Shown in pieces: positions 1 through 34,582 of a stretch of DNA of 34,582 nucleotides. The notes under the pieces were generated by a model. That model saw nothing but the letters and a program-made list of their open reading frames with translations. It did not search any database and was not told the origin of the DNA. The stretch's first letter is position 1, and every line of letters starts with the position of its first letter. Source of the stretch: a virus; the IMG/VR virus record IMGVR_UViG_3300036846_001600, positions 1 through 34,582 of that record; one strand, written 5' to 3'. The translations under genes were made by a program, and so were the position numbers.

Positions 1-771
1 CTAGTTAAAATTAATATATTCTACTTTGTACATCTTGCCCCATAAATCAAATTGAGCTTGTGTTTTAGATTGTGTCGGAATATCTTTACCAGTTATTTGC
101 TTGTATGTTCCTGAGTAGTGGTCAAGTGCTAGTTTACCATTTTTCCCAGCGAATGCAATACAGCGAATACCGTCAAATAACATTGTTCCGCCAGTAGGTT
201 TTCCATTTGCGTCTACTACGTTGAAAATGTAAATCATTTTTGAGTTCTCCTTTGTTGGTTGATTTGGTTGGATTGGGATTTGATTTCCCATATATTTTTT
301 AATCCCTGCGATAAAATAATCTTGGACCGCGGTAATAGCTGAACCATGCAAAGCCCAAGAGCGATGCGGACAATCTGTTGCTGAATACTCTTTATGAAGT
401 CGAACGGTTTCACGATTCGGTGTTAAACCATATTTCTTCATCGCTGTTGCAACATCTTGAAAAACCGCTTCTTCTACAGCTTCAAATTCTGCATCACTAG
501 CACCCATAGACTGGCAAACTTCCCAAGATAGGGCCCATTCATTCGCAAACGAATTGCCAGAATGCCACGCTATATTGTCAAAGTCATCTGCTTGATATTT
601 ACCATCCTTAGCAATATAAACATGAGCAAAACCAAGTTCTGCTTCATGATTAGGTAGCCAACTCCGATAATAGGAAGCACAAGCATTGATGCTCCCCGCA
701 TCATTATGAATGATGACAAAAGTTGGTTTACCAGGACGCTTTCCTGCAATACCTGGATAAAACAAGGTCAT
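1..771 (-). CDS. Phage endolysin, N-acetylmuramoyl-L-alanine amidase (Amidase_2 type)
   Basis: A 256-residue lysin that should cut the amide bond between MurNAc and the stem peptide at the end of infection. The N-terminal two thirds has the Amidase_2/PGRP pattern: a first zinc histidine in IIHNDAG (H22), AWHSGN (68-73), and a second zinc histidine and a cysteine in VRLHKEYSATDCPH (H126, C134). A P/Q/N-rich linker (about 164-176) leads to a C-terminal ~80-residue domain, probably for cell-wall binding, with an internal Met at its beginning (179). It has no signal peptide, so release depends on the holin. It is the last gene of the late operon; its ATG overlaps the stop of the preceding gene by 4 bases. 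The family call is firm; the role of the C-terminal domain is inferred. Confidence 0.93.
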   Translation of the reverse strand: MTLFYPGIAGKRPGKPTFVIIHNDAGSINACASYYRSWLPNHEAELGFAHVYIAKDGKYQADDFDNIAWHSGNSFANEWALSWEVCQSMGASDAEFEAVEEAVFQDVATAMKKYGLTPNRETVRLHKEYSATDCPHRSWALHGSAITAVQDYFIAGIKKYMGNQIPIQPNQPTKENSKMIYIFNVVDANGKPTGGTMLFDGIRCIAFAGKNGKLALDHYSGTYKQITGKDIPTQSKTQAQFDLWGKMYKVEYINFN

Positions 772-1067
772 TCTTCTACCTCCTGTACTTTGTGAAGGGG
801 AACTGAAACCATTTGATTTTCTACATTCACTTTAGCGAAAATTTCATTGTTTCGGACAAAATCATATTCCCCTGTAAACTGAAAGAAATCACCAACTGAA
901 AAACCATCAAATGCTTTTGAAGTTCCATCTGTATTTAATTCGACAATCGAACTTCCTTGTACTTCTTTTTGGATATCCTCTGTCCCACCATTGACTGGTT
1001 CTAAAATGGCAAATTCCTCAGTTACTGATGTCACTTTGAATTTACCAATGAGTTTTACTTTTTTCAT
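768..1067 (-). CDS. Small protein of unknown function in the lysis module
   Basis: A 99-residue acidic soluble protein with no recognised domain, no signal peptide and no membrane segment. It sits between the holin and the endolysin and overlaps the endolysin start by 4 bases, so translation is probably coupled. The sequence is rich in short alternating beta-like stretches (KLIGKFKVTSVTEEFAILEP), which suggests a small beta-barrel. I do not recognise the function. Its position suggests a lysis accessory or a conserved spacer gene. Confidence 0.75.
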   Translation of the reverse strand: MKKVKLIGKFKVTSVTEEFAILEPVNGGTEDIQKEVQGSSIVELNTDGTSKAFDGFSVGDFFQFTGEYDFVRNNEIFAKVNVENQMVSVPLHKVQEVEE

Positions 1068-1271
1068 TTACTCACCTTCTTTTTTATTGTAACTTGCTGT
1101 ACTAATATGCATTGTTGCACCTAAGAATACCGCTGCAGCGTTCAAAGTTGCCACAATTGCATCTATATTTCCCCAACCATATAAATGGCCGAGAGCTGCC
1201 ACAAAAACGCTAGCTGCAGGCAATACAGTGACAACAATCCATTTGATGGCATCGTAAGTTTTATTATTCAT
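1068..1271 (-). CDS. Phage holin
   Basis: A 67-residue protein with two predicted membrane helices (about residues 9-31 and 37-56) joined by a short turn (GWGNID) and a charged C-terminal tail ending KKEGE, the usual architecture of a small holin. It would accumulate in the inner membrane and open it so that the endolysin, which lacks a signal peptide, reaches the wall. It lies directly upstream of the lysis accessory gene and the amidase. The sequence resembles the holin family that includes pneumococcal phage Dp-1 rather than the classical phiLC3 holin, but this is from memory. Confidence 0.88.
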   Translation of the reverse strand: MNNKTYDAIKWIVVTVLPAASVFVAALGHLYGWGNIDAIVATLNAAAVFLGATMHISTASYNKKEGE

Positions 1272-1286
1272 TTTGCTTCTCCTTTA

Positions 1287-1634
1287 TTAAAAAAATAGTT
1301 TTATTATTTCAGTTAATGCTGCAAAAATAGCTGCTGCAGAACCTCCTATTCCAAGTGCCAATTTCCAGAAATTTGTTTTATCCAGTAACTTCAACTGAAA
1401 CTGATGTTCATCTGAACTTTCATTACCCTTGATAACAGCTTGTAGTATTTGTGCATTCTGCTCAGATTGTCTAGTATTTTGTTCTCGCAAAAAGCGATTT
1501 GATTCATCAACACGAGCCAGTCCCTCACTCATTTGCTTTTGCATTTCAACGGACATATCGCTAAGTCGAGCCAACTCTTTATCATGTTGCTTAAGTTTAT
1601 CTTCATGTTGTTCTACAATTTTTTCTAACTCCAT
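1287..1634 (-). CDS. Membrane-anchored coiled-coil protein of the lysis module (XhlA-like in layout)
   Basis: A 115-residue protein with a long heptad-like, strongly charged N-terminal helix (about 1-85: many E, K, Q, with HEDKLKQHDKELARL) and one C-terminal membrane helix (LALGIGGSAAAIFAALTEII, about 91-110). The layout resembles XhlA-type proteins that sit upstream of holins in Bacillus and lactococcal phages and assist lysis or tether to the membrane. The position, immediately before the holin, supports this. I infer the role from layout, not from a specific motif. Confidence 0.75.
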   Translation of the reverse strand: MELEKIVEQHEDKLKQHDKELARLSDMSVEMQKQMSEGLARVDESNRFLREQNTRQSEQNAQILQAVIKGNESSDEHQFQLKLLDKTNFWKLALGIGGSAAAIFAALTEIIKLFF

Positions 1635-1657
1635 AACCCCTGCTTTCTTTTTACTTT

Positions 1658-2455
1658 CTATCCCAATGGGTAACTTTCTTCAAAACCACCATAACGCCCC
1701 CCAGTTGATGCTGGCATAGACCAAATATTAACGTTCCCGCCTTCTTGGAATTGAATTTCCATTGGCTTATCGTTATTATTTGTATTTTGAGTAGTAATTA
1801 TTTTATTAACTGTACGTGTAGGGCGTAATTCATTGGGAAGAGTAGCAACAGTTTTTGATTGATTTGCAGTGAAGCTCCCCCAATTTCCTTGGCCATTCAA
1901 ATGAATAACACCATTGATGATTTTATACATCAAAACAGCACTTGTAACATTATTAAGTGTAATCGGCGTCCAACTTCTAACGTCAGAGGTTGTTTCAATT
2001 CTTTTTACAGTCACTTGATCAAGAGTAGTTACTTGTGTCATAGGTATTACTGTTGTTATTGCACTTCCGCCTGTCACAATAGTCTCAAAACATACTTTCA
2101 AAACGTTTGATGTATTGTTGATATCGGCAGAATTAGTCATATTAGAATCTTCTGCTGTGATGGTAACAGGATTCTCCATATCCCCAACGGTAATTACAGC
2201 GTGAATATAATTTGTTTGCGCTGGTTTCAAAATAACTGAATGGTCACGAAGTTCGAAATAGCGACCACCAACAACTAAAGAAGTATTAATATAGACACGA
2301 TTTAAAGCTGTACTAACTGCTGGCGACCAATGCTTAATTCGTAAATCGTTATAATTCATTCCTGTTAACATCATATATAATTTACCATCTGAATTTGCAG
2401 TAACTGGAAAATCATTGCCATGTAAACTGAAAAATGTATAATTTTGTATTGTCAT
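1658..2455 (-). CDS. Receptor-binding / baseplate adhesin with BppL-like C-terminal head
   Basis: A 265-residue tail-tip protein. The N-terminal ~150 residues are paralogous to those of the gene just upstream (both start with M-x-I-x-x-YTFFS and share DINN, TNYIHA and GRYFEL/GRFFQA), so this part probably docks to the tail. The C-terminal ~100 residues (VLMYKIINGVIHLNGQGNWG through GGRYGGFEESYPLG) resemble the beta-barrel head of lactococcal P335 receptor-binding proteins such as TP901-1 BppL, which also ends in a glycine-rich segment followed by YP. It probably binds cell-wall polysaccharide. Its ATG overlaps the upstream stop (ATGA). The structural class is likely; the receptor is unknown. 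Confidence 0.75.
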   Translation of the reverse strand: MTIQNYTFFSLHGNDFPVTANSDGKLYMMLTGMNYNDLRIKHWSPAVSTALNRVYINTSLVVGGRYFELRDHSVILKPAQTNYIHAVITVGDMENPVTITAEDSNMTNSADINNTSNVLKVCFETIVTGGSAITTVIPMTQVTTLDQVTVKRIETTSDVRSWTPITLNNVTSAVLMYKIINGVIHLNGQGNWGSFTANQSKTVATLPNELRPTRTVNKIITTQNTNNNDKPMEIQFQEGGNVNIWSMPASTGGRYGGFEESYPLG

Positions 2456-3537
2456 CAGCCTCTAATGCCTCCTTCAGTTCCTTTTACTATCCAAAAAACA
2501 CCACCATAAATTTCATCTCCAGCATTAATTGAATCACCCCAGTTGCGGAATGCGCCCCCAGTATCAACTGAAAGCATTAATCTTTTACCAAGTCTAGTGT
2601 ACATTGAGAATTTTTGAGTCTTTTCTGGCTTAAAATCATTATCTTGAATCCAACCGATAATAGCACCACTTGATGGAATACCACCACTTACACTTATTTC
2701 TGAAAAGTTTCCAGTAACTACATTCCCGTTACGATATAACATAAAGTTTGGCAATGCCGTTCCGTTAATTGTGCTATAAATAGTTGGGGTTTGGAATGTC
2801 CCTGAGCGTTCGCCCTTAACGCCTTTAACTACTAAGCTGTTTGTTGTCGTTCTGCCAGTAGCTGTTAAAGTTTTAGTCGTGATTGATTCGTTAGCTGTGA
2901 AATATTTTGATGTCGTCACACCACTTACTGTTAAGTTACCGCTGATTGTTGTATTCTTTAATAGAGTAGAGTTCTGAACCTCTAAAATGCTCAATACAGC
3001 TTTTCCAGATGTGTTCAATGTGTTCAGATTAGTTGCGCCAGTTGCTTTAAAATCAACCGTTTGAGCGGTGTTTATTACTGCTTTTTGAATGGTAACTAAA
3101 TCAAATATTCTATTTTGGGTCATTGTTTCAGTACTAATGACTGAACCGCCATTTGTTACCACTTTTTCGACACATCTTTTATAAATTCCAGATTTATTGT
3201 TAATATCAATTGTATTAGAGTTGTCAGAACTTTCGACCGTGAATTTAACAGGGTCTAATGGTGCGCTTAAATCAACCATTGCGTGAATATAATTAGTAAC
3301 AGACGGCAACAATTGGACAAGTTGATTTTCAGCTTGAAAGAATCGCCCAGCAACTAAGAAAGAAGTTTTAACAAATGTTTTAGTCAGACCAGCTTGCGTA
3401 GGGTTAGACCAATCTACACGATTAAAAGTAGTGTAGTCAATACCGCTTAATGACATGTATAACTTTGCGTCAGCGTCTGCCGTTACTGGGTAGTCATTCC
3501 CGTTAGGGCTGAAAAAAGTATATTTAGTTATTGACAT
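2455..3537 (-). CDS. Second tail-tip adhesin / tail fibre, paralogue of the receptor-binding protein
   Basis: A 360-residue structural protein with the same N-terminal module (about 1-150) as its downstream neighbour. Residues ~155-250 form a repetitive Thr/Asn/Leu/Ser-rich stretch (for example TISGNLTVSGVTTSKYFTAN) typical of a trimeric beta-helical shaft. The distal part (about 250-360) is a different globular tip ending in VFWIVKGTEGGIRG. Shared docking domain plus different tips suggests both are displayed on the same baseplate or that one is an accessory fibre. The gene lies in the usual receptor-binding position between Dit/Tal genes and lysis genes. Confidence 0.72.
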   Translation of the reverse strand: MSITKYTFFSPNGNDYPVTADADAKLYMSLSGIDYTTFNRVDWSNPTQAGLTKTFVKTSFLVAGRFFQAENQLVQLLPSVTNYIHAMVDLSAPLDPVKFTVESSDNSNTIDINNKSGIYKRCVEKVVTNGGSVISTETMTQNRIFDLVTIQKAVINTAQTVDFKATGATNLNTLNTSGKAVLSILEVQNSTLLKNTTISGNLTVSGVTTSKYFTANESITTKTLTATGRTTTNSLVVKGVKGERSGTFQTPTIYSTINGTALPNFMLYRNGNVVTGNFSEISVSGGIPSSGAIIGWIQDNDFKPEKTQKFSMYTRLGKRLMLSVDTGGAFRNWGDSINAGDEIYGGVFWIVKGTEGGIRG

Positions 3538-3538
3538 C

Positions 3539-3814
3539 TTATATATCTTCCTTTTCTATAATTTGAGCCTCTTCAAAGACTGGGAAGTCTGTAATTGATA
3601 ACTCTATTAATTGGAACTTTCTACCGTTAATCGGAAAACCACCAACTGACACCTTTTGTCCTACATCATATTGCAAATCCGTGTAAATGTACGCTGTATT
3701 TGAATCTTTGTAAGTCACAATAGCTGGTAAAGTTTCTTTGTGTTCTAATTTCAAAGGGACATCTGAGAAAGGTTGTACTTTCCAGTAATTTCCTAAAATT
3801 GCTGTATATTTCAT
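3539..3814 (-). CDS. Small tail-tip associated protein, unknown function
   Basis: A 91-residue protein between the tail hub gene and the adhesins. It looks like a compact beta-rich domain (alternating segments such as AIVTYKDSNTAYIYTDLQYD, then KVSVGGFPINGRKFQLIEL) and has no signal or membrane segment. Its start codon overlaps the stop of the tail gene upstream (ATGA), and it ends 2 bases before the fibre gene. Position suggests a baseplate linker or a chaperone for the adhesins, but I recognise no family. Confidence 0.7.
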   Translation of the reverse strand: MKYTAILGNYWKVQPFSDVPLKLEHKETLPAIVTYKDSNTAYIYTDLQYDVGQKVSVGGFPINGRKFQLIELSITDFPVFEEAQIIEKEDI

Positions 3815-4923
3815 TGATCCCCCCCAGACTCTATAAAGGTTAATCTATCATTTAATGGAGTGAGGCACCTATCAGAAATATGACCCTTATATAATGTACC
3901 CTCATACCACAAGTCCACCAATTGATTTACTCTTAAAGGTCTTAACTTGTTCTGGTTAAAATAGATTTTATGAACGATTGAGTCCCCTCTTACCTCTGAT
4001 AGCAATTCTGCATTAGTTGGCTTATCGCTATCTTCAAAATACATAGTTTTTAAAACTCTTTGTTCTGGTAAATCATTTCCATTCCCAGTATAGGTAGATA
4101 AATCAACCAACTGTCCGCTATCGTTGATAGTGTAGTCTTTCGTGTCTGGTGTCATTACCCAACCAGTCGCCGCGTCTTTATAGATAACACGAACGTAATT
4201 ATAGTTAGAACGTTCTATGGTAACAACTGTTTCTATTGTTGGGTTTTGAACTATATCAATTCTAGTTGATTGTCTTGTTCGGTTTCTTTCGTTTGCCATC
4301 AAACACATCATTAAACGATTACCAGCTTCTTTGATGGAGTGCTTAACAGCTATCGCTTGTGGTTCCATTTGAATTTTGCTAAATAAAGATTTTGACAAAT
4401 CAGTGTATTCTACTGTATCGGATTTTAAGTTGTATTTTATCGGATAATCAAAAATATCATCGTTGGTAATTGTTCCCCAGTGCATAACTTGTTTACCTTG
4501 CGTTTTATTCCAAAGCATGAAATGAAATGTGTCATCTGCTTTGTTTGGCACGAATCTCGTTGCATTGCTAGAACCTTCAATCAAATACCAATAGTAATTT
4601 TTTAATGTAACTTTGTTATTTTCGTCAATTGCTGCCACTACGTACCAAATAGATACTTTGCTTGGCACTTCGATGTTTGCTACAGGATAAGAACTTGATT
4701 CTAAATTTGTAAGAACCTCTAAAATATCCCCGACTTTCGCCTCAGTTGTCAAAGTTCCGCTAGATGTATACTCAAAACCAGTTTGCCACAACTCATAGTC
4801 CATGATTACACCCCTAGCTCTTGGTTTAGGGTAGCCGTATACCAAAGTTTGATTGCCTGGTATTAAGTCCCTTTCCATAAAGTTAGGGTTAAAATTATCG
4901 TATATATTATATTCAAGTAACAT
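3811..4923 (-). CDS. Tail-associated structural protein (Tal-like hub protein without a visible lytic domain)
   Basis: This is the second gene after the tape measure, the position of the tail-associated lysin/hub (Tal, gp27-like) in siphophages. From the ATG at 4923 it has 370 residues (MLLEYNIYDNF). A longer frame opens at 4965 but overlaps the upstream gene by 41 bases and has no well-spaced ribosome site; the 4923 start lies just after the upstream stop (4925), though its own site (GTGGA) is weak. The protein is beta-rich, with hub-like features such as IVHKIYFNQNKLRPLRVNQL near the end, and no peptidase or lysozyme motif is visible. It is shorter than typical Tal proteins, so any wall-degrading domain is absent. 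Confidence 0.7.
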   Translation of the reverse strand: MLLEYNIYDNFNPNFMERDLIPGNQTLVYGYPKPRARGVIMDYELWQTGFEYTSSGTLTTEAKVGDILEVLTNLESSSYPVANIEVPSKVSIWYVVAAIDENNKVTLKNYYWYLIEGSSNATRFVPNKADDTFHFMLWNKTQGKQVMHWGTITNDDIFDYPIKYNLKSDTVEYTDLSKSLFSKIQMEPQAIAVKHSIKEAGNRLMMCLMANERNRTRQSTRIDIVQNPTIETVVTIERSNYNYVRVIYKDAATGWVMTPDTKDYTINDSGQLVDLSTYTGNGNDLPEQRVLKTMYFEDSDKPTNAELLSEVRGDSIVHKIYFNQNKLRPLRVNQLVDLWYEGTLYKGHISDRCLTPLNDRLTFIESGGDQ

Positions 4924-4924
4924 A

Positions 4925-5863
4925 TTAAATAAAATCCACTTTCTTTTTGACTGACATTTGAACATCAGTTACATTAATTAGCTCCATTATTCCTTTTTGA
5001 AATAATCTTGTTCTAAATCTAGTAAAATCAAGAGCTGAAAACACATTTACCACATTATCACCTATAACTACATTGTAATATTCATCATTAACATCTGTAT
5101 TAAATTGAATAGAAGAAGGAAAGTTTGTAGTATCTAAGTTAAGAACGATAGCCGTATATTCATTGAAATCTTCATCTAAGAACGATAATCCGAATGTTAA
5201 ACCACTTGTATAAGCAGGTGTCATTGTTGCCACAAAACTAAAAACTCCGTCATCTATAAGCCATTTACTAAAGCGGTTAATATCCGTTTCCCCAAAGTAA
5301 GTATAAGATGAGGTTGGCAGATTTGTGTAAGTATAACCTTCAATTGGGCTCTCAGCATTATTTACCCAACGTGATTGACCATAAATTTTACTTGTATTTC
5401 GATTGAAAGGCCCATTCTCTGCTGTCGAAAAGCTTAGTTTTTCAAAGCTATACCATTTTGTTATTGGTTCAAAAGTGATAGTTTCTGAAAAAGTTCCGTT
5501 TTTCCCGTAGCCTTCTGTTTTAGTTTGCTCACTCAGAGCGATATCAGCATATACCGTATAACTCTCTGTAGTGTATTCCAAAGTGACAAATTTAACTGAC
5601 ATCACCGTTTGAATGAAATCAGTTAATAAGTCATAGTTTTCTTTTAAATTTTCCCCAAATGTTTCAACCCCAAAAGTAATATTAGGCTGCGAAATACTGC
5701 TATTACCTTTTACACCGATACCGTTGGCTGACCAAATATTATTAGTGATTGTTATACCAAGATTGGTTGGGGCATAAAATCTAAGTTTACCATTCGTTAC
5801 ATCAAAGATTCTGTTGTCTTGACCATCTAAATTTGTATGTATTTTATACTGTCTTACTGACAT
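4925..5863 (-). CDS. Distal tail protein (Dit-like)
   Basis: A 312-residue protein immediately after the tape measure gene, where Dit normally lies. The N-terminus (VRQYKIHTNLDGQDNRIFDV) and the following belt-like beta region (about 30-150, including KFVTLEYTTESYTVYADIAL and SETITFEPITKWYSFEKL) match the pattern of phage tail family/Dit N-terminal domains. The C-terminal half (about 185-300) is a further beta domain that could be a carbohydrate-binding insertion. It would cap the tail tube and carry the hub and adhesins. ATG overlaps the tape-measure stop (taATG). The role rests mainly on gene order. Confidence 0.72.
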   Translation of the reverse strand: MSVRQYKIHTNLDGQDNRIFDVTNGKLRFYAPTNLGITITNNIWSANGIGVKGNSSISQPNITFGVETFGENLKENYDLLTDFIQTVMSVKFVTLEYTTESYTVYADIALSEQTKTEGYGKNGTFSETITFEPITKWYSFEKLSFSTAENGPFNRNTSKIYGQSRWVNNAESPIEGYTYTNLPTSSYTYFGETDINRFSKWLIDDGVFSFVATMTPAYTSGLTFGLSFLDEDFNEYTAIVLNLDTTNFPSSIQFNTDVNDEYYNVVIGDNVVNVFSALDFTRFRTRLFQKGIMELINVTDVQMSVKKKVDFI

Positions 5864-8800
5864 TATGCCCTCCCTAATTTTTGTAATTTTGTGACTTCTC
5901 TTGCTAATGCTACGATATTTCCATTATCAGCACCAAGTGTGAAGGTGTTGTAAATTCTATTGTCGGCACTAGCGCTATTTTGTGTAATTCCACCGTTTCC
6001 AACTCCAGATAGATTAACATTTGGTAAAGCTTCAACAAGTGAACCTTTAAACATTCCGCTAACAGTTTTAGAAACACCATTAATTGCACCACTAATTTTG
6101 TCAAGCGTTCCTGAGATACCTCCTAAGATGCTATCAATTAAATCCTTAACTCCTCCGAAAGCATCCGCAAAGAAGTCATATACACCACTAAATACACTAG
6201 TAATTGAATCCCATGCGTTTTGAGCAATGCCACCCAACGAATCAAACACATTGCTAACAGCCGTTTTAACCGAGTCAAATACCCCGCTAAACCATGAACC
6301 AACTGCGCTAAACACTCCAGTTATTCCGTTCCATGCGTTACTTGCAAACCCACTAAATGCATTGAAAACATTAGATACGACATTTCTGACAGCATCGAAT
6401 ACTCCAGAGAACCAACCAGAAACTACACCCCAAATGCCTTGAATAGTTCCCCAAACTTGACTAGCTACGTTTGCTATGCTTTGAAAGACTTGACTTGCGA
6501 AATTACCAATAGTTTGAAAAATAGGAGTGAAGAAGTTTTTTATAGCTGTCCAAACACCGTTAATGAAATCTCCCATAGCTTTAATACCGTTCTTAATAGC
6601 TTCAACAACTACATCTATAACCCCTTTGATTGCGTCCCATACTGTTTTAACAACGTTAACAAGTCCATTCCAAATGTTTGTAATACCATCAACAAGTCCT
6701 CTGATACCTGCCAAAATCAATTGGATCACCAAGTTGATGATAGACCAAATTAAGTTCCACAATGATTGGTAAAAGCTTATTAAAGGTTGGAAGAAATTCA
6801 TGATATTTTGAACAACTTGGCTCAAGAACTCGGTTATTGTATTCCAAACATTTGTAACTACTTCTACAATTGAATTCCATAAGTTTGTAAAGAAGTCAGT
6901 GATACCGCTCCATGCATCACTTATACCACCTATTATAGTGCTCCATAAATTAGTGAAGAAGTCAATCATTCCATTCCATGCATCTTGAATACCTTGTACA
7001 ATACCGCTGAACCAGTCTACAAGTCCTTGCCAGATACCTTTAGCTCCTTCTACAGTTGCGTTCCAGATATCAGAGAACCATTTTCCGATACCCTCAAAGA
7101 ATTTAACCACAGATTCCCAAGCTTTTACAAGAAAGTCGGTAAACTGTTTCCAAAGTTTTTTCCCTGTCTTGGTTTGAGTGAAGAAATAAACCAACGCTGC
7201 AACTACTGCAACAATTGCCGCAACTACTATACCCCAGATACCTAAACTCATAGCACCTTTTAGGGCGTTCATAGCACCACCAGCAACATCCATCGCCTTT
7301 TTAAGTTTTATGAAAGCCTCGATACCAGCGATAACACCTTTACCAATTTTAAAAGCCACAAAGCCGGCAGATAAGCCAACAATAGCACCTTTGGATAAGT
7401 CCATAGCTGTTTTACTTTCTGTAAACTTATGAATAATGTCTGAAATTGTCCTTGTAACTCTTGCTATATCCTCTGACAATGTTGTGATGACATCAGATAC
7501 TTGCTCTATCGTGCCCTTGCTATTAGTTGATTGCTTATCTAGTCCAAGAAACGACTTGACTAACTCGAAAACAAATTTTCCGACATCACTAAAAGTCCTT
7601 TTTAAAGTTGCCCATATTTCCAAAAAATTGTCCAGCGCTCCGCTACTCTCTAGCATTTTGAAGAGCTTTTGGAACCAGCCAATAACTTTTTTTATGCTTT
7701 CGCCTATTTTTGGACCCATATCTGCCATACTATCAATAAGACTGCTAATAACAGGAGTTAGAGCTTCAAGGATGGGCAAAATAACATCATTGGAAACAGC
7801 CTCATTGAATGCGTCCCAACTGTCACCAATACTTGAAATAGCTGAACCACCTTTATTTGCCATTTCTTGCATGGCTTTATCAAGCATTTCTGTAGTAACT
7901 GCGCCTTTTTCACTTGCCTCGGCAAAAGAGCCATACTTTTTAAGAGCTGGATTCATTTCCATTACAGTTGATTTAAGAGCAGAACCGAGAGCCGTATTAT
8001 TATCAGTCAACTGGTTCATGTTTTCTGCCGTTACTTTACCACTAGCTGACATCTGCCCATAAGCTTGAGCAACGCCCTTAAGCTGTTCGCCAGTACCACC
8101 AAATTTTTGGTTAGCTCTGGTTAATGCGTCTGTTTTACTTACTGCTGTTTTAGCGTCGTCGCCAAGACCAATAAAGGTAGTTGACAGTTTCAAAGTGTCT
8201 TCACTACTAGCGTTTGTATCTTGAGCAAGCTTTTTCATCTTATCGCTGACAAAATCGAAATCTTTTCCGTTTCCTTTAAATGACATCGTGGACTTCAAAG
8301 CGTTCATAGATTTTTGCGTGTCCATTGCGTCACTTGCCCAGCCTTTAAGACCATTACCTAAAGCATTAGTGATACTTGCACCAATTTGTCTGAAAGCCCC
8401 AACTGCGATTTCTTTAAGACCGTTGAACTTTTGCTTGAATCCGCCAATCTTACTATCAACACCAGATGTATCCATGTCTATTTTGGCTTTAGTTTCCCAC
8501 TTGCCGTTTTTTATTGCATTGTCTACATCTTTTATATCTGCTTCAAGTTGATCCGCTTGAATTGTTGTATTTGCTAAATCTCGTTGTAACTTAGTCCATT
8601 TTGCTTGGCCTTGCGGCGTACTTTTGTCTACATTAGCAATTTCTTGCTTTAATTGTGTAGCTTTATTTTTAGATACCGTAAGCTGTTGCTGTAAATTCTT
8701 TTGCAACTGAGCCATTTTGTCAGTATTTGTAGGGTCAAGAGCTAATGCTTTCTTTAGAGCATTAGCTTCTCCTTTTAACCCTGACATGGCGGTATTAATA

Positions 8801-8871
8801 CCTTTTAGAGAGTTTTCAAACTTGGCTGTATTACCGTAAATCTCTATTTCAAATTTTGCGTTACTAGCCAT
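5863..8871 (-). CDS. Tail tape measure protein (TP901-1 core type)
   Basis: With 1002 residues it is the largest gene and sets tail length. It has an N-terminal coiled coil (about 10-125, K/Q/A-rich), then the TP901 tape-measure core (about 190-345, including KLSTTFIGLGDDAKTAVSK and GEQLKGVAQAYGQMSASGKV), a membrane helix (about 546-567, GIWGIVVAAIVAVVAALVYF), and a long run of degenerate Trp/Phe-rich repeats (about 575-880, motifs such as NAWNGITGVFSAVGSWFSGV). The hydrophobic and Trp-rich part is typical of tape measures that help DNA pass the membrane. All the other open frames across this region are shadows of it. Very confident. Confidence 0.96.
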   Translation of the reverse strand: MASNAKFEIEIYGNTAKFENSLKGINTAMSGLKGEANALKKALALDPTNTDKMAQLQKNLQQQLTVSKNKATQLKQEIANVDKSTPQGQAKWTKLQRDLANTTIQADQLEADIKDVDNAIKNGKWETKAKIDMDTSGVDSKIGGFKQKFNGLKEIAVGAFRQIGASITNALGNGLKGWASDAMDTQKSMNALKSTMSFKGNGKDFDFVSDKMKKLAQDTNASSEDTLKLSTTFIGLGDDAKTAVSKTDALTRANQKFGGTGEQLKGVAQAYGQMSASGKVTAENMNQLTDNNTALGSALKSTVMEMNPALKKYGSFAEASEKGAVTTEMLDKAMQEMANKGGSAISSIGDSWDAFNEAVSNDVILPILEALTPVISSLIDSMADMGPKIGESIKKVIGWFQKLFKMLESSGALDNFLEIWATLKRTFSDVGKFVFELVKSFLGLDKQSTNSKGTIEQVSDVITTLSEDIARVTRTISDIIHKFTESKTAMDLSKGAIVGLSAGFVAFKIGKGVIAGIEAFIKLKKAMDVAGGAMNALKGAMSLGIWGIVVAAIVAVVAALVYFFTQTKTGKKLWKQFTDFLVKAWESVVKFFEGIGKWFSDIWNATVEGAKGIWQGLVDWFSGIVQGIQDAWNGMIDFFTNLWSTIIGGISDAWSGITDFFTNLWNSIVEVVTNVWNTITEFLSQVVQNIMNFFQPLISFYQSLWNLIWSIINLVIQLILAGIRGLVDGITNIWNGLVNVVKTVWDAIKGVIDVVVEAIKNGIKAMGDFINGVWTAIKNFFTPIFQTIGNFASQVFQSIANVASQVWGTIQGIWGVVSGWFSGVFDAVRNVVSNVFNAFSGFASNAWNGITGVFSAVGSWFSGVFDSVKTAVSNVFDSLGGIAQNAWDSITSVFSGVYDFFADAFGGVKDLIDSILGGISGTLDKISGAINGVSKTVSGMFKGSLVEALPNVNLSGVGNGGITQNSASADNRIYNTFTLGADNGNIVALAREVTKLQKLGRA

Positions 8872-9377
8872 TACATGCCCTTTCTTTTACGTTTTCTCTC
8901 TTTTTCTCGTTCCTCTTTTTTCTTTTCTGCGACTTGTTCAACAACTTTATAAATCAACTCAAGTTCCATATCAAGAAATTGATTGAAATCTATTTCGTTG
9001 TCAACTAAAATAACTAATAACTCTAATGTTTTATTAGTTTTAATTGGTTCTTCTTTTTTGCGTAAAAGTGAGCTTGACGAAAAAAAGACTGTGTCAATAT
9101 CCTTTTCCTCACTCGGAAAGATTACTTTACAGAATTCGTTTAATAGCTCTTCAGATTTTGGGAGTTCTAACTCATCCTCTAAGGCACTTTTCATGCCCCC
9201 CTTACAATCTATCCAAAGGAGTAATAATCTATCTATAAAGCTTTCCATATCCTCTGTGAAATCATCAGGAATATAACCAGCCATAAAAGAGCGTTGTAAC
9301 TTAGAAAAATTATCAAGGTCAGTAATGAAGTCTGAACCATTAAGTTCTAGATATTTTATTGCATGTCTTAATATCAT
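8871..9377 (-). CDS. Tail assembly protein, second chaperone gene
   Basis: A 168-residue protein between the gpG-like gene and the tape measure, the place of the T part of lambda-type gpG/gpGT chaperones. It is rich in acidic residues and ends in a very basic tail (KKKEEREKERKRKRKG), which could bind the tape measure. Its ATG is directly preceded by an in-frame TAG, so it cannot be made as an in-frame extension of the gpG-like gene; it must start on its own or by re-initiation. It ends 1 base into the tape measure start. The role is inferred from position. Confidence 0.75.
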   Translation of the reverse strand: MILRHAIKYLELNGSDFITDLDNFSKLQRSFMAGYIPDDFTEDMESFIDRLLLLWIDCKGGMKSALEDELELPKSEELLNEFCKVIFPSEEKDIDTVFFSSSSLLRKKEEPIKTNKTLELLVILVDNEIDFNQFLDMELELIYKVVEQVAEKKKEEREKERKRKRKGM

Positions 9378-9396
9378 CTAAGTTACCAGCTTTCAA

Positions 9397-9672
9397 TTAA
9401 ATTTCTTTTTTCCAGATATCAACGAGTTCTTTTAAACCTTTGCCGTTAGTATCGAATTTGAATGTTTCACGAAATTCTGCAAAGTCAGCTTTTGCACTCG
9501 GTATATTGTCTTGAAACAATGCCAAGTACAATCCATATTGAACAAATTCCATAACGTCAGTGACATCACCACTTTCAGTTTTTGTTGCTGTTTCCATTGC
9601 TTTTTGTTGCTGGAAAAGGTCTTTCCCTGTGATCATTTTAAATTTACGTGCTGTGCTTAATTGTTTAGCCAT
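9397..9672 (-). CDS. Tail assembly chaperone (gpG-like)
   Basis: A 91-residue, mostly helical protein between the major tail protein and the second chaperone gene, exactly where lambda gpG-type chaperones lie. It would keep the tape measure soluble during tail assembly. It begins MAKQLSTARKFKMITGKDLF and ends DIWKKEI. A run of six A lies seven codons from its end, but shifting there in either direction reaches a stop before the next gene. Spacing of 33 bases to the major tail protein supports a shared transcript. Function inferred from order and size. Confidence 0.75.
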   Translation of the reverse strand: MAKQLSTARKFKMITGKDLFQQQKAMETATKTESGDVTDVMEFVQYGLYLALFQDNIPSAKADFAEFRETFKFDTNGKGLKELVDIWKKEI

Positions 9673-9705
9673 TTTGTATATATTCCTTTACTTATTTAAT
9701 GCCTT

Positions 9706-10719
9706 TTAGGCTTTTGTTAATTGCACTGCTGGTTCAGACCAAGCAGAACCTGTGATACTTGAGTTGCCATTAAGGTATTCTGCTTTTGCGATATCGTCAG
9801 ACCCTTGTCCTACACGGTCAAATGCTTGAACATGTAAGTTGATAGTGTCGCCAGTCGTAAGAGTTGGAACATCCGCCGCTTTCAAAGTCCAAGAAGTTGT
9901 TTCTGAATAACCCATGTATTTTAAGTCAGATTCAATTGTTTTGTTTGCATCTCCGTAATGAGTTACGTAAGCTTTGTCTACCTCTGGTTTCCCAGTCCAA
10001 GTGAGAGTGATATCTCCATTTGTTTCAAATTTACCTGTAACTGCCGTAGGAGCGTCTGGAACTACAATCCCACCGGCAAGAACAGTATCTGGCATCATGA
10101 TAAACAATCCACCTTCCATCTTATTAGCGAAATCTTTAGCTTGGTCTCCCCAAATTTCATATTCAATAGAAGGTACTTTTTTACCGTTATTCAGATAAAT
10201 ATCTGAATCTGTTGCTTGTACTGCCAAAGTCCATTGAATAGGATCTACACCATCTACTGAATCTGTTTCAGATTCTTTTGTCGCTTCTGCTGTAGGTGTT
10301 AAATTTGGATAAACGACTACACGCCATCCATCCTCAAATGCACCTGTCAATGTACGTCTACGACCTTTGATTAGATATTGAACACATTTAGTTTTCCAGT
10401 TACCAGTAGGAGACCAACCCAAACCATTTGCAGTTCGTTCTTGTCCAAGCATATCTTCTTTCAATGTTTGGTCAGTTTGAATAAATACCATTTCACCTTG
10501 GAGCAAGGTAGCACCTTTTTTAACTCCGTGGTCTGGGACATCATCAGCTGGAAAGTTAGCAGTCTCTGCCTGGTCTTCCATTGCTCCAACAGATACTAAA
10601 CCAGTTACAATTTTATGATTTGATTCTTCAATTTTACCGTCAGTACCTATGGCAAGGTCAGCCACAATAAGTGCTTCATTCCCCCAGAAAATCTCACGTT
10701 GTGCGTAATTTAATTTCAT
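9706..10719 (-). CDS. Major tail protein with C-terminal Ig/FnIII-like domain
   Basis: A 337-residue tail-tube protein. Residues ~1-215 form the tube domain (for example GDQAKDFANKMEGGLF at its end). Residues ~219-337 are an Ig/FnIII-like domain starting VVPDAPTAVTGKF, with DITLTWTGKPEVDKAYVTHY, GDTINLHVQAFD and GSAWSEPAVQLTK. The same domain is encoded in the +1 frame after the major capsid gene. Here it is fused in frame, so every subunit should carry it on the tail surface, where such domains are thought to bind carbohydrate weakly. It lies after four connector genes and before the chaperone genes. The major-tail call is strong from order, size and domain. Confidence 0.88.
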   Translation of the reverse strand: MKLNYAQREIFWGNEALIVADLAIGTDGKIEESNHKIVTGLVSVGAMEDQAETANFPADDVPDHGVKKGATLLQGEMVFIQTDQTLKEDMLGQERTANGLGWSPTGNWKTKCVQYLIKGRRRTLTGAFEDGWRVVVYPNLTPTAEATKESETDSVDGVDPIQWTLAVQATDSDIYLNNGKKVPSIEYEIWGDQAKDFANKMEGGLFIMMPDTVLAGGIVVPDAPTAVTGKFETNGDITLTWTGKPEVDKAYVTHYGDANKTIESDLKYMGYSETTSWTLKAADVPTLTTGDTINLHVQAFDRVGQGSDDIAKAEYLNGNSSITGSAWSEPAVQLTKA

Positions 10720-10731
10720 TTTGTTTTTCCT

Positions 10732-11100
10732 TTACAGTTTTAAGCTTTCGGCATATTTAGTGCCTTTTTTTAGTGTGCTTTTTACTTCAGACATCCCTTT
10801 TTTAGTTCTTAAGAAATACATCCCATGATAAGAACCATCTCCATAGCTTGCTCTAGTACCATCTGAAACTATTTTTCTATCACCATTAGCAGTAACTTTA
10901 ATGTTGTTTGCTAACTTACCAGTATTCTGGTGATTTGAATAAGTGTAGTTATGTCCATGACTTCGGATGATTCTTCTTCTACGTGATGCAGCTAATGCCC
11001 TAAGTTTGAACTCAGCTTCAAAAAAATCTGCCATTCTATCAGTCACTTGAGATCCAAATTCTTTTGCTACAGCATTAGAATCTATTAAGTCGTTTGCCAC
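10732..11100 (-). CDS. Head-tail joining / neck protein (HK97 gp10-like)
   Basis: A 122-residue protein starting with GTG at 11100 after a G-rich stretch (GTGGGGG), overlapping the previous gene by 16 bases. The basic segment LAASRRRRIIRSHGHNYTYS and the C-terminal KKGMSEVKSTLKKGTKYAE are characteristic of small HK97-gp10-type connector proteins. It is the fourth gene after the capsid and the last before the major tail protein, which fits a neck or tail-completion role. No catalytic motif is visible. Confidence 0.72.
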   Translation of the reverse strand: MANDLIDSNAVAKEFGSQVTDRMADFFEAEFKLRALAASRRRRIIRSHGHNYTYSNHQNTGKLANNIKVTANGDRKIVSDGTRASYGDGSYHGMYFLRTKKGMSEVKSTLKKGTKYAESLKL

Positions 11101-11429
11101 GGTTCGCCCCCACTTCCTACAGGAATATAAACTGTCGTTTGATAATTATACAGGTGGCTGTTTTCAGACCAATTCACCATATTTAAACCTGATTGTGAGC
11201 AATTGGCCAAGACATTCACTAGTGGACTATCAACATTTTCTACTGATAGAATCAAAGCATAATAATATCCAATAGCGAAACTATCATTATCTACCTTCAT
11301 AATCTTGCTGTCAGTGACTGAGATATAAAGCGTGTCAGCTACAATAGTGTCTTTAACTCCGAAAACAATATCTTTAAAAGGGAAAGTTTTTAAATGGTTA
11401 TAAAAATCAATATATGAATCAAATTCCAT
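11085..11429 (-). CDS. Head-tail connector / tail terminator-like protein
   Basis: A 114-residue protein in the third position after the capsid gene. It has an N-terminal helix (EFDSYIDFYNHLKTFPF) followed by several beta strands, typical of the small tail-terminator or gp9/gp10-type connector fold. It overlaps both neighbours (11 bases with the upstream gene, 16 with the next), as expected in a tightly coupled connector cluster. I assign it from order and size rather than from a specific motif, so whether it is the terminator or another neck protein is open. Confidence 0.68.
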   Translation of the reverse strand: MEFDSYIDFYNHLKTFPFKDIVFGVKDTIVADTLYISVTDSKIMKVDNDSFAIGYYYALILSVENVDSPLVNVLANCSQSGLNMVNWSENSHLYNYQTTVYIPVGSGGEPWQTT

Positions 11430-11736
11430 TGCTTACTACTCCTTCTAAAGTCATTTCATTATTTTTGGGATTTCTAGTCCATGTAGTAACCTTAAATTTT
11501 TCGTTGTTCTCATCTAAGAAATACTCAAAATCTAACGAGTTTTCATATTCACCTATACTATCCAAAATATAACGGTTTTGTTTTCCTAGTCCTTGCATCG
11601 AAAATTCATCGAGCCTTGACTGATATATACGTTCTTTTTTAGCTGGTAATAAATAAGGTGTTTCGATAGTAGATTCAGCACCGTTTGGCTTTTTTATAGT
11701 TTCCTTAACCAATAGTGTTACTTGCGTTAGAATCAT
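11419..11736 (-). CDS. Head closure / stopper protein (head-tail adaptor family)
   Basis: The reading frame opens with GTG-ATG. The ATG at 11736 has the better spacing to GGAGG (6 bases) and overlaps the upstream stop by one base, giving 105 residues. It resembles SPP1 gp16/HK97-type head closure proteins: a strand-rich fold with conserved-looking pieces EYFLDENNEKFKVTTWTRNP. It is second after the capsid, the usual stopper position, and would seal the connector after packaging. Confidence 0.72.
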   Translation of the reverse strand: MILTQVTLLVKETIKKPNGAESTIETPYLLPAKKERIYQSRLDEFSMQGLGKQNRYILDSIGEYENSLDFEYFLDENNEKFKVTTWTRNPKNNEMTLEGVVSNGI

Positions 11737-11999
11737 CACACACCTCCGTAAAACATTGACTCTATAAGACTTTCAAGCCTTAGCTCTTCTGCCTTTCGCC
11801 ATTGTTCAGAGGGTTCAGAAATGTTATATAAACGACAGTAACCAGCCACATAGGATTGAACCAATGGGCTAGTTTCGTCATTTTTAATACTATTCTTTGT
11901 AAGATGCGCTAGAGCTGTCAACCGTAGCAACTCTAACTTTTCATCATACACAGTAACAGCTAAAGGAATACCACAATAATTTTTAATATAATCTATCAT
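11736..11999 (-). CDS. Head-tail adaptor (gp6-like connector)
   Basis: An 87-residue helical protein directly after the capsid and its frameshift extension. Its pattern, short helices with YVAGYCRLYN in the middle and a C-terminal helix EELRLESLIESMF, fits the gp6/gp15-like adaptor family that forms the ring under the portal. It begins 12 bases after the stop of the capsid extension and ends within the start of the stopper gene. Confident for a connector, moderately for the specific family. Confidence 0.74.
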   Translation of the reverse strand: MIDYIKNYCGIPLAVTVYDEKLELLRLTALAHLTKNSIKNDETSPLVQSYVAGYCRLYNISEPSEQWRKAEELRLESLIESMFYGGV

Positions 12000-12011
12000 G
12001 GCCTACCCTTT

Positions 12012-12362
12012 CTATTTTGTCATCGTCATTTCAACCACATCTGACCAAGCAGAGCCTAAATGATTTACATTCAAATCTTGCGCTTTTTCTGTTTCAGTGT
12101 TACCTGTTCCAGTTACATGGAAAGCTTGCACCCAGAAGTAAAGTTTATCTCCAGGATTATGTGTTTGAAGTTTCGATGGAGTGAATCTATAATTAGGTGT
12201 TTCGCTATAGAACATGTAAATAGCGTTTTTTGGATCCGAATCATTAGCAGGAGAGCAATGAATAACATATGCTTTGTCTTTATCATCTCCCGTCCAAGCT
12301 AAATCTACTGCTCCAGTACTATCTTCAGTGCCTGTAACCCCTGTAGGCTTCAGGGGAGCATT
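12012..12362 (-). CDS. Ig/FnIII-like C-terminal extension of the major capsid protein, reached by +1 frameshift
   Basis: Codons from AAT (12362-12360) to the stop at 12012 encode 116 residues starting NAPLKPTGVTG and ending SAWSDVVEMTMTK, with no stop. The frame has no plausible start of its own: the first ATG (12215) is in the middle of the domain and there is no ribosome site. The domain is clearly homologous to the C-terminus of the major tail protein (shared pieces include PxAP, AWTG/TWTG, KAYV, YSET, VQAF and GSAWS). If the ribosome skips the T of the capsid stop, a 506-residue capsid variant is made. The pattern is as described for Listeria phage PSA. Production in vivo is inferred. Confidence 0.8.
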   Translation of the reverse strand, partial: NAPLKPTGVTGTEDSTGAVDLAWTGDDKDKAYVIHCSPANDSDPKNAIYMFYSETPNYRFTPSKLQTHNPGDKLYFWVQAFHVTGTGNTETEKAQDLNVNHLGSAWSDVVEMTMTK

Positions 12363-12366
12363 AGGG
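12330..12366 (-). promoter_or_regulatory. Programmed +1 frameshift signal: CCC-TAA shifty stop plus H-type pseudoknot
   Basis: On the minus strand the capsid gene ends GCA CCC TAA. Slippage of the Pro-tRNA from CCC to CCT puts the ribosome in the extension frame. Six bases after CCCT begins stem 1, CCCCTG (12356-12351) pairing with CAGGGG (12343-12338). The 7-base loop contains GCCT (12348-12345), which can pair with AGGC (12333-12330), giving an H-type pseudoknot with loops of 2, 1 and 4 bases. Slow termination at TAA, a Pro slip codon and a well-spaced pseudoknot are all established stimulators. Confidence 0.75.
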
Positions 12367-13533
12367 TGCAGGTAATGTAATTACAGCACCAGCATTAAGT
12401 TTTTCAGTATGCCCAGCTGAAAGAGATTCAACCAAAATGATGTTTTCATTATTTTTCCATTCAAATGCGTCAACTTTTGTCAAGTCTTGCATATCGACGT
12501 GATATGCGTCTTGTACAAGGACAGTTGGTTTGATAGATTTCTTGCCAGTATAAACGATAAGTTCATCTACACCGACCTCGCTAGCGATTTCAGCGTCATC
12601 ATTTTTGATACGAACATGAGCATTAGCTGGCAAAGCACGTAATTCATTAAGCAACGCACGGCGTTGTTCAACGGTAACAATGAGGTAACGTGTTCCAGCA
12701 GTACGGCGTACAAAGTCCACAGCATCTTCTACAGCATCAGAGAAAGCAGGATCTCCAGCAGTTGCTGTAATTTTTTTGATTTTTTTTGCATCAGGTTCGA
12801 GAGCAACAGAGATGAAACCATTTGTTCCTGTAGCAGTTCCTTCAAGCAAAGCAAGGTCAACAACTTTATTTACAATGGCTTGTGTCAATTCAGCAACTAC
12901 AAGAGCATAAAGTTCGTTATAATCAACGTTCAAACGTTTAATGTATTCAGAAATCGCTTGAAGTTTGTACACGATTTGAGGTTTAAACGCTGACGTGTCA
13001 AGAGTAGCTGCTTGCATAGTTTTGTCAGCACCAATTGTATGCACTTGTGCTTCATCGTCAGAACTAAAAAGCGAGCTGACAATCATTGCCCCAATGTTAG
13101 TTACACGGAAAACTTTGAATACTGGGTTAGTATCAGTTAAAGAAGTCTGGATTGATTCAACAAGTTTGCGCGGCAACTGAAGAGTGCTGTCAGTAATTGT
13201 AATATCATTTTCAGCAAGCTTTGCATTCCATGCGTTCATAACATCTTTTTTACCGTTGTTTTGCAATACGTCAAAGAATGCTGATACAGAGTTGTTTGTT
13301 TCTAAAAAGTTCAATTGTTTAGTTCCTTTCGCTTTTGCTAGTTCGAAGTCTTTAAGAGAGTTTTCAATTTTGATGATTTCGATTGCGTTTTCTGAAATTT
13401 CTTTGTCTAGTTTATTGAATTCTTCCAAACCGTTTTCGACTGGTGTTTCAGCAATTTTAGCTTTCAATCCGTTGTTGATTTCAACAAGTTCAGCCAATCG
13501 ATTTTGGGCGTCAATTTTGTCTTTTTTATTCAT
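12361..13533 (-). CDS. Major capsid protein (HK97 fold)
   Basis: A 390-residue protein from the ATG at 13533. The open frame reaches 13575, but that codon is TTG and lies inside the protease gene, while 13533 overlaps the protease stop (TATGAATAA). Residues ~1-95 are a charged coiled coil (the delta/scaffold domain, removed by the protease in this family). The rest has the HK97 pattern with conserved-looking pieces such as AISEYIKRLNVDYNELY, DAVDFVRRTAGTRYLIV and an Ala/Gly-rich end. The gene ends in CCC-TAA, which appears to be a frameshift site giving a minor longer form. It follows portal and protease, as in HK97-like head clusters. Confidence 0.92.
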   Translation of the reverse strand: MNKKDKIDAQNRLAELVEINNGLKAKIAETPVENGLEEFNKLDKEISENAIEIIKIENSLKDFELAKAKGTKQLNFLETNNSVSAFFDVLQNNGKKDVMNAWNAKLAENDITITDSTLQLPRKLVESIQTSLTDTNPVFKVFRVTNIGAMIVSSLFSSDDEAQVHTIGADKTMQAATLDTSAFKPQIVYKLQAISEYIKRLNVDYNELYALVVAELTQAIVNKVVDLALLEGTATGTNGFISVALEPDAKKIKKITATAGDPAFSDAVEDAVDFVRRTAGTRYLIVTVEQRRALLNELRALPANAHVRIKNDDAEIASEVGVDELIVYTGKKSIKPTVLVQDAYHVDMQDLTKVDAFEWKNNENIILVESLSAGHTEKLNAGAVITLPAP

Positions 13534-14095
13534 ATTTCTTTTTAATCTCCTCAATTTCTTTATATTGATTTTCAATTGCTGTTTTTTTGTCTTGCTCAGC
13601 TTTTTGCTTTGCTAGAAAAGCGTGACGTTCTTTCAACAATTCATCACTCATAGAGTTTTCGATAAATTTTGCGTTTGGGTCAGCTGGTACTGAAACGATT
13701 GATACCTCGTTGAATACCGCATTATTAACTACGATAGAGCCATCTGCATTAAAATCATAGTCCGTCAAGTAGTATGCAATTGATACGCTACTAAATGCTC
13801 CATTTTCGACAGCTTGTTTAATATTTTCGTTTCCATCATAGATTTTAAAATCAGTAATGTACGTATTAGTTACTGGGTCATATTCTGTGTGACTATCTCC
13901 AATAACATCAACTGCACTTTTTCCATGGCTATATAGCAACGGGTAGCGTTCACGGTCAAATTTAATACTATTAGGCATTAAAATCATTCCGTTACGGTTA
14001 ACTACACCAACCTCAGAACCCACAGCTACAAAAGACGTTGTACCGTCATCTTGTGCCTTGACTTGAATGTCATAGGCGTTGTTAATTAGTTTCAT
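13526..14095 (-). CDS. Prohead protease (HK97 family)
   Basis: A 189-residue protein between portal and capsid. The family's catalytic histidine is in LLYSHGKS (H57) and the serine in AFSSVSIAYY (S105), and FNEVSIVSVPADP (129-141) matches the conserved segment after the active site. It should trim the capsid delta domain during maturation and then itself. The C-terminal ~40 residues are a charged helix (KERHAFLAKQKAEQDKK). Its ATG lies in the portal's 3' end (14-base overlap), and its stop overlaps the capsid ATG, so the three are coupled. Confidence 0.9.
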   Translation of the reverse strand: MKLINNAYDIQVKAQDDGTTSFVAVGSEVGVVNRNGMILMPNSIKFDRERYPLLYSHGKSAVDVIGDSHTEYDPVTNTYITDFKIYDGNENIKQAVENGAFSSVSIAYYLTDYDFNADGSIVVNNAVFNEVSIVSVPADPNAKFIENSMSDELLKERHAFLAKQKAEQDKKTAIENQYKEIEEIKKKYE

Positions 14096-15218
14096 TCTGT
14101 CCTTTCTCCGAACTGTTTTTATCGGTATTTATTAAATCAGCGAGGTTATTAATAGCAACAGCATTTTTATTAGTGAAATAGATATCTCCACCCTCAATAG
14201 GTTGTTCACCCATTTTGATTTTCATTTCATTAACCGTAAACAAAGGCGCTTGTGTGTTTTCGTGGTACAAGTCAATCAATTCTTTAAGGGTTGCGAACTT
14301 GAATAACTGATTATCAATAATAATGCGTTGATAGTATAAGTTTTGAGCCGTAACACGCCGTGTATTAGCTCCTAGAAGCTTATATGTTAATTCTTTTTCC
14401 AATTGAACTAACAAGGGTATGATAGTAGAATTGTAGAAATACATTTGTTCTTCTTGGCTCGCAGTCCCCAATAGAATGCTTTCGCTCATAAAGAATGCAC
14501 TTAGTAACTCTGACTTTATCAGTTCAATTTCTTCTTTGTTTAGTACGGAATAATCTTTTTTGAGTTCGATTATTTCGCCTTTAGAGTCAATCGGAGCAAT
14601 GCCGTTGAAAGTAGAACCACTTTGCATTGATTCAATTGTGGCCATTGCTTTTTCTTTAAATTCATCAACAAAATCAAAGTCTAATTGAGCATTTACTTTG
14701 TATAAAGCTCTAATTTTTCCTTGGTCCATTTTACTTGCAATTGATGATAAAGCATTGTCCAATAAACTAGTATCTTGGTTGGTAAAGAAAGGGCTGATTA
14801 AGTTTACTGTTTCGTCATAATCAATAATTTTGTCTGTTTCATCTAAGAAAGTTAAATCTAGAAGCACCCCATTAGGGTCAAAAAGTGGCATAAGGGTAAT
14901 ATGCTTTTGTGTCATCATCTTTTTAACCACTTTAGACCAAAATTCCATACTATTTTTTTGCCCTTTAGGCGACCAATTTAGCACTTCATCAATATCAGAA
15001 CCAGCCATACTAATTAAAGTGTCAGCACCTTTTTCATTCTTTTTGTATTTGACATGATTAAATGAAACTTTACTTATTTCACTTGCTATTTTATTTTGAA
15101 CGTTGATAGCGAAAGAACTTGTTAAGTTGTAAGTTGCATCCTCCCAACCTCTAGCACGTTGCGTATTTTTGTTGAGTTTACCTCGTGATAGTTGTAAAAT
15201 TCTACCAAACAAATTCAA
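14082..15218 (-). CDS. Portal protein (HK97-type)
   Basis: A 378-residue portal that would form the dodecameric DNA channel. It starts with TTG at 15218 behind a strong ribosome site (AGGAGG, 7 bases away); no ATG occurs for about 70 codons, so TTG is the real start. The portal pattern is visible: helix-rich N-terminus, the segment ELKKDYSVLNKEEIELIKSE about two-thirds through, and the C-terminal clip-like piece FTVNEMKIKMGEQPIEGGD, which is very typical of phage portals. It sits between HNH/terminase and protease. Confidence 0.92.
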   Translation of the reverse strand: MNLFGRILQLSRGKLNKNTQRARGWEDATYNLTSSFAINVQNKIASEISKVSFNHVKYKKNEKGADTLISMAGSDIDEVLNWSPKGQKNSMEFWSKVVKKMMTQKHITLMPLFDPNGVLLDLTFLDETDKIIDYDETVNLISPFFTNQDTSLLDNALSSIASKMDQGKIRALYKVNAQLDFDFVDEFKEKAMATIESMQSGSTFNGIAPIDSKGEIIELKKDYSVLNKEEIELIKSELLSAFFMSESILLGTASQEEQMYFYNSTIIPLLVQLEKELTYKLLGANTRRVTAQNLYYQRIIIDNQLFKFATLKELIDLYHENTQAPLFTVNEMKIKMGEQPIEGGDIYFTNKNAVAINNLADLINTDKNSSEKGQNETN

Positions 15219-15233
15219 TTCAGTTCCTCCTTT

Positions 15234-15518
15234 CTAGAAAAATAATTTGCCTTTTCCTTGCTTATCACGTCTTGTTTTTTTCTTGTGACATTTAAAACAT
15301 AAGAGCTGGCAATTCTCAGGATTCAAAGCTATATTGGGGTCATCTACGTTCTCCCATGTCAACTCGATGATATGGTCAACTTCATAGCGTTTTGCATTAT
15401 ATGAACCACATATTCTACAAGTCATTTCGTCACGGTTACGGACAAAATCACGTACGGCTATCCATTTTTTGTCATTGTAGAAGCCAGATTCTCTAATTGT
15501 TGGAGCATTATAATTCAT
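15234..15518 (-). CDS. HNH homing-type endonuclease (packaging-associated)
   Basis: A 94-residue HNH nuclease: [20 protein letters not shown] contains the first zinc CxxC and the catalytic DH, and [17 protein letters not shown] has the second CxxC and the final histidine. In HK97-like cos phages, an HNH protein of this size works with the terminase to nick or cut the cos site. Here it lies between the large terminase and the portal instead of before the small terminase, and it overlaps the terminase end by 11 bases. Confidence 0.9.
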
Positions 15519-17133
15519 TATCTTGTACCAATACTTGTAAACTCATTGTTGTTGCTAAAGTAGGGTCGATTTTGTCTTTTCGTAGTATCTTTTTATACAT
15601 CAAGTCTCCACTGTAACCGATTCTGACGGCCGTATTATTGAAAGCCCAGCGCAACAAAGGTTGTTTAAATATTAAAGTCTTATTCATCATTTTAGATTTC
15701 ATAAGTTCTATATAATCGTTCATTGCAAACCCTTGTCTAATCGGTGTTTGATTATCTCCATCCTTATCAAAGAAATAACGCTCAATCAATGTTTCAAGAT
15801 GTTCATATTTAGCGGGGTCATAACCAATCCTCTTAAATCTTGCACCAGTTTTCTTTTTAAACTCAACCATGTAAGTAATGAGGTCATTGCCTTTAATGAC
15901 TTCACCTTCTAAAAGTCTTAGCGAACCATCATCAATAAACTCAGTCCAGATATCTTTTTGGTCTTGATCCAACTCTTCATATTTCATCCTTAAGGCAAAG
16001 CTTTGATTATAGGTGTATGTTTTACCATCGACATTACAAGTGAATGCTATAGAAGTTAAATCTCCTACAAGTGACAGGTCAATGCCAACATAAGTGTAAG
16101 CTCTGTTAAATACGGATAAGTCAAAGTCCTGTAATTCGGTGTCTTTTGCGGTGAAGTAATAGGCGGTATCTTGCATCGATAAGCCCATTGAGAAGGCCAA
16201 GAACTTTATCTGCAGCGCTGGGTCTCCTTTTGCAAGCTCATACTCCATCTCGACAGCTTCCATACTTGGTACATTTCCAATTAGTGGCAAAGCCATAGAC
16301 CAATTTTTCTTATTCTTGACTTGCTCAACATTTTCAAGCCGATATAGAACATCAAATGAGCGGTCATTGTTAAACTCTGCTTCACTTGTAAATCGTTCCA
16401 ACATCTTGTCAAATAATCCACCACGTTTTGTGCCACCAGAAGTAATATAAATGCTTTGCCAGTTGGCTTGTTTCATCCGAGAACCTTTATTAACTGACTC
16501 GGTTATGTCTTCACCATAGGTATGGACTTCATCAAAGACATTAAGTGAAGATTTACCACCTTGAGCACGTAAAGTGTCATTTGTCTGTTTTTTAAACGTT
16601 GTTCCATACGGTTCAAACTTCAATCCTTGCTTAGTGCTTCTAAAAAGATTTGATTCTGCATAAGTCTTAATTAATGGACTGGCTTGTGTTTGATTTCGAA
16701 CTTGTTCAAATACATGTCGAGCTTGTTCATTATCATAAGCAATCACTAAAGCTTCACCACCGTGAGCACGACTCATAATCATCCAATGAAGGACTCTAGG
16801 GCTAACAAAAGTACTTTTCCCAGTTCCACGGCCCATCTCTCCAAAAAATTCATTTGTCAATTGGACTTGTTTTCCCTTAGCGTCAATCATGTCATAGCCA
16901 AGCATCAACTCAACCCACCATTTTTGAGTAGGTAGCAGTTTCAACGGTTCTAATGAGCCATTAGTTAGTAAAAAATTATCTTCCACCCAGTCAATGTATT
17001 GTTGTACTCGGTCAAAACGATAGATATATTTACTGTGGATACGAATCTGTTTTTTAATCGTTCGTCGGATATCTTTATTGATTAGTTTTCCTGTTTCTTT
17101 ATTCCAATCAAGCATTTTGTTTAAGTAATACAT
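15508..17133 (-). CDS. terL: Terminase large subunit
   Basis: A 541-residue packaging motor. The ATPase half has Walker [11 protein letters not shown] (about 99-108) and Walker B LNVFDE (197-202), with [10 protein letters not shown] (~230-239) as coupling motif. The nuclease half has the first acidic residue in [11 protein letters not shown] (D352) and a later one in [10 protein letters not shown] (D439). The layout matches HK97-like, cos-cleaving terminases. It follows the small subunit by 8 bases, and the HNH gene overlaps its end. Confidence 0.95.
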
Positions 17134-17141
17134 TAGATCTC

Positions 17142-17678
17142 CTAAAAGTCGGTAGGGGCTTTGATACCACTCGGCGTTTCATACTTGTCTAAGTCATAGC
17201 GCCTTGTTTCTTCAATAGCTTTCCGTAACTCTCCAGCTCCAATCTCAACCTCTTTAACTTTCGCAAAGTTAACTGGGTCGTATAAAGTAGGTTTCCCAGC
17301 TTTTGCCACAAAGATACTTGCATTAGTATCAATGTCGTACTCTTTGGTTTTGACTTTGTATCCCTTAATTGTTTTACCGTCAGCTTCATAAATCGTTTCA
17401 GTTTCTGTCAGTGTCCGTCTGTTCATTTTTGCTTGCAATGCACTTTCAGCAAGAGATAACATATTTGACCGAGCAATAGTCCGAGCTTCGTCATAAGCTT
17501 CTGCATTAGCATCACGCCACTTATTAAAAGTGAAAGCACTTGAATGCATTGCTTTATATATTTCATGGTCAGAAACACCATCAGCTACTTTTTCAAGTAT
17601 TTGCTGTGTAATTTTCGGCTTCATCATGTCATCAAACGCACTAGGACGCCCACGACTCTTTATTGGATACTTGGTCAA
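17142..17678 (-). CDS. terS: Terminase small subunit
   Basis: A 178-residue protein starting with TTG at 17678, with AAGGAGG 6 bases upstream; no earlier ATG fits. The N-terminal part (about 25-75) is a helix-turn-helix-like DNA-binding domain (TQQILEKVADGVSDHEIYKA then FTFNKWRDANAEAYDEAR), as in phage small terminases that recognise cos/pac. The C-terminal ~70 residues probably contact the large subunit. It is the first late gene after the 600-bp non-coding region that probably holds cos and the late promoter. Confidence 0.88.
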   Translation of the reverse strand: MTKYPIKSRGRPSAFDDMMKPKITQQILEKVADGVSDHEIYKAMHSSAFTFNKWRDANAEAYDEARTIARSNMLSLAESALQAKMNRRTLTETETIYEADGKTIKGYKVKTKEYDIDTNASIFVAKAGKPTLYDPVNFAKVKEVEIGAGELRKAIEETRRYDLDKYETPSGIKAPTDF

Positions 17679-17904
17679 GTTTTACCTCCTTTCACAACCT
17701 TTACATTTTAAATATTGCTAGAAAGCTCTCGTTTACCTTCTAAGAACGTAAAATTATATGTATATAACTTTTATCGTTTTTAGTTATTTTTCCTGCGGGA
17801 ATAGAAAATATCAGTTCCTGTGAGATTCTGATAGACTAAATGAGATATATTATGATAAATAAAGTTAAAATAATTTCCAGCAGAATTTTGAGAGGTTTTT
17901 AAAG

Positions 17905-17925
17905 AGGATTCCTTTGTGCAGAAAA
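17905..17925. other. Candidate cos site (cohesive-end region)
   Basis: Packaging by a cos-type terminase plus HNH nuclease predicts a cos site in the gene-free region upstream of the small terminase. The minus strand here reads TGCACAAAGGAATCC. The core CACAAAGG resembles what I recall for cohesive ends of lactococcal P335 phages such as r1t, but I cannot check this. No exact cut position is claimed; the region is simply the best candidate. Confidence 0.35.
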
Positions 17926-17961
17926 TTTCCTTTAAAATTTCAAAAGACCGGGGGCTATCTC

Positions 17962-18040
17962 AAAAAAATATTTTTTTATTTTTAAAAATTTTTTTGAATT
18001 TATTTTTATTTTTTTAGAAAATATTTTTTATTTTTATTTT
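17962..18040. other. Extreme A/T tract with phased A-runs
   Basis: Seventy-nine bases of which only two are G or C. Runs of 4-7 A or T alternate with short interruptions at roughly helical spacing, so strong intrinsic bending is expected. It lies between the tRNA-like element and the candidate cos, so it could help terminase bind or serve as a UP-like element for late transcription. Nothing codes here. Confidence 0.5.
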
Positions 18041-18043
18041 CAA

Positions 18044-18115
18044 TAGCAAGCCAAGGAGTCGAACCTTGTTCTGTTTCTTAATGATGTCTTTAACCTACTG
18101 ACATAAGCACTTGCT
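18044..18115 (-). ncRNA. tRNA-like element (degenerate phage tRNA)
   Basis: A 72-base minus-strand element with a 7-bp acceptor helix (AGCAAGT with GCTTGCT plus A), a perfect T arm (CAAGG, loop TTCGACT, CCTTG) and a D-arm-like hairpin (ATGTC, loop AGTAGGTTAAA, GACAT). The centre (CATTAAGAAACAGAA) is too short and cannot form an anticodon stem, and position 8 is not T. It therefore looks like a decayed tRNA or a tRNA mimic rather than a working tRNA. CCA is not encoded. Confidence 0.35.
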
Positions 18116-18246
18116 ACTATAAACTCATAGCGCTATTCACAATGGTTGCTCGCTTGGTTTATATATTAATTATCGCTTGAATCAAGGTGTTTAATCCGTC
18201 AACTTTCCGTCTTTAATCAGTCACCAATCGGTCACGATATCAGCAC

Positions 18247-18270
18247 AAAAAAAGCCGCAATTAAGCGACT
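18247..18270 (-). terminator. Rho-independent terminator after the late activator gene
   Basis: On the minus strand, AGTCGC, loop TTAATT, GCGGCT, followed by seven T. The stem has 6 bp with one G-T pair. It lies 9 bases after the stop of the activator gene and should end the early/middle transcript, separating it from the late operon. Confidence 0.75.
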
Positions 18271-18279
18271 TAATATTCT

Positions 18280-18633
18280 TTATAGTCCAGACCATCTTGA
18301 TATCTCAGACTTTAGTTCAGTATATCTTCTATAGATAGTTGATTCACTGAAGTGTATCTTTTGACCTATTGCCCATTGCGGTAGGCCTTCCCTCCACCTC
18401 AACTCACATACTCTCTTAGCTTCTGGGTTGCCACTATACCAAACTTCTATCTGGGCTTTATGATACTCAAGTTCAAGTAATACTTTATCTTGTTTTAACT
18501 TTTGATTTAATGAATCTTCATTTAAACCATTGAGCATAGATTCATAAGTGATCTGATTGACTCTTGCTTTTATCTGTCTATCAATACCTCCAGTCACATA
18601 TGATTCTATAATTTCATCTAACTTATCAGCCAT
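18280..18633 (-). CDS. Late-gene transcription activator (DUF722 / ArpU-RinA-like)
   Basis: A 117-residue protein at the end of the early operon. The C-terminal half has a clear sigma-like helix-turn-helix (RVCELRWREGLPQWAIGQKI followed by SESTIYRRYTELKSEISRW). The family (DUF722 in lactococcal phages, related to ArpU and RinA) activates the late promoter between itself and the small terminase, as the position here fits exactly. It is preceded by a charged helix (about 30-60). It is followed by a terminator, then the 600-bp non-coding region. The class is well supported; the binding site is not identified. Confidence 0.85.
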   Translation of the reverse strand: MADKLDEIIESYVTGGIDRQIKARVNQITYESMLNGLNEDSLNQKLKQDKVLLELEYHKAQIEVWYSGNPEAKRVCELRWREGLPQWAIGQKIHFSESTIYRRYTELKSEISRWSGL

Positions 18634-18680
18634 TTTCAGTCTCCCTTTATGGTATAATATAGTTAGAATTTCTTTCAGTT

Positions 18681-18705
18681 AAGCCCATTGCCGTGGGCTT
18701 TTTTA
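18681..18705 (+). terminator. Hairpin with T-run, plus-strand orientation
   Basis: AAGCCCA, loop TTGCCG, TGGGCTT followed by TTTT. As a terminator it works in the plus direction only, although all neighbouring genes read minus. A similar hairpin lies at 29128-29154. It may block antisense transcription or be an RNA element in the leader of the activator gene. Confidence 0.5.
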
Positions 18706-18715
18706 TATATAGTAC

Positions 18716-18847
18716 TCAATCCAAAGAGCTGACCCTAGTTATCTTCAACAGTCCAGTAATGGCTAAAACCATTTCTGGGTTTTCTTTTGTTTCTTCAAGT
18801 TGTAGTACTTCAATTGAAAATTTTGTAATTGCTTCTGCTAATGTCAT
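18716..18847 (-). CDS. Small phage protein of 43 residues, unknown function
   Basis: An ATG at 18847 preceded by AAAAGAGAACAAC opens a 43-residue frame: MTLAEAITKFSIEVLQLEE, then TKENPEMVLAITGLLKITR and SSLD. It is mostly a single amphipathic helix with no membrane segment. It fills an otherwise empty space between its neighbours and reads the same way. I do not recognise it; typical of tiny lactococcal phage early genes. Confidence 0.55.
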   Translation of the reverse strand: MTLAEAITKFSIEVLQLEETKENPEMVLAITGLLKITRVSSLD

Positions 18848-18886
18848 GTTGTTCTCTTTTCTAGCGGACTACCGTATTTAATTTAT

Positions 18887-19135
18887 TTACAACCCCTCGT
18901 AAAATTCTGGTGGATTACGTCTTTCTGGCATTTTAATCTTATCAAGTTCTCCGTTTTCATAATGGATCATATTCATGATGTGTAATTTAGTTAAGTCTTT
19001 ATTCCATTCTTCGTAGTAATTGGCATGATGTCTTGTAAAGCCAGATTCACCTTTTACGTACCAATGTTTAAGTTGATCTAAGTTGCTTTCCAATAATCTA
19101 ATAATAAATCTTTGAGCTTTTTGATAATCTACCAT
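18887..19135 (-). CDS. Small early protein, unknown function
   Basis: An 82-residue protein with many aromatic and basic residues (HWYVKGESGFTRHHANYYEE). The N-terminal helix (QKAQRFIIRLLESNLDQLKH) could mediate oligomerisation. It starts where the previous gene ends (stop at 19136) and is part of the block of short early genes. I recognise no domain. Confidence 0.68.
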   Translation of the reverse strand: MVDYQKAQRFIIRLLESNLDQLKHWYVKGESGFTRHHANYYEEWNKDLTKLHIMNMIHYENGELDKIKMPERRNPPEFYEGL

Positions 19136-19537
19136 TTATACTCCTCCTATTAGTGAAGTATCACTACTTAGATTGTCTTCTAAGTCAACCAAATCTATCA
19201 ATACTTGTTCAGTTATATTTTCTTTCAACATAAATTTTTCTGCATCTTCTTCATTAAAAAAGTATTTTTCTTCTAATGCTGCTTTACCGATATAAAACCC
19301 TTTATGTTTATAAATAACTTTAAATTTATATAACTCGCTAATTTTTTTATTTAATGCTAATACTTTAAATCTTAAATCTCTAAATTCTTTTGGTTCTACT
19401 TTCTCTTCTTTTATGGAGTTAATCTGTTCTTTTAACCTATTTAATTCATGAAACAGCTCAATATATCTAAATGATAAATAAGCAAATATGCATAGTACTA
19501 GTAAGTCCATAAGTGCCAAACCGATTATATTTTCCAT
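19136..19537 (-). CDS. Membrane-anchored coiled-coil protein, unknown function
   Basis: The start is the ATG at 19537 (GGAGG 9 bases upstream), which lies 7 codons inside a frame that opens with TTG at 19558. This gives 133 residues. Residues ~4-24 are a membrane helix (IIGLALMDLLVLCIFAYLSF). Then comes a charged coiled coil (about 30-70) and a soluble domain containing KVIYKHKGFYIGKAALEEKY. A membrane-tethered early protein could act in superinfection exclusion or host takeover, but there is no specific match. Confidence 0.65.
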   Translation of the reverse strand: MENIIGLALMDLLVLCIFAYLSFRYIELFHELNRLKEQINSIKEEKVEPKEFRDLRFKVLALNKKISELYKFKVIYKHKGFYIGKAALEEKYFFNEEDAEKFMLKENITEQVLIDLVDLEDNLSSDTSLIGGV

Positions 19538-19538
19538 T

Positions 19539-20051
19539 TTATTTAACCTCCATGTCAAAACTAATTTTCGTTTTATTTATCTTTTCTAACGTTTCGTTGA
19601 GTTGTTGCGTTTGACAGTCAGCAAGTGCTGTTAACTTTTGTAGTTCATCTAATCCTGTTGCAGTTACCGTTGCTTTAAGTTCTACTTGATATTTTTGCAT
19701 TGTATTACCTTCCTTTGATTGGGTTGTTTCCTTGTTATGCATATTATTTTTTATGTTCTCAATTAAATTCTTTCTATGTTCCTCCCAATATTTAGAATAA
19801 TAAAATATATCCTTAGGTAAGATCACTCTTTCAGCAATCTGTTTATCATCCTTGCTTTCTTTTAACGTTAATTCGTGGTATACATTACCATATTTATCAG
19901 CCTTCGATTCTGCACTGTAAATTGTTAAATCACTGTAATTATCTAATAAACCTTTATAAGTAATATATTTTCGCTTATTATTACCGATCATTACCTCAAA
20001 ATCATCGTCTTTATTATCAGCAATTATTTGTAGATATTCTTTTAATTTCAT
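19539..20051 (-). CDS. Early phage protein, unknown function
   Basis: A 170-residue protein. The first ~100 residues form one domain (MKLKEYLQIIADNKDDDFEV, then YKGLLDNYSDLTIYSAESKA). The remainder, from a second possible start at MQKYQVELKATVT with an internal ribosome-like GGAAGG, could be a separate helical module ending in KISFDMEVK. This might make a short second product. Ends one base before the next gene's start. Confidence 0.62.
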   Translation of the reverse strand: MKLKEYLQIIADNKDDDFEVMIGNNKRKYITYKGLLDNYSDLTIYSAESKADKYGNVYHELTLKESKDDKQIAERVILPKDIFYYSKYWEEHRKNLIENIKNNMHNKETTQSKEGNTMQKYQVELKATVTATGLDELQKLTALADCQTQQLNETLEKINKTKISFDMEVK

Positions 20052-20378
20052 TTATATCTTCCCTCCGTCTGTTCCATAAACAATGATATTAATATGATTT
20101 TCACCAAGTCTATAAAATAATTTGGCAATATCAAACTTAGAAAGTATTAATTCATCTATATATAATTTGTCAAATCCTCTAATTCTCATTTCAATAATAA
20201 TATTTTCAATGTCTAATACTGAGTAAGAAATAACTCTATTTTGTAATGACTCTGGGAATAGACGTTGTTTAATTGCAAAATTAGGAACTAAGCATAGTGC
20301 CAGCAAATCTTTTTCCATCAACTCAATAACTTTAGTAGTTTTTCCGCTACCTCTGCTTTGATTATTTATTTTTATCAT
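20052..20378 (-). CDS. Tiny P-loop protein (Walker A and B) of unknown role
   Basis: A 108-residue protein with a clear Walker A near its N-terminus (NNQSRGSGKTTKVIELM, about 5-21) and a Walker B-like strand (GFDKLYIDELIL, about 68-80). The spacing is that of a minimal NTPase core, and no helicase or kinase extension is present. It is about half the size of usual P-loop enzymes, so it could be a remnant or a regulatory ATPase. It lies just downstream (in transcription) of one copy of the 91-bp repeat. Confidence 0.7.
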   Translation of the reverse strand: MIKINNQSRGSGKTTKVIELMEKDLLALCLVPNFAIKQRLFPESLQNRVISYSVLDIENIIIEMRIRGFDKLYIDELILSKFDIAKLFYRLGENHINIIVYGTDGGKI

Positions 20379-20401
20379 TTTTCATTCTCTTTCTTTAATT
20401 A

Positions 20402-20492
20402 GTAAATATATAATATAATCGGAAAGTGTCTTTATATCTGTTAACCTCTATCACTAAAGGTTTGACAGGTATTTTTTTATTTTTATTAAAAC
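20402..20492. repeat. Copy A of a 91-bp dispersed repeat
   Basis: Equal in length to the copy at 25811-25901. Shared blocks on the plus strand are GTAAATATATA, TATAATCGGAA, TTTATA with TGTTRACCT, and TTTTATTTTTATTAAAAC. It occupies the gap ahead of the P-loop gene, on the early transcript's template. It contains TATAAT-like hexamers but no clean promoter in the gene direction. Confidence 0.7.
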
Positions 20493-20507
20493 ACTATTTT
20501 TTTGCGC

Positions 20508-20687
20508 TTAATTATCCTTTTCCGTTAAGTAAAATAAAGTCGTATAAGCAATGACTAAGAGCAGAGCCATTACTAAAAGGAAAGCGACTGTTCCAAAAAC
20601 TTTAAATATTAATACTTCGCCTATAACAATGGTAAAACCCAAAGTTACAAACCCGATTGCTATAAATAACGATTTAAGTAATTTCAT
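20508..20687 (-). CDS. Small two-helix membrane protein
   Basis: A 59-residue protein from the ATG at 20687 (GAGG 5 bases upstream; an in-frame GTG lies 2 codons before). Two hydrophobic segments fill nearly all of it (LFIAIGFVTLGFTIVIGEVL and VAFLLVMALLLVIAYTTLFY), ending in a charged tail (LTEKDN). It could be an early-expressed membrane effector or superinfection immunity protein. No family is recognised. Confidence 0.62.
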   Translation of the reverse strand: MKLLKSLFIAIGFVTLGFTIVIGEVLIFKVFGTVAFLLVMALLLVIAYTTLFYLTEKDN

Positions 20688-20694
20688 CTCCACC

Positions 20695-20898
20695 TCAATT
20701 CATATGTTTATCAAGCCATTTTTCAGCTTCATAATCTTTTTGAAACTGTCCGCTTTGGAAATATTCTACTGATTTATTGAGTTTTTTAAAGGCTTCAGAA
20801 TCAATATTTTCACTACTATCAGCCATTAAAAGAGCTTCTTTCTTATTCATACCAAGTTTGACAGCAGCATTTACTATCGGATTTGCGTATTCTGTCAT
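20695..20898 (-). CDS. Small early protein, unknown function
   Basis: Two consecutive ATGs occur; the second (20898) is better spaced from GGAGG and is used here (67 residues). The protein is a short helical domain (VKLGMNKKEALLMADSSENI) ending in a basic segment (YEAEKWLDKHMN). Its start overlaps the stop of the upstream gene. Not recognised. Confidence 0.6.
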   Translation of the reverse strand: MTEYANPIVNAAVKLGMNKKEALLMADSSENIDSEAFKKLNKSVEYFQSGQFQKDYEAEKWLDKHMN

Positions 20899-21338
20899 CA
20901 TTCCTCCCCATAGCAGTTGTCAATTTCACCTTTAGAAACACCAGAAACTTTAAGAATTTCTAGCTTCTTTTCTGGAGTTAATAGTTTACCCATAGCTTTT
21001 ATAGTCAGTAAGGCTTGGTCTCTCATATGCCATTGTTTTTCACCAATTACCATATCAGCAATCTTATCAAATCTGATTTCAGAACCCATATGAGTATAGC
21101 TATTAGATTTAAGGCATCTATCCCATAAATCATTAACTCTATCTTCATCAATTATCACGTTCTCTGACTCGTCAAGGTCTGAGCGGTTGATAACAAAAGG
21201 GTTTCCCAATGCTTTATATGTAGCAATAACTGTTTTATCGCATCTTTTACATTTTTCTACATACTCTGGATAATCTCCACCACTTATTCGCTTAACAATT
21301 TCGTACTTATGCAAGTGTAGCTTACACATTAGTTTCAT
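20898..21338 (-). CDS. Prophage protein with N-terminal zinc-binding segment (DUF1660-like)
   Basis: A 146-residue protein. The N-terminus (MKLMCKLHLHKYEIVKRISG, then CKRCDKTV) has C/H/C-x-x-C spacing typical of DUF1660-like prophage proteins and probably binds zinc. The C-terminal part is helical (ALLTIKAMGKLLTPEKKLEI), followed by a short Cys-containing tail. Overlaps both neighbours by 1-4 bases. Function unknown, possibly nucleic-acid binding. Confidence 0.65.
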   Translation of the reverse strand: MKLMCKLHLHKYEIVKRISGGDYPEYVEKCKRCDKTVIATYKALGNPFVINRSDLDESENVIIDEDRVNDLWDRCLKSNSYTHMGSEIRFDKIADMVIGEKQWHMRDQALLTIKAMGKLLTPEKKLEILKVSGVSKGEIDNCYGEE

Positions 21339-21577
21339 TGGTTGTCCTCCTCAAATACTGATTGCAAATATTCATCCGAATACGGGCACCAACCTTCATC
21401 ATCAGTCATTTGTTTTTTTAGCTGTTTCCATTCTGAAAACTGACCAATAATAGAATCGTGGTCTCCACACATACCGCAAGTATCTTCAACTTCTTCTAAT
21501 TTTTCTTCTGAAGTATCTTCTGGCATCAGATAAAATCCTCCGTCCAAATGATTTTCAATTACCCAATATTGTTTCAT
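21335..21577 (-). CDS. Small acidic protein, unknown function
   Basis: An 80-residue acidic protein with a possible metal site in EDTCGMCGDHDSII (about 32-45) and a second Cys in GWCPYSDEYL. It overlaps the following gene (4 bases) and the preceding one (23 bases), so translation is coupled. No family recognised. The acidity and small size resemble phage inhibitors of host enzymes, but this is speculation. Confidence 0.62.
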   Translation of the reverse strand: MKQYWVIENHLDGGFYLMPEDTSEEKLEEVEDTCGMCGDHDSIIGQFSEWKQLKKQMTDDEGWCPYSDEYLQSVFEEDNQ

Positions 21578-22022
21578 TCCATCCCTCCACCACTTTCACT
21601 AAATCACGAGTAAGCGGGTTAAGATAAGCACCAACTATTTGGATTCTTTTATCAAATTCTTTTTCATCAAAATCATCACCATTTATATCGCTTGACCATT
21701 GTGTGCCTACAAATAGTGTTGACCTTTCAAAAGAATTAGGTCTATCATTATTGAAATATCCTACAGTTTTTTCCGCAATGCTTTTCGGAATCGTGAGCTG
21801 GGTATGAAACTGTTTGTAGTTTTCTTCCAACTTCTCTCTCATGTCATGTGCCGTTTTTGGAGAGTAGACATAAATCACTTCCTCTTCGACAAACTTTGTA
21901 GAGATACCATGTTCAAGAACTTCTTCAAGGGCTTTTATTTCAGATTCAAGCTTAATTTTTTCGGCTTGGCGTTCTTCTTCATGCTGTACAATATGATGTA
22001 CAATATTTTCTAATTCACTCAT
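21555..22022 (-). CDS. Early phage protein with coiled coil (DUF1642-like)
   Basis: The ATG at 22022 lies 5 bases after AAGGGAG; the frame is open back to a TTG at 22043. The 155 residues start with a helix (MSELENIVHHIVQHEEERQA) and a coiled coil to about 40. The C-terminal segment (YLNPLTRDLVKVVEGW) resembles the ends of DUF1642-type lactococcal prophage proteins. Function unknown. Confidence 0.6.
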   Translation of the reverse strand: MSELENIVHHIVQHEEERQAEKIKLESEIKALEEVLEHGISTKFVEEEVIYVYSPKTAHDMREKLEENYKQFHTQLTIPKSIAEKTVGYFNNDRPNSFERSTLFVGTQWSSDINGDDFDEKEFDKRIQIVGAYLNPLTRDLVKVVEGWNETILGN

Positions 22023-22033
22023 CGCCGCTCCCT

Positions 22034-22348
22034 TCATTTCCAATCTATTTCTGGTCTCTTGCCATTTCCTACATTGAAGTTTTCTCCAAGATACTCATAA
22101 AACTCATTGACAGAAGTATTATATCTTTCACCATAGAACTCTAAGGTTTCCTCAGATTTGTCGTTTCCACACAACCATACATTTGCATCCAATGCTGTTT
22201 TCAAATGTTGAAGTAATGGTGCATGTTCAATCCACGATTTACCAATGTCAATCGTTGTTTGAGTTCTACTTCCTAACCCTGACAGAGGAACGATATTGCT
22301 TGCCATGTCATTAAGTTCATAGGCTCGCAATTTTTCAGCCTTATTCAT
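22034..22348 (-). CDS. Small early protein, unknown function
   Basis: The frame opens at 22396 inside the previous gene, but the better start is ATG at 22348 (or the adjacent one at 22351) behind GAGGGG, giving 104 residues: MNKAEKLRAYELND onward. A helix, then a Ser/Gly-rich stretch (SNIVPLSGLGSRTQTTIDIG), then a C-terminal domain (EFYGERYNTSVNEFYEYLGE). The ribosome-site/start junction is nearly the same as that of the neighbouring gene at 22574. Not recognised. Confidence 0.6.
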   Translation of the reverse strand: MNKAEKLRAYELNDMASNIVPLSGLGSRTQTTIDIGKSWIEHAPLLQHLKTALDANVWLCGNDKSEETLEFYGERYNTSVNEFYEYLGENFNVGNGKRPEIDWK

Positions 22349-22574
22349 CATCCCCTCTAATTCCCTCAAGGTCTTTAACAGCTTCAATAATTTCATTCAA
22401 ACTTTGATATGAAATATATCCATCTTCGCCATGCTCTGTCATATTGAATTTTTTATATGAACCTTCATGACCTAAAATATTTTCGTTGAGTTCAGGAAAA
22501 CAATTACCATCGTGACACAAATCTCTTTTCCAACCTAAAGGCTCAACTAATTTATCAACTTCTTCGATATTCAT
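22341..22574 (-). CDS. Small early protein, unknown function
   Basis: Start chosen at ATG 22574 behind GGAGGGG; another ATG is directly upstream (22577), and the frame is open back to a TTG at 22586. The 77 residues are MNIEEVDKLVEPLGWKR, then LCHDGNCFPEL (two Cys, one His) and a C-terminal helix. Its junction sequence repeats at the next gene. Function unknown. Confidence 0.6.
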   Translation of the reverse strand: MNIEEVDKLVEPLGWKRDLCHDGNCFPELNENILGHEGSYKKFNMTEHGEDGYISYQSLNEIIEAVKDLEGIRGDDE

Positions 22575-22929
22575 CATCCCCTCCAATCGCTGCGAGTGCT
22601 TTTTGTGCTATTTTCTCAGTTTTTTCAATTGCCAATTTCCAATCATAACCACAAGAATCATCATACTTATCAACTGGATATACAGTAATATCTTCTAGTT
22701 CTGTCAGTGCCTTTTTCGCAGTGTTAAGCTGTTCTTGGAGTTTTTCAACCGAAAGTTTGTCAGTGCTGACAGGTAGATTTTCAGCATCTTCCAGTTTTTC
22801 TTCAATAAATTCTTGAGCAGTAACAGCTACTCCATAAGGCATCATCACTCTATTCTTGCTATTGATACCCATGCCTCTCAATATTTCCAGCGCTTCACGA
22901 TAGATGCGCTCTTTTGCTGTTTCAGTCAT
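22555..22929 (-). CDS. Early phage protein, unknown function
   Basis: A 124-residue helical protein: an N-terminal helix (ETAKERIYREALEILRGMGI), then a predicted coiled coil (about 60-80, EKLQEQLNTAKKALTELEDI) and a C-terminal helix. It overlaps the preceding gene by 4 bases and the following one by 20. I recognise no domain. Part of the coupled run of small early genes. Confidence 0.62.
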   Translation of the reverse strand: MTETAKERIYREALEILRGMGINSKNRVMMPYGVAVTAQEFIEEKLEDAENLPVSTDKLSVEKLQEQLNTAKKALTELEDITVYPVDKYDDSCGYDWKLAIEKTEKIAQKALAAIGGDDEYRRS

Positions 22930-23369
22930 TTAACCACCTCAATTCCGAGAATCACATAGCCGTCTGGTAATCTATCAGTAGAGAAATAGTCTTTCAAAAC
23001 TCCGTTAATTGTCTTTATGTAAGTTTCTTGATAACTATTAGCCCATTTGATTGATTGCGGAATTCCATTGACAGACTCTTGAAAGTTGTTGTATTCATCT
23101 GCTGATACTACATTCAGAGTCTTAGCTTTGATTGTGTCTGCATCCTCTTCGGCACAAGTCATATAATTATGGCTCATTCTAAAATTATTAAATGGATCAA
23201 TAATTTCTCCCCATTTAGCAAAACTCTTCAATCCCTTAACATAGGCTTTCAGCTCCAAAATATCGCCAACCTGAAAACCACGGTCATTCTTGCGAATTTC
23301 AAAGTTCTTCTTCCCTGATTTAACATCATCAAAATATTTGATGTCTAGTTTTAATTCGTGTGTCTTCAT
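22926..23369 (-). CDS. DUF3850 / ASCH-like RNA-binding domain protein
   Basis: A 147-residue protein starting MKTHELKLDIKYFDDVKSGK followed by KNFEIRKNDRGFQVGDILEL, the classical signature of DUF3850, a PUA/ASCH-like fold thought to bind RNA or modified nucleotides. The middle (about 55-125) is an insertion compared with compact members, and the final strand (PDGYVILGIEVVK) closes the barrel. It overlaps both neighbours by 4 bases. The fold is well supported; the biological role is unknown. Confidence 0.78.
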   Translation of the reverse strand: MKTHELKLDIKYFDDVKSGKKNFEIRKNDRGFQVGDILELKAYVKGLKSFAKWGEIIDPFNNFRMSHNYMTCAEEDADTIKAKTLNVVSADEYNNFQESVNGIPQSIKWANSYQETYIKTINGVLKDYFSTDRLPDGYVILGIEVVK

Positions 23370-23524
23370 TCCGCCACCTCAACAAGAATATAGGTTCTTT
23401 CTTCATTAATTTGCTCGTATCTGACAACCTGATATCCAACCACCTTACAATCATGATCTTTAGCAAATTCATCAAGTTGCTGTGCTGCCGTTATTTGTCC
23501 ATCCCAAAATTCCCTATATCTCAT
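23366..23524 (-). CDS. Small early protein of 52 residues, unknown function
   Basis: An ATG at 23524 opens 52 residues: MRYREFWDGQITAAQQLDEF, AKDHDCKVVGYQVVRYEQIN, EERTYILVEVAE. Its start overlaps the stop of the preceding gene by 4 bases and its stop overlaps the DUF3850 start (ATGA), the same coupling as its neighbours, so it is very probably a real gene. The sequence looks like a helix followed by two strands. Not recognised. Confidence 0.68.
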   Translation of the reverse strand: MRYREFWDGQITAAQQLDEFAKDHDCKVVGYQVVRYEQINEERTYILVEVAE

Positions 23525-24162
23525 TCTGTCACCTTAATCTGTTCGTAAGATCCTGTTTGCATGCTGTCGATTTCGGATTGGGTGAATTTGAAATCATCAT
23601 CCTCTGGTTTAAGACTTTTTCCTACCCATTCATGACATAATTTCACACAATCAGTAATCAGGTACCAATCACATTCTTTATCTGCTTTACTCATATCAAT
23701 GTGCTTCAAATAGAACAGCTGCGTTTTTTCTACTGTGTAGCCATTAATTTTGAGAGAACATAGAGTCCACGACTTACCTAAGAATATGTTTGTATTCCCT
23801 GTTGTGGATAGCCATTCCAATGTTTCTTTACTTATGTAAGAAACAGCTGCATTCCAATCTGCCAAAGTAGATAACGATAAACGCTTTACATCTTTTGCCA
23901 CACACTCAGGCACGACTGGCAGGGCTTGCTGTTGGAGTTGGGATTTTAATGTTGAATTTTTTCTGAGTAGTTCAATATTTTTTTCTTTAGCTTCAATTAA
24001 TTCATTAACTCTATCTTGATGTTCTTCTGGGCTTACCCAACCTTCTGACAAATTTACAACATCAGCATAATTGATAAGGACTTTTCTACTCATTGAACAA
24101 CCTGGTTGCTGAGTGATAATTTCCACTCCTTTATCTCTTAATTCTTCTTCAAACTTAGTCAT
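23521..24162 (-). CDS. DUF1642-like phage protein
   Basis: A 213-residue protein. It has an N-terminal domain (about 1-50), a coiled coil ending in STLKSQLQQQALPVVPECVA (about 70-90), and a C-terminal domain with FYLKHIDMSKADKECDWYLI and FTQSEIDSMQTGSYEQIKVT, which resembles the DUF1642 family of lactococcal prophages. A 41-bp part of the coil is repeated in the next upstream gene. The function of the family is unknown. Confidence 0.68.
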   Translation of the reverse strand: MTKFEEELRDKGVEIITQQPGCSMSRKVLINYADVVNLSEGWVSPEEHQDRVNELIEAKEKNIELLRKNSTLKSQLQQQALPVVPECVAKDVKRLSLSTLADWNAAVSYISKETLEWLSTTGNTNIFLGKSWTLCSLKINGYTVEKTQLFYLKHIDMSKADKECDWYLITDCVKLCHEWVGKSLKPEDDDFKFTQSEIDSMQTGSYEQIKVTE

Positions 24163-24586
24163 TTTTCGTGTCCTCCTCGAAAATAATCTTAAGATATTCT
24201 CTGATTGTCAGTAATCTTTCATCAAGAACATACTCTTTCATATCATCAAAAGGTGGTAATTTAGCAACATCTTCAGGCACGACTAGCAGGGCTTGCTGTT
24301 GGAGTTGGAATTTGAGTTTAACTATTTCTTTCCCTTGAGCTTTGTCTGCTTCTTTTAGCTCCAAGACTTGCTTTTCTCTTGAAATAAGTTGAGATTTAAG
24401 TGATTCAATTTCAGGCTGTGACTGTTCGCCTAACTCAATTACTCGTTCTGATAAATTTTTGACATCTTCTTCTAATGCTGAAGCGTATTCTCGCCATTCA
24501 CGGCAATTTTTATATAGAGCATGATTTGCATTATTTGCAATCGTTACTGGCTCAGATGATGGTCTTTTTACTACTTCATTAGTCAT
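24155..24586 (-). CDS. Coiled-coil protein, related module to its downstream neighbour
   Basis: The ATG at 24586 follows GAGG by 9 bases; the frame opens with TTG at 24601. The 143 residues are mainly a long coiled coil (about 25-100, SALEEDVKNLSERVIELGEQ onward) that ends in KLQLQQQALLVVPEDVAKLP-like sequence, the same module as in the next gene. The end (DERLLTIREYLKIIFEEDTK) is helical. Such coils in lactococcal phages are exchangeable DUF1642-type parts. Confidence 0.6.
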   Translation of the reverse strand: MTNEVVKRPSSEPVTIANNANHALYKNCREWREYASALEEDVKNLSERVIELGEQSQPEIESLKSQLISREKQVLELKEADKAQGKEIVKLKFQLQQQALLVVPEDVAKLPPFDDMKEYVLDERLLTIREYLKIIFEEDTKND

Positions 24587-24866
24587 TTTTCGTATCCTCA
24601 AATTCTTTTTTTATAAAATTTTCTGCTACAGTATTGGGCCAGTCTTCCCCTGTTTCATATAAAGAAATATGAGCAGCAAATCCTCTTATCGCTTCTTTAG
24701 CGTACTCTTGCATTTGCTCTGGAGTGTAGAACTTAGGAAAATTATCAACCTCTTTTGCACCAGTTTTATACCATCTATCAATGACATAGCTATATGGCAT
24801 GCCATCTTCTTTGTCAAATACCACAAAATCATCTGGACTTACCGCCTCAATCTCGCTTAGTTTCAT
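24579..24866 (-). CDS. Small early protein, unknown function
   Basis: A 95-residue protein with the pattern MKLSEIEAVSPDDFVVFDKE, then TPEQMQEYAKEAIRGFAAHI and a C-terminal EFEDTKND. The end and the overlap with the next ATG are nearly the same as in the following gene (EEDTKND), marking a repeated junction. No family recognised. Confidence 0.62.
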   Translation of the reverse strand: MKLSEIEAVSPDDFVVFDKEDGMPYSYVIDRWYKTGAKEVDNFPKFYTPEQMQEYAKEAIRGFAAHISLYETGEDWPNTVAENFIKKEFEDTKND

Positions 24867-24876
24867 CTAGCTGCTC

Positions 24877-25446
24877 CTATAACCCTAGTTCTTCTTTTTG
24901 CATATTTTCAATCATCATTTTCATCTTCAACTTACGTTTATATCTGCGTTCTGCCCGTTCCTCTTTGGTCAAAGAATAATACCCTTTTTCTTCCTCCTCA
25001 TTCATTTCTATTGAAACATCTCGATTAGGGAAACGTTTTTTAGTTTCAGATTGATTTAAAACTGCATGATTTCTTTTAATTCTATATGAGTGCTCTCTTT
25101 TTCCAACTTGAACATAGTAGAAAACAGTTTTTATTTTTAAATCTAACTGCTTAGAAATTTCTCTCGCCGTTCCGGTCATGATGAATTTTTCTTTTTCATA
25201 AAAATCATAGACAGATGCAGGAAGTTGTTTTATTGCTTTCTTGTTTTCCTGTAAAAGCGCATTGGTTTTTTCTTGATTTAATAAAGCGTGCTTATACTTT
25301 GGTGTTGCTCTATCTTTTGTTTTCCCATTTTTTATCCAAAATGAAACTGCTGTTTTAGAAACTTTGAAGCTATCCATCAATTCTTCTATTGTTCCAGTTG
25401 CGACTTTTTTGCCCTCAATATATACATCAAAGATTTTCGTTGCCAT
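24877..25446 (-). CDS. Putative DNA-binding protein with two helix-turn-helix-like repeats
   Basis: A 189-residue basic protein with an internal duplication: VATGTIEELMDSFKVSKTAV-SFWIKNGK (about 15-42) and IMTGTAREISKQLDLKIKTV-FYYVQVGK (about 89-117). Each has a TGT-helix-turn-helix pattern ending in an aromatic recognition-like helix. The tail is highly basic (RAERRYKRKLKMKMM). This suggests a nucleic-acid-binding regulator; the target is unknown. Overlaps the upstream gene by 20 bases. Confidence 0.65.
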   Translation of the reverse strand: MATKIFDVYIEGKKVATGTIEELMDSFKVSKTAVSFWIKNGKTKDRATPKYKHALLNQEKTNALLQENKKAIKQLPASVYDFYEKEKFIMTGTAREISKQLDLKIKTVFYYVQVGKREHSYRIKRNHAVLNQSETKKRFPNRDVSIEMNEEEEKGYYSLTKEERAERRYKRKLKMKMMIENMQKEELGL

Positions 25447-25618
25447 TTTCCTTTCCTCCTAATTTTTTAATTCTTTCGTGAAACTCAGCTTGCATTTCCT
25501 GATTAAATTTACTTTTGCTGCTCATTTCAAACTCTTCTCGGCCATGTTCGCTTGATATGTTACTGCTAGCAAGTTTACTGATTCTTCTTACTTCGTTTCG
25601 TTTATCGTAGTATCCCAT
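25427..25618 (-). CDS. Small charged protein, unknown function
   Basis: A 63-residue charged helical protein (MGYYDKRNEVRRISKLASSN, then MQAEFHERIKKLGGKENGNE). It starts after AGG in GAGGTTCAAAC and is the first gene downstream of the structured 25.6-25.9 kb region. Possibly a transcription antiterminator-like small protein given the position, but no motif supports this. Confidence 0.58.
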   Translation of the reverse strand: MGYYDKRNEVRRISKLASSNISSEHGREEFEMSSKSKFNQEMQAEFHERIKKLGGKENGNENL

Positions 25619-25624
25619 GTTTGA

Positions 25625-25800
25625 ACCTCGTAATTTATATTTTTGATATATATTTCAAACTAAACCGCAATGCGGTGAGTAGTTGAAAGCTTGCTCAGGC
25701 TGACTAAATACGAACCATCGCCCAAGATGGCCTTACTTAAAGTTGAACTATTTGCTTTAGTTCAATCTATCCGCTTAGGATTAATGAGAACTGCGGAATT
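25625..25800 (-). ncRNA. Putative structured RNA / leader with four or more hairpins
   Basis: No reading frame fills this stretch. On the minus strand it folds into: TCCGC with GCGGA (25797-25770), TTGAACTA with TAGTTCAA (perfect 8-bp stem, 25765-25743), CCATC with GATGG (25730-25715) enclosed by GCC/AGG-type outer pairs (AGGC 25733-25730 with GCCT 25700-25697), and ACCGC with GCGGT (25676-25664). The stretch is richer in GC than its surroundings. It lies between repeat copy B and a small gene and could be a leader attenuator, a small RNA or an origin structure. Folding was done by eye. Confidence 0.45.
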
Positions 25801-25810
25801 GCTCCTATTG

Positions 25811-25901
25811 GTAAATATATAGTATAATCGGAATCAACTTTTATACTTGTTGACCTTTGATAATACAGACTTTATAGAGATAATTTTATTTTTATTAAAA
25901 C
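25811..25901. repeat. Copy B of a 91-bp dispersed repeat
   Basis: Same length as the copy at 20402-20492 and similar along the whole span, with the best conservation at both ends. It lies directly upstream of the structured RNA region in the direction of gene reading and overlaps the last codons of the small gene ending at 25895. The plus strand has TTGCTC and TATAAT spaced 18 bases (-35/-10-like) but pointing away from the genes. Confidence 0.7.
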
Positions 25902-26077
25902 GGTCTTTTTTCTCGTAATTCTTCATATTCATCGGCTGTCGCTCTTTCCGCTCCAAGTAACAAAGACAAATTATTAACTGTAAGTAGAATCCAACCAGCA
26001 TCAAGCATCATATTAGCCCAAATTAATCCATGCATACTTCTAACATCTACCAACTCAACTCGAACAATTTTATTCAT
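25895..26077 (-). CDS. Small early protein, unknown function
   Basis: A 60-residue protein, MNKIVRVELVDVRSMHGLIW, ANMMLDAGWILLTVNNLSLL, LGAERATADEYEELREKRPF. It looks like a short strand followed by a hydrophobic amphipathic region. Its ATG overlaps the preceding micro-gene's stop. Its 3' end runs into repeat copy B. No family recognised. Confidence 0.6.
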   Translation of the reverse strand: MNKIVRVELVDVRSMHGLIWANMMLDAGWILLTVNNLSLLLGAERATADEYEELREKRPF

Positions 26078-26196
26078 TTTTCCTCTTCGTCTAAAGTATA
26101 AAAATCAGTGCATCCACAAAATGGACATTTTTCATACATTTCATCATCCATTGTCATAAAAGAAGATTGGCAGTCATAACATTCGTATTCAATCAT
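26074..26196 (-). CDS. Zinc-ribbon micro-protein (40 residues)
   Basis: An ATG at 26196 opens 40 residues: MIEYECYDCQSSFMTMDDEM, YEKCPFCGCTDFYTLDEEEK. CxxC pairs at 6-9 and 24-27 form a classical zinc ribbon. It overlaps the start of the next gene (ATGA) and the stop of the previous micro-gene, so it is a real member of the coupled run. Probably binds DNA, RNA or a protein partner. Confidence 0.68.
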   Translation of the reverse strand: MIEYECYDCQSSFMTMDDEMYEKCPFCGCTDFYTLDEEEK

Positions 26197-26330
26197 TCAA
26201 ACTCCAATCTAGTTTCACATTCATCACAAACTGGATAAGTTTCATCAGGAATTAATTCAGATTCCTTGATGTATTTTCCGCATAAATAACATGAACAATA
26301 GGCTTCGTTTTCAATCGATTGGATTGACAT
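26193..26330 (-). CDS. Second zinc-ribbon micro-protein (45 residues)
   Basis: An ATG at 26330 opens 45 residues: MSIQSIENEAYCSCYLCGKY, IKESELIPDETYPVCDECET, RLEFE. It has CSCxxC and CxxC, again a zinc-ribbon layout. Its stop overlaps the next ATG and its start lies inside the preceding gene. The two adjacent micro-proteins are not close in sequence apart from the cysteines. Confidence 0.66.
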   Translation of the reverse strand: MSIQSIENEAYCSCYLCGKYIKESELIPDETYPVCDECETRLEFE

Positions 26331-26481
26331 AAGCAATTCCTTTCAAACTTTTCCAACTTGCCATTGAATCAAGAATAGAAATAATTTCATCCTTGGTTTT
26401 CAACATTAGTTTTTCCTTTTTAATTCTTCCAAGTGGATAGTTGGCCATTTCCCAATCTTTAATTATTTCTGAGATAGTCAT
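26311..26481 (-). CDS. Small helical protein of 56 residues, unknown function
   Basis: An ATG at 26481 opens 56 residues: MTISEIIKDWEMANYPLGRI, then KKEKLMLKTKDEIISILDSM and ASWKSLKGIAYVNPID. It overlaps the DnaC-like gene (ATGA) and the next micro-gene (20 bases), so it is coupled. The function is unknown; directly after a helicase-loader gene it may be a replication accessory. Confidence 0.62.
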   Translation of the reverse strand: MTISEIIKDWEMANYPLGRIKKEKLMLKTKDEIISILDSMASWKSLKGIAYVNPID

Positions 26482-27221
26482 CTTTGAATTCCTTTACTAG
26501 ATATATTCATGATTTGAGCTTTGTTCATTCTATTTCTTAATCGAATTGGTAGCCTGTCTAGCCGAGAATCACTTTCAGGGATTGATAGTATTACAAGACT
26601 ACATGTATCTTTTGTACTCAATAGAAGAGCATTCACATCATCAATATCTTTTTCCGCATAATCAGCAAGTGAGTTAAGAATTAGAATATCAGCAGTTTCA
26701 ATATCAAATTTAAGCTTTAAGAATTTTTGTTTTTCTTCATCACTCATGAATCTATTTCTACGTTGCTCCGTGTATTTATCGGGCCTAATTGTTTTTACTT
26801 TTACAGTTTGACCTAAATTATCAATGATCCATTTAACAAAATTATCTGCGCTAACTACGCTTAGTTCATCGCCATAATTATATTTAACGATGACATCTTT
26901 TCTAAGGTCAACGCCTTTTTGTAATCTTAACTTTTCAAAATAATCGACTTCCTCTGGTTTAGTCACATCTGTTCCATATTCTGGTGACGCTCCGTAGCTA
27001 ACGAGTCTTCTATCTTTTTTCTCATTTTGACATTGAGGGCAAAAGTGAGGTTGATAGTTTCTTTTTTCGCCACCTATATACTTTCCCTCAATTGATAAAA
27101 CTTCTTTTTGAACTTGCCATAAGTTACAATGATGCACTCCACAAACGCCAACACCTTCTTTTATGATTTCAACTTCATAATTAGCAAAATGGTCTATCGC
27201 TTCTTTTTCTTCATCAATCAA
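26478..27221 (-). CDS. DnaC-like protein lacking the Walker A motif
   Basis: A 247-residue protein starting with TTG at 27221 (AGGTGG 6 bases upstream, overlapping the initiator stop). The N-terminus has zinc ligands (VCGVHHCNL with C27/H30/H31/C32, and FCPQCQ with C61/C64), as in DnaC/DnaI-type loaders. The later part has DILILNSLAD (178-187) in the place of Walker B and RLDRLPIRLRNRMNKAQIMN near the end, like the sensor region. The P-loop place, however, reads VIVKYNYGDELSVVSADNFV with no GKT/S. It is probably an inactivated or ATP-independent loader working with the initiator encoded before it. Confidence 0.7.
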   Translation of the reverse strand: MIDEEKEAIDHFANYEVEIIKEGVGVCGVHHCNLWQVQKEVLSIEGKYIGGEKRNYQPHFCPQCQNEKKDRRLVSYGASPEYGTDVTKPEEVDYFEKLRLQKGVDLRKDVIVKYNYGDELSVVSADNFVKWIIDNLGQTVKVKTIRPDKYTEQRRNRFMSDEEKQKFLKLKFDIETADILILNSLADYAEKDIDDVNALLLSTKDTCSLVILSIPESDSRLDRLPIRLRNRMNKAQIMNISSKGIQR

Positions 27222-27988
27222 ATATATCCACCTGCTTTTCTATTTTGTGGTTCAGAGGTTGGTAATGTTTGAAAATCATCAAAAGTCTCTTTATCTCCAA
27301 TGATGAACTTAACAGCATTAACAGAGAATTTACCCGTTGGATCATCAATTTTTTCTCGTTTGTACCACACAGAATAGTTTTTAGCCCCGGTTACCGCCTG
27401 TTCCTTCTGGAATGTTGGTAGTTTAATAAATTCGATTTTCACAGCTTCACGCAACTTGTTATTTTTAATAGCTAAGTTAGTAAAAGTATTAAAATAATCA
27501 GAAAGTAGAGAATCAGTGTCACTATCTACATCTTCTTCTATGCCTTTACCTTTACCTTTATCTATATCTATACCTTCTTCTTTCTCTTTATCTGTGGCTG
27601 CGCCTTGTGTGTCTTTTGGTATACCGCTTGTCGTACCAAAAGTTTTTTTCTTGAATTGATAACCTTTTGCTTCTAATTCTTTTCTAGCTTCTTTAAAAGT
27701 TGTTTGACTATAACGATCTACTCTTAGATTATTATTTTTTAACCAATGAATAATAAAGACAAGTTTTCCATCGGTAGTAAAATCTATAAAGCTCTTATCT
27801 AACAGAATTTTTAAATCATCTCTAGTCCCAAATCCAAGATATCTTAATTCACGTTCAACACTTGCGACAATTCCATCATCATCTGCAATCATTCCAAAGT
27901 GAAAATATAGTAGCTGGCTTGACTGTGGTAAATCTAAAAATTCATCACTTCTAACCACTTCTTGATTAAACATTCTTTTTTTAGCCAC
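27218..27988 (-). CDS. Replication initiator / replisome organiser (DnaD-like N-terminus)
   Basis: A 256-residue protein starting with GTG (27988) after AAGGA. The N-terminal ~100 residues (MAKKRMFNQEVVRSDEFLDL, LLYFHFGMIADDDGIVAS, WLKNNNLRVDRYSQTTF) match the winged-helix domain typical of lactococcal phage replisome organisers. A low-complexity linker (DIDKGKGKGIEEDVDSDTDS, about 138-160), encoded by short repeats, leads to a C-terminal DnaD-like domain (about 165-240). It should bind the phage origin, perhaps the repeats inside this gene, and recruit the loader. Strong by context and pattern. Confidence 0.82.
   Translation of the reverse strand: MAKKRMFNQEVVRSDEFLDLPQSSQLLYFHFGMIADDDGIVASVERELRYLGFGTRDDLKILLDKSFIDFTTDGKLVFIIHWLKNNNLRVDRYSQTTFKEARKELEAKGYQFKKKTFGTTSGIPKDTQGAATDKEKEEGIDIDKGKGKGIEEDVDSDTDSLLSDYFNTFTNLAIKNNKLREAVKIEFIKLPTFQKEQAVTGAKNYSVWYKREKIDDPTGKFSVNAVKFIIGDKETFDDFQTLPTSEPQNRKAGGYI
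27530..27600. repeat. Short tandem repeats within the initiator gene, candidate origin
   Basis: The linker is coded by repeated TACCTT/TATC units (plus strand: TTTACCTTTACCTTTATC, then TATATCTATA). Lactococcal phages often carry their replication origin inside the initiator gene as iterated sites. The repeat units here are short and also explained by Lys-Gly codons, so this is only a candidate. Confidence 0.3.
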
Positions 27989-28000
27989 TTTTGTTCCTTA

Positions 28001-28822
28001 CTAAATATTTTTTATTTTGCTGAACTGATCACTCAGCTCATTTGAACTTAATTTCGTGTAAATTGTGGTAGTTGCTATTTGCTCATGACCTAACAACTGC
28101 TGCAAAACGGTAGCATCTCCACCATTCATCAAGAACGACTTTGCAAAGTAATGTCTGATAGAGTGAGGATATACTTTTTCTTTGTTCACTTTTGCAATAC
28201 CAGCAATTTTTTTCAAATTTACTCGATAAGTTCGCTGATTCTTATAGAAAATTGTTTCTTCAATGCCAGCCTTTTTAACATAAGCTTTCAATTGTTTTTT
28301 AAGAAACTGAGGAATTGTGATAATTCTCTGTTTCCCTTTATTTTCTATAACTGTTATTTTTTTATTGAGGTCTTCCACTTTAAAAGAACAAACTTCAGAA
28401 ATTCGCATTCCTGTATTACCAATCACTAAAATAAAAAGTCGCATTTCTTCAGTAGTACTATTTTTAATCAGTCTTTTATAATCAGCTTCGGTTATTGATT
28501 CTCTATGTTCTTTAGTTTGGCTCTTCAACAACTTGACTGATAATCTTTCAGAAATATATCCTTCTGTTTCTAACCACTTTAGATAAACATTGACAATAAT
28601 AAGTTTCTGATTGATTGTTTTCAATTTATAGTTTTTCCCAGATTTATACTGAAAATCTTTCAAGTATTGCTTAAATTCAATCAAAGTTTCTTTATCTAAT
28701 GAAAAATCATTTGAAACAATATAATCATCTAACTGTCTGAGTGTGGTTAGGTAATTTTTTATAGTATTTTTTCCTAACTCATTATCTTTAAGAAAATACT
28801 CATATTCCTTGAGTTGTAGCAT
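28001..28822 (-). CDS. Second tyrosine recombinase (XerC/D-like)
   Basis: A 273-residue recombinase within the early operon, read opposite to the integrase. The core-binding domain spans ~1-100 (MLQLKEYEYFLKDNELGKNT onward). The catalytic residues are all present: R140 (NTGMRISEVC), a Lys at 162-164 (ENKGKQR), H220 and R223 (PHSIRH), H246 (LLGHEQIA) and Y255 (TTTIYTK). It lacks the N-terminal arm-binding domain of the true integrase, so it resembles Xer. It lies directly before the replication initiator. It may resolve multimers or catalyse another inversion/deletion; the target is not visible here. Confidence 0.85.
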   Translation of the reverse strand: MLQLKEYEYFLKDNELGKNTIKNYLTTLRQLDDYIVSNDFSLDKETLIEFKQYLKDFQYKSGKNYKLKTINQKLIIVNVYLKWLETEGYISERLSVKLLKSQTKEHRESITEADYKRLIKNSTTEEMRLFILVIGNTGMRISEVCSFKVEDLNKKITVIENKGKQRIITIPQFLKKQLKAYVKKAGIEETIFYKNQRTYRVNLKKIAGIAKVNKEKVYPHSIRHYFAKSFLMNGGDATVLQQLLGHEQIATTTIYTKLSSNELSDQFSKIKNI

Positions 28823-28833
28823 TCATAAACCAC

Positions 28834-29073
28834 CTATCTCTCTAATGTCCAAACAGCACTTTGAAATGAATAACCCGATTCACTGATGCCACCTTCTAAC
28901 TTAGTGTGAAAATCATACCCTTGTTTCCTCAGCTCACTAATTCTTGCTGGAGCTTCCCAAATTCCAAGAAAGGTTAATGCTTCCCATCTGGTTAAAGATG
29001 CATGAGTATCAAACCAACGAAGTATTCTTTCATGCTGTGTTAGTTTTTGATTTGGTTCAATATTATTAGCCAT
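28834..29073 (-). CDS. Helix-turn-helix domain protein
   Basis: A 79-residue protein resembling the HTH_39-like family of phage and plasmid genes: KLTQHERILRWFDTHASLTR, WEALTFLGIWEAPARISELR, then a C-terminal part with the YSFQSAVWTLER end. It is a winged-helix-like DNA-binding protein. It lies immediately upstream of the Xer-like recombinase (12 bases) and may regulate it or act as an accessory factor. Confidence 0.72.
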   Translation of the reverse strand: MANNIEPNQKLTQHERILRWFDTHASLTRWEALTFLGIWEAPARISELRKQGYDFHTKLEGGISESGYSFQSAVWTLER

Positions 29074-29127
29074 ATTTCCTCCGATCTGTTACAATTGAAG
29101 TAGAATTTTTCGTAAATTTTCTACCGA

Positions 29128-29154
29128 GTCCGCATGCCAGTGCGGGCTTTTTTA
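29128..29154 (+). terminator. Hairpin with T-run, plus-strand orientation
   Basis: GTCCGCA, loop TGCCAG, TGCGGGC followed by TTTTTT. A 7-bp stem including one T-G pair, reading as a terminator in the plus direction, opposite to the genes around it. It strongly resembles the hairpin at 18681-18705 (similar loop, same orientation). It may stop antisense transcription or be an RNA element in the leader of the HTH gene. Confidence 0.5.
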
Positions 29155-29394
29155 TTTTGCAATCGTGAGATTTTTGTTTGTCATTTTCTGACGAGCAATG
29201 TCATTTTTATGATGCTGCATGTTTTCTGCAAACAGTTCTTTATTTTCTTCTTGCAATTTATTAGAGAAATCAATCCAATCTTGACGGCTTTTTTCACAAT
29301 TAACAAGACTTTGTTGAGTTGATTCCAACTCTCTTTTAATGCGATCATAATCAGCAAGTTTAAATTTTTCTTCTTCTGTTTTAAATCCAAACAT
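29152..29394 (-). CDS. Coiled-coil protein, unknown function
   Basis: An 80-residue protein with a heptad pattern through most of its length (KFKLADYDRIKRELESTQQS, LVNCEKSRQDWIDFSNKLQE, ENKELFAENM). It overlaps no domain I recognise. It starts one base after the stop of the DUF771-like gene and may act as its partner or be a structural coil. Confidence 0.62.
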   Translation of the reverse strand: MFGFKTEEEKFKLADYDRIKRELESTQQSLVNCEKSRQDWIDFSNKLQEENKELFAENMQHHKNDIARQKMTNKNLTIAK

Positions 29395-29395
29395 T

Positions 29396-29728
29396 TTATT
29401 TACTTCCTCCTGAAAATTTCTGATAAAATTCTTTATTTATAAACTCCATCATTTCTTTAAACTTAAACGACCAGTTATCTCCTTTACCATTTGGGTAATA
29501 AACCCAACCTCCGTTTTCAACTGATATTCTTTTTCTTAAATCAGGTTTTCTTAAAACTTTTGAAACTGTTGGAATACTGCGGTTTGATTTTACTGTAAAA
29601 ACATCCATACCAACCCAACCATCAAAATCTTGTTTTTTAAGTTCCAAGTACTCGATTTTATCAATCAAAATTTTATCGTCAGGGATTATAACTGGTATTG
29701 TCGCTTTCACTTCTAAGACTTGTTCCAT
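29396..29728 (-). CDS. DUF771-like early phage protein
   Basis: A 110-residue protein with pieces typical of DUF771 (WVGMDVFTVKSNRSIPTVSK, VLRKPDLRKRISVENGGWVY, YYPNGKGDNWSFKFKEMMEF). The N-terminal half is probably a small DNA-binding or regulatory domain; the family is found in Gram-positive phage early regions directly after the Cro-like gene, as here. Function of the family is not established. Confidence 0.72.
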   Translation of the reverse strand: MEQVLEVKATIPVIIPDDKILIDKIEYLELKKQDFDGWVGMDVFTVKSNRSIPTVSKVLRKPDLRKRISVENGGWVYYPNGKGDNWSFKFKEMMEFINKEFYQKFSGGSK

Positions 29729-29741
29729 GATATTTTCTCCC

Positions 29742-29948
29742 TTATTTAAATTTAATAGGATAAATTTCCATTAACTTGGCAAGCATTTCGACTGCTTTTG
29801 GTCCACCATCAGTTTTATTGAGAGCATTTCTCAATTGTTGTTCGCTGATTCCATCAAGTGCAAATGCAAGTGTCTTAATTGAAATACCAGATTCTTCACG
29901 GTATTTATTCACTGCTGTTCGCATTTTTTCTAGTGCAACTTCCGTCAT
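29742..29948 (-). CDS. Cro-like / lytic regulator (small helix-turn-helix protein)
   Basis: A 68-residue protein, the first gene of the leftward lytic operon. The helix-turn-helix region is about 20-50 (SGISIKTLAFALDGISEQQL, then RNALNKTDGGPKAVEML). Read divergently from the CI-like gene across the switch region, it is in the position of Cro. It probably binds some of the AACTAT repeats in that region. It begins after GGGG/AAAGGGG at 9 bases. Function inferred mainly from position. Confidence 0.7.
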   Translation of the reverse strand: MTEVALEKMRTAVNKYREESGISIKTLAFALDGISEQQLRNALNKTDGGPKAVEMLAKLMEIYPIKFK

Positions 29949-30005
29949 TTTTTACCCCTTTCAAAGTATTAGTAAAGAATTTTTATTATTTTTCATAGTT
30001 AACCC

Positions 30006-30034
30006 TTGACTTTTTTTATTCAATATCATAAAAT
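30006..30034 (+). promoter_or_regulatory. Candidate rightward promoter in the switch (TTGACT-17-TAAAAT)
   Basis: TTGACT at 30006-30011 and TAAAAT at 30029-30034 are spaced by exactly 17 bases. It points to the cI-like gene with about 200 bases of leader and would be antisense to the leader of the lytic gene. Two copies of CATAGTTAA flank it (29994-30002 and 30040-30048). Confidence 0.5.
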
Positions 30035-30135
30035 AAGAGCATAGTTAAAGAGCCTATAAAACACTTTATAAAACTTGCTTGGCGGCGTTGTTCATTAGTA
30101 TTTATTTAGGTTTTCTTTATCTTTCGTTTATAAAA

Positions 30136-30210
30136 ATAACTATTTATCTTTACAAAAACTATTTTATACAAATTCATAAACATTGTCAAGTGTTTTATTC
30201 AAAACTATAA
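30136..30210. promoter_or_regulatory. Operator-like repeats at the divergent promoters
   Basis: AACTAT occurs at 30138-30143, 30157-30162 and 30203-30208; the reverse ATAGTT lies at 29995-30000 and 30041-30046. The plus-strand contexts are ATAACTATTTATC, AAAACTATTTTATA and AAAACTATAAAATA. They overlap the -10 boxes of the two divergent promoters, as operators of CI or Cro would. Confidence 0.55.
30161..30189 (-). promoter_or_regulatory. Lytic promoter (TTGACA-17-TAAAAT, leftward)
   Basis: On the minus strand TTGACA (plus 30184-30189) and TAAAAT (plus 30161-30166) are spaced by 17 bases, almost ideal. It would start about 200 bases ahead of the Cro-like gene. Its -35 overlaps that of the cI-like promoter. 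Confidence 0.7.
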
Positions 30211-30211
30211 A
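30183..30211 (+). promoter_or_regulatory. Lysogenic promoter for the CI-like gene
   Basis: TTGTCA (30183-30188) and TATAAA (30206-30211) are spaced by 17 bases. It starts transcription about 25 bases before the CI-like ATG and shares its -35 area with the leftward lytic promoter, so the two are mutually exclusive in geometry. Confidence 0.7.
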
Positions 30212-30243
30212 ATATTTTTTTGAGATACCTTGAAAGGCTTGAT

Positions 30244-30591
30244 ATGACTACGTTTGAAAGAATAAAAAGTTTAGCTGATAACCAAAAAATTAGCCTACAA
30301 AAAGTTGCAATAGATATCGGTCTCAGCGAAAATGCTATTTATGGTTGGAAAACTCGTAAACCAAAAGGTGAGGATTTAGCAAAAGTAGCCGACTATTTTC
30401 ACGTTTCTGTAGACTATCTGCTCGGACGTGATATGACTGAACCCAAAAATATAACAGTAGATTTGGCTGATTTAGCTAATAAACCTAAAGATTTTGACTG
30501 GGATAGCGTTTTGTCAGTTGGTGGTAAACCTATTCCAGAAGAAGATAAAGAGATTATCCGTCGTTTATTTGCACATAAACTATCTGATTGA
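30244..30591 (+). CDS. CI-like repressor (Cro/CI helix-turn-helix) without a cleavage domain
   Basis: The ATG at 30244 (AAAGG 6 bases upstream) gives 115 residues; the frame opens with TTG at 30220. Residues ~2-60 are a Cro/CI HTH (ERIKSLADNQKISLQKVAID, then ENAIYGWKTRKPKGEDLAKV, then SVDYLLGRDM). The short C-terminal tail (about 60-115) has no LexA/S24 peptidase sequence (no catalytic Ser-Lys pair), so self-cleavage is not expected. The gene downstream encodes a metalloprotease, suggesting proteolytic inactivation as in ImmR/ImmA systems. Probably maintains lysogeny by binding the AACTAT-type repeats. Confidence 0.88.
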   Translation: MTTFERIKSLADNQKISLQKVAIDIGLSENAIYGWKTRKPKGEDLAKVADYFHVSVDYLLGRDMTEPKNITVDLADLANKPKDFDWDSVLSVGGKPIPEEDKEIIRRLFAHKLSD

Positions 30592-30619
30592 TTATAAATT
30601 AAAGAGAGGACGGTAGTTT

Positions 30620-31183
30620 ATGACAGGTAAAGAACTACTAGAAATTATAATTGTTAAAATTGAAAATTTAGGTATTGAACTTAAATATGAAAAATTGAAT
30701 GGGGCAAGTGCTTATATTTCCTATAGATATGGTTGGGGGATCATAGATATAGAAAGAGCAACTGTGTTTGAAATATGCCACGAATATATCCATGCTAAAA
30801 ATAAAGATATAATCCGTCACTCAGATAATGACTGGGATAATCCTTGCGAAAAAATCGCTGACAAAGAATCTATTCTTCTTCTATGGGATATGTTTGAAGA
30901 AAATGATGGGACAGTTGAAGATATAAATCGCTTTATTGAAATAACAGGTAGTCCAGAAAAACTAACTAAGATTATCGTTTTAATATCAAAAATTAAATCA
31001 TGGGATAAAGAGGAGGTCAAGTATCAAGTAACTCATTATTTAGATAGTACTGACGATGAACCAGAAAGTTGGAATGTTTATAATATAATGGACGCATGCC
31101 ATATTGATCACAAATGGGAATCGTTGGTTATGAGTACACTTTTGGATTTAAACTCAAAAAATGGTTTGCAAACGGTGATGTAA
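30620..31183 (+). CDS. ImmA/IrrE-family metallo-endopeptidase, putative anti-repressor
   Basis: A 187-residue protein read after the CI-like gene (28 bases, with AGAGAGG). The zinc-peptidase motif is FEICHEYIHAKN (HEYIH around residues 51-55), as in ImmA. The region ADKESILLLWDMFEEND about 30 residues later supplies the probable third ligand and helix. Members of this family cleave or are needed to inactivate the CI-like repressor encoded next to them, so here induction probably depends on this protease and not on RecA self-cleavage. The C-terminal half (about 110-187) is not recognised. Confidence 0.82.
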   Translation: MTGKELLEIIIVKIENLGIELKYEKLNGASAYISYRYGWGIIDIERATVFEICHEYIHAKNKDIIRHSDNDWDNPCEKIADKESILLLWDMFEENDGTVEDINRFIEITGSPEKLTKIIVLISKIKSWDKEEVKYQVTHYLDSTDDEPESWNVYNIMDACHIDHKWESLVMSTLLDLNSKNGLQTVM

Positions 31184-31254
31184 ATTAGTGCTTTGTATGA
31201 AAATCAGAATTAATATATATATCTACTTTTATTTTTAAAATACCAAAATAATAA

Positions 31255-31295
31255 ATGAGCAATGTCTTGATTCTCGAAAAAAGCTAGACAGGAGG
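31255..31295 (+). promoter_or_regulatory. Leader element 1: hairpin with conserved loop and 10-codon micro-ORF
   Basis: GTCTTG (31264-31269), a 14-base loop ATTCTCGAAAAAAG, and CTAGAC (31284-31289) lie just before the GGAGG of the SHOCT-domain gene. The span 31255-31287 also reads as a 10-residue peptide, MSNVLILEKS, with no ribosome site. A paralogous leader lies at 32019-32061. Compensatory stem changes favour an RNA (or palindromic DNA) element. Confidence 0.65.
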
Positions 31296-31300
31296 AACTA

Positions 31301-31963
31301 ATGGGATTTTTAGACAAACTTGGAAATGGAATCAATAATAAAATTGATGACAGGAAACAAGCTAAAGCTGAGAAAGCTGCTTTTTTTGCAGAAAATGATG
31401 AACTTGTCAAATCACTTTCTAAAACTGGTACTGTCGATGGTTCTGATTATAGTGATGTTCAACAAATCATTATACTTAAACCTTCAATGTTTGGTAAAGC
31501 ACACGCAGTTAAGTATCATACTTTACAAACATTAAGAATAAATGAGCAAATTATTGATACCACAAAAACTGAAACTAAGTCTAAAGGTAAAGAAAAAAGA
31601 AAAGGTGTGCTTGGAAGAGCGGTTGTTGGTACTGTCATAATGCCTGGTGTAGGTACTGTTATAGGTGCGGCGACTGCCAAAAAGAAAAAAACTGGTAAAG
31701 AAAATACTACTTCTACAACAACACAAGAGATTGTTAGAACATTGATTATCACAAGAGATTCTCCTTTTGTTGATACCATTACTATGCCATTTAGTGACTC
31801 CCTTTTTCATAAACTTCAATCTATCATAGATGCTAACAATAAACCTGCTGATGAATTAACCAGAGATAATTTAGATAAACTAATTAAATTAAAATCCCTT
31901 TTAGATGACGGAGTACTTACACTCGAAGAATTTGAAATTCAAAAATCTAAGTTATTAAAATAA
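31301..31963 (+). CDS. Lysogenic conversion candidate with Gly-rich membrane segment and SHOCT domain
   Basis: A 220-residue protein with strong ribosome site (GGAGG, 7 bases). Residues ~1-25 are charged; about 105-125 (AVVGTVIMPGVGTVIGAATA) is a glycine-zipper hydrophobic segment. The last ~30 residues (DNLDKLIKLKSLLDDGVLTL, EEFEIQKSKLLK) are a SHOCT oligomerisation motif. It is read rightward within the lysogeny cassette, so it is expressed in the lysogen, and lies in its own unit bounded by the leader element and a hairpin. Family roles of SHOCT proteins are poorly known. Confidence 0.72.
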   Translation: MGFLDKLGNGINNKIDDRKQAKAEKAAFFAENDELVKSLSKTGTVDGSDYSDVQQIIILKPSMFGKAHAVKYHTLQTLRINEQIIDTTKTETKSKGKEKRKGVLGRAVVGTVIMPGVGTVIGAATAKKKKTGKENTTSTTTQEIVRTLIITRDSPFVDTITMPFSDSLFHKLQSIIDANNKPADELTRDNLDKLIKLKSLLDDGVLTLEEFEIQKSKLLK

Positions 31964-31966
31964 AAT

Positions 31967-32002
31967 AAAAAATCCGCCCAAACTTTGGACGGCGTGAGCG
32001 GA
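31967..32002 (-). terminator. Hairpin after moron gene 1 (T-run in minus direction)
   Basis: TCCGC (31973-31977) pairs with GCGGA (31998-32002), with an internal CCAAAC-TTTGG-type stem. Six A precede it, so the minus strand has six T after the stem: a terminator in the minus direction, possibly bidirectional. Its first 15 bases recur at the second copy (32561-32599). Confidence 0.55.
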
Positions 32003-32018
32003 CTAAATAAATAAAATA

Positions 32019-32061
32019 ATGAGCAATACCCAGATTCTCGTTAAAAGCTAGGTTAGGAGAG
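32019..32061 (+). promoter_or_regulatory. Leader element 2: paralogue of the upstream leader
   Basis: ACCCAG (32028-32033), loop ATTCTCGTTAAAAG (14 bases) and CTAGGT (32048-32053), followed by AGGAG. The micro-ORF 32019-32051 would be MSNTQILVKS. Compared with leader 1, two stem pairs change on both sides (G-C to A-T and T-A to C-G) and the loop differs in only two bases, so the hairpin seems to be conserved. Confidence 0.65.
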
Positions 32062-32067
32062 TATTTT

Positions 32068-32559
32068 ATGAAAAAATTAGGATTATTTATCTTAGGATTT
32101 GTTTTAGTTATTGGTTTGTTTTCTTTTGAAACTACAGCAAGTGCTAAAAGCAAAACAAAAGTAAACAAAATTGCTTTCAATGCACAAAACCTAAAAAAGG
32201 TTTATTATAAAAAAGTGGATAGTAAGACAACTGGAGTAATAACTTTAAGAGGCCCAAAGGGTTACGAAGCTGTGCAAGTTGGGTATAACAATAAACATGA
32301 TACCGCTAAGAACTCGGAAAAAGCTCAACAAAATGCTAAATTTTACATGAAGCAAATTGTAAAATATATAAAGAAACCTAAAGTTGGCAAAGAAATTTCT
32401 ATCCAATACGGGCAAGGAGCTGGCTTTGATCGTAGTGAAAACTATCAATCTATGTTTACTATTACTTTAAATAGTGTTAGTTATGACAAATTGAAAGAAT
32501 ATAAAGGTGATTTCACAAAGCTAGATAAAATGTACTATTTTACTAGTACTGAATCATAA
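32068..32559 (+). CDS. Secreted protein, lysogenic conversion candidate
   Basis: A 163-residue protein with a clear signal peptide: KK at the N-terminus, hydrophobic LGLFILGFVLVIGLFSF (about 4-20), and an ASA cleavage site around residue 25. The mature part is basic, rich in Lys and Tyr (KKVYYKKVDSKTTGVITLRG, AKFYMKQIVKYIKKPKVGKE). There is no lipobox Cys. It is expressed from the lysogenic strand with a leader and a downstream hairpin like those of its neighbour. The role is unknown, possibly altering the host surface or excluding other phages. Confidence 0.7.
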   Translation: MKKLGLFILGFVLVIGLFSFETTASAKSKTKVNKIAFNAQNLKKVYYKKVDSKTTGVITLRGPKGYEAVQVGYNNKHDTAKNSEKAQQNAKFYMKQIVKYIKKPKVGKEISIQYGQGAGFDRSENYQSMFTITLNSVSYDKLKEYKGDFTKLDKMYYFTSTES

Positions 32560-32563
32560 CAAA

Positions 32564-32599
32564 AAATCCGCCCAAGTTTTGGCGACGAGGGGCGGATTT
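32564..32599 (-). terminator. Hairpin after moron gene 2 (strong stem)
   Basis: AAATCCGCCC (32564-32573) pairs perfectly with GGGCGGATTT (32590-32599), 10 bp with a 16-base loop. Six A precede it (32561-32566), so the minus strand gets the T-run; the plus side has a weaker TTTAATTT. It is homologous to the hairpin after the first moron gene. Confidence 0.65.
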
Positions 32600-32681
32600 A
32601 ATTTAAAAGTATTGTATAACTGCTTTTTAAAAGCTGTTTTACTGTACTCATTTTATCATAGAAATGGAGTAAAAATCAAAT

Positions 32682-33806
32682 ATGGCTACATATCAAAAAC
32701 GAGGAAAAACTTGGCAATATTCAATCTCAAGAACAAAGCAAGGGCTTCCCCGTCTAACAAAGGGTGGGTTTTCTACAAAGTCCGATGCACAAGCTGAAGC
32801 AATGGATATTGAAAGCAAGCTAAAAAAAGGATTCATTGTTGACCCCATTAAGCAAGAAATTTCCGAGTATTTTAAAGATTGGATGGAACTTTATAAGAAA
32901 AATGCAATTGATGAAATGACTTATAAAGGTTATGAGCAAACATTAAAATATTTAAAAACCTATATGCAAAATATTTTAATTTCTGAAATAACAGCATCTT
33001 CTTATCAAAGAGTACTAAATAAATTTGCTGAAACACATGCAAAAGCATCTACAAAAGGATTTCACACTAGAGTTAGAGCATCTATTCAACCTCTGGTTGA
33101 AGAAGGTAGGTTACAAAAGGACTTTACCACTCGTGCAGTTGTTAAAGGTAATGGAAACGACAAAGCCGAACAAGACAAGTTTGTAAATTTTGATGAATAT
33201 AAACAATTAGTTGATTATTTCAGAAATAGACTTAATCCAAACTATTCATCTCCCACTATGCTGTTTATAATTTCAATTACAGGCATGAGAGCTAGTGAAG
33301 CTTTTGGCTTAGTCTGGGATGATATTGATTTTGATAATAACATTATCAAGTGTCACAGAACTTGGAATTACAGAAACAAAGTAGGTGGTTTTAAAAAACC
33401 AAAAACAGATGCTGGAATAAGAGATATTGTTATAGATGATGAAAATATGCAACTGCTAAAAGAATTTAGAGAACAGCAAAAAGAATTATTTCAAAGCATG
33501 AATATAAAACCAATTCACGACTTTGTTTGTTATCATCCTTATAGAAAAATAATAACTCTTTCAGCTTTACAAAATACATTAGAGCATGCATTAAAGAAAC
33601 TAAAAATTTCTACACCGCTTACTGTACATGGTTTAAGGCACACTCACGCTTCTGTTCTCCTCTATCACGGAGTTGATATCATGACCGTTTCAAAACGTCT
33701 AGGACACGCAAGTGTGGCTATCACACAGCAAACATATATTCATATTATAAAAGAGCTAGAAAATAAAGATAAAGATAAAATAATTGAGCTGCTAATGGAG
33801 TTATAA
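32682..33806 (+). CDS. int: Phage integrase (tyrosine recombinase)
   Basis: A 374-residue integrase. The N-terminus (MATYQKRGKTWQYSISRTKQ, then GLPRLTKGGFSTKSDAQAEA) is the arm-type DNA-binding domain, followed by a core-binding domain (about 60-160). The catalytic residues are R203 (TGMRASEAFG), a Lys near 241 (FKKPKTDAG), H316 and R319 (VHGLRHTHAS), H342 (LGHASVAI) and Y352 (QQTYIHI). It is at the end of the rightward lysogeny cassette, next to the candidate attachment core, and should drive integration and, with an unseen excisionase, excision. Confidence 0.95.
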   Translation: MATYQKRGKTWQYSISRTKQGLPRLTKGGFSTKSDAQAEAMDIESKLKKGFIVDPIKQEISEYFKDWMELYKKNAIDEMTYKGYEQTLKYLKTYMQNILISEITASSYQRVLNKFAETHAKASTKGFHTRVRASIQPLVEEGRLQKDFTTRAVVKGNGNDKAEQDKFVNFDEYKQLVDYFRNRLNPNYSSPTMLFIISITGMRASEAFGLVWDDIDFDNNIIKCHRTWNYRNKVGGFKKPKTDAGIRDIVIDDENMQLLKEFREQQKELFQSMNIKPIHDFVCYHPYRKIITLSALQNTLEHALKKLKISTPLTVHGLRHTHASVLLYHGVDIMTVSKRLGHASVAITQQTYIHIIKELENKDKDKIIELLMEL

Positions 33807-33890
33807 TTTTCTTACAACAAAAATACAACAAATCATCAAAAACTAATAATAAACCCATTATCTAAAGCTAATTTATCCTTTACTATGTAG

Positions 33891-33899
33891 TTCTTCATG
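33891..33899. other. Candidate attachment-site core (TTCTTCATG)
   Basis: This 9-base sequence matches what I recall as the common core of attP/attB of lactococcal phage phiLC3 and related phages. It lies 85 bases after the integrase stop and marks the probable right prophage-host junction; the left copy is outside the window. The following bases up to the host terminator would be bacterial. Confidence 0.65.
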
Positions 33900-33930
33900 G
33901 GAGCTCAAGAAGACTAAATACACAATAAAA

Positions 33931-33962
33931 AAAGGAATGGCTTTATCAGCCATTCCTTTTTT
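33931..33962. terminator. Bidirectional terminator at the prophage/host edge
   Basis: AAAAGGAATGGCT, loop TTATC, AGCCATTCCTTTT, flanked by A-runs and T-runs on both sides, so it works in both directions. It ends the integrase transcript and the host gene that reads toward it from the right. Confidence 0.88.
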
Positions 33963-34039
33963 ATTGCAATACAACCTCAGCTGACATATTTCGAAGACTT
34001 AGAAATATAAATATAACTAAAATCTGATGCTATTATCAT

Positions 34040-34582
34040 TTATGGAAGAATTATAACTGTCGCCGTATCCAATACTACATTTTTTGAATCAGTTATAGAA
34101 ACTGAAACTTTTGATGATTCAATAATATGGAAGGTTTTAAGAAAATACTGAAATCTTCCTGCACCCGGGTTTATGGAAAGATTAGGTGTATCCTCACCAT
34201 CAATTGTCAGGAATATTTTAGCAGCAACCCCGGTGTAAGTTCCAGTAATTCTCCTGTCTGGGTCACCTGAAACTGAATAAGAATCAACATAGGTAATTTT
34301 AACTGGTCCACCATCTTCTGTAACAATAATATTTATAGATGCTTCAAAAACTCCACCATTTTCTACGTTATAGAGATAAATAGTAATCATCTGACCTTTT
34401 AATTGCGGTGGAATAGTCAGAATATAGCTCCCATCTTCTTTCACCGTTTCTTGTCCACTAATAATCACATTGTTATTTGAAGCAAAAACACGGTAATTCT
34501 CTCCTGGGACACTTACTCCTGTAATTTCGGTTGCCCCTGTATAAACAGTATTGACTGAAATCAATTGATTTTCTAATTCCAT
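34040..34582 (-). CDS. Probable host surface protein with Ig-like repeats (partial)
   Basis: One hundred and eighty residues, cut by the window end; an ATG happens to be at the very edge, so the true start cannot be judged. Two bacterial Ig-like domains are visible: about 1-90 (GATEITGVSVPGENYRVFAS, SYILTIPPQLKGQMITIYLY) and about 95-178 (SVSGDPDRRITGTYTGVAAK, FLTIDGEDTPNLSINPGAGR). The end (VVLDTATVIILP) has no sorting signal. It lies outside the candidate attachment core and beyond the terminator, so it is probably bacterial. Confidence 0.65.
   Translation of the reverse strand: MELENQLISVNTVYTGATEITGVSVPGENYRVFASNNNVIISGQETVKEDGSYILTIPPQLKGQMITIYLYNVENGGVFEASINIIVTEDGGPVKITYVDSYSVSGDPDRRITGTYTGVAAKIFLTIDGEDTPNLSINPGAGRFQYFLKTFHIIESSKVSVSITDSKNVVLDTATVIILP

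Follow-up and report, generated by a model that had tools for sequence, protein, structure and literature searches.

A predicted CCC-stop frameshift cassette that would add a fibronectin-III-like domain to a 936-type phage capsid protein, and its recurrence on unrelated capsid and tail tube genes

Ig-like domains of phages are promiscuous and are often expressed through frameshifting. One review has suggested that the frame in which such domains land is random and that frameshifting then allows their expression (PMC5009743). In gene 17.1 of SPP1, a +1 slip from the rare CCC to CCU within CCCUAA yields an FN3 extension, at a ratio of 3:1 (PMC6316719); this FN3 is dispensable, and a contact with cell-wall carbohydrate has been proposed for it (PMC8718954). 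In 936 phages, a +1 shift at the shifty stop CCC.UAG gives MTP-TpeX, as supported by Western blot and immunogold, and carbohydrate binding has been predicted for the TpeX domain (PMC4759559). The cps and tsh genes of Listeria phage PSA are capsid and tail genes with a +1 shift at CCC, and gene 10B of T3/T7 and the capsid gene of Lactobacillus phage A2 each give a frameshifted minor form with a C-terminal extension, which is Ig-like in T3 and A2 (PMC5009743). Both CCC-stop +1 decoding and Ig extensions are therefore already known, from SPP1 gp17.1*, PSA tsh and 936 MTP-TpeX.

The DNA analysed here, hereafter the window, is a 34,582-base virus record. Matches to the 936 group, at ~71%, cover its virion genes, and matches to temperate P335-type Lactococcus phages (r1t, Tuc2009, bIL285), at ~88%, its early half; the 936-like virion genes occupy positions 1-17700, and positions 17600-34582 hold an integrase and replication module that is P335-like. 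Phages of the 936 group are known to be lytic, and from its sequence the window phage looks like a temperate relative of that group. The capsid protein shares ~62% identity with those of the 936 group (Pfam Phage_capsid E 2.5e-4; PHROG phrog_1393 4.9e-159), and the head genes of the window follow the order terminase, portal, capsid, matching PLG-II and sk1 and thereby the head module of the 936 group. The features discussed below are collected in Table 1.

Table 1. Positions in the window of the capsid gene, the candidate recoding signal, the extension and associated features.
Feature	Positions	Strand	Description
Major capsid protein gene	13533-12361	minus	390 codons, HK97-type, 936/Skunavirus kind, phrog_1393
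Slip codon CCC (Pro)	12366-12364	minus	+1 re-pairing with CCT possible
Zero-frame stop TAA	12363-12361	minus	in the A site (shifty stop); TAA, TAG or TGA in homologous cassettes
Probable stimulatory hairpin	12356-12338	minus	CCCCTG 12356-12351, loop AAGCCTA 12350-12344, CAGGGG 12343-12338
Stem 2 of proposed pseudoknot	GCCT 12348-12345 / AGGC 12333-12330	minus	bases present; function unsupported
+1-frame extension	12362-12015, stop TAG 12014-12012	minus	116 codons plus stop; fibronectin-III-like (FnIII) domain
Next gene	11736..11999	minus	start ATGATAGATTATATTAAA; in 936-type phages closely after the capsid stop
Homologous FnIII domain, tail tube protein C-terminus	9709-10056 (gene 10719-9706)	minus	in-frame fusion

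The capsid gene reads TTA CCT GCA CCC TAA at its 3' end, and in the +1 frame the sequence after a slip would continue as CCT AAT GCT CCC CTG AAG CCT ACA GGG GTT. The preliminary description of this DNA had placed a capsid end at CCC-TAA, followed by a 116-codon open +1 frame; its coordinates are right, on the minus strand. CCC is a rare codon (9 of the 151 Pro codons in 22 window genes counted) and occurs in the capsid gene once only, at its stop, where the following U-initial stop permits the P-site tRNA-Pro to re-pair on CCU, an arrangement kept in relatives. The computed products are a short form of 390 residues (42.9 kDa) and a long form of 506 residues (55.7 kDa); the two lengths agree with those first proposed, but the mass of ~54 kDa given for the long form was too low. 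The predicted peptide spanning the junction between capsid and extension is LNAGAVITLPAPNAPLKPTGVTGTEDSTGAVDLAWTGDDK. Stop readthrough was rejected as an alternative, because the ribosome would remain in the zero frame, which holds many stops. Further downstream, the bases at the start of the next gene are common to the window and 936 phages (L058 ...GGATAAAACGGAGGGAATAAATGATAGATTATATTAAAG, window ...AAATAGAAAGGGTAGGCCATGATAGATTATATTAAA), and since this start matches, the FnIII unit is an insertion between two adjoining genes.

Over the extension, the remaining two frames contain 9 and 14 stops, and the comparison with locus L042 (dN 0.30, dS 1.51, dN/dS ~0.2) indicates purifying selection on the +1 frame. 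An AlphaFold2 model of the extension, built with 25 aligned window and locus sequences, reached a pLDDT of 96.3 and a pTM of 0.88, and its Foldseek matches are FnIII domains in PDB and viral libraries, such as 1k85 (TMt 0.74) and 7y8h (TMt 0.75). The model thus points to an FnIII-type Ig fold, in keeping with the Ig-like domain originally suggested for this frame. The Pfam fn3 match lies below the curated cut-off (E 0.042; 14.5 bits versus 25), and because its sequence is divergent and sub-threshold in Pfam, the extension is classed as FnIII-like by fold and not as a member of Pfam fn3. A search with Pfam alone would not have revealed the domain (E 0.04). The tail tube protein of the phage ends in a homologous FnIII domain, ~40% identical to the capsid extension; this tail copy is accompanied by neither slip site nor hairpin and serves as an internal control. 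As a separate observation, the two FnIII copies within a phage, on capsid and tail, have endings in common (window 9709-10056; L132:2501-2839): the L090/L132 phage, for example, has KARYLHDG.FTGSAWS in both, and such likeness may reflect exchange between the two copies.

A survey of the capsid family covered ~85 loci, in which nearly all 936 phages end the gene with TCA-TAA or GCA-TAA and carry no extension. A +1 frame longer than 60 codons was present in five loci from four distinct phages, namely the window, L090, PLG-II and PLgW-1 (two records); all five have a CCC-stop, against none of the ~80 others. In L090 the capsid protein is 47% identical to that of the window, and the hairpin is retained with a compensatory base change. 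In the Lactococcus garvieae phages PLG-II (CCC-TAG) and PLgW-1 (CCC-TAA), what the +1 frame encodes is a Big_2 domain (Pfam E 1.8e-15 and 3e-18). A related capsid gene at L088:4130-4290 ends ACA CCC CAA TAA; it has the hairpin CCCCTCTTAAGGGG, and its +1 tail of 49 codons is HeH-like in appearance, as in PSA cps. When the junction is compared in relatives, L090 keeps CCC-TAA, hairpin and FnIII frame together, and L042 carries the unit on an unrelated capsid gene; comparative evidence of this kind supports the original proposal that slippage of tRNA-Pro from CCC to CCT at the stop would extend the capsid protein by an Ig/FnIII domain.

In a different reading, the FnIII frame is a gene in its own right, and ribosomes either initiate at a start codon belonging to it or re-initiate once they have terminated on the capsid gene; annotators have indeed placed separate starts in or next to the upstream gene in PLG-II, PLgW-1 and an E. 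faecium plasmid. In PLG-II and PLgW-1 (L002:5174, L003:5174) it is the Big_2 frame that is annotated in this way, in PLgW-1 as 'major tail protein'. The window, however, has no start codon that fits the whole domain: as first noted from the sequence, the extension lacks a usable start, its first ATG (12215) falling well inside the domain. In L119, L124 and L126, moreover, the +1 frame opens only two codons ahead of the domain, which is too late for an independent start. Finally, a separate gene would need no CCC, yet this codon is conserved in 37 FnIII sites. A separate gene is accordingly a very improbable reading.

The window hairpin has a 6-bp stem that starts 7 nt after CCC. Its stability of -12.4 kcal/mol compares with a mean of -5.8 for synonymous recodings, none of 500 being as stable; most sites behave like the window in this test, and three in-frame FnIII domains show no such excess. 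In all 22 distinct hairpin-bearing sites the structure is 19 nt long and lies 7 nt after CCC, 99.2% of the cells in the stem alignment are paired, with compensatory changes present, and the covariation score was equalled by none of 500 shuffles. The column pair 15-25 is AU in 17, GC in three and UA in two of the 22 distinct sequences, with no exception. Column 15 is the middle base of an amino-acid-changing codon (CAG, CGG, CTG), and its partner, column 25, falls in most cases on the third, silent position of a Thr codon (ACT, ACC, ACA), so that the coupling is not explained by the protein. Some ~6 of 28 distinct sites (L139, L141, L146, L151, L152, L154) have a weak hairpin or none and still keep the CCC-stop, which means that the hairpin cannot be essential everywhere; in the comparative data it probably acts as the stimulator, with CCC-stop as the core.

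The preliminary description had gone further and proposed that an H-type pseudoknot stimulates the shift. Its stem 1 (CCCCTG/CAGGGG) stands, on the conservation, covariation and recoding results just given, but its stem 2 does not. In the window, pairing of GCCT with AGGC across stem 1 is possible, and pseudoknots do stimulate some shifts, PSA cps having been described with one (PMC5009743). The 4 bp found in the window, however, are reached by 12% of composition shuffles (P 0.12), and the relatives offer no consistent counterpart, with 3-4 weak pairs at most and none in several; even a 3-bp match is absent from L042 and five more of the 22 hairpin-bearing sites, the rest having mostly 3 bp, at chance level. 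Because stem 2 is within chance and has no counterpart in relatives, the pseudoknot is not supported and is an unlikely stimulator, and a simple hairpin probably fills that role.

The unit is found far beyond the capsid family. A protein search with the window FnIII identified L042, in which a phrog_10 capsid gene ends with CCC-TAA and a 63%-identical FnIII follows in the +1 frame. An exact DNA pattern derived from the window and L090 (CCCTAATGCTCCCC N8-18 GGGG) matched 11 stretches, nine of them cassettes (ten sites, two in L099); the other two, L096 and L102, are chance matches and were set aside. Protein motifs inside FnIII, which are blind to the signal, gave 45 loci, and further sites came from searching whole genomes of the order that contains Lactococcus fujiensis and of the family of one match there. 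Altogether, FnIII follows a CCC-stop in the +1 frame at 37 sites, most of them found by the domain-internal motifs and not by the signal. The proteins ahead of the cassette belong to at least eight PHROGs and two folds (tail tube phrog_820, 238, 88, 117 and 885; capsid phrog_10, 544 and 1393), and two of the carriers, L099 and the L124 contig, have the unit behind both a capsid gene and a tail gene. Carriers with a known host are an E. faecium plasmid record and Enterococcus phages; in the phage collection the FnIII family occurs in five records only, all from Enterococcus phages. A scan of the genome collection with a two-sequence FnIII alignment gave no matches, and one with a capsid alignment returned only capsids without the cassette.

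This distribution bears on the notion that the locus is a broken gene, that is, a former in-frame FnIII fusion put out of frame by a one-base indel, whether real or a sequencing error. Such a fusion would have a precedent in the tail proteins of the same phages, which carry FnIII in frame. An identical one-base offset at CCC-stop is nevertheless found at 37 sites, in unrelated genes and on independent contigs; furthermore, the frame is under selection and the hairpin covaries. A broken gene is thus barely credible as an explanation.

The left edge of the unit could be located by comparing copies on unrelated genes. The DNA of L120 (phrog_885) and L124 (phrog_238) shows no difference from -3 to +29, across the signal, and 92% identity in the domain, while their upstream 120 nt are 53% identical, random pairs giving 50%. 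Identity sets in sharply at ACA|CCC, and the same edge is seen in L116/L119 and others. As the identity between unrelated genes begins at the slip site, the recoding signal moves with the domain. The FnIII tree points the same way, with 16 carrier changes needed (minimum 11) and well-supported mixed clades: window and L042 (100/99), which spans two different capsid families, L097 and L155 (99/95), and L120, L124 and three phrog_820 sites (100/100). On this comparative evidence, signal and FnIII domain are one portable cassette, distributed across at least eight unrelated capsid and tail PHROG families.

It has alternatively been suggested that Ig domains landed out of frame by chance, with a shift signal evolving later at each place (PMC5009743). 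The wider family does contain every arrangement that this would produce, in frame (window tail, L132, L006), apparently -1 (L147, L157) and +1 (the rest). Against it, in this FnIII family the slip codon and stop, and at most sites the hairpin, are common to genes of unrelated kinds that become alike right from the slip site, which leaves chance landing distinctly improbable. Arrival of the domain together with its signal is the preferred reading. Slip codon, stop, hairpin and display domain would accordingly form a mobile module whose left breakpoint lies at the slip site, stackable into graded one-, two- and three-part products, and we regard this wider picture as likely.

Stacking is suggested by tandem sites. 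A second CCC-TAA ends the FnIII in L120/L149, L124/L153 and L151 (L120:2497, 2840; L124:2497, 2840; L151, minus strand, 1491, 1837), with another +1 frame after it, 212, 90 or 87 codons long, and a second site is present at L150:1834 too. Tandem shifts would give three nested products from one gene. In another variant (L106-L109, L143, L145, L150), the signal reads ACA (or ACG) CCC (AGC or TCA) TAA G CCCCAG; the stop stands one codon later, the 7-nt spacing from CCC to the stem is unchanged, and CCC could re-pair on CCA or CCU. The displaced-stop signal at L106:2490, L143:2490 and L150:1490 resembles that of PSA cps. The same FnIII is joined to a tail protein in L147 (~2490) by an apparent -1 site, C CCA AAA, and the same apparent -1 site occurs with a Big_2-like domain in the capsid gene of an E. 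faecium phage-plasmid (L157, ~770). Among close relatives of one tail cassette, the slip codon has been lost in L134-L137 (CAC-TAA) and L138 (TCC-TAA), at ~2490-2500, and in the two of them that were checked, L135 and L138, the FnIII frame remains open. Since some close relatives have lost CCC, the extension is dispensable, and L134-L138 are natural knock-outs that could be used as controls.

Taken together, we consider it highly probable that one gene gives two capsid forms through a +1 slip at CCC-stop, the minor form displaying FnIII, and that the element responsible is a portable cassette. The anatomy, conservation, covariation, frame selection, portability and left breakpoint in this explanation are read from the sequences, and from them we infer slippage in vivo, its rate, virion incorporation and a glycan-binding role. 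In the proposed mechanism, the majority of ribosomes would end at TAA and produce the 390-residue protein. A minority would pause with peptidyl-tRNA-Pro on the rare CCC, where the stop is slowly read and a GC-rich hairpin lies 7 nt downstream; these would slip +1 from CCC to CCU, read 116 further codons and add FnIII. Slow decoding at a rare CCC, re-pairing on CCU and stimulation by the hairpin form the most likely mechanism in view of the close SPP1 and mtp-tpeX parallels. The 506-residue form would then enter the capsid as a minority with FnIII on the surface, where, by analogy, it probably binds host or environmental glycans loosely. Many capsid and tail tube genes that are unrelated to one another would have received the same unit (ACA|CCC-stop, hairpin, FnIII and its own stop) at their 3' end. 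As the cassette carries its own recoding signal, the recipient would keep its normal form and gain a minor displayed form in one step.

Such an arrangement, in which the recipient retains a normal end and a minority of copies displays the domain, would be a low-risk way of decorating a virion, the cassette being unlikely to wreck assembly on landing. It also offers a testable explanation of why Ig domains and frameshifting go together, namely that the shift signal accompanies the domain, as well as a search pattern for more cassettes and a natural part for domain display at a fixed ratio. A literature search that covered the primary papers (Fraser 2006, Zimmer 2003, Auzat 2008) through later work citing them found neither a portable cassette of slip site, stop, hairpin and domain nor tandem shifts giving three nested products, and an earlier mention of either in those papers is possible.

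Compared with the described systems, the T3/T7 10B and A2 capsid extensions differ from the window in depending on a -1 shift and other signals. PLG-II and PLgW-1 (Uwajimavirus) share with it a related capsid protein (56-57%) and a +1 Ig domain behind CCC-TAG or CCC-TAA, but the domain is Big_2, there is no GC hairpin and the extensions are annotated as separate genes. PSA, initially cited as a known case, does shift +1 at CCC in its capsid and tail genes; its tsh has CCC_UGA followed by AACTCCCCTTG. For cps the parallel is partial only, with CCC_UCC and therefore no A-site stop, a described pseudoknot and a short HeH-like, non-Ig extension instead of FnIII. The 936 MTP-TpeX system has the CCC-stop +1 shift within the same virion family, and a possible hairpin (GCCC-GAC-GGGC) lies at the same spacing in mtp-tpeX, exceeding synonymous recodings in some members only; it differs in concerning a tail protein, in that TpeX falls outside the FnIII cluster and in that the 936 capsid gene has no extension. 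SPP1 gp17.1*, compared here by its published description, likewise combines a +1 shift at the stop of CCCUAA with a C-terminal FN3 on a major virion protein (PMC6316719), this being a tail tube protein and not a capsid protein. SPP1 gp17.1* and 936 MTP-TpeX are thus closer proven parallels to the window than PSA cps.
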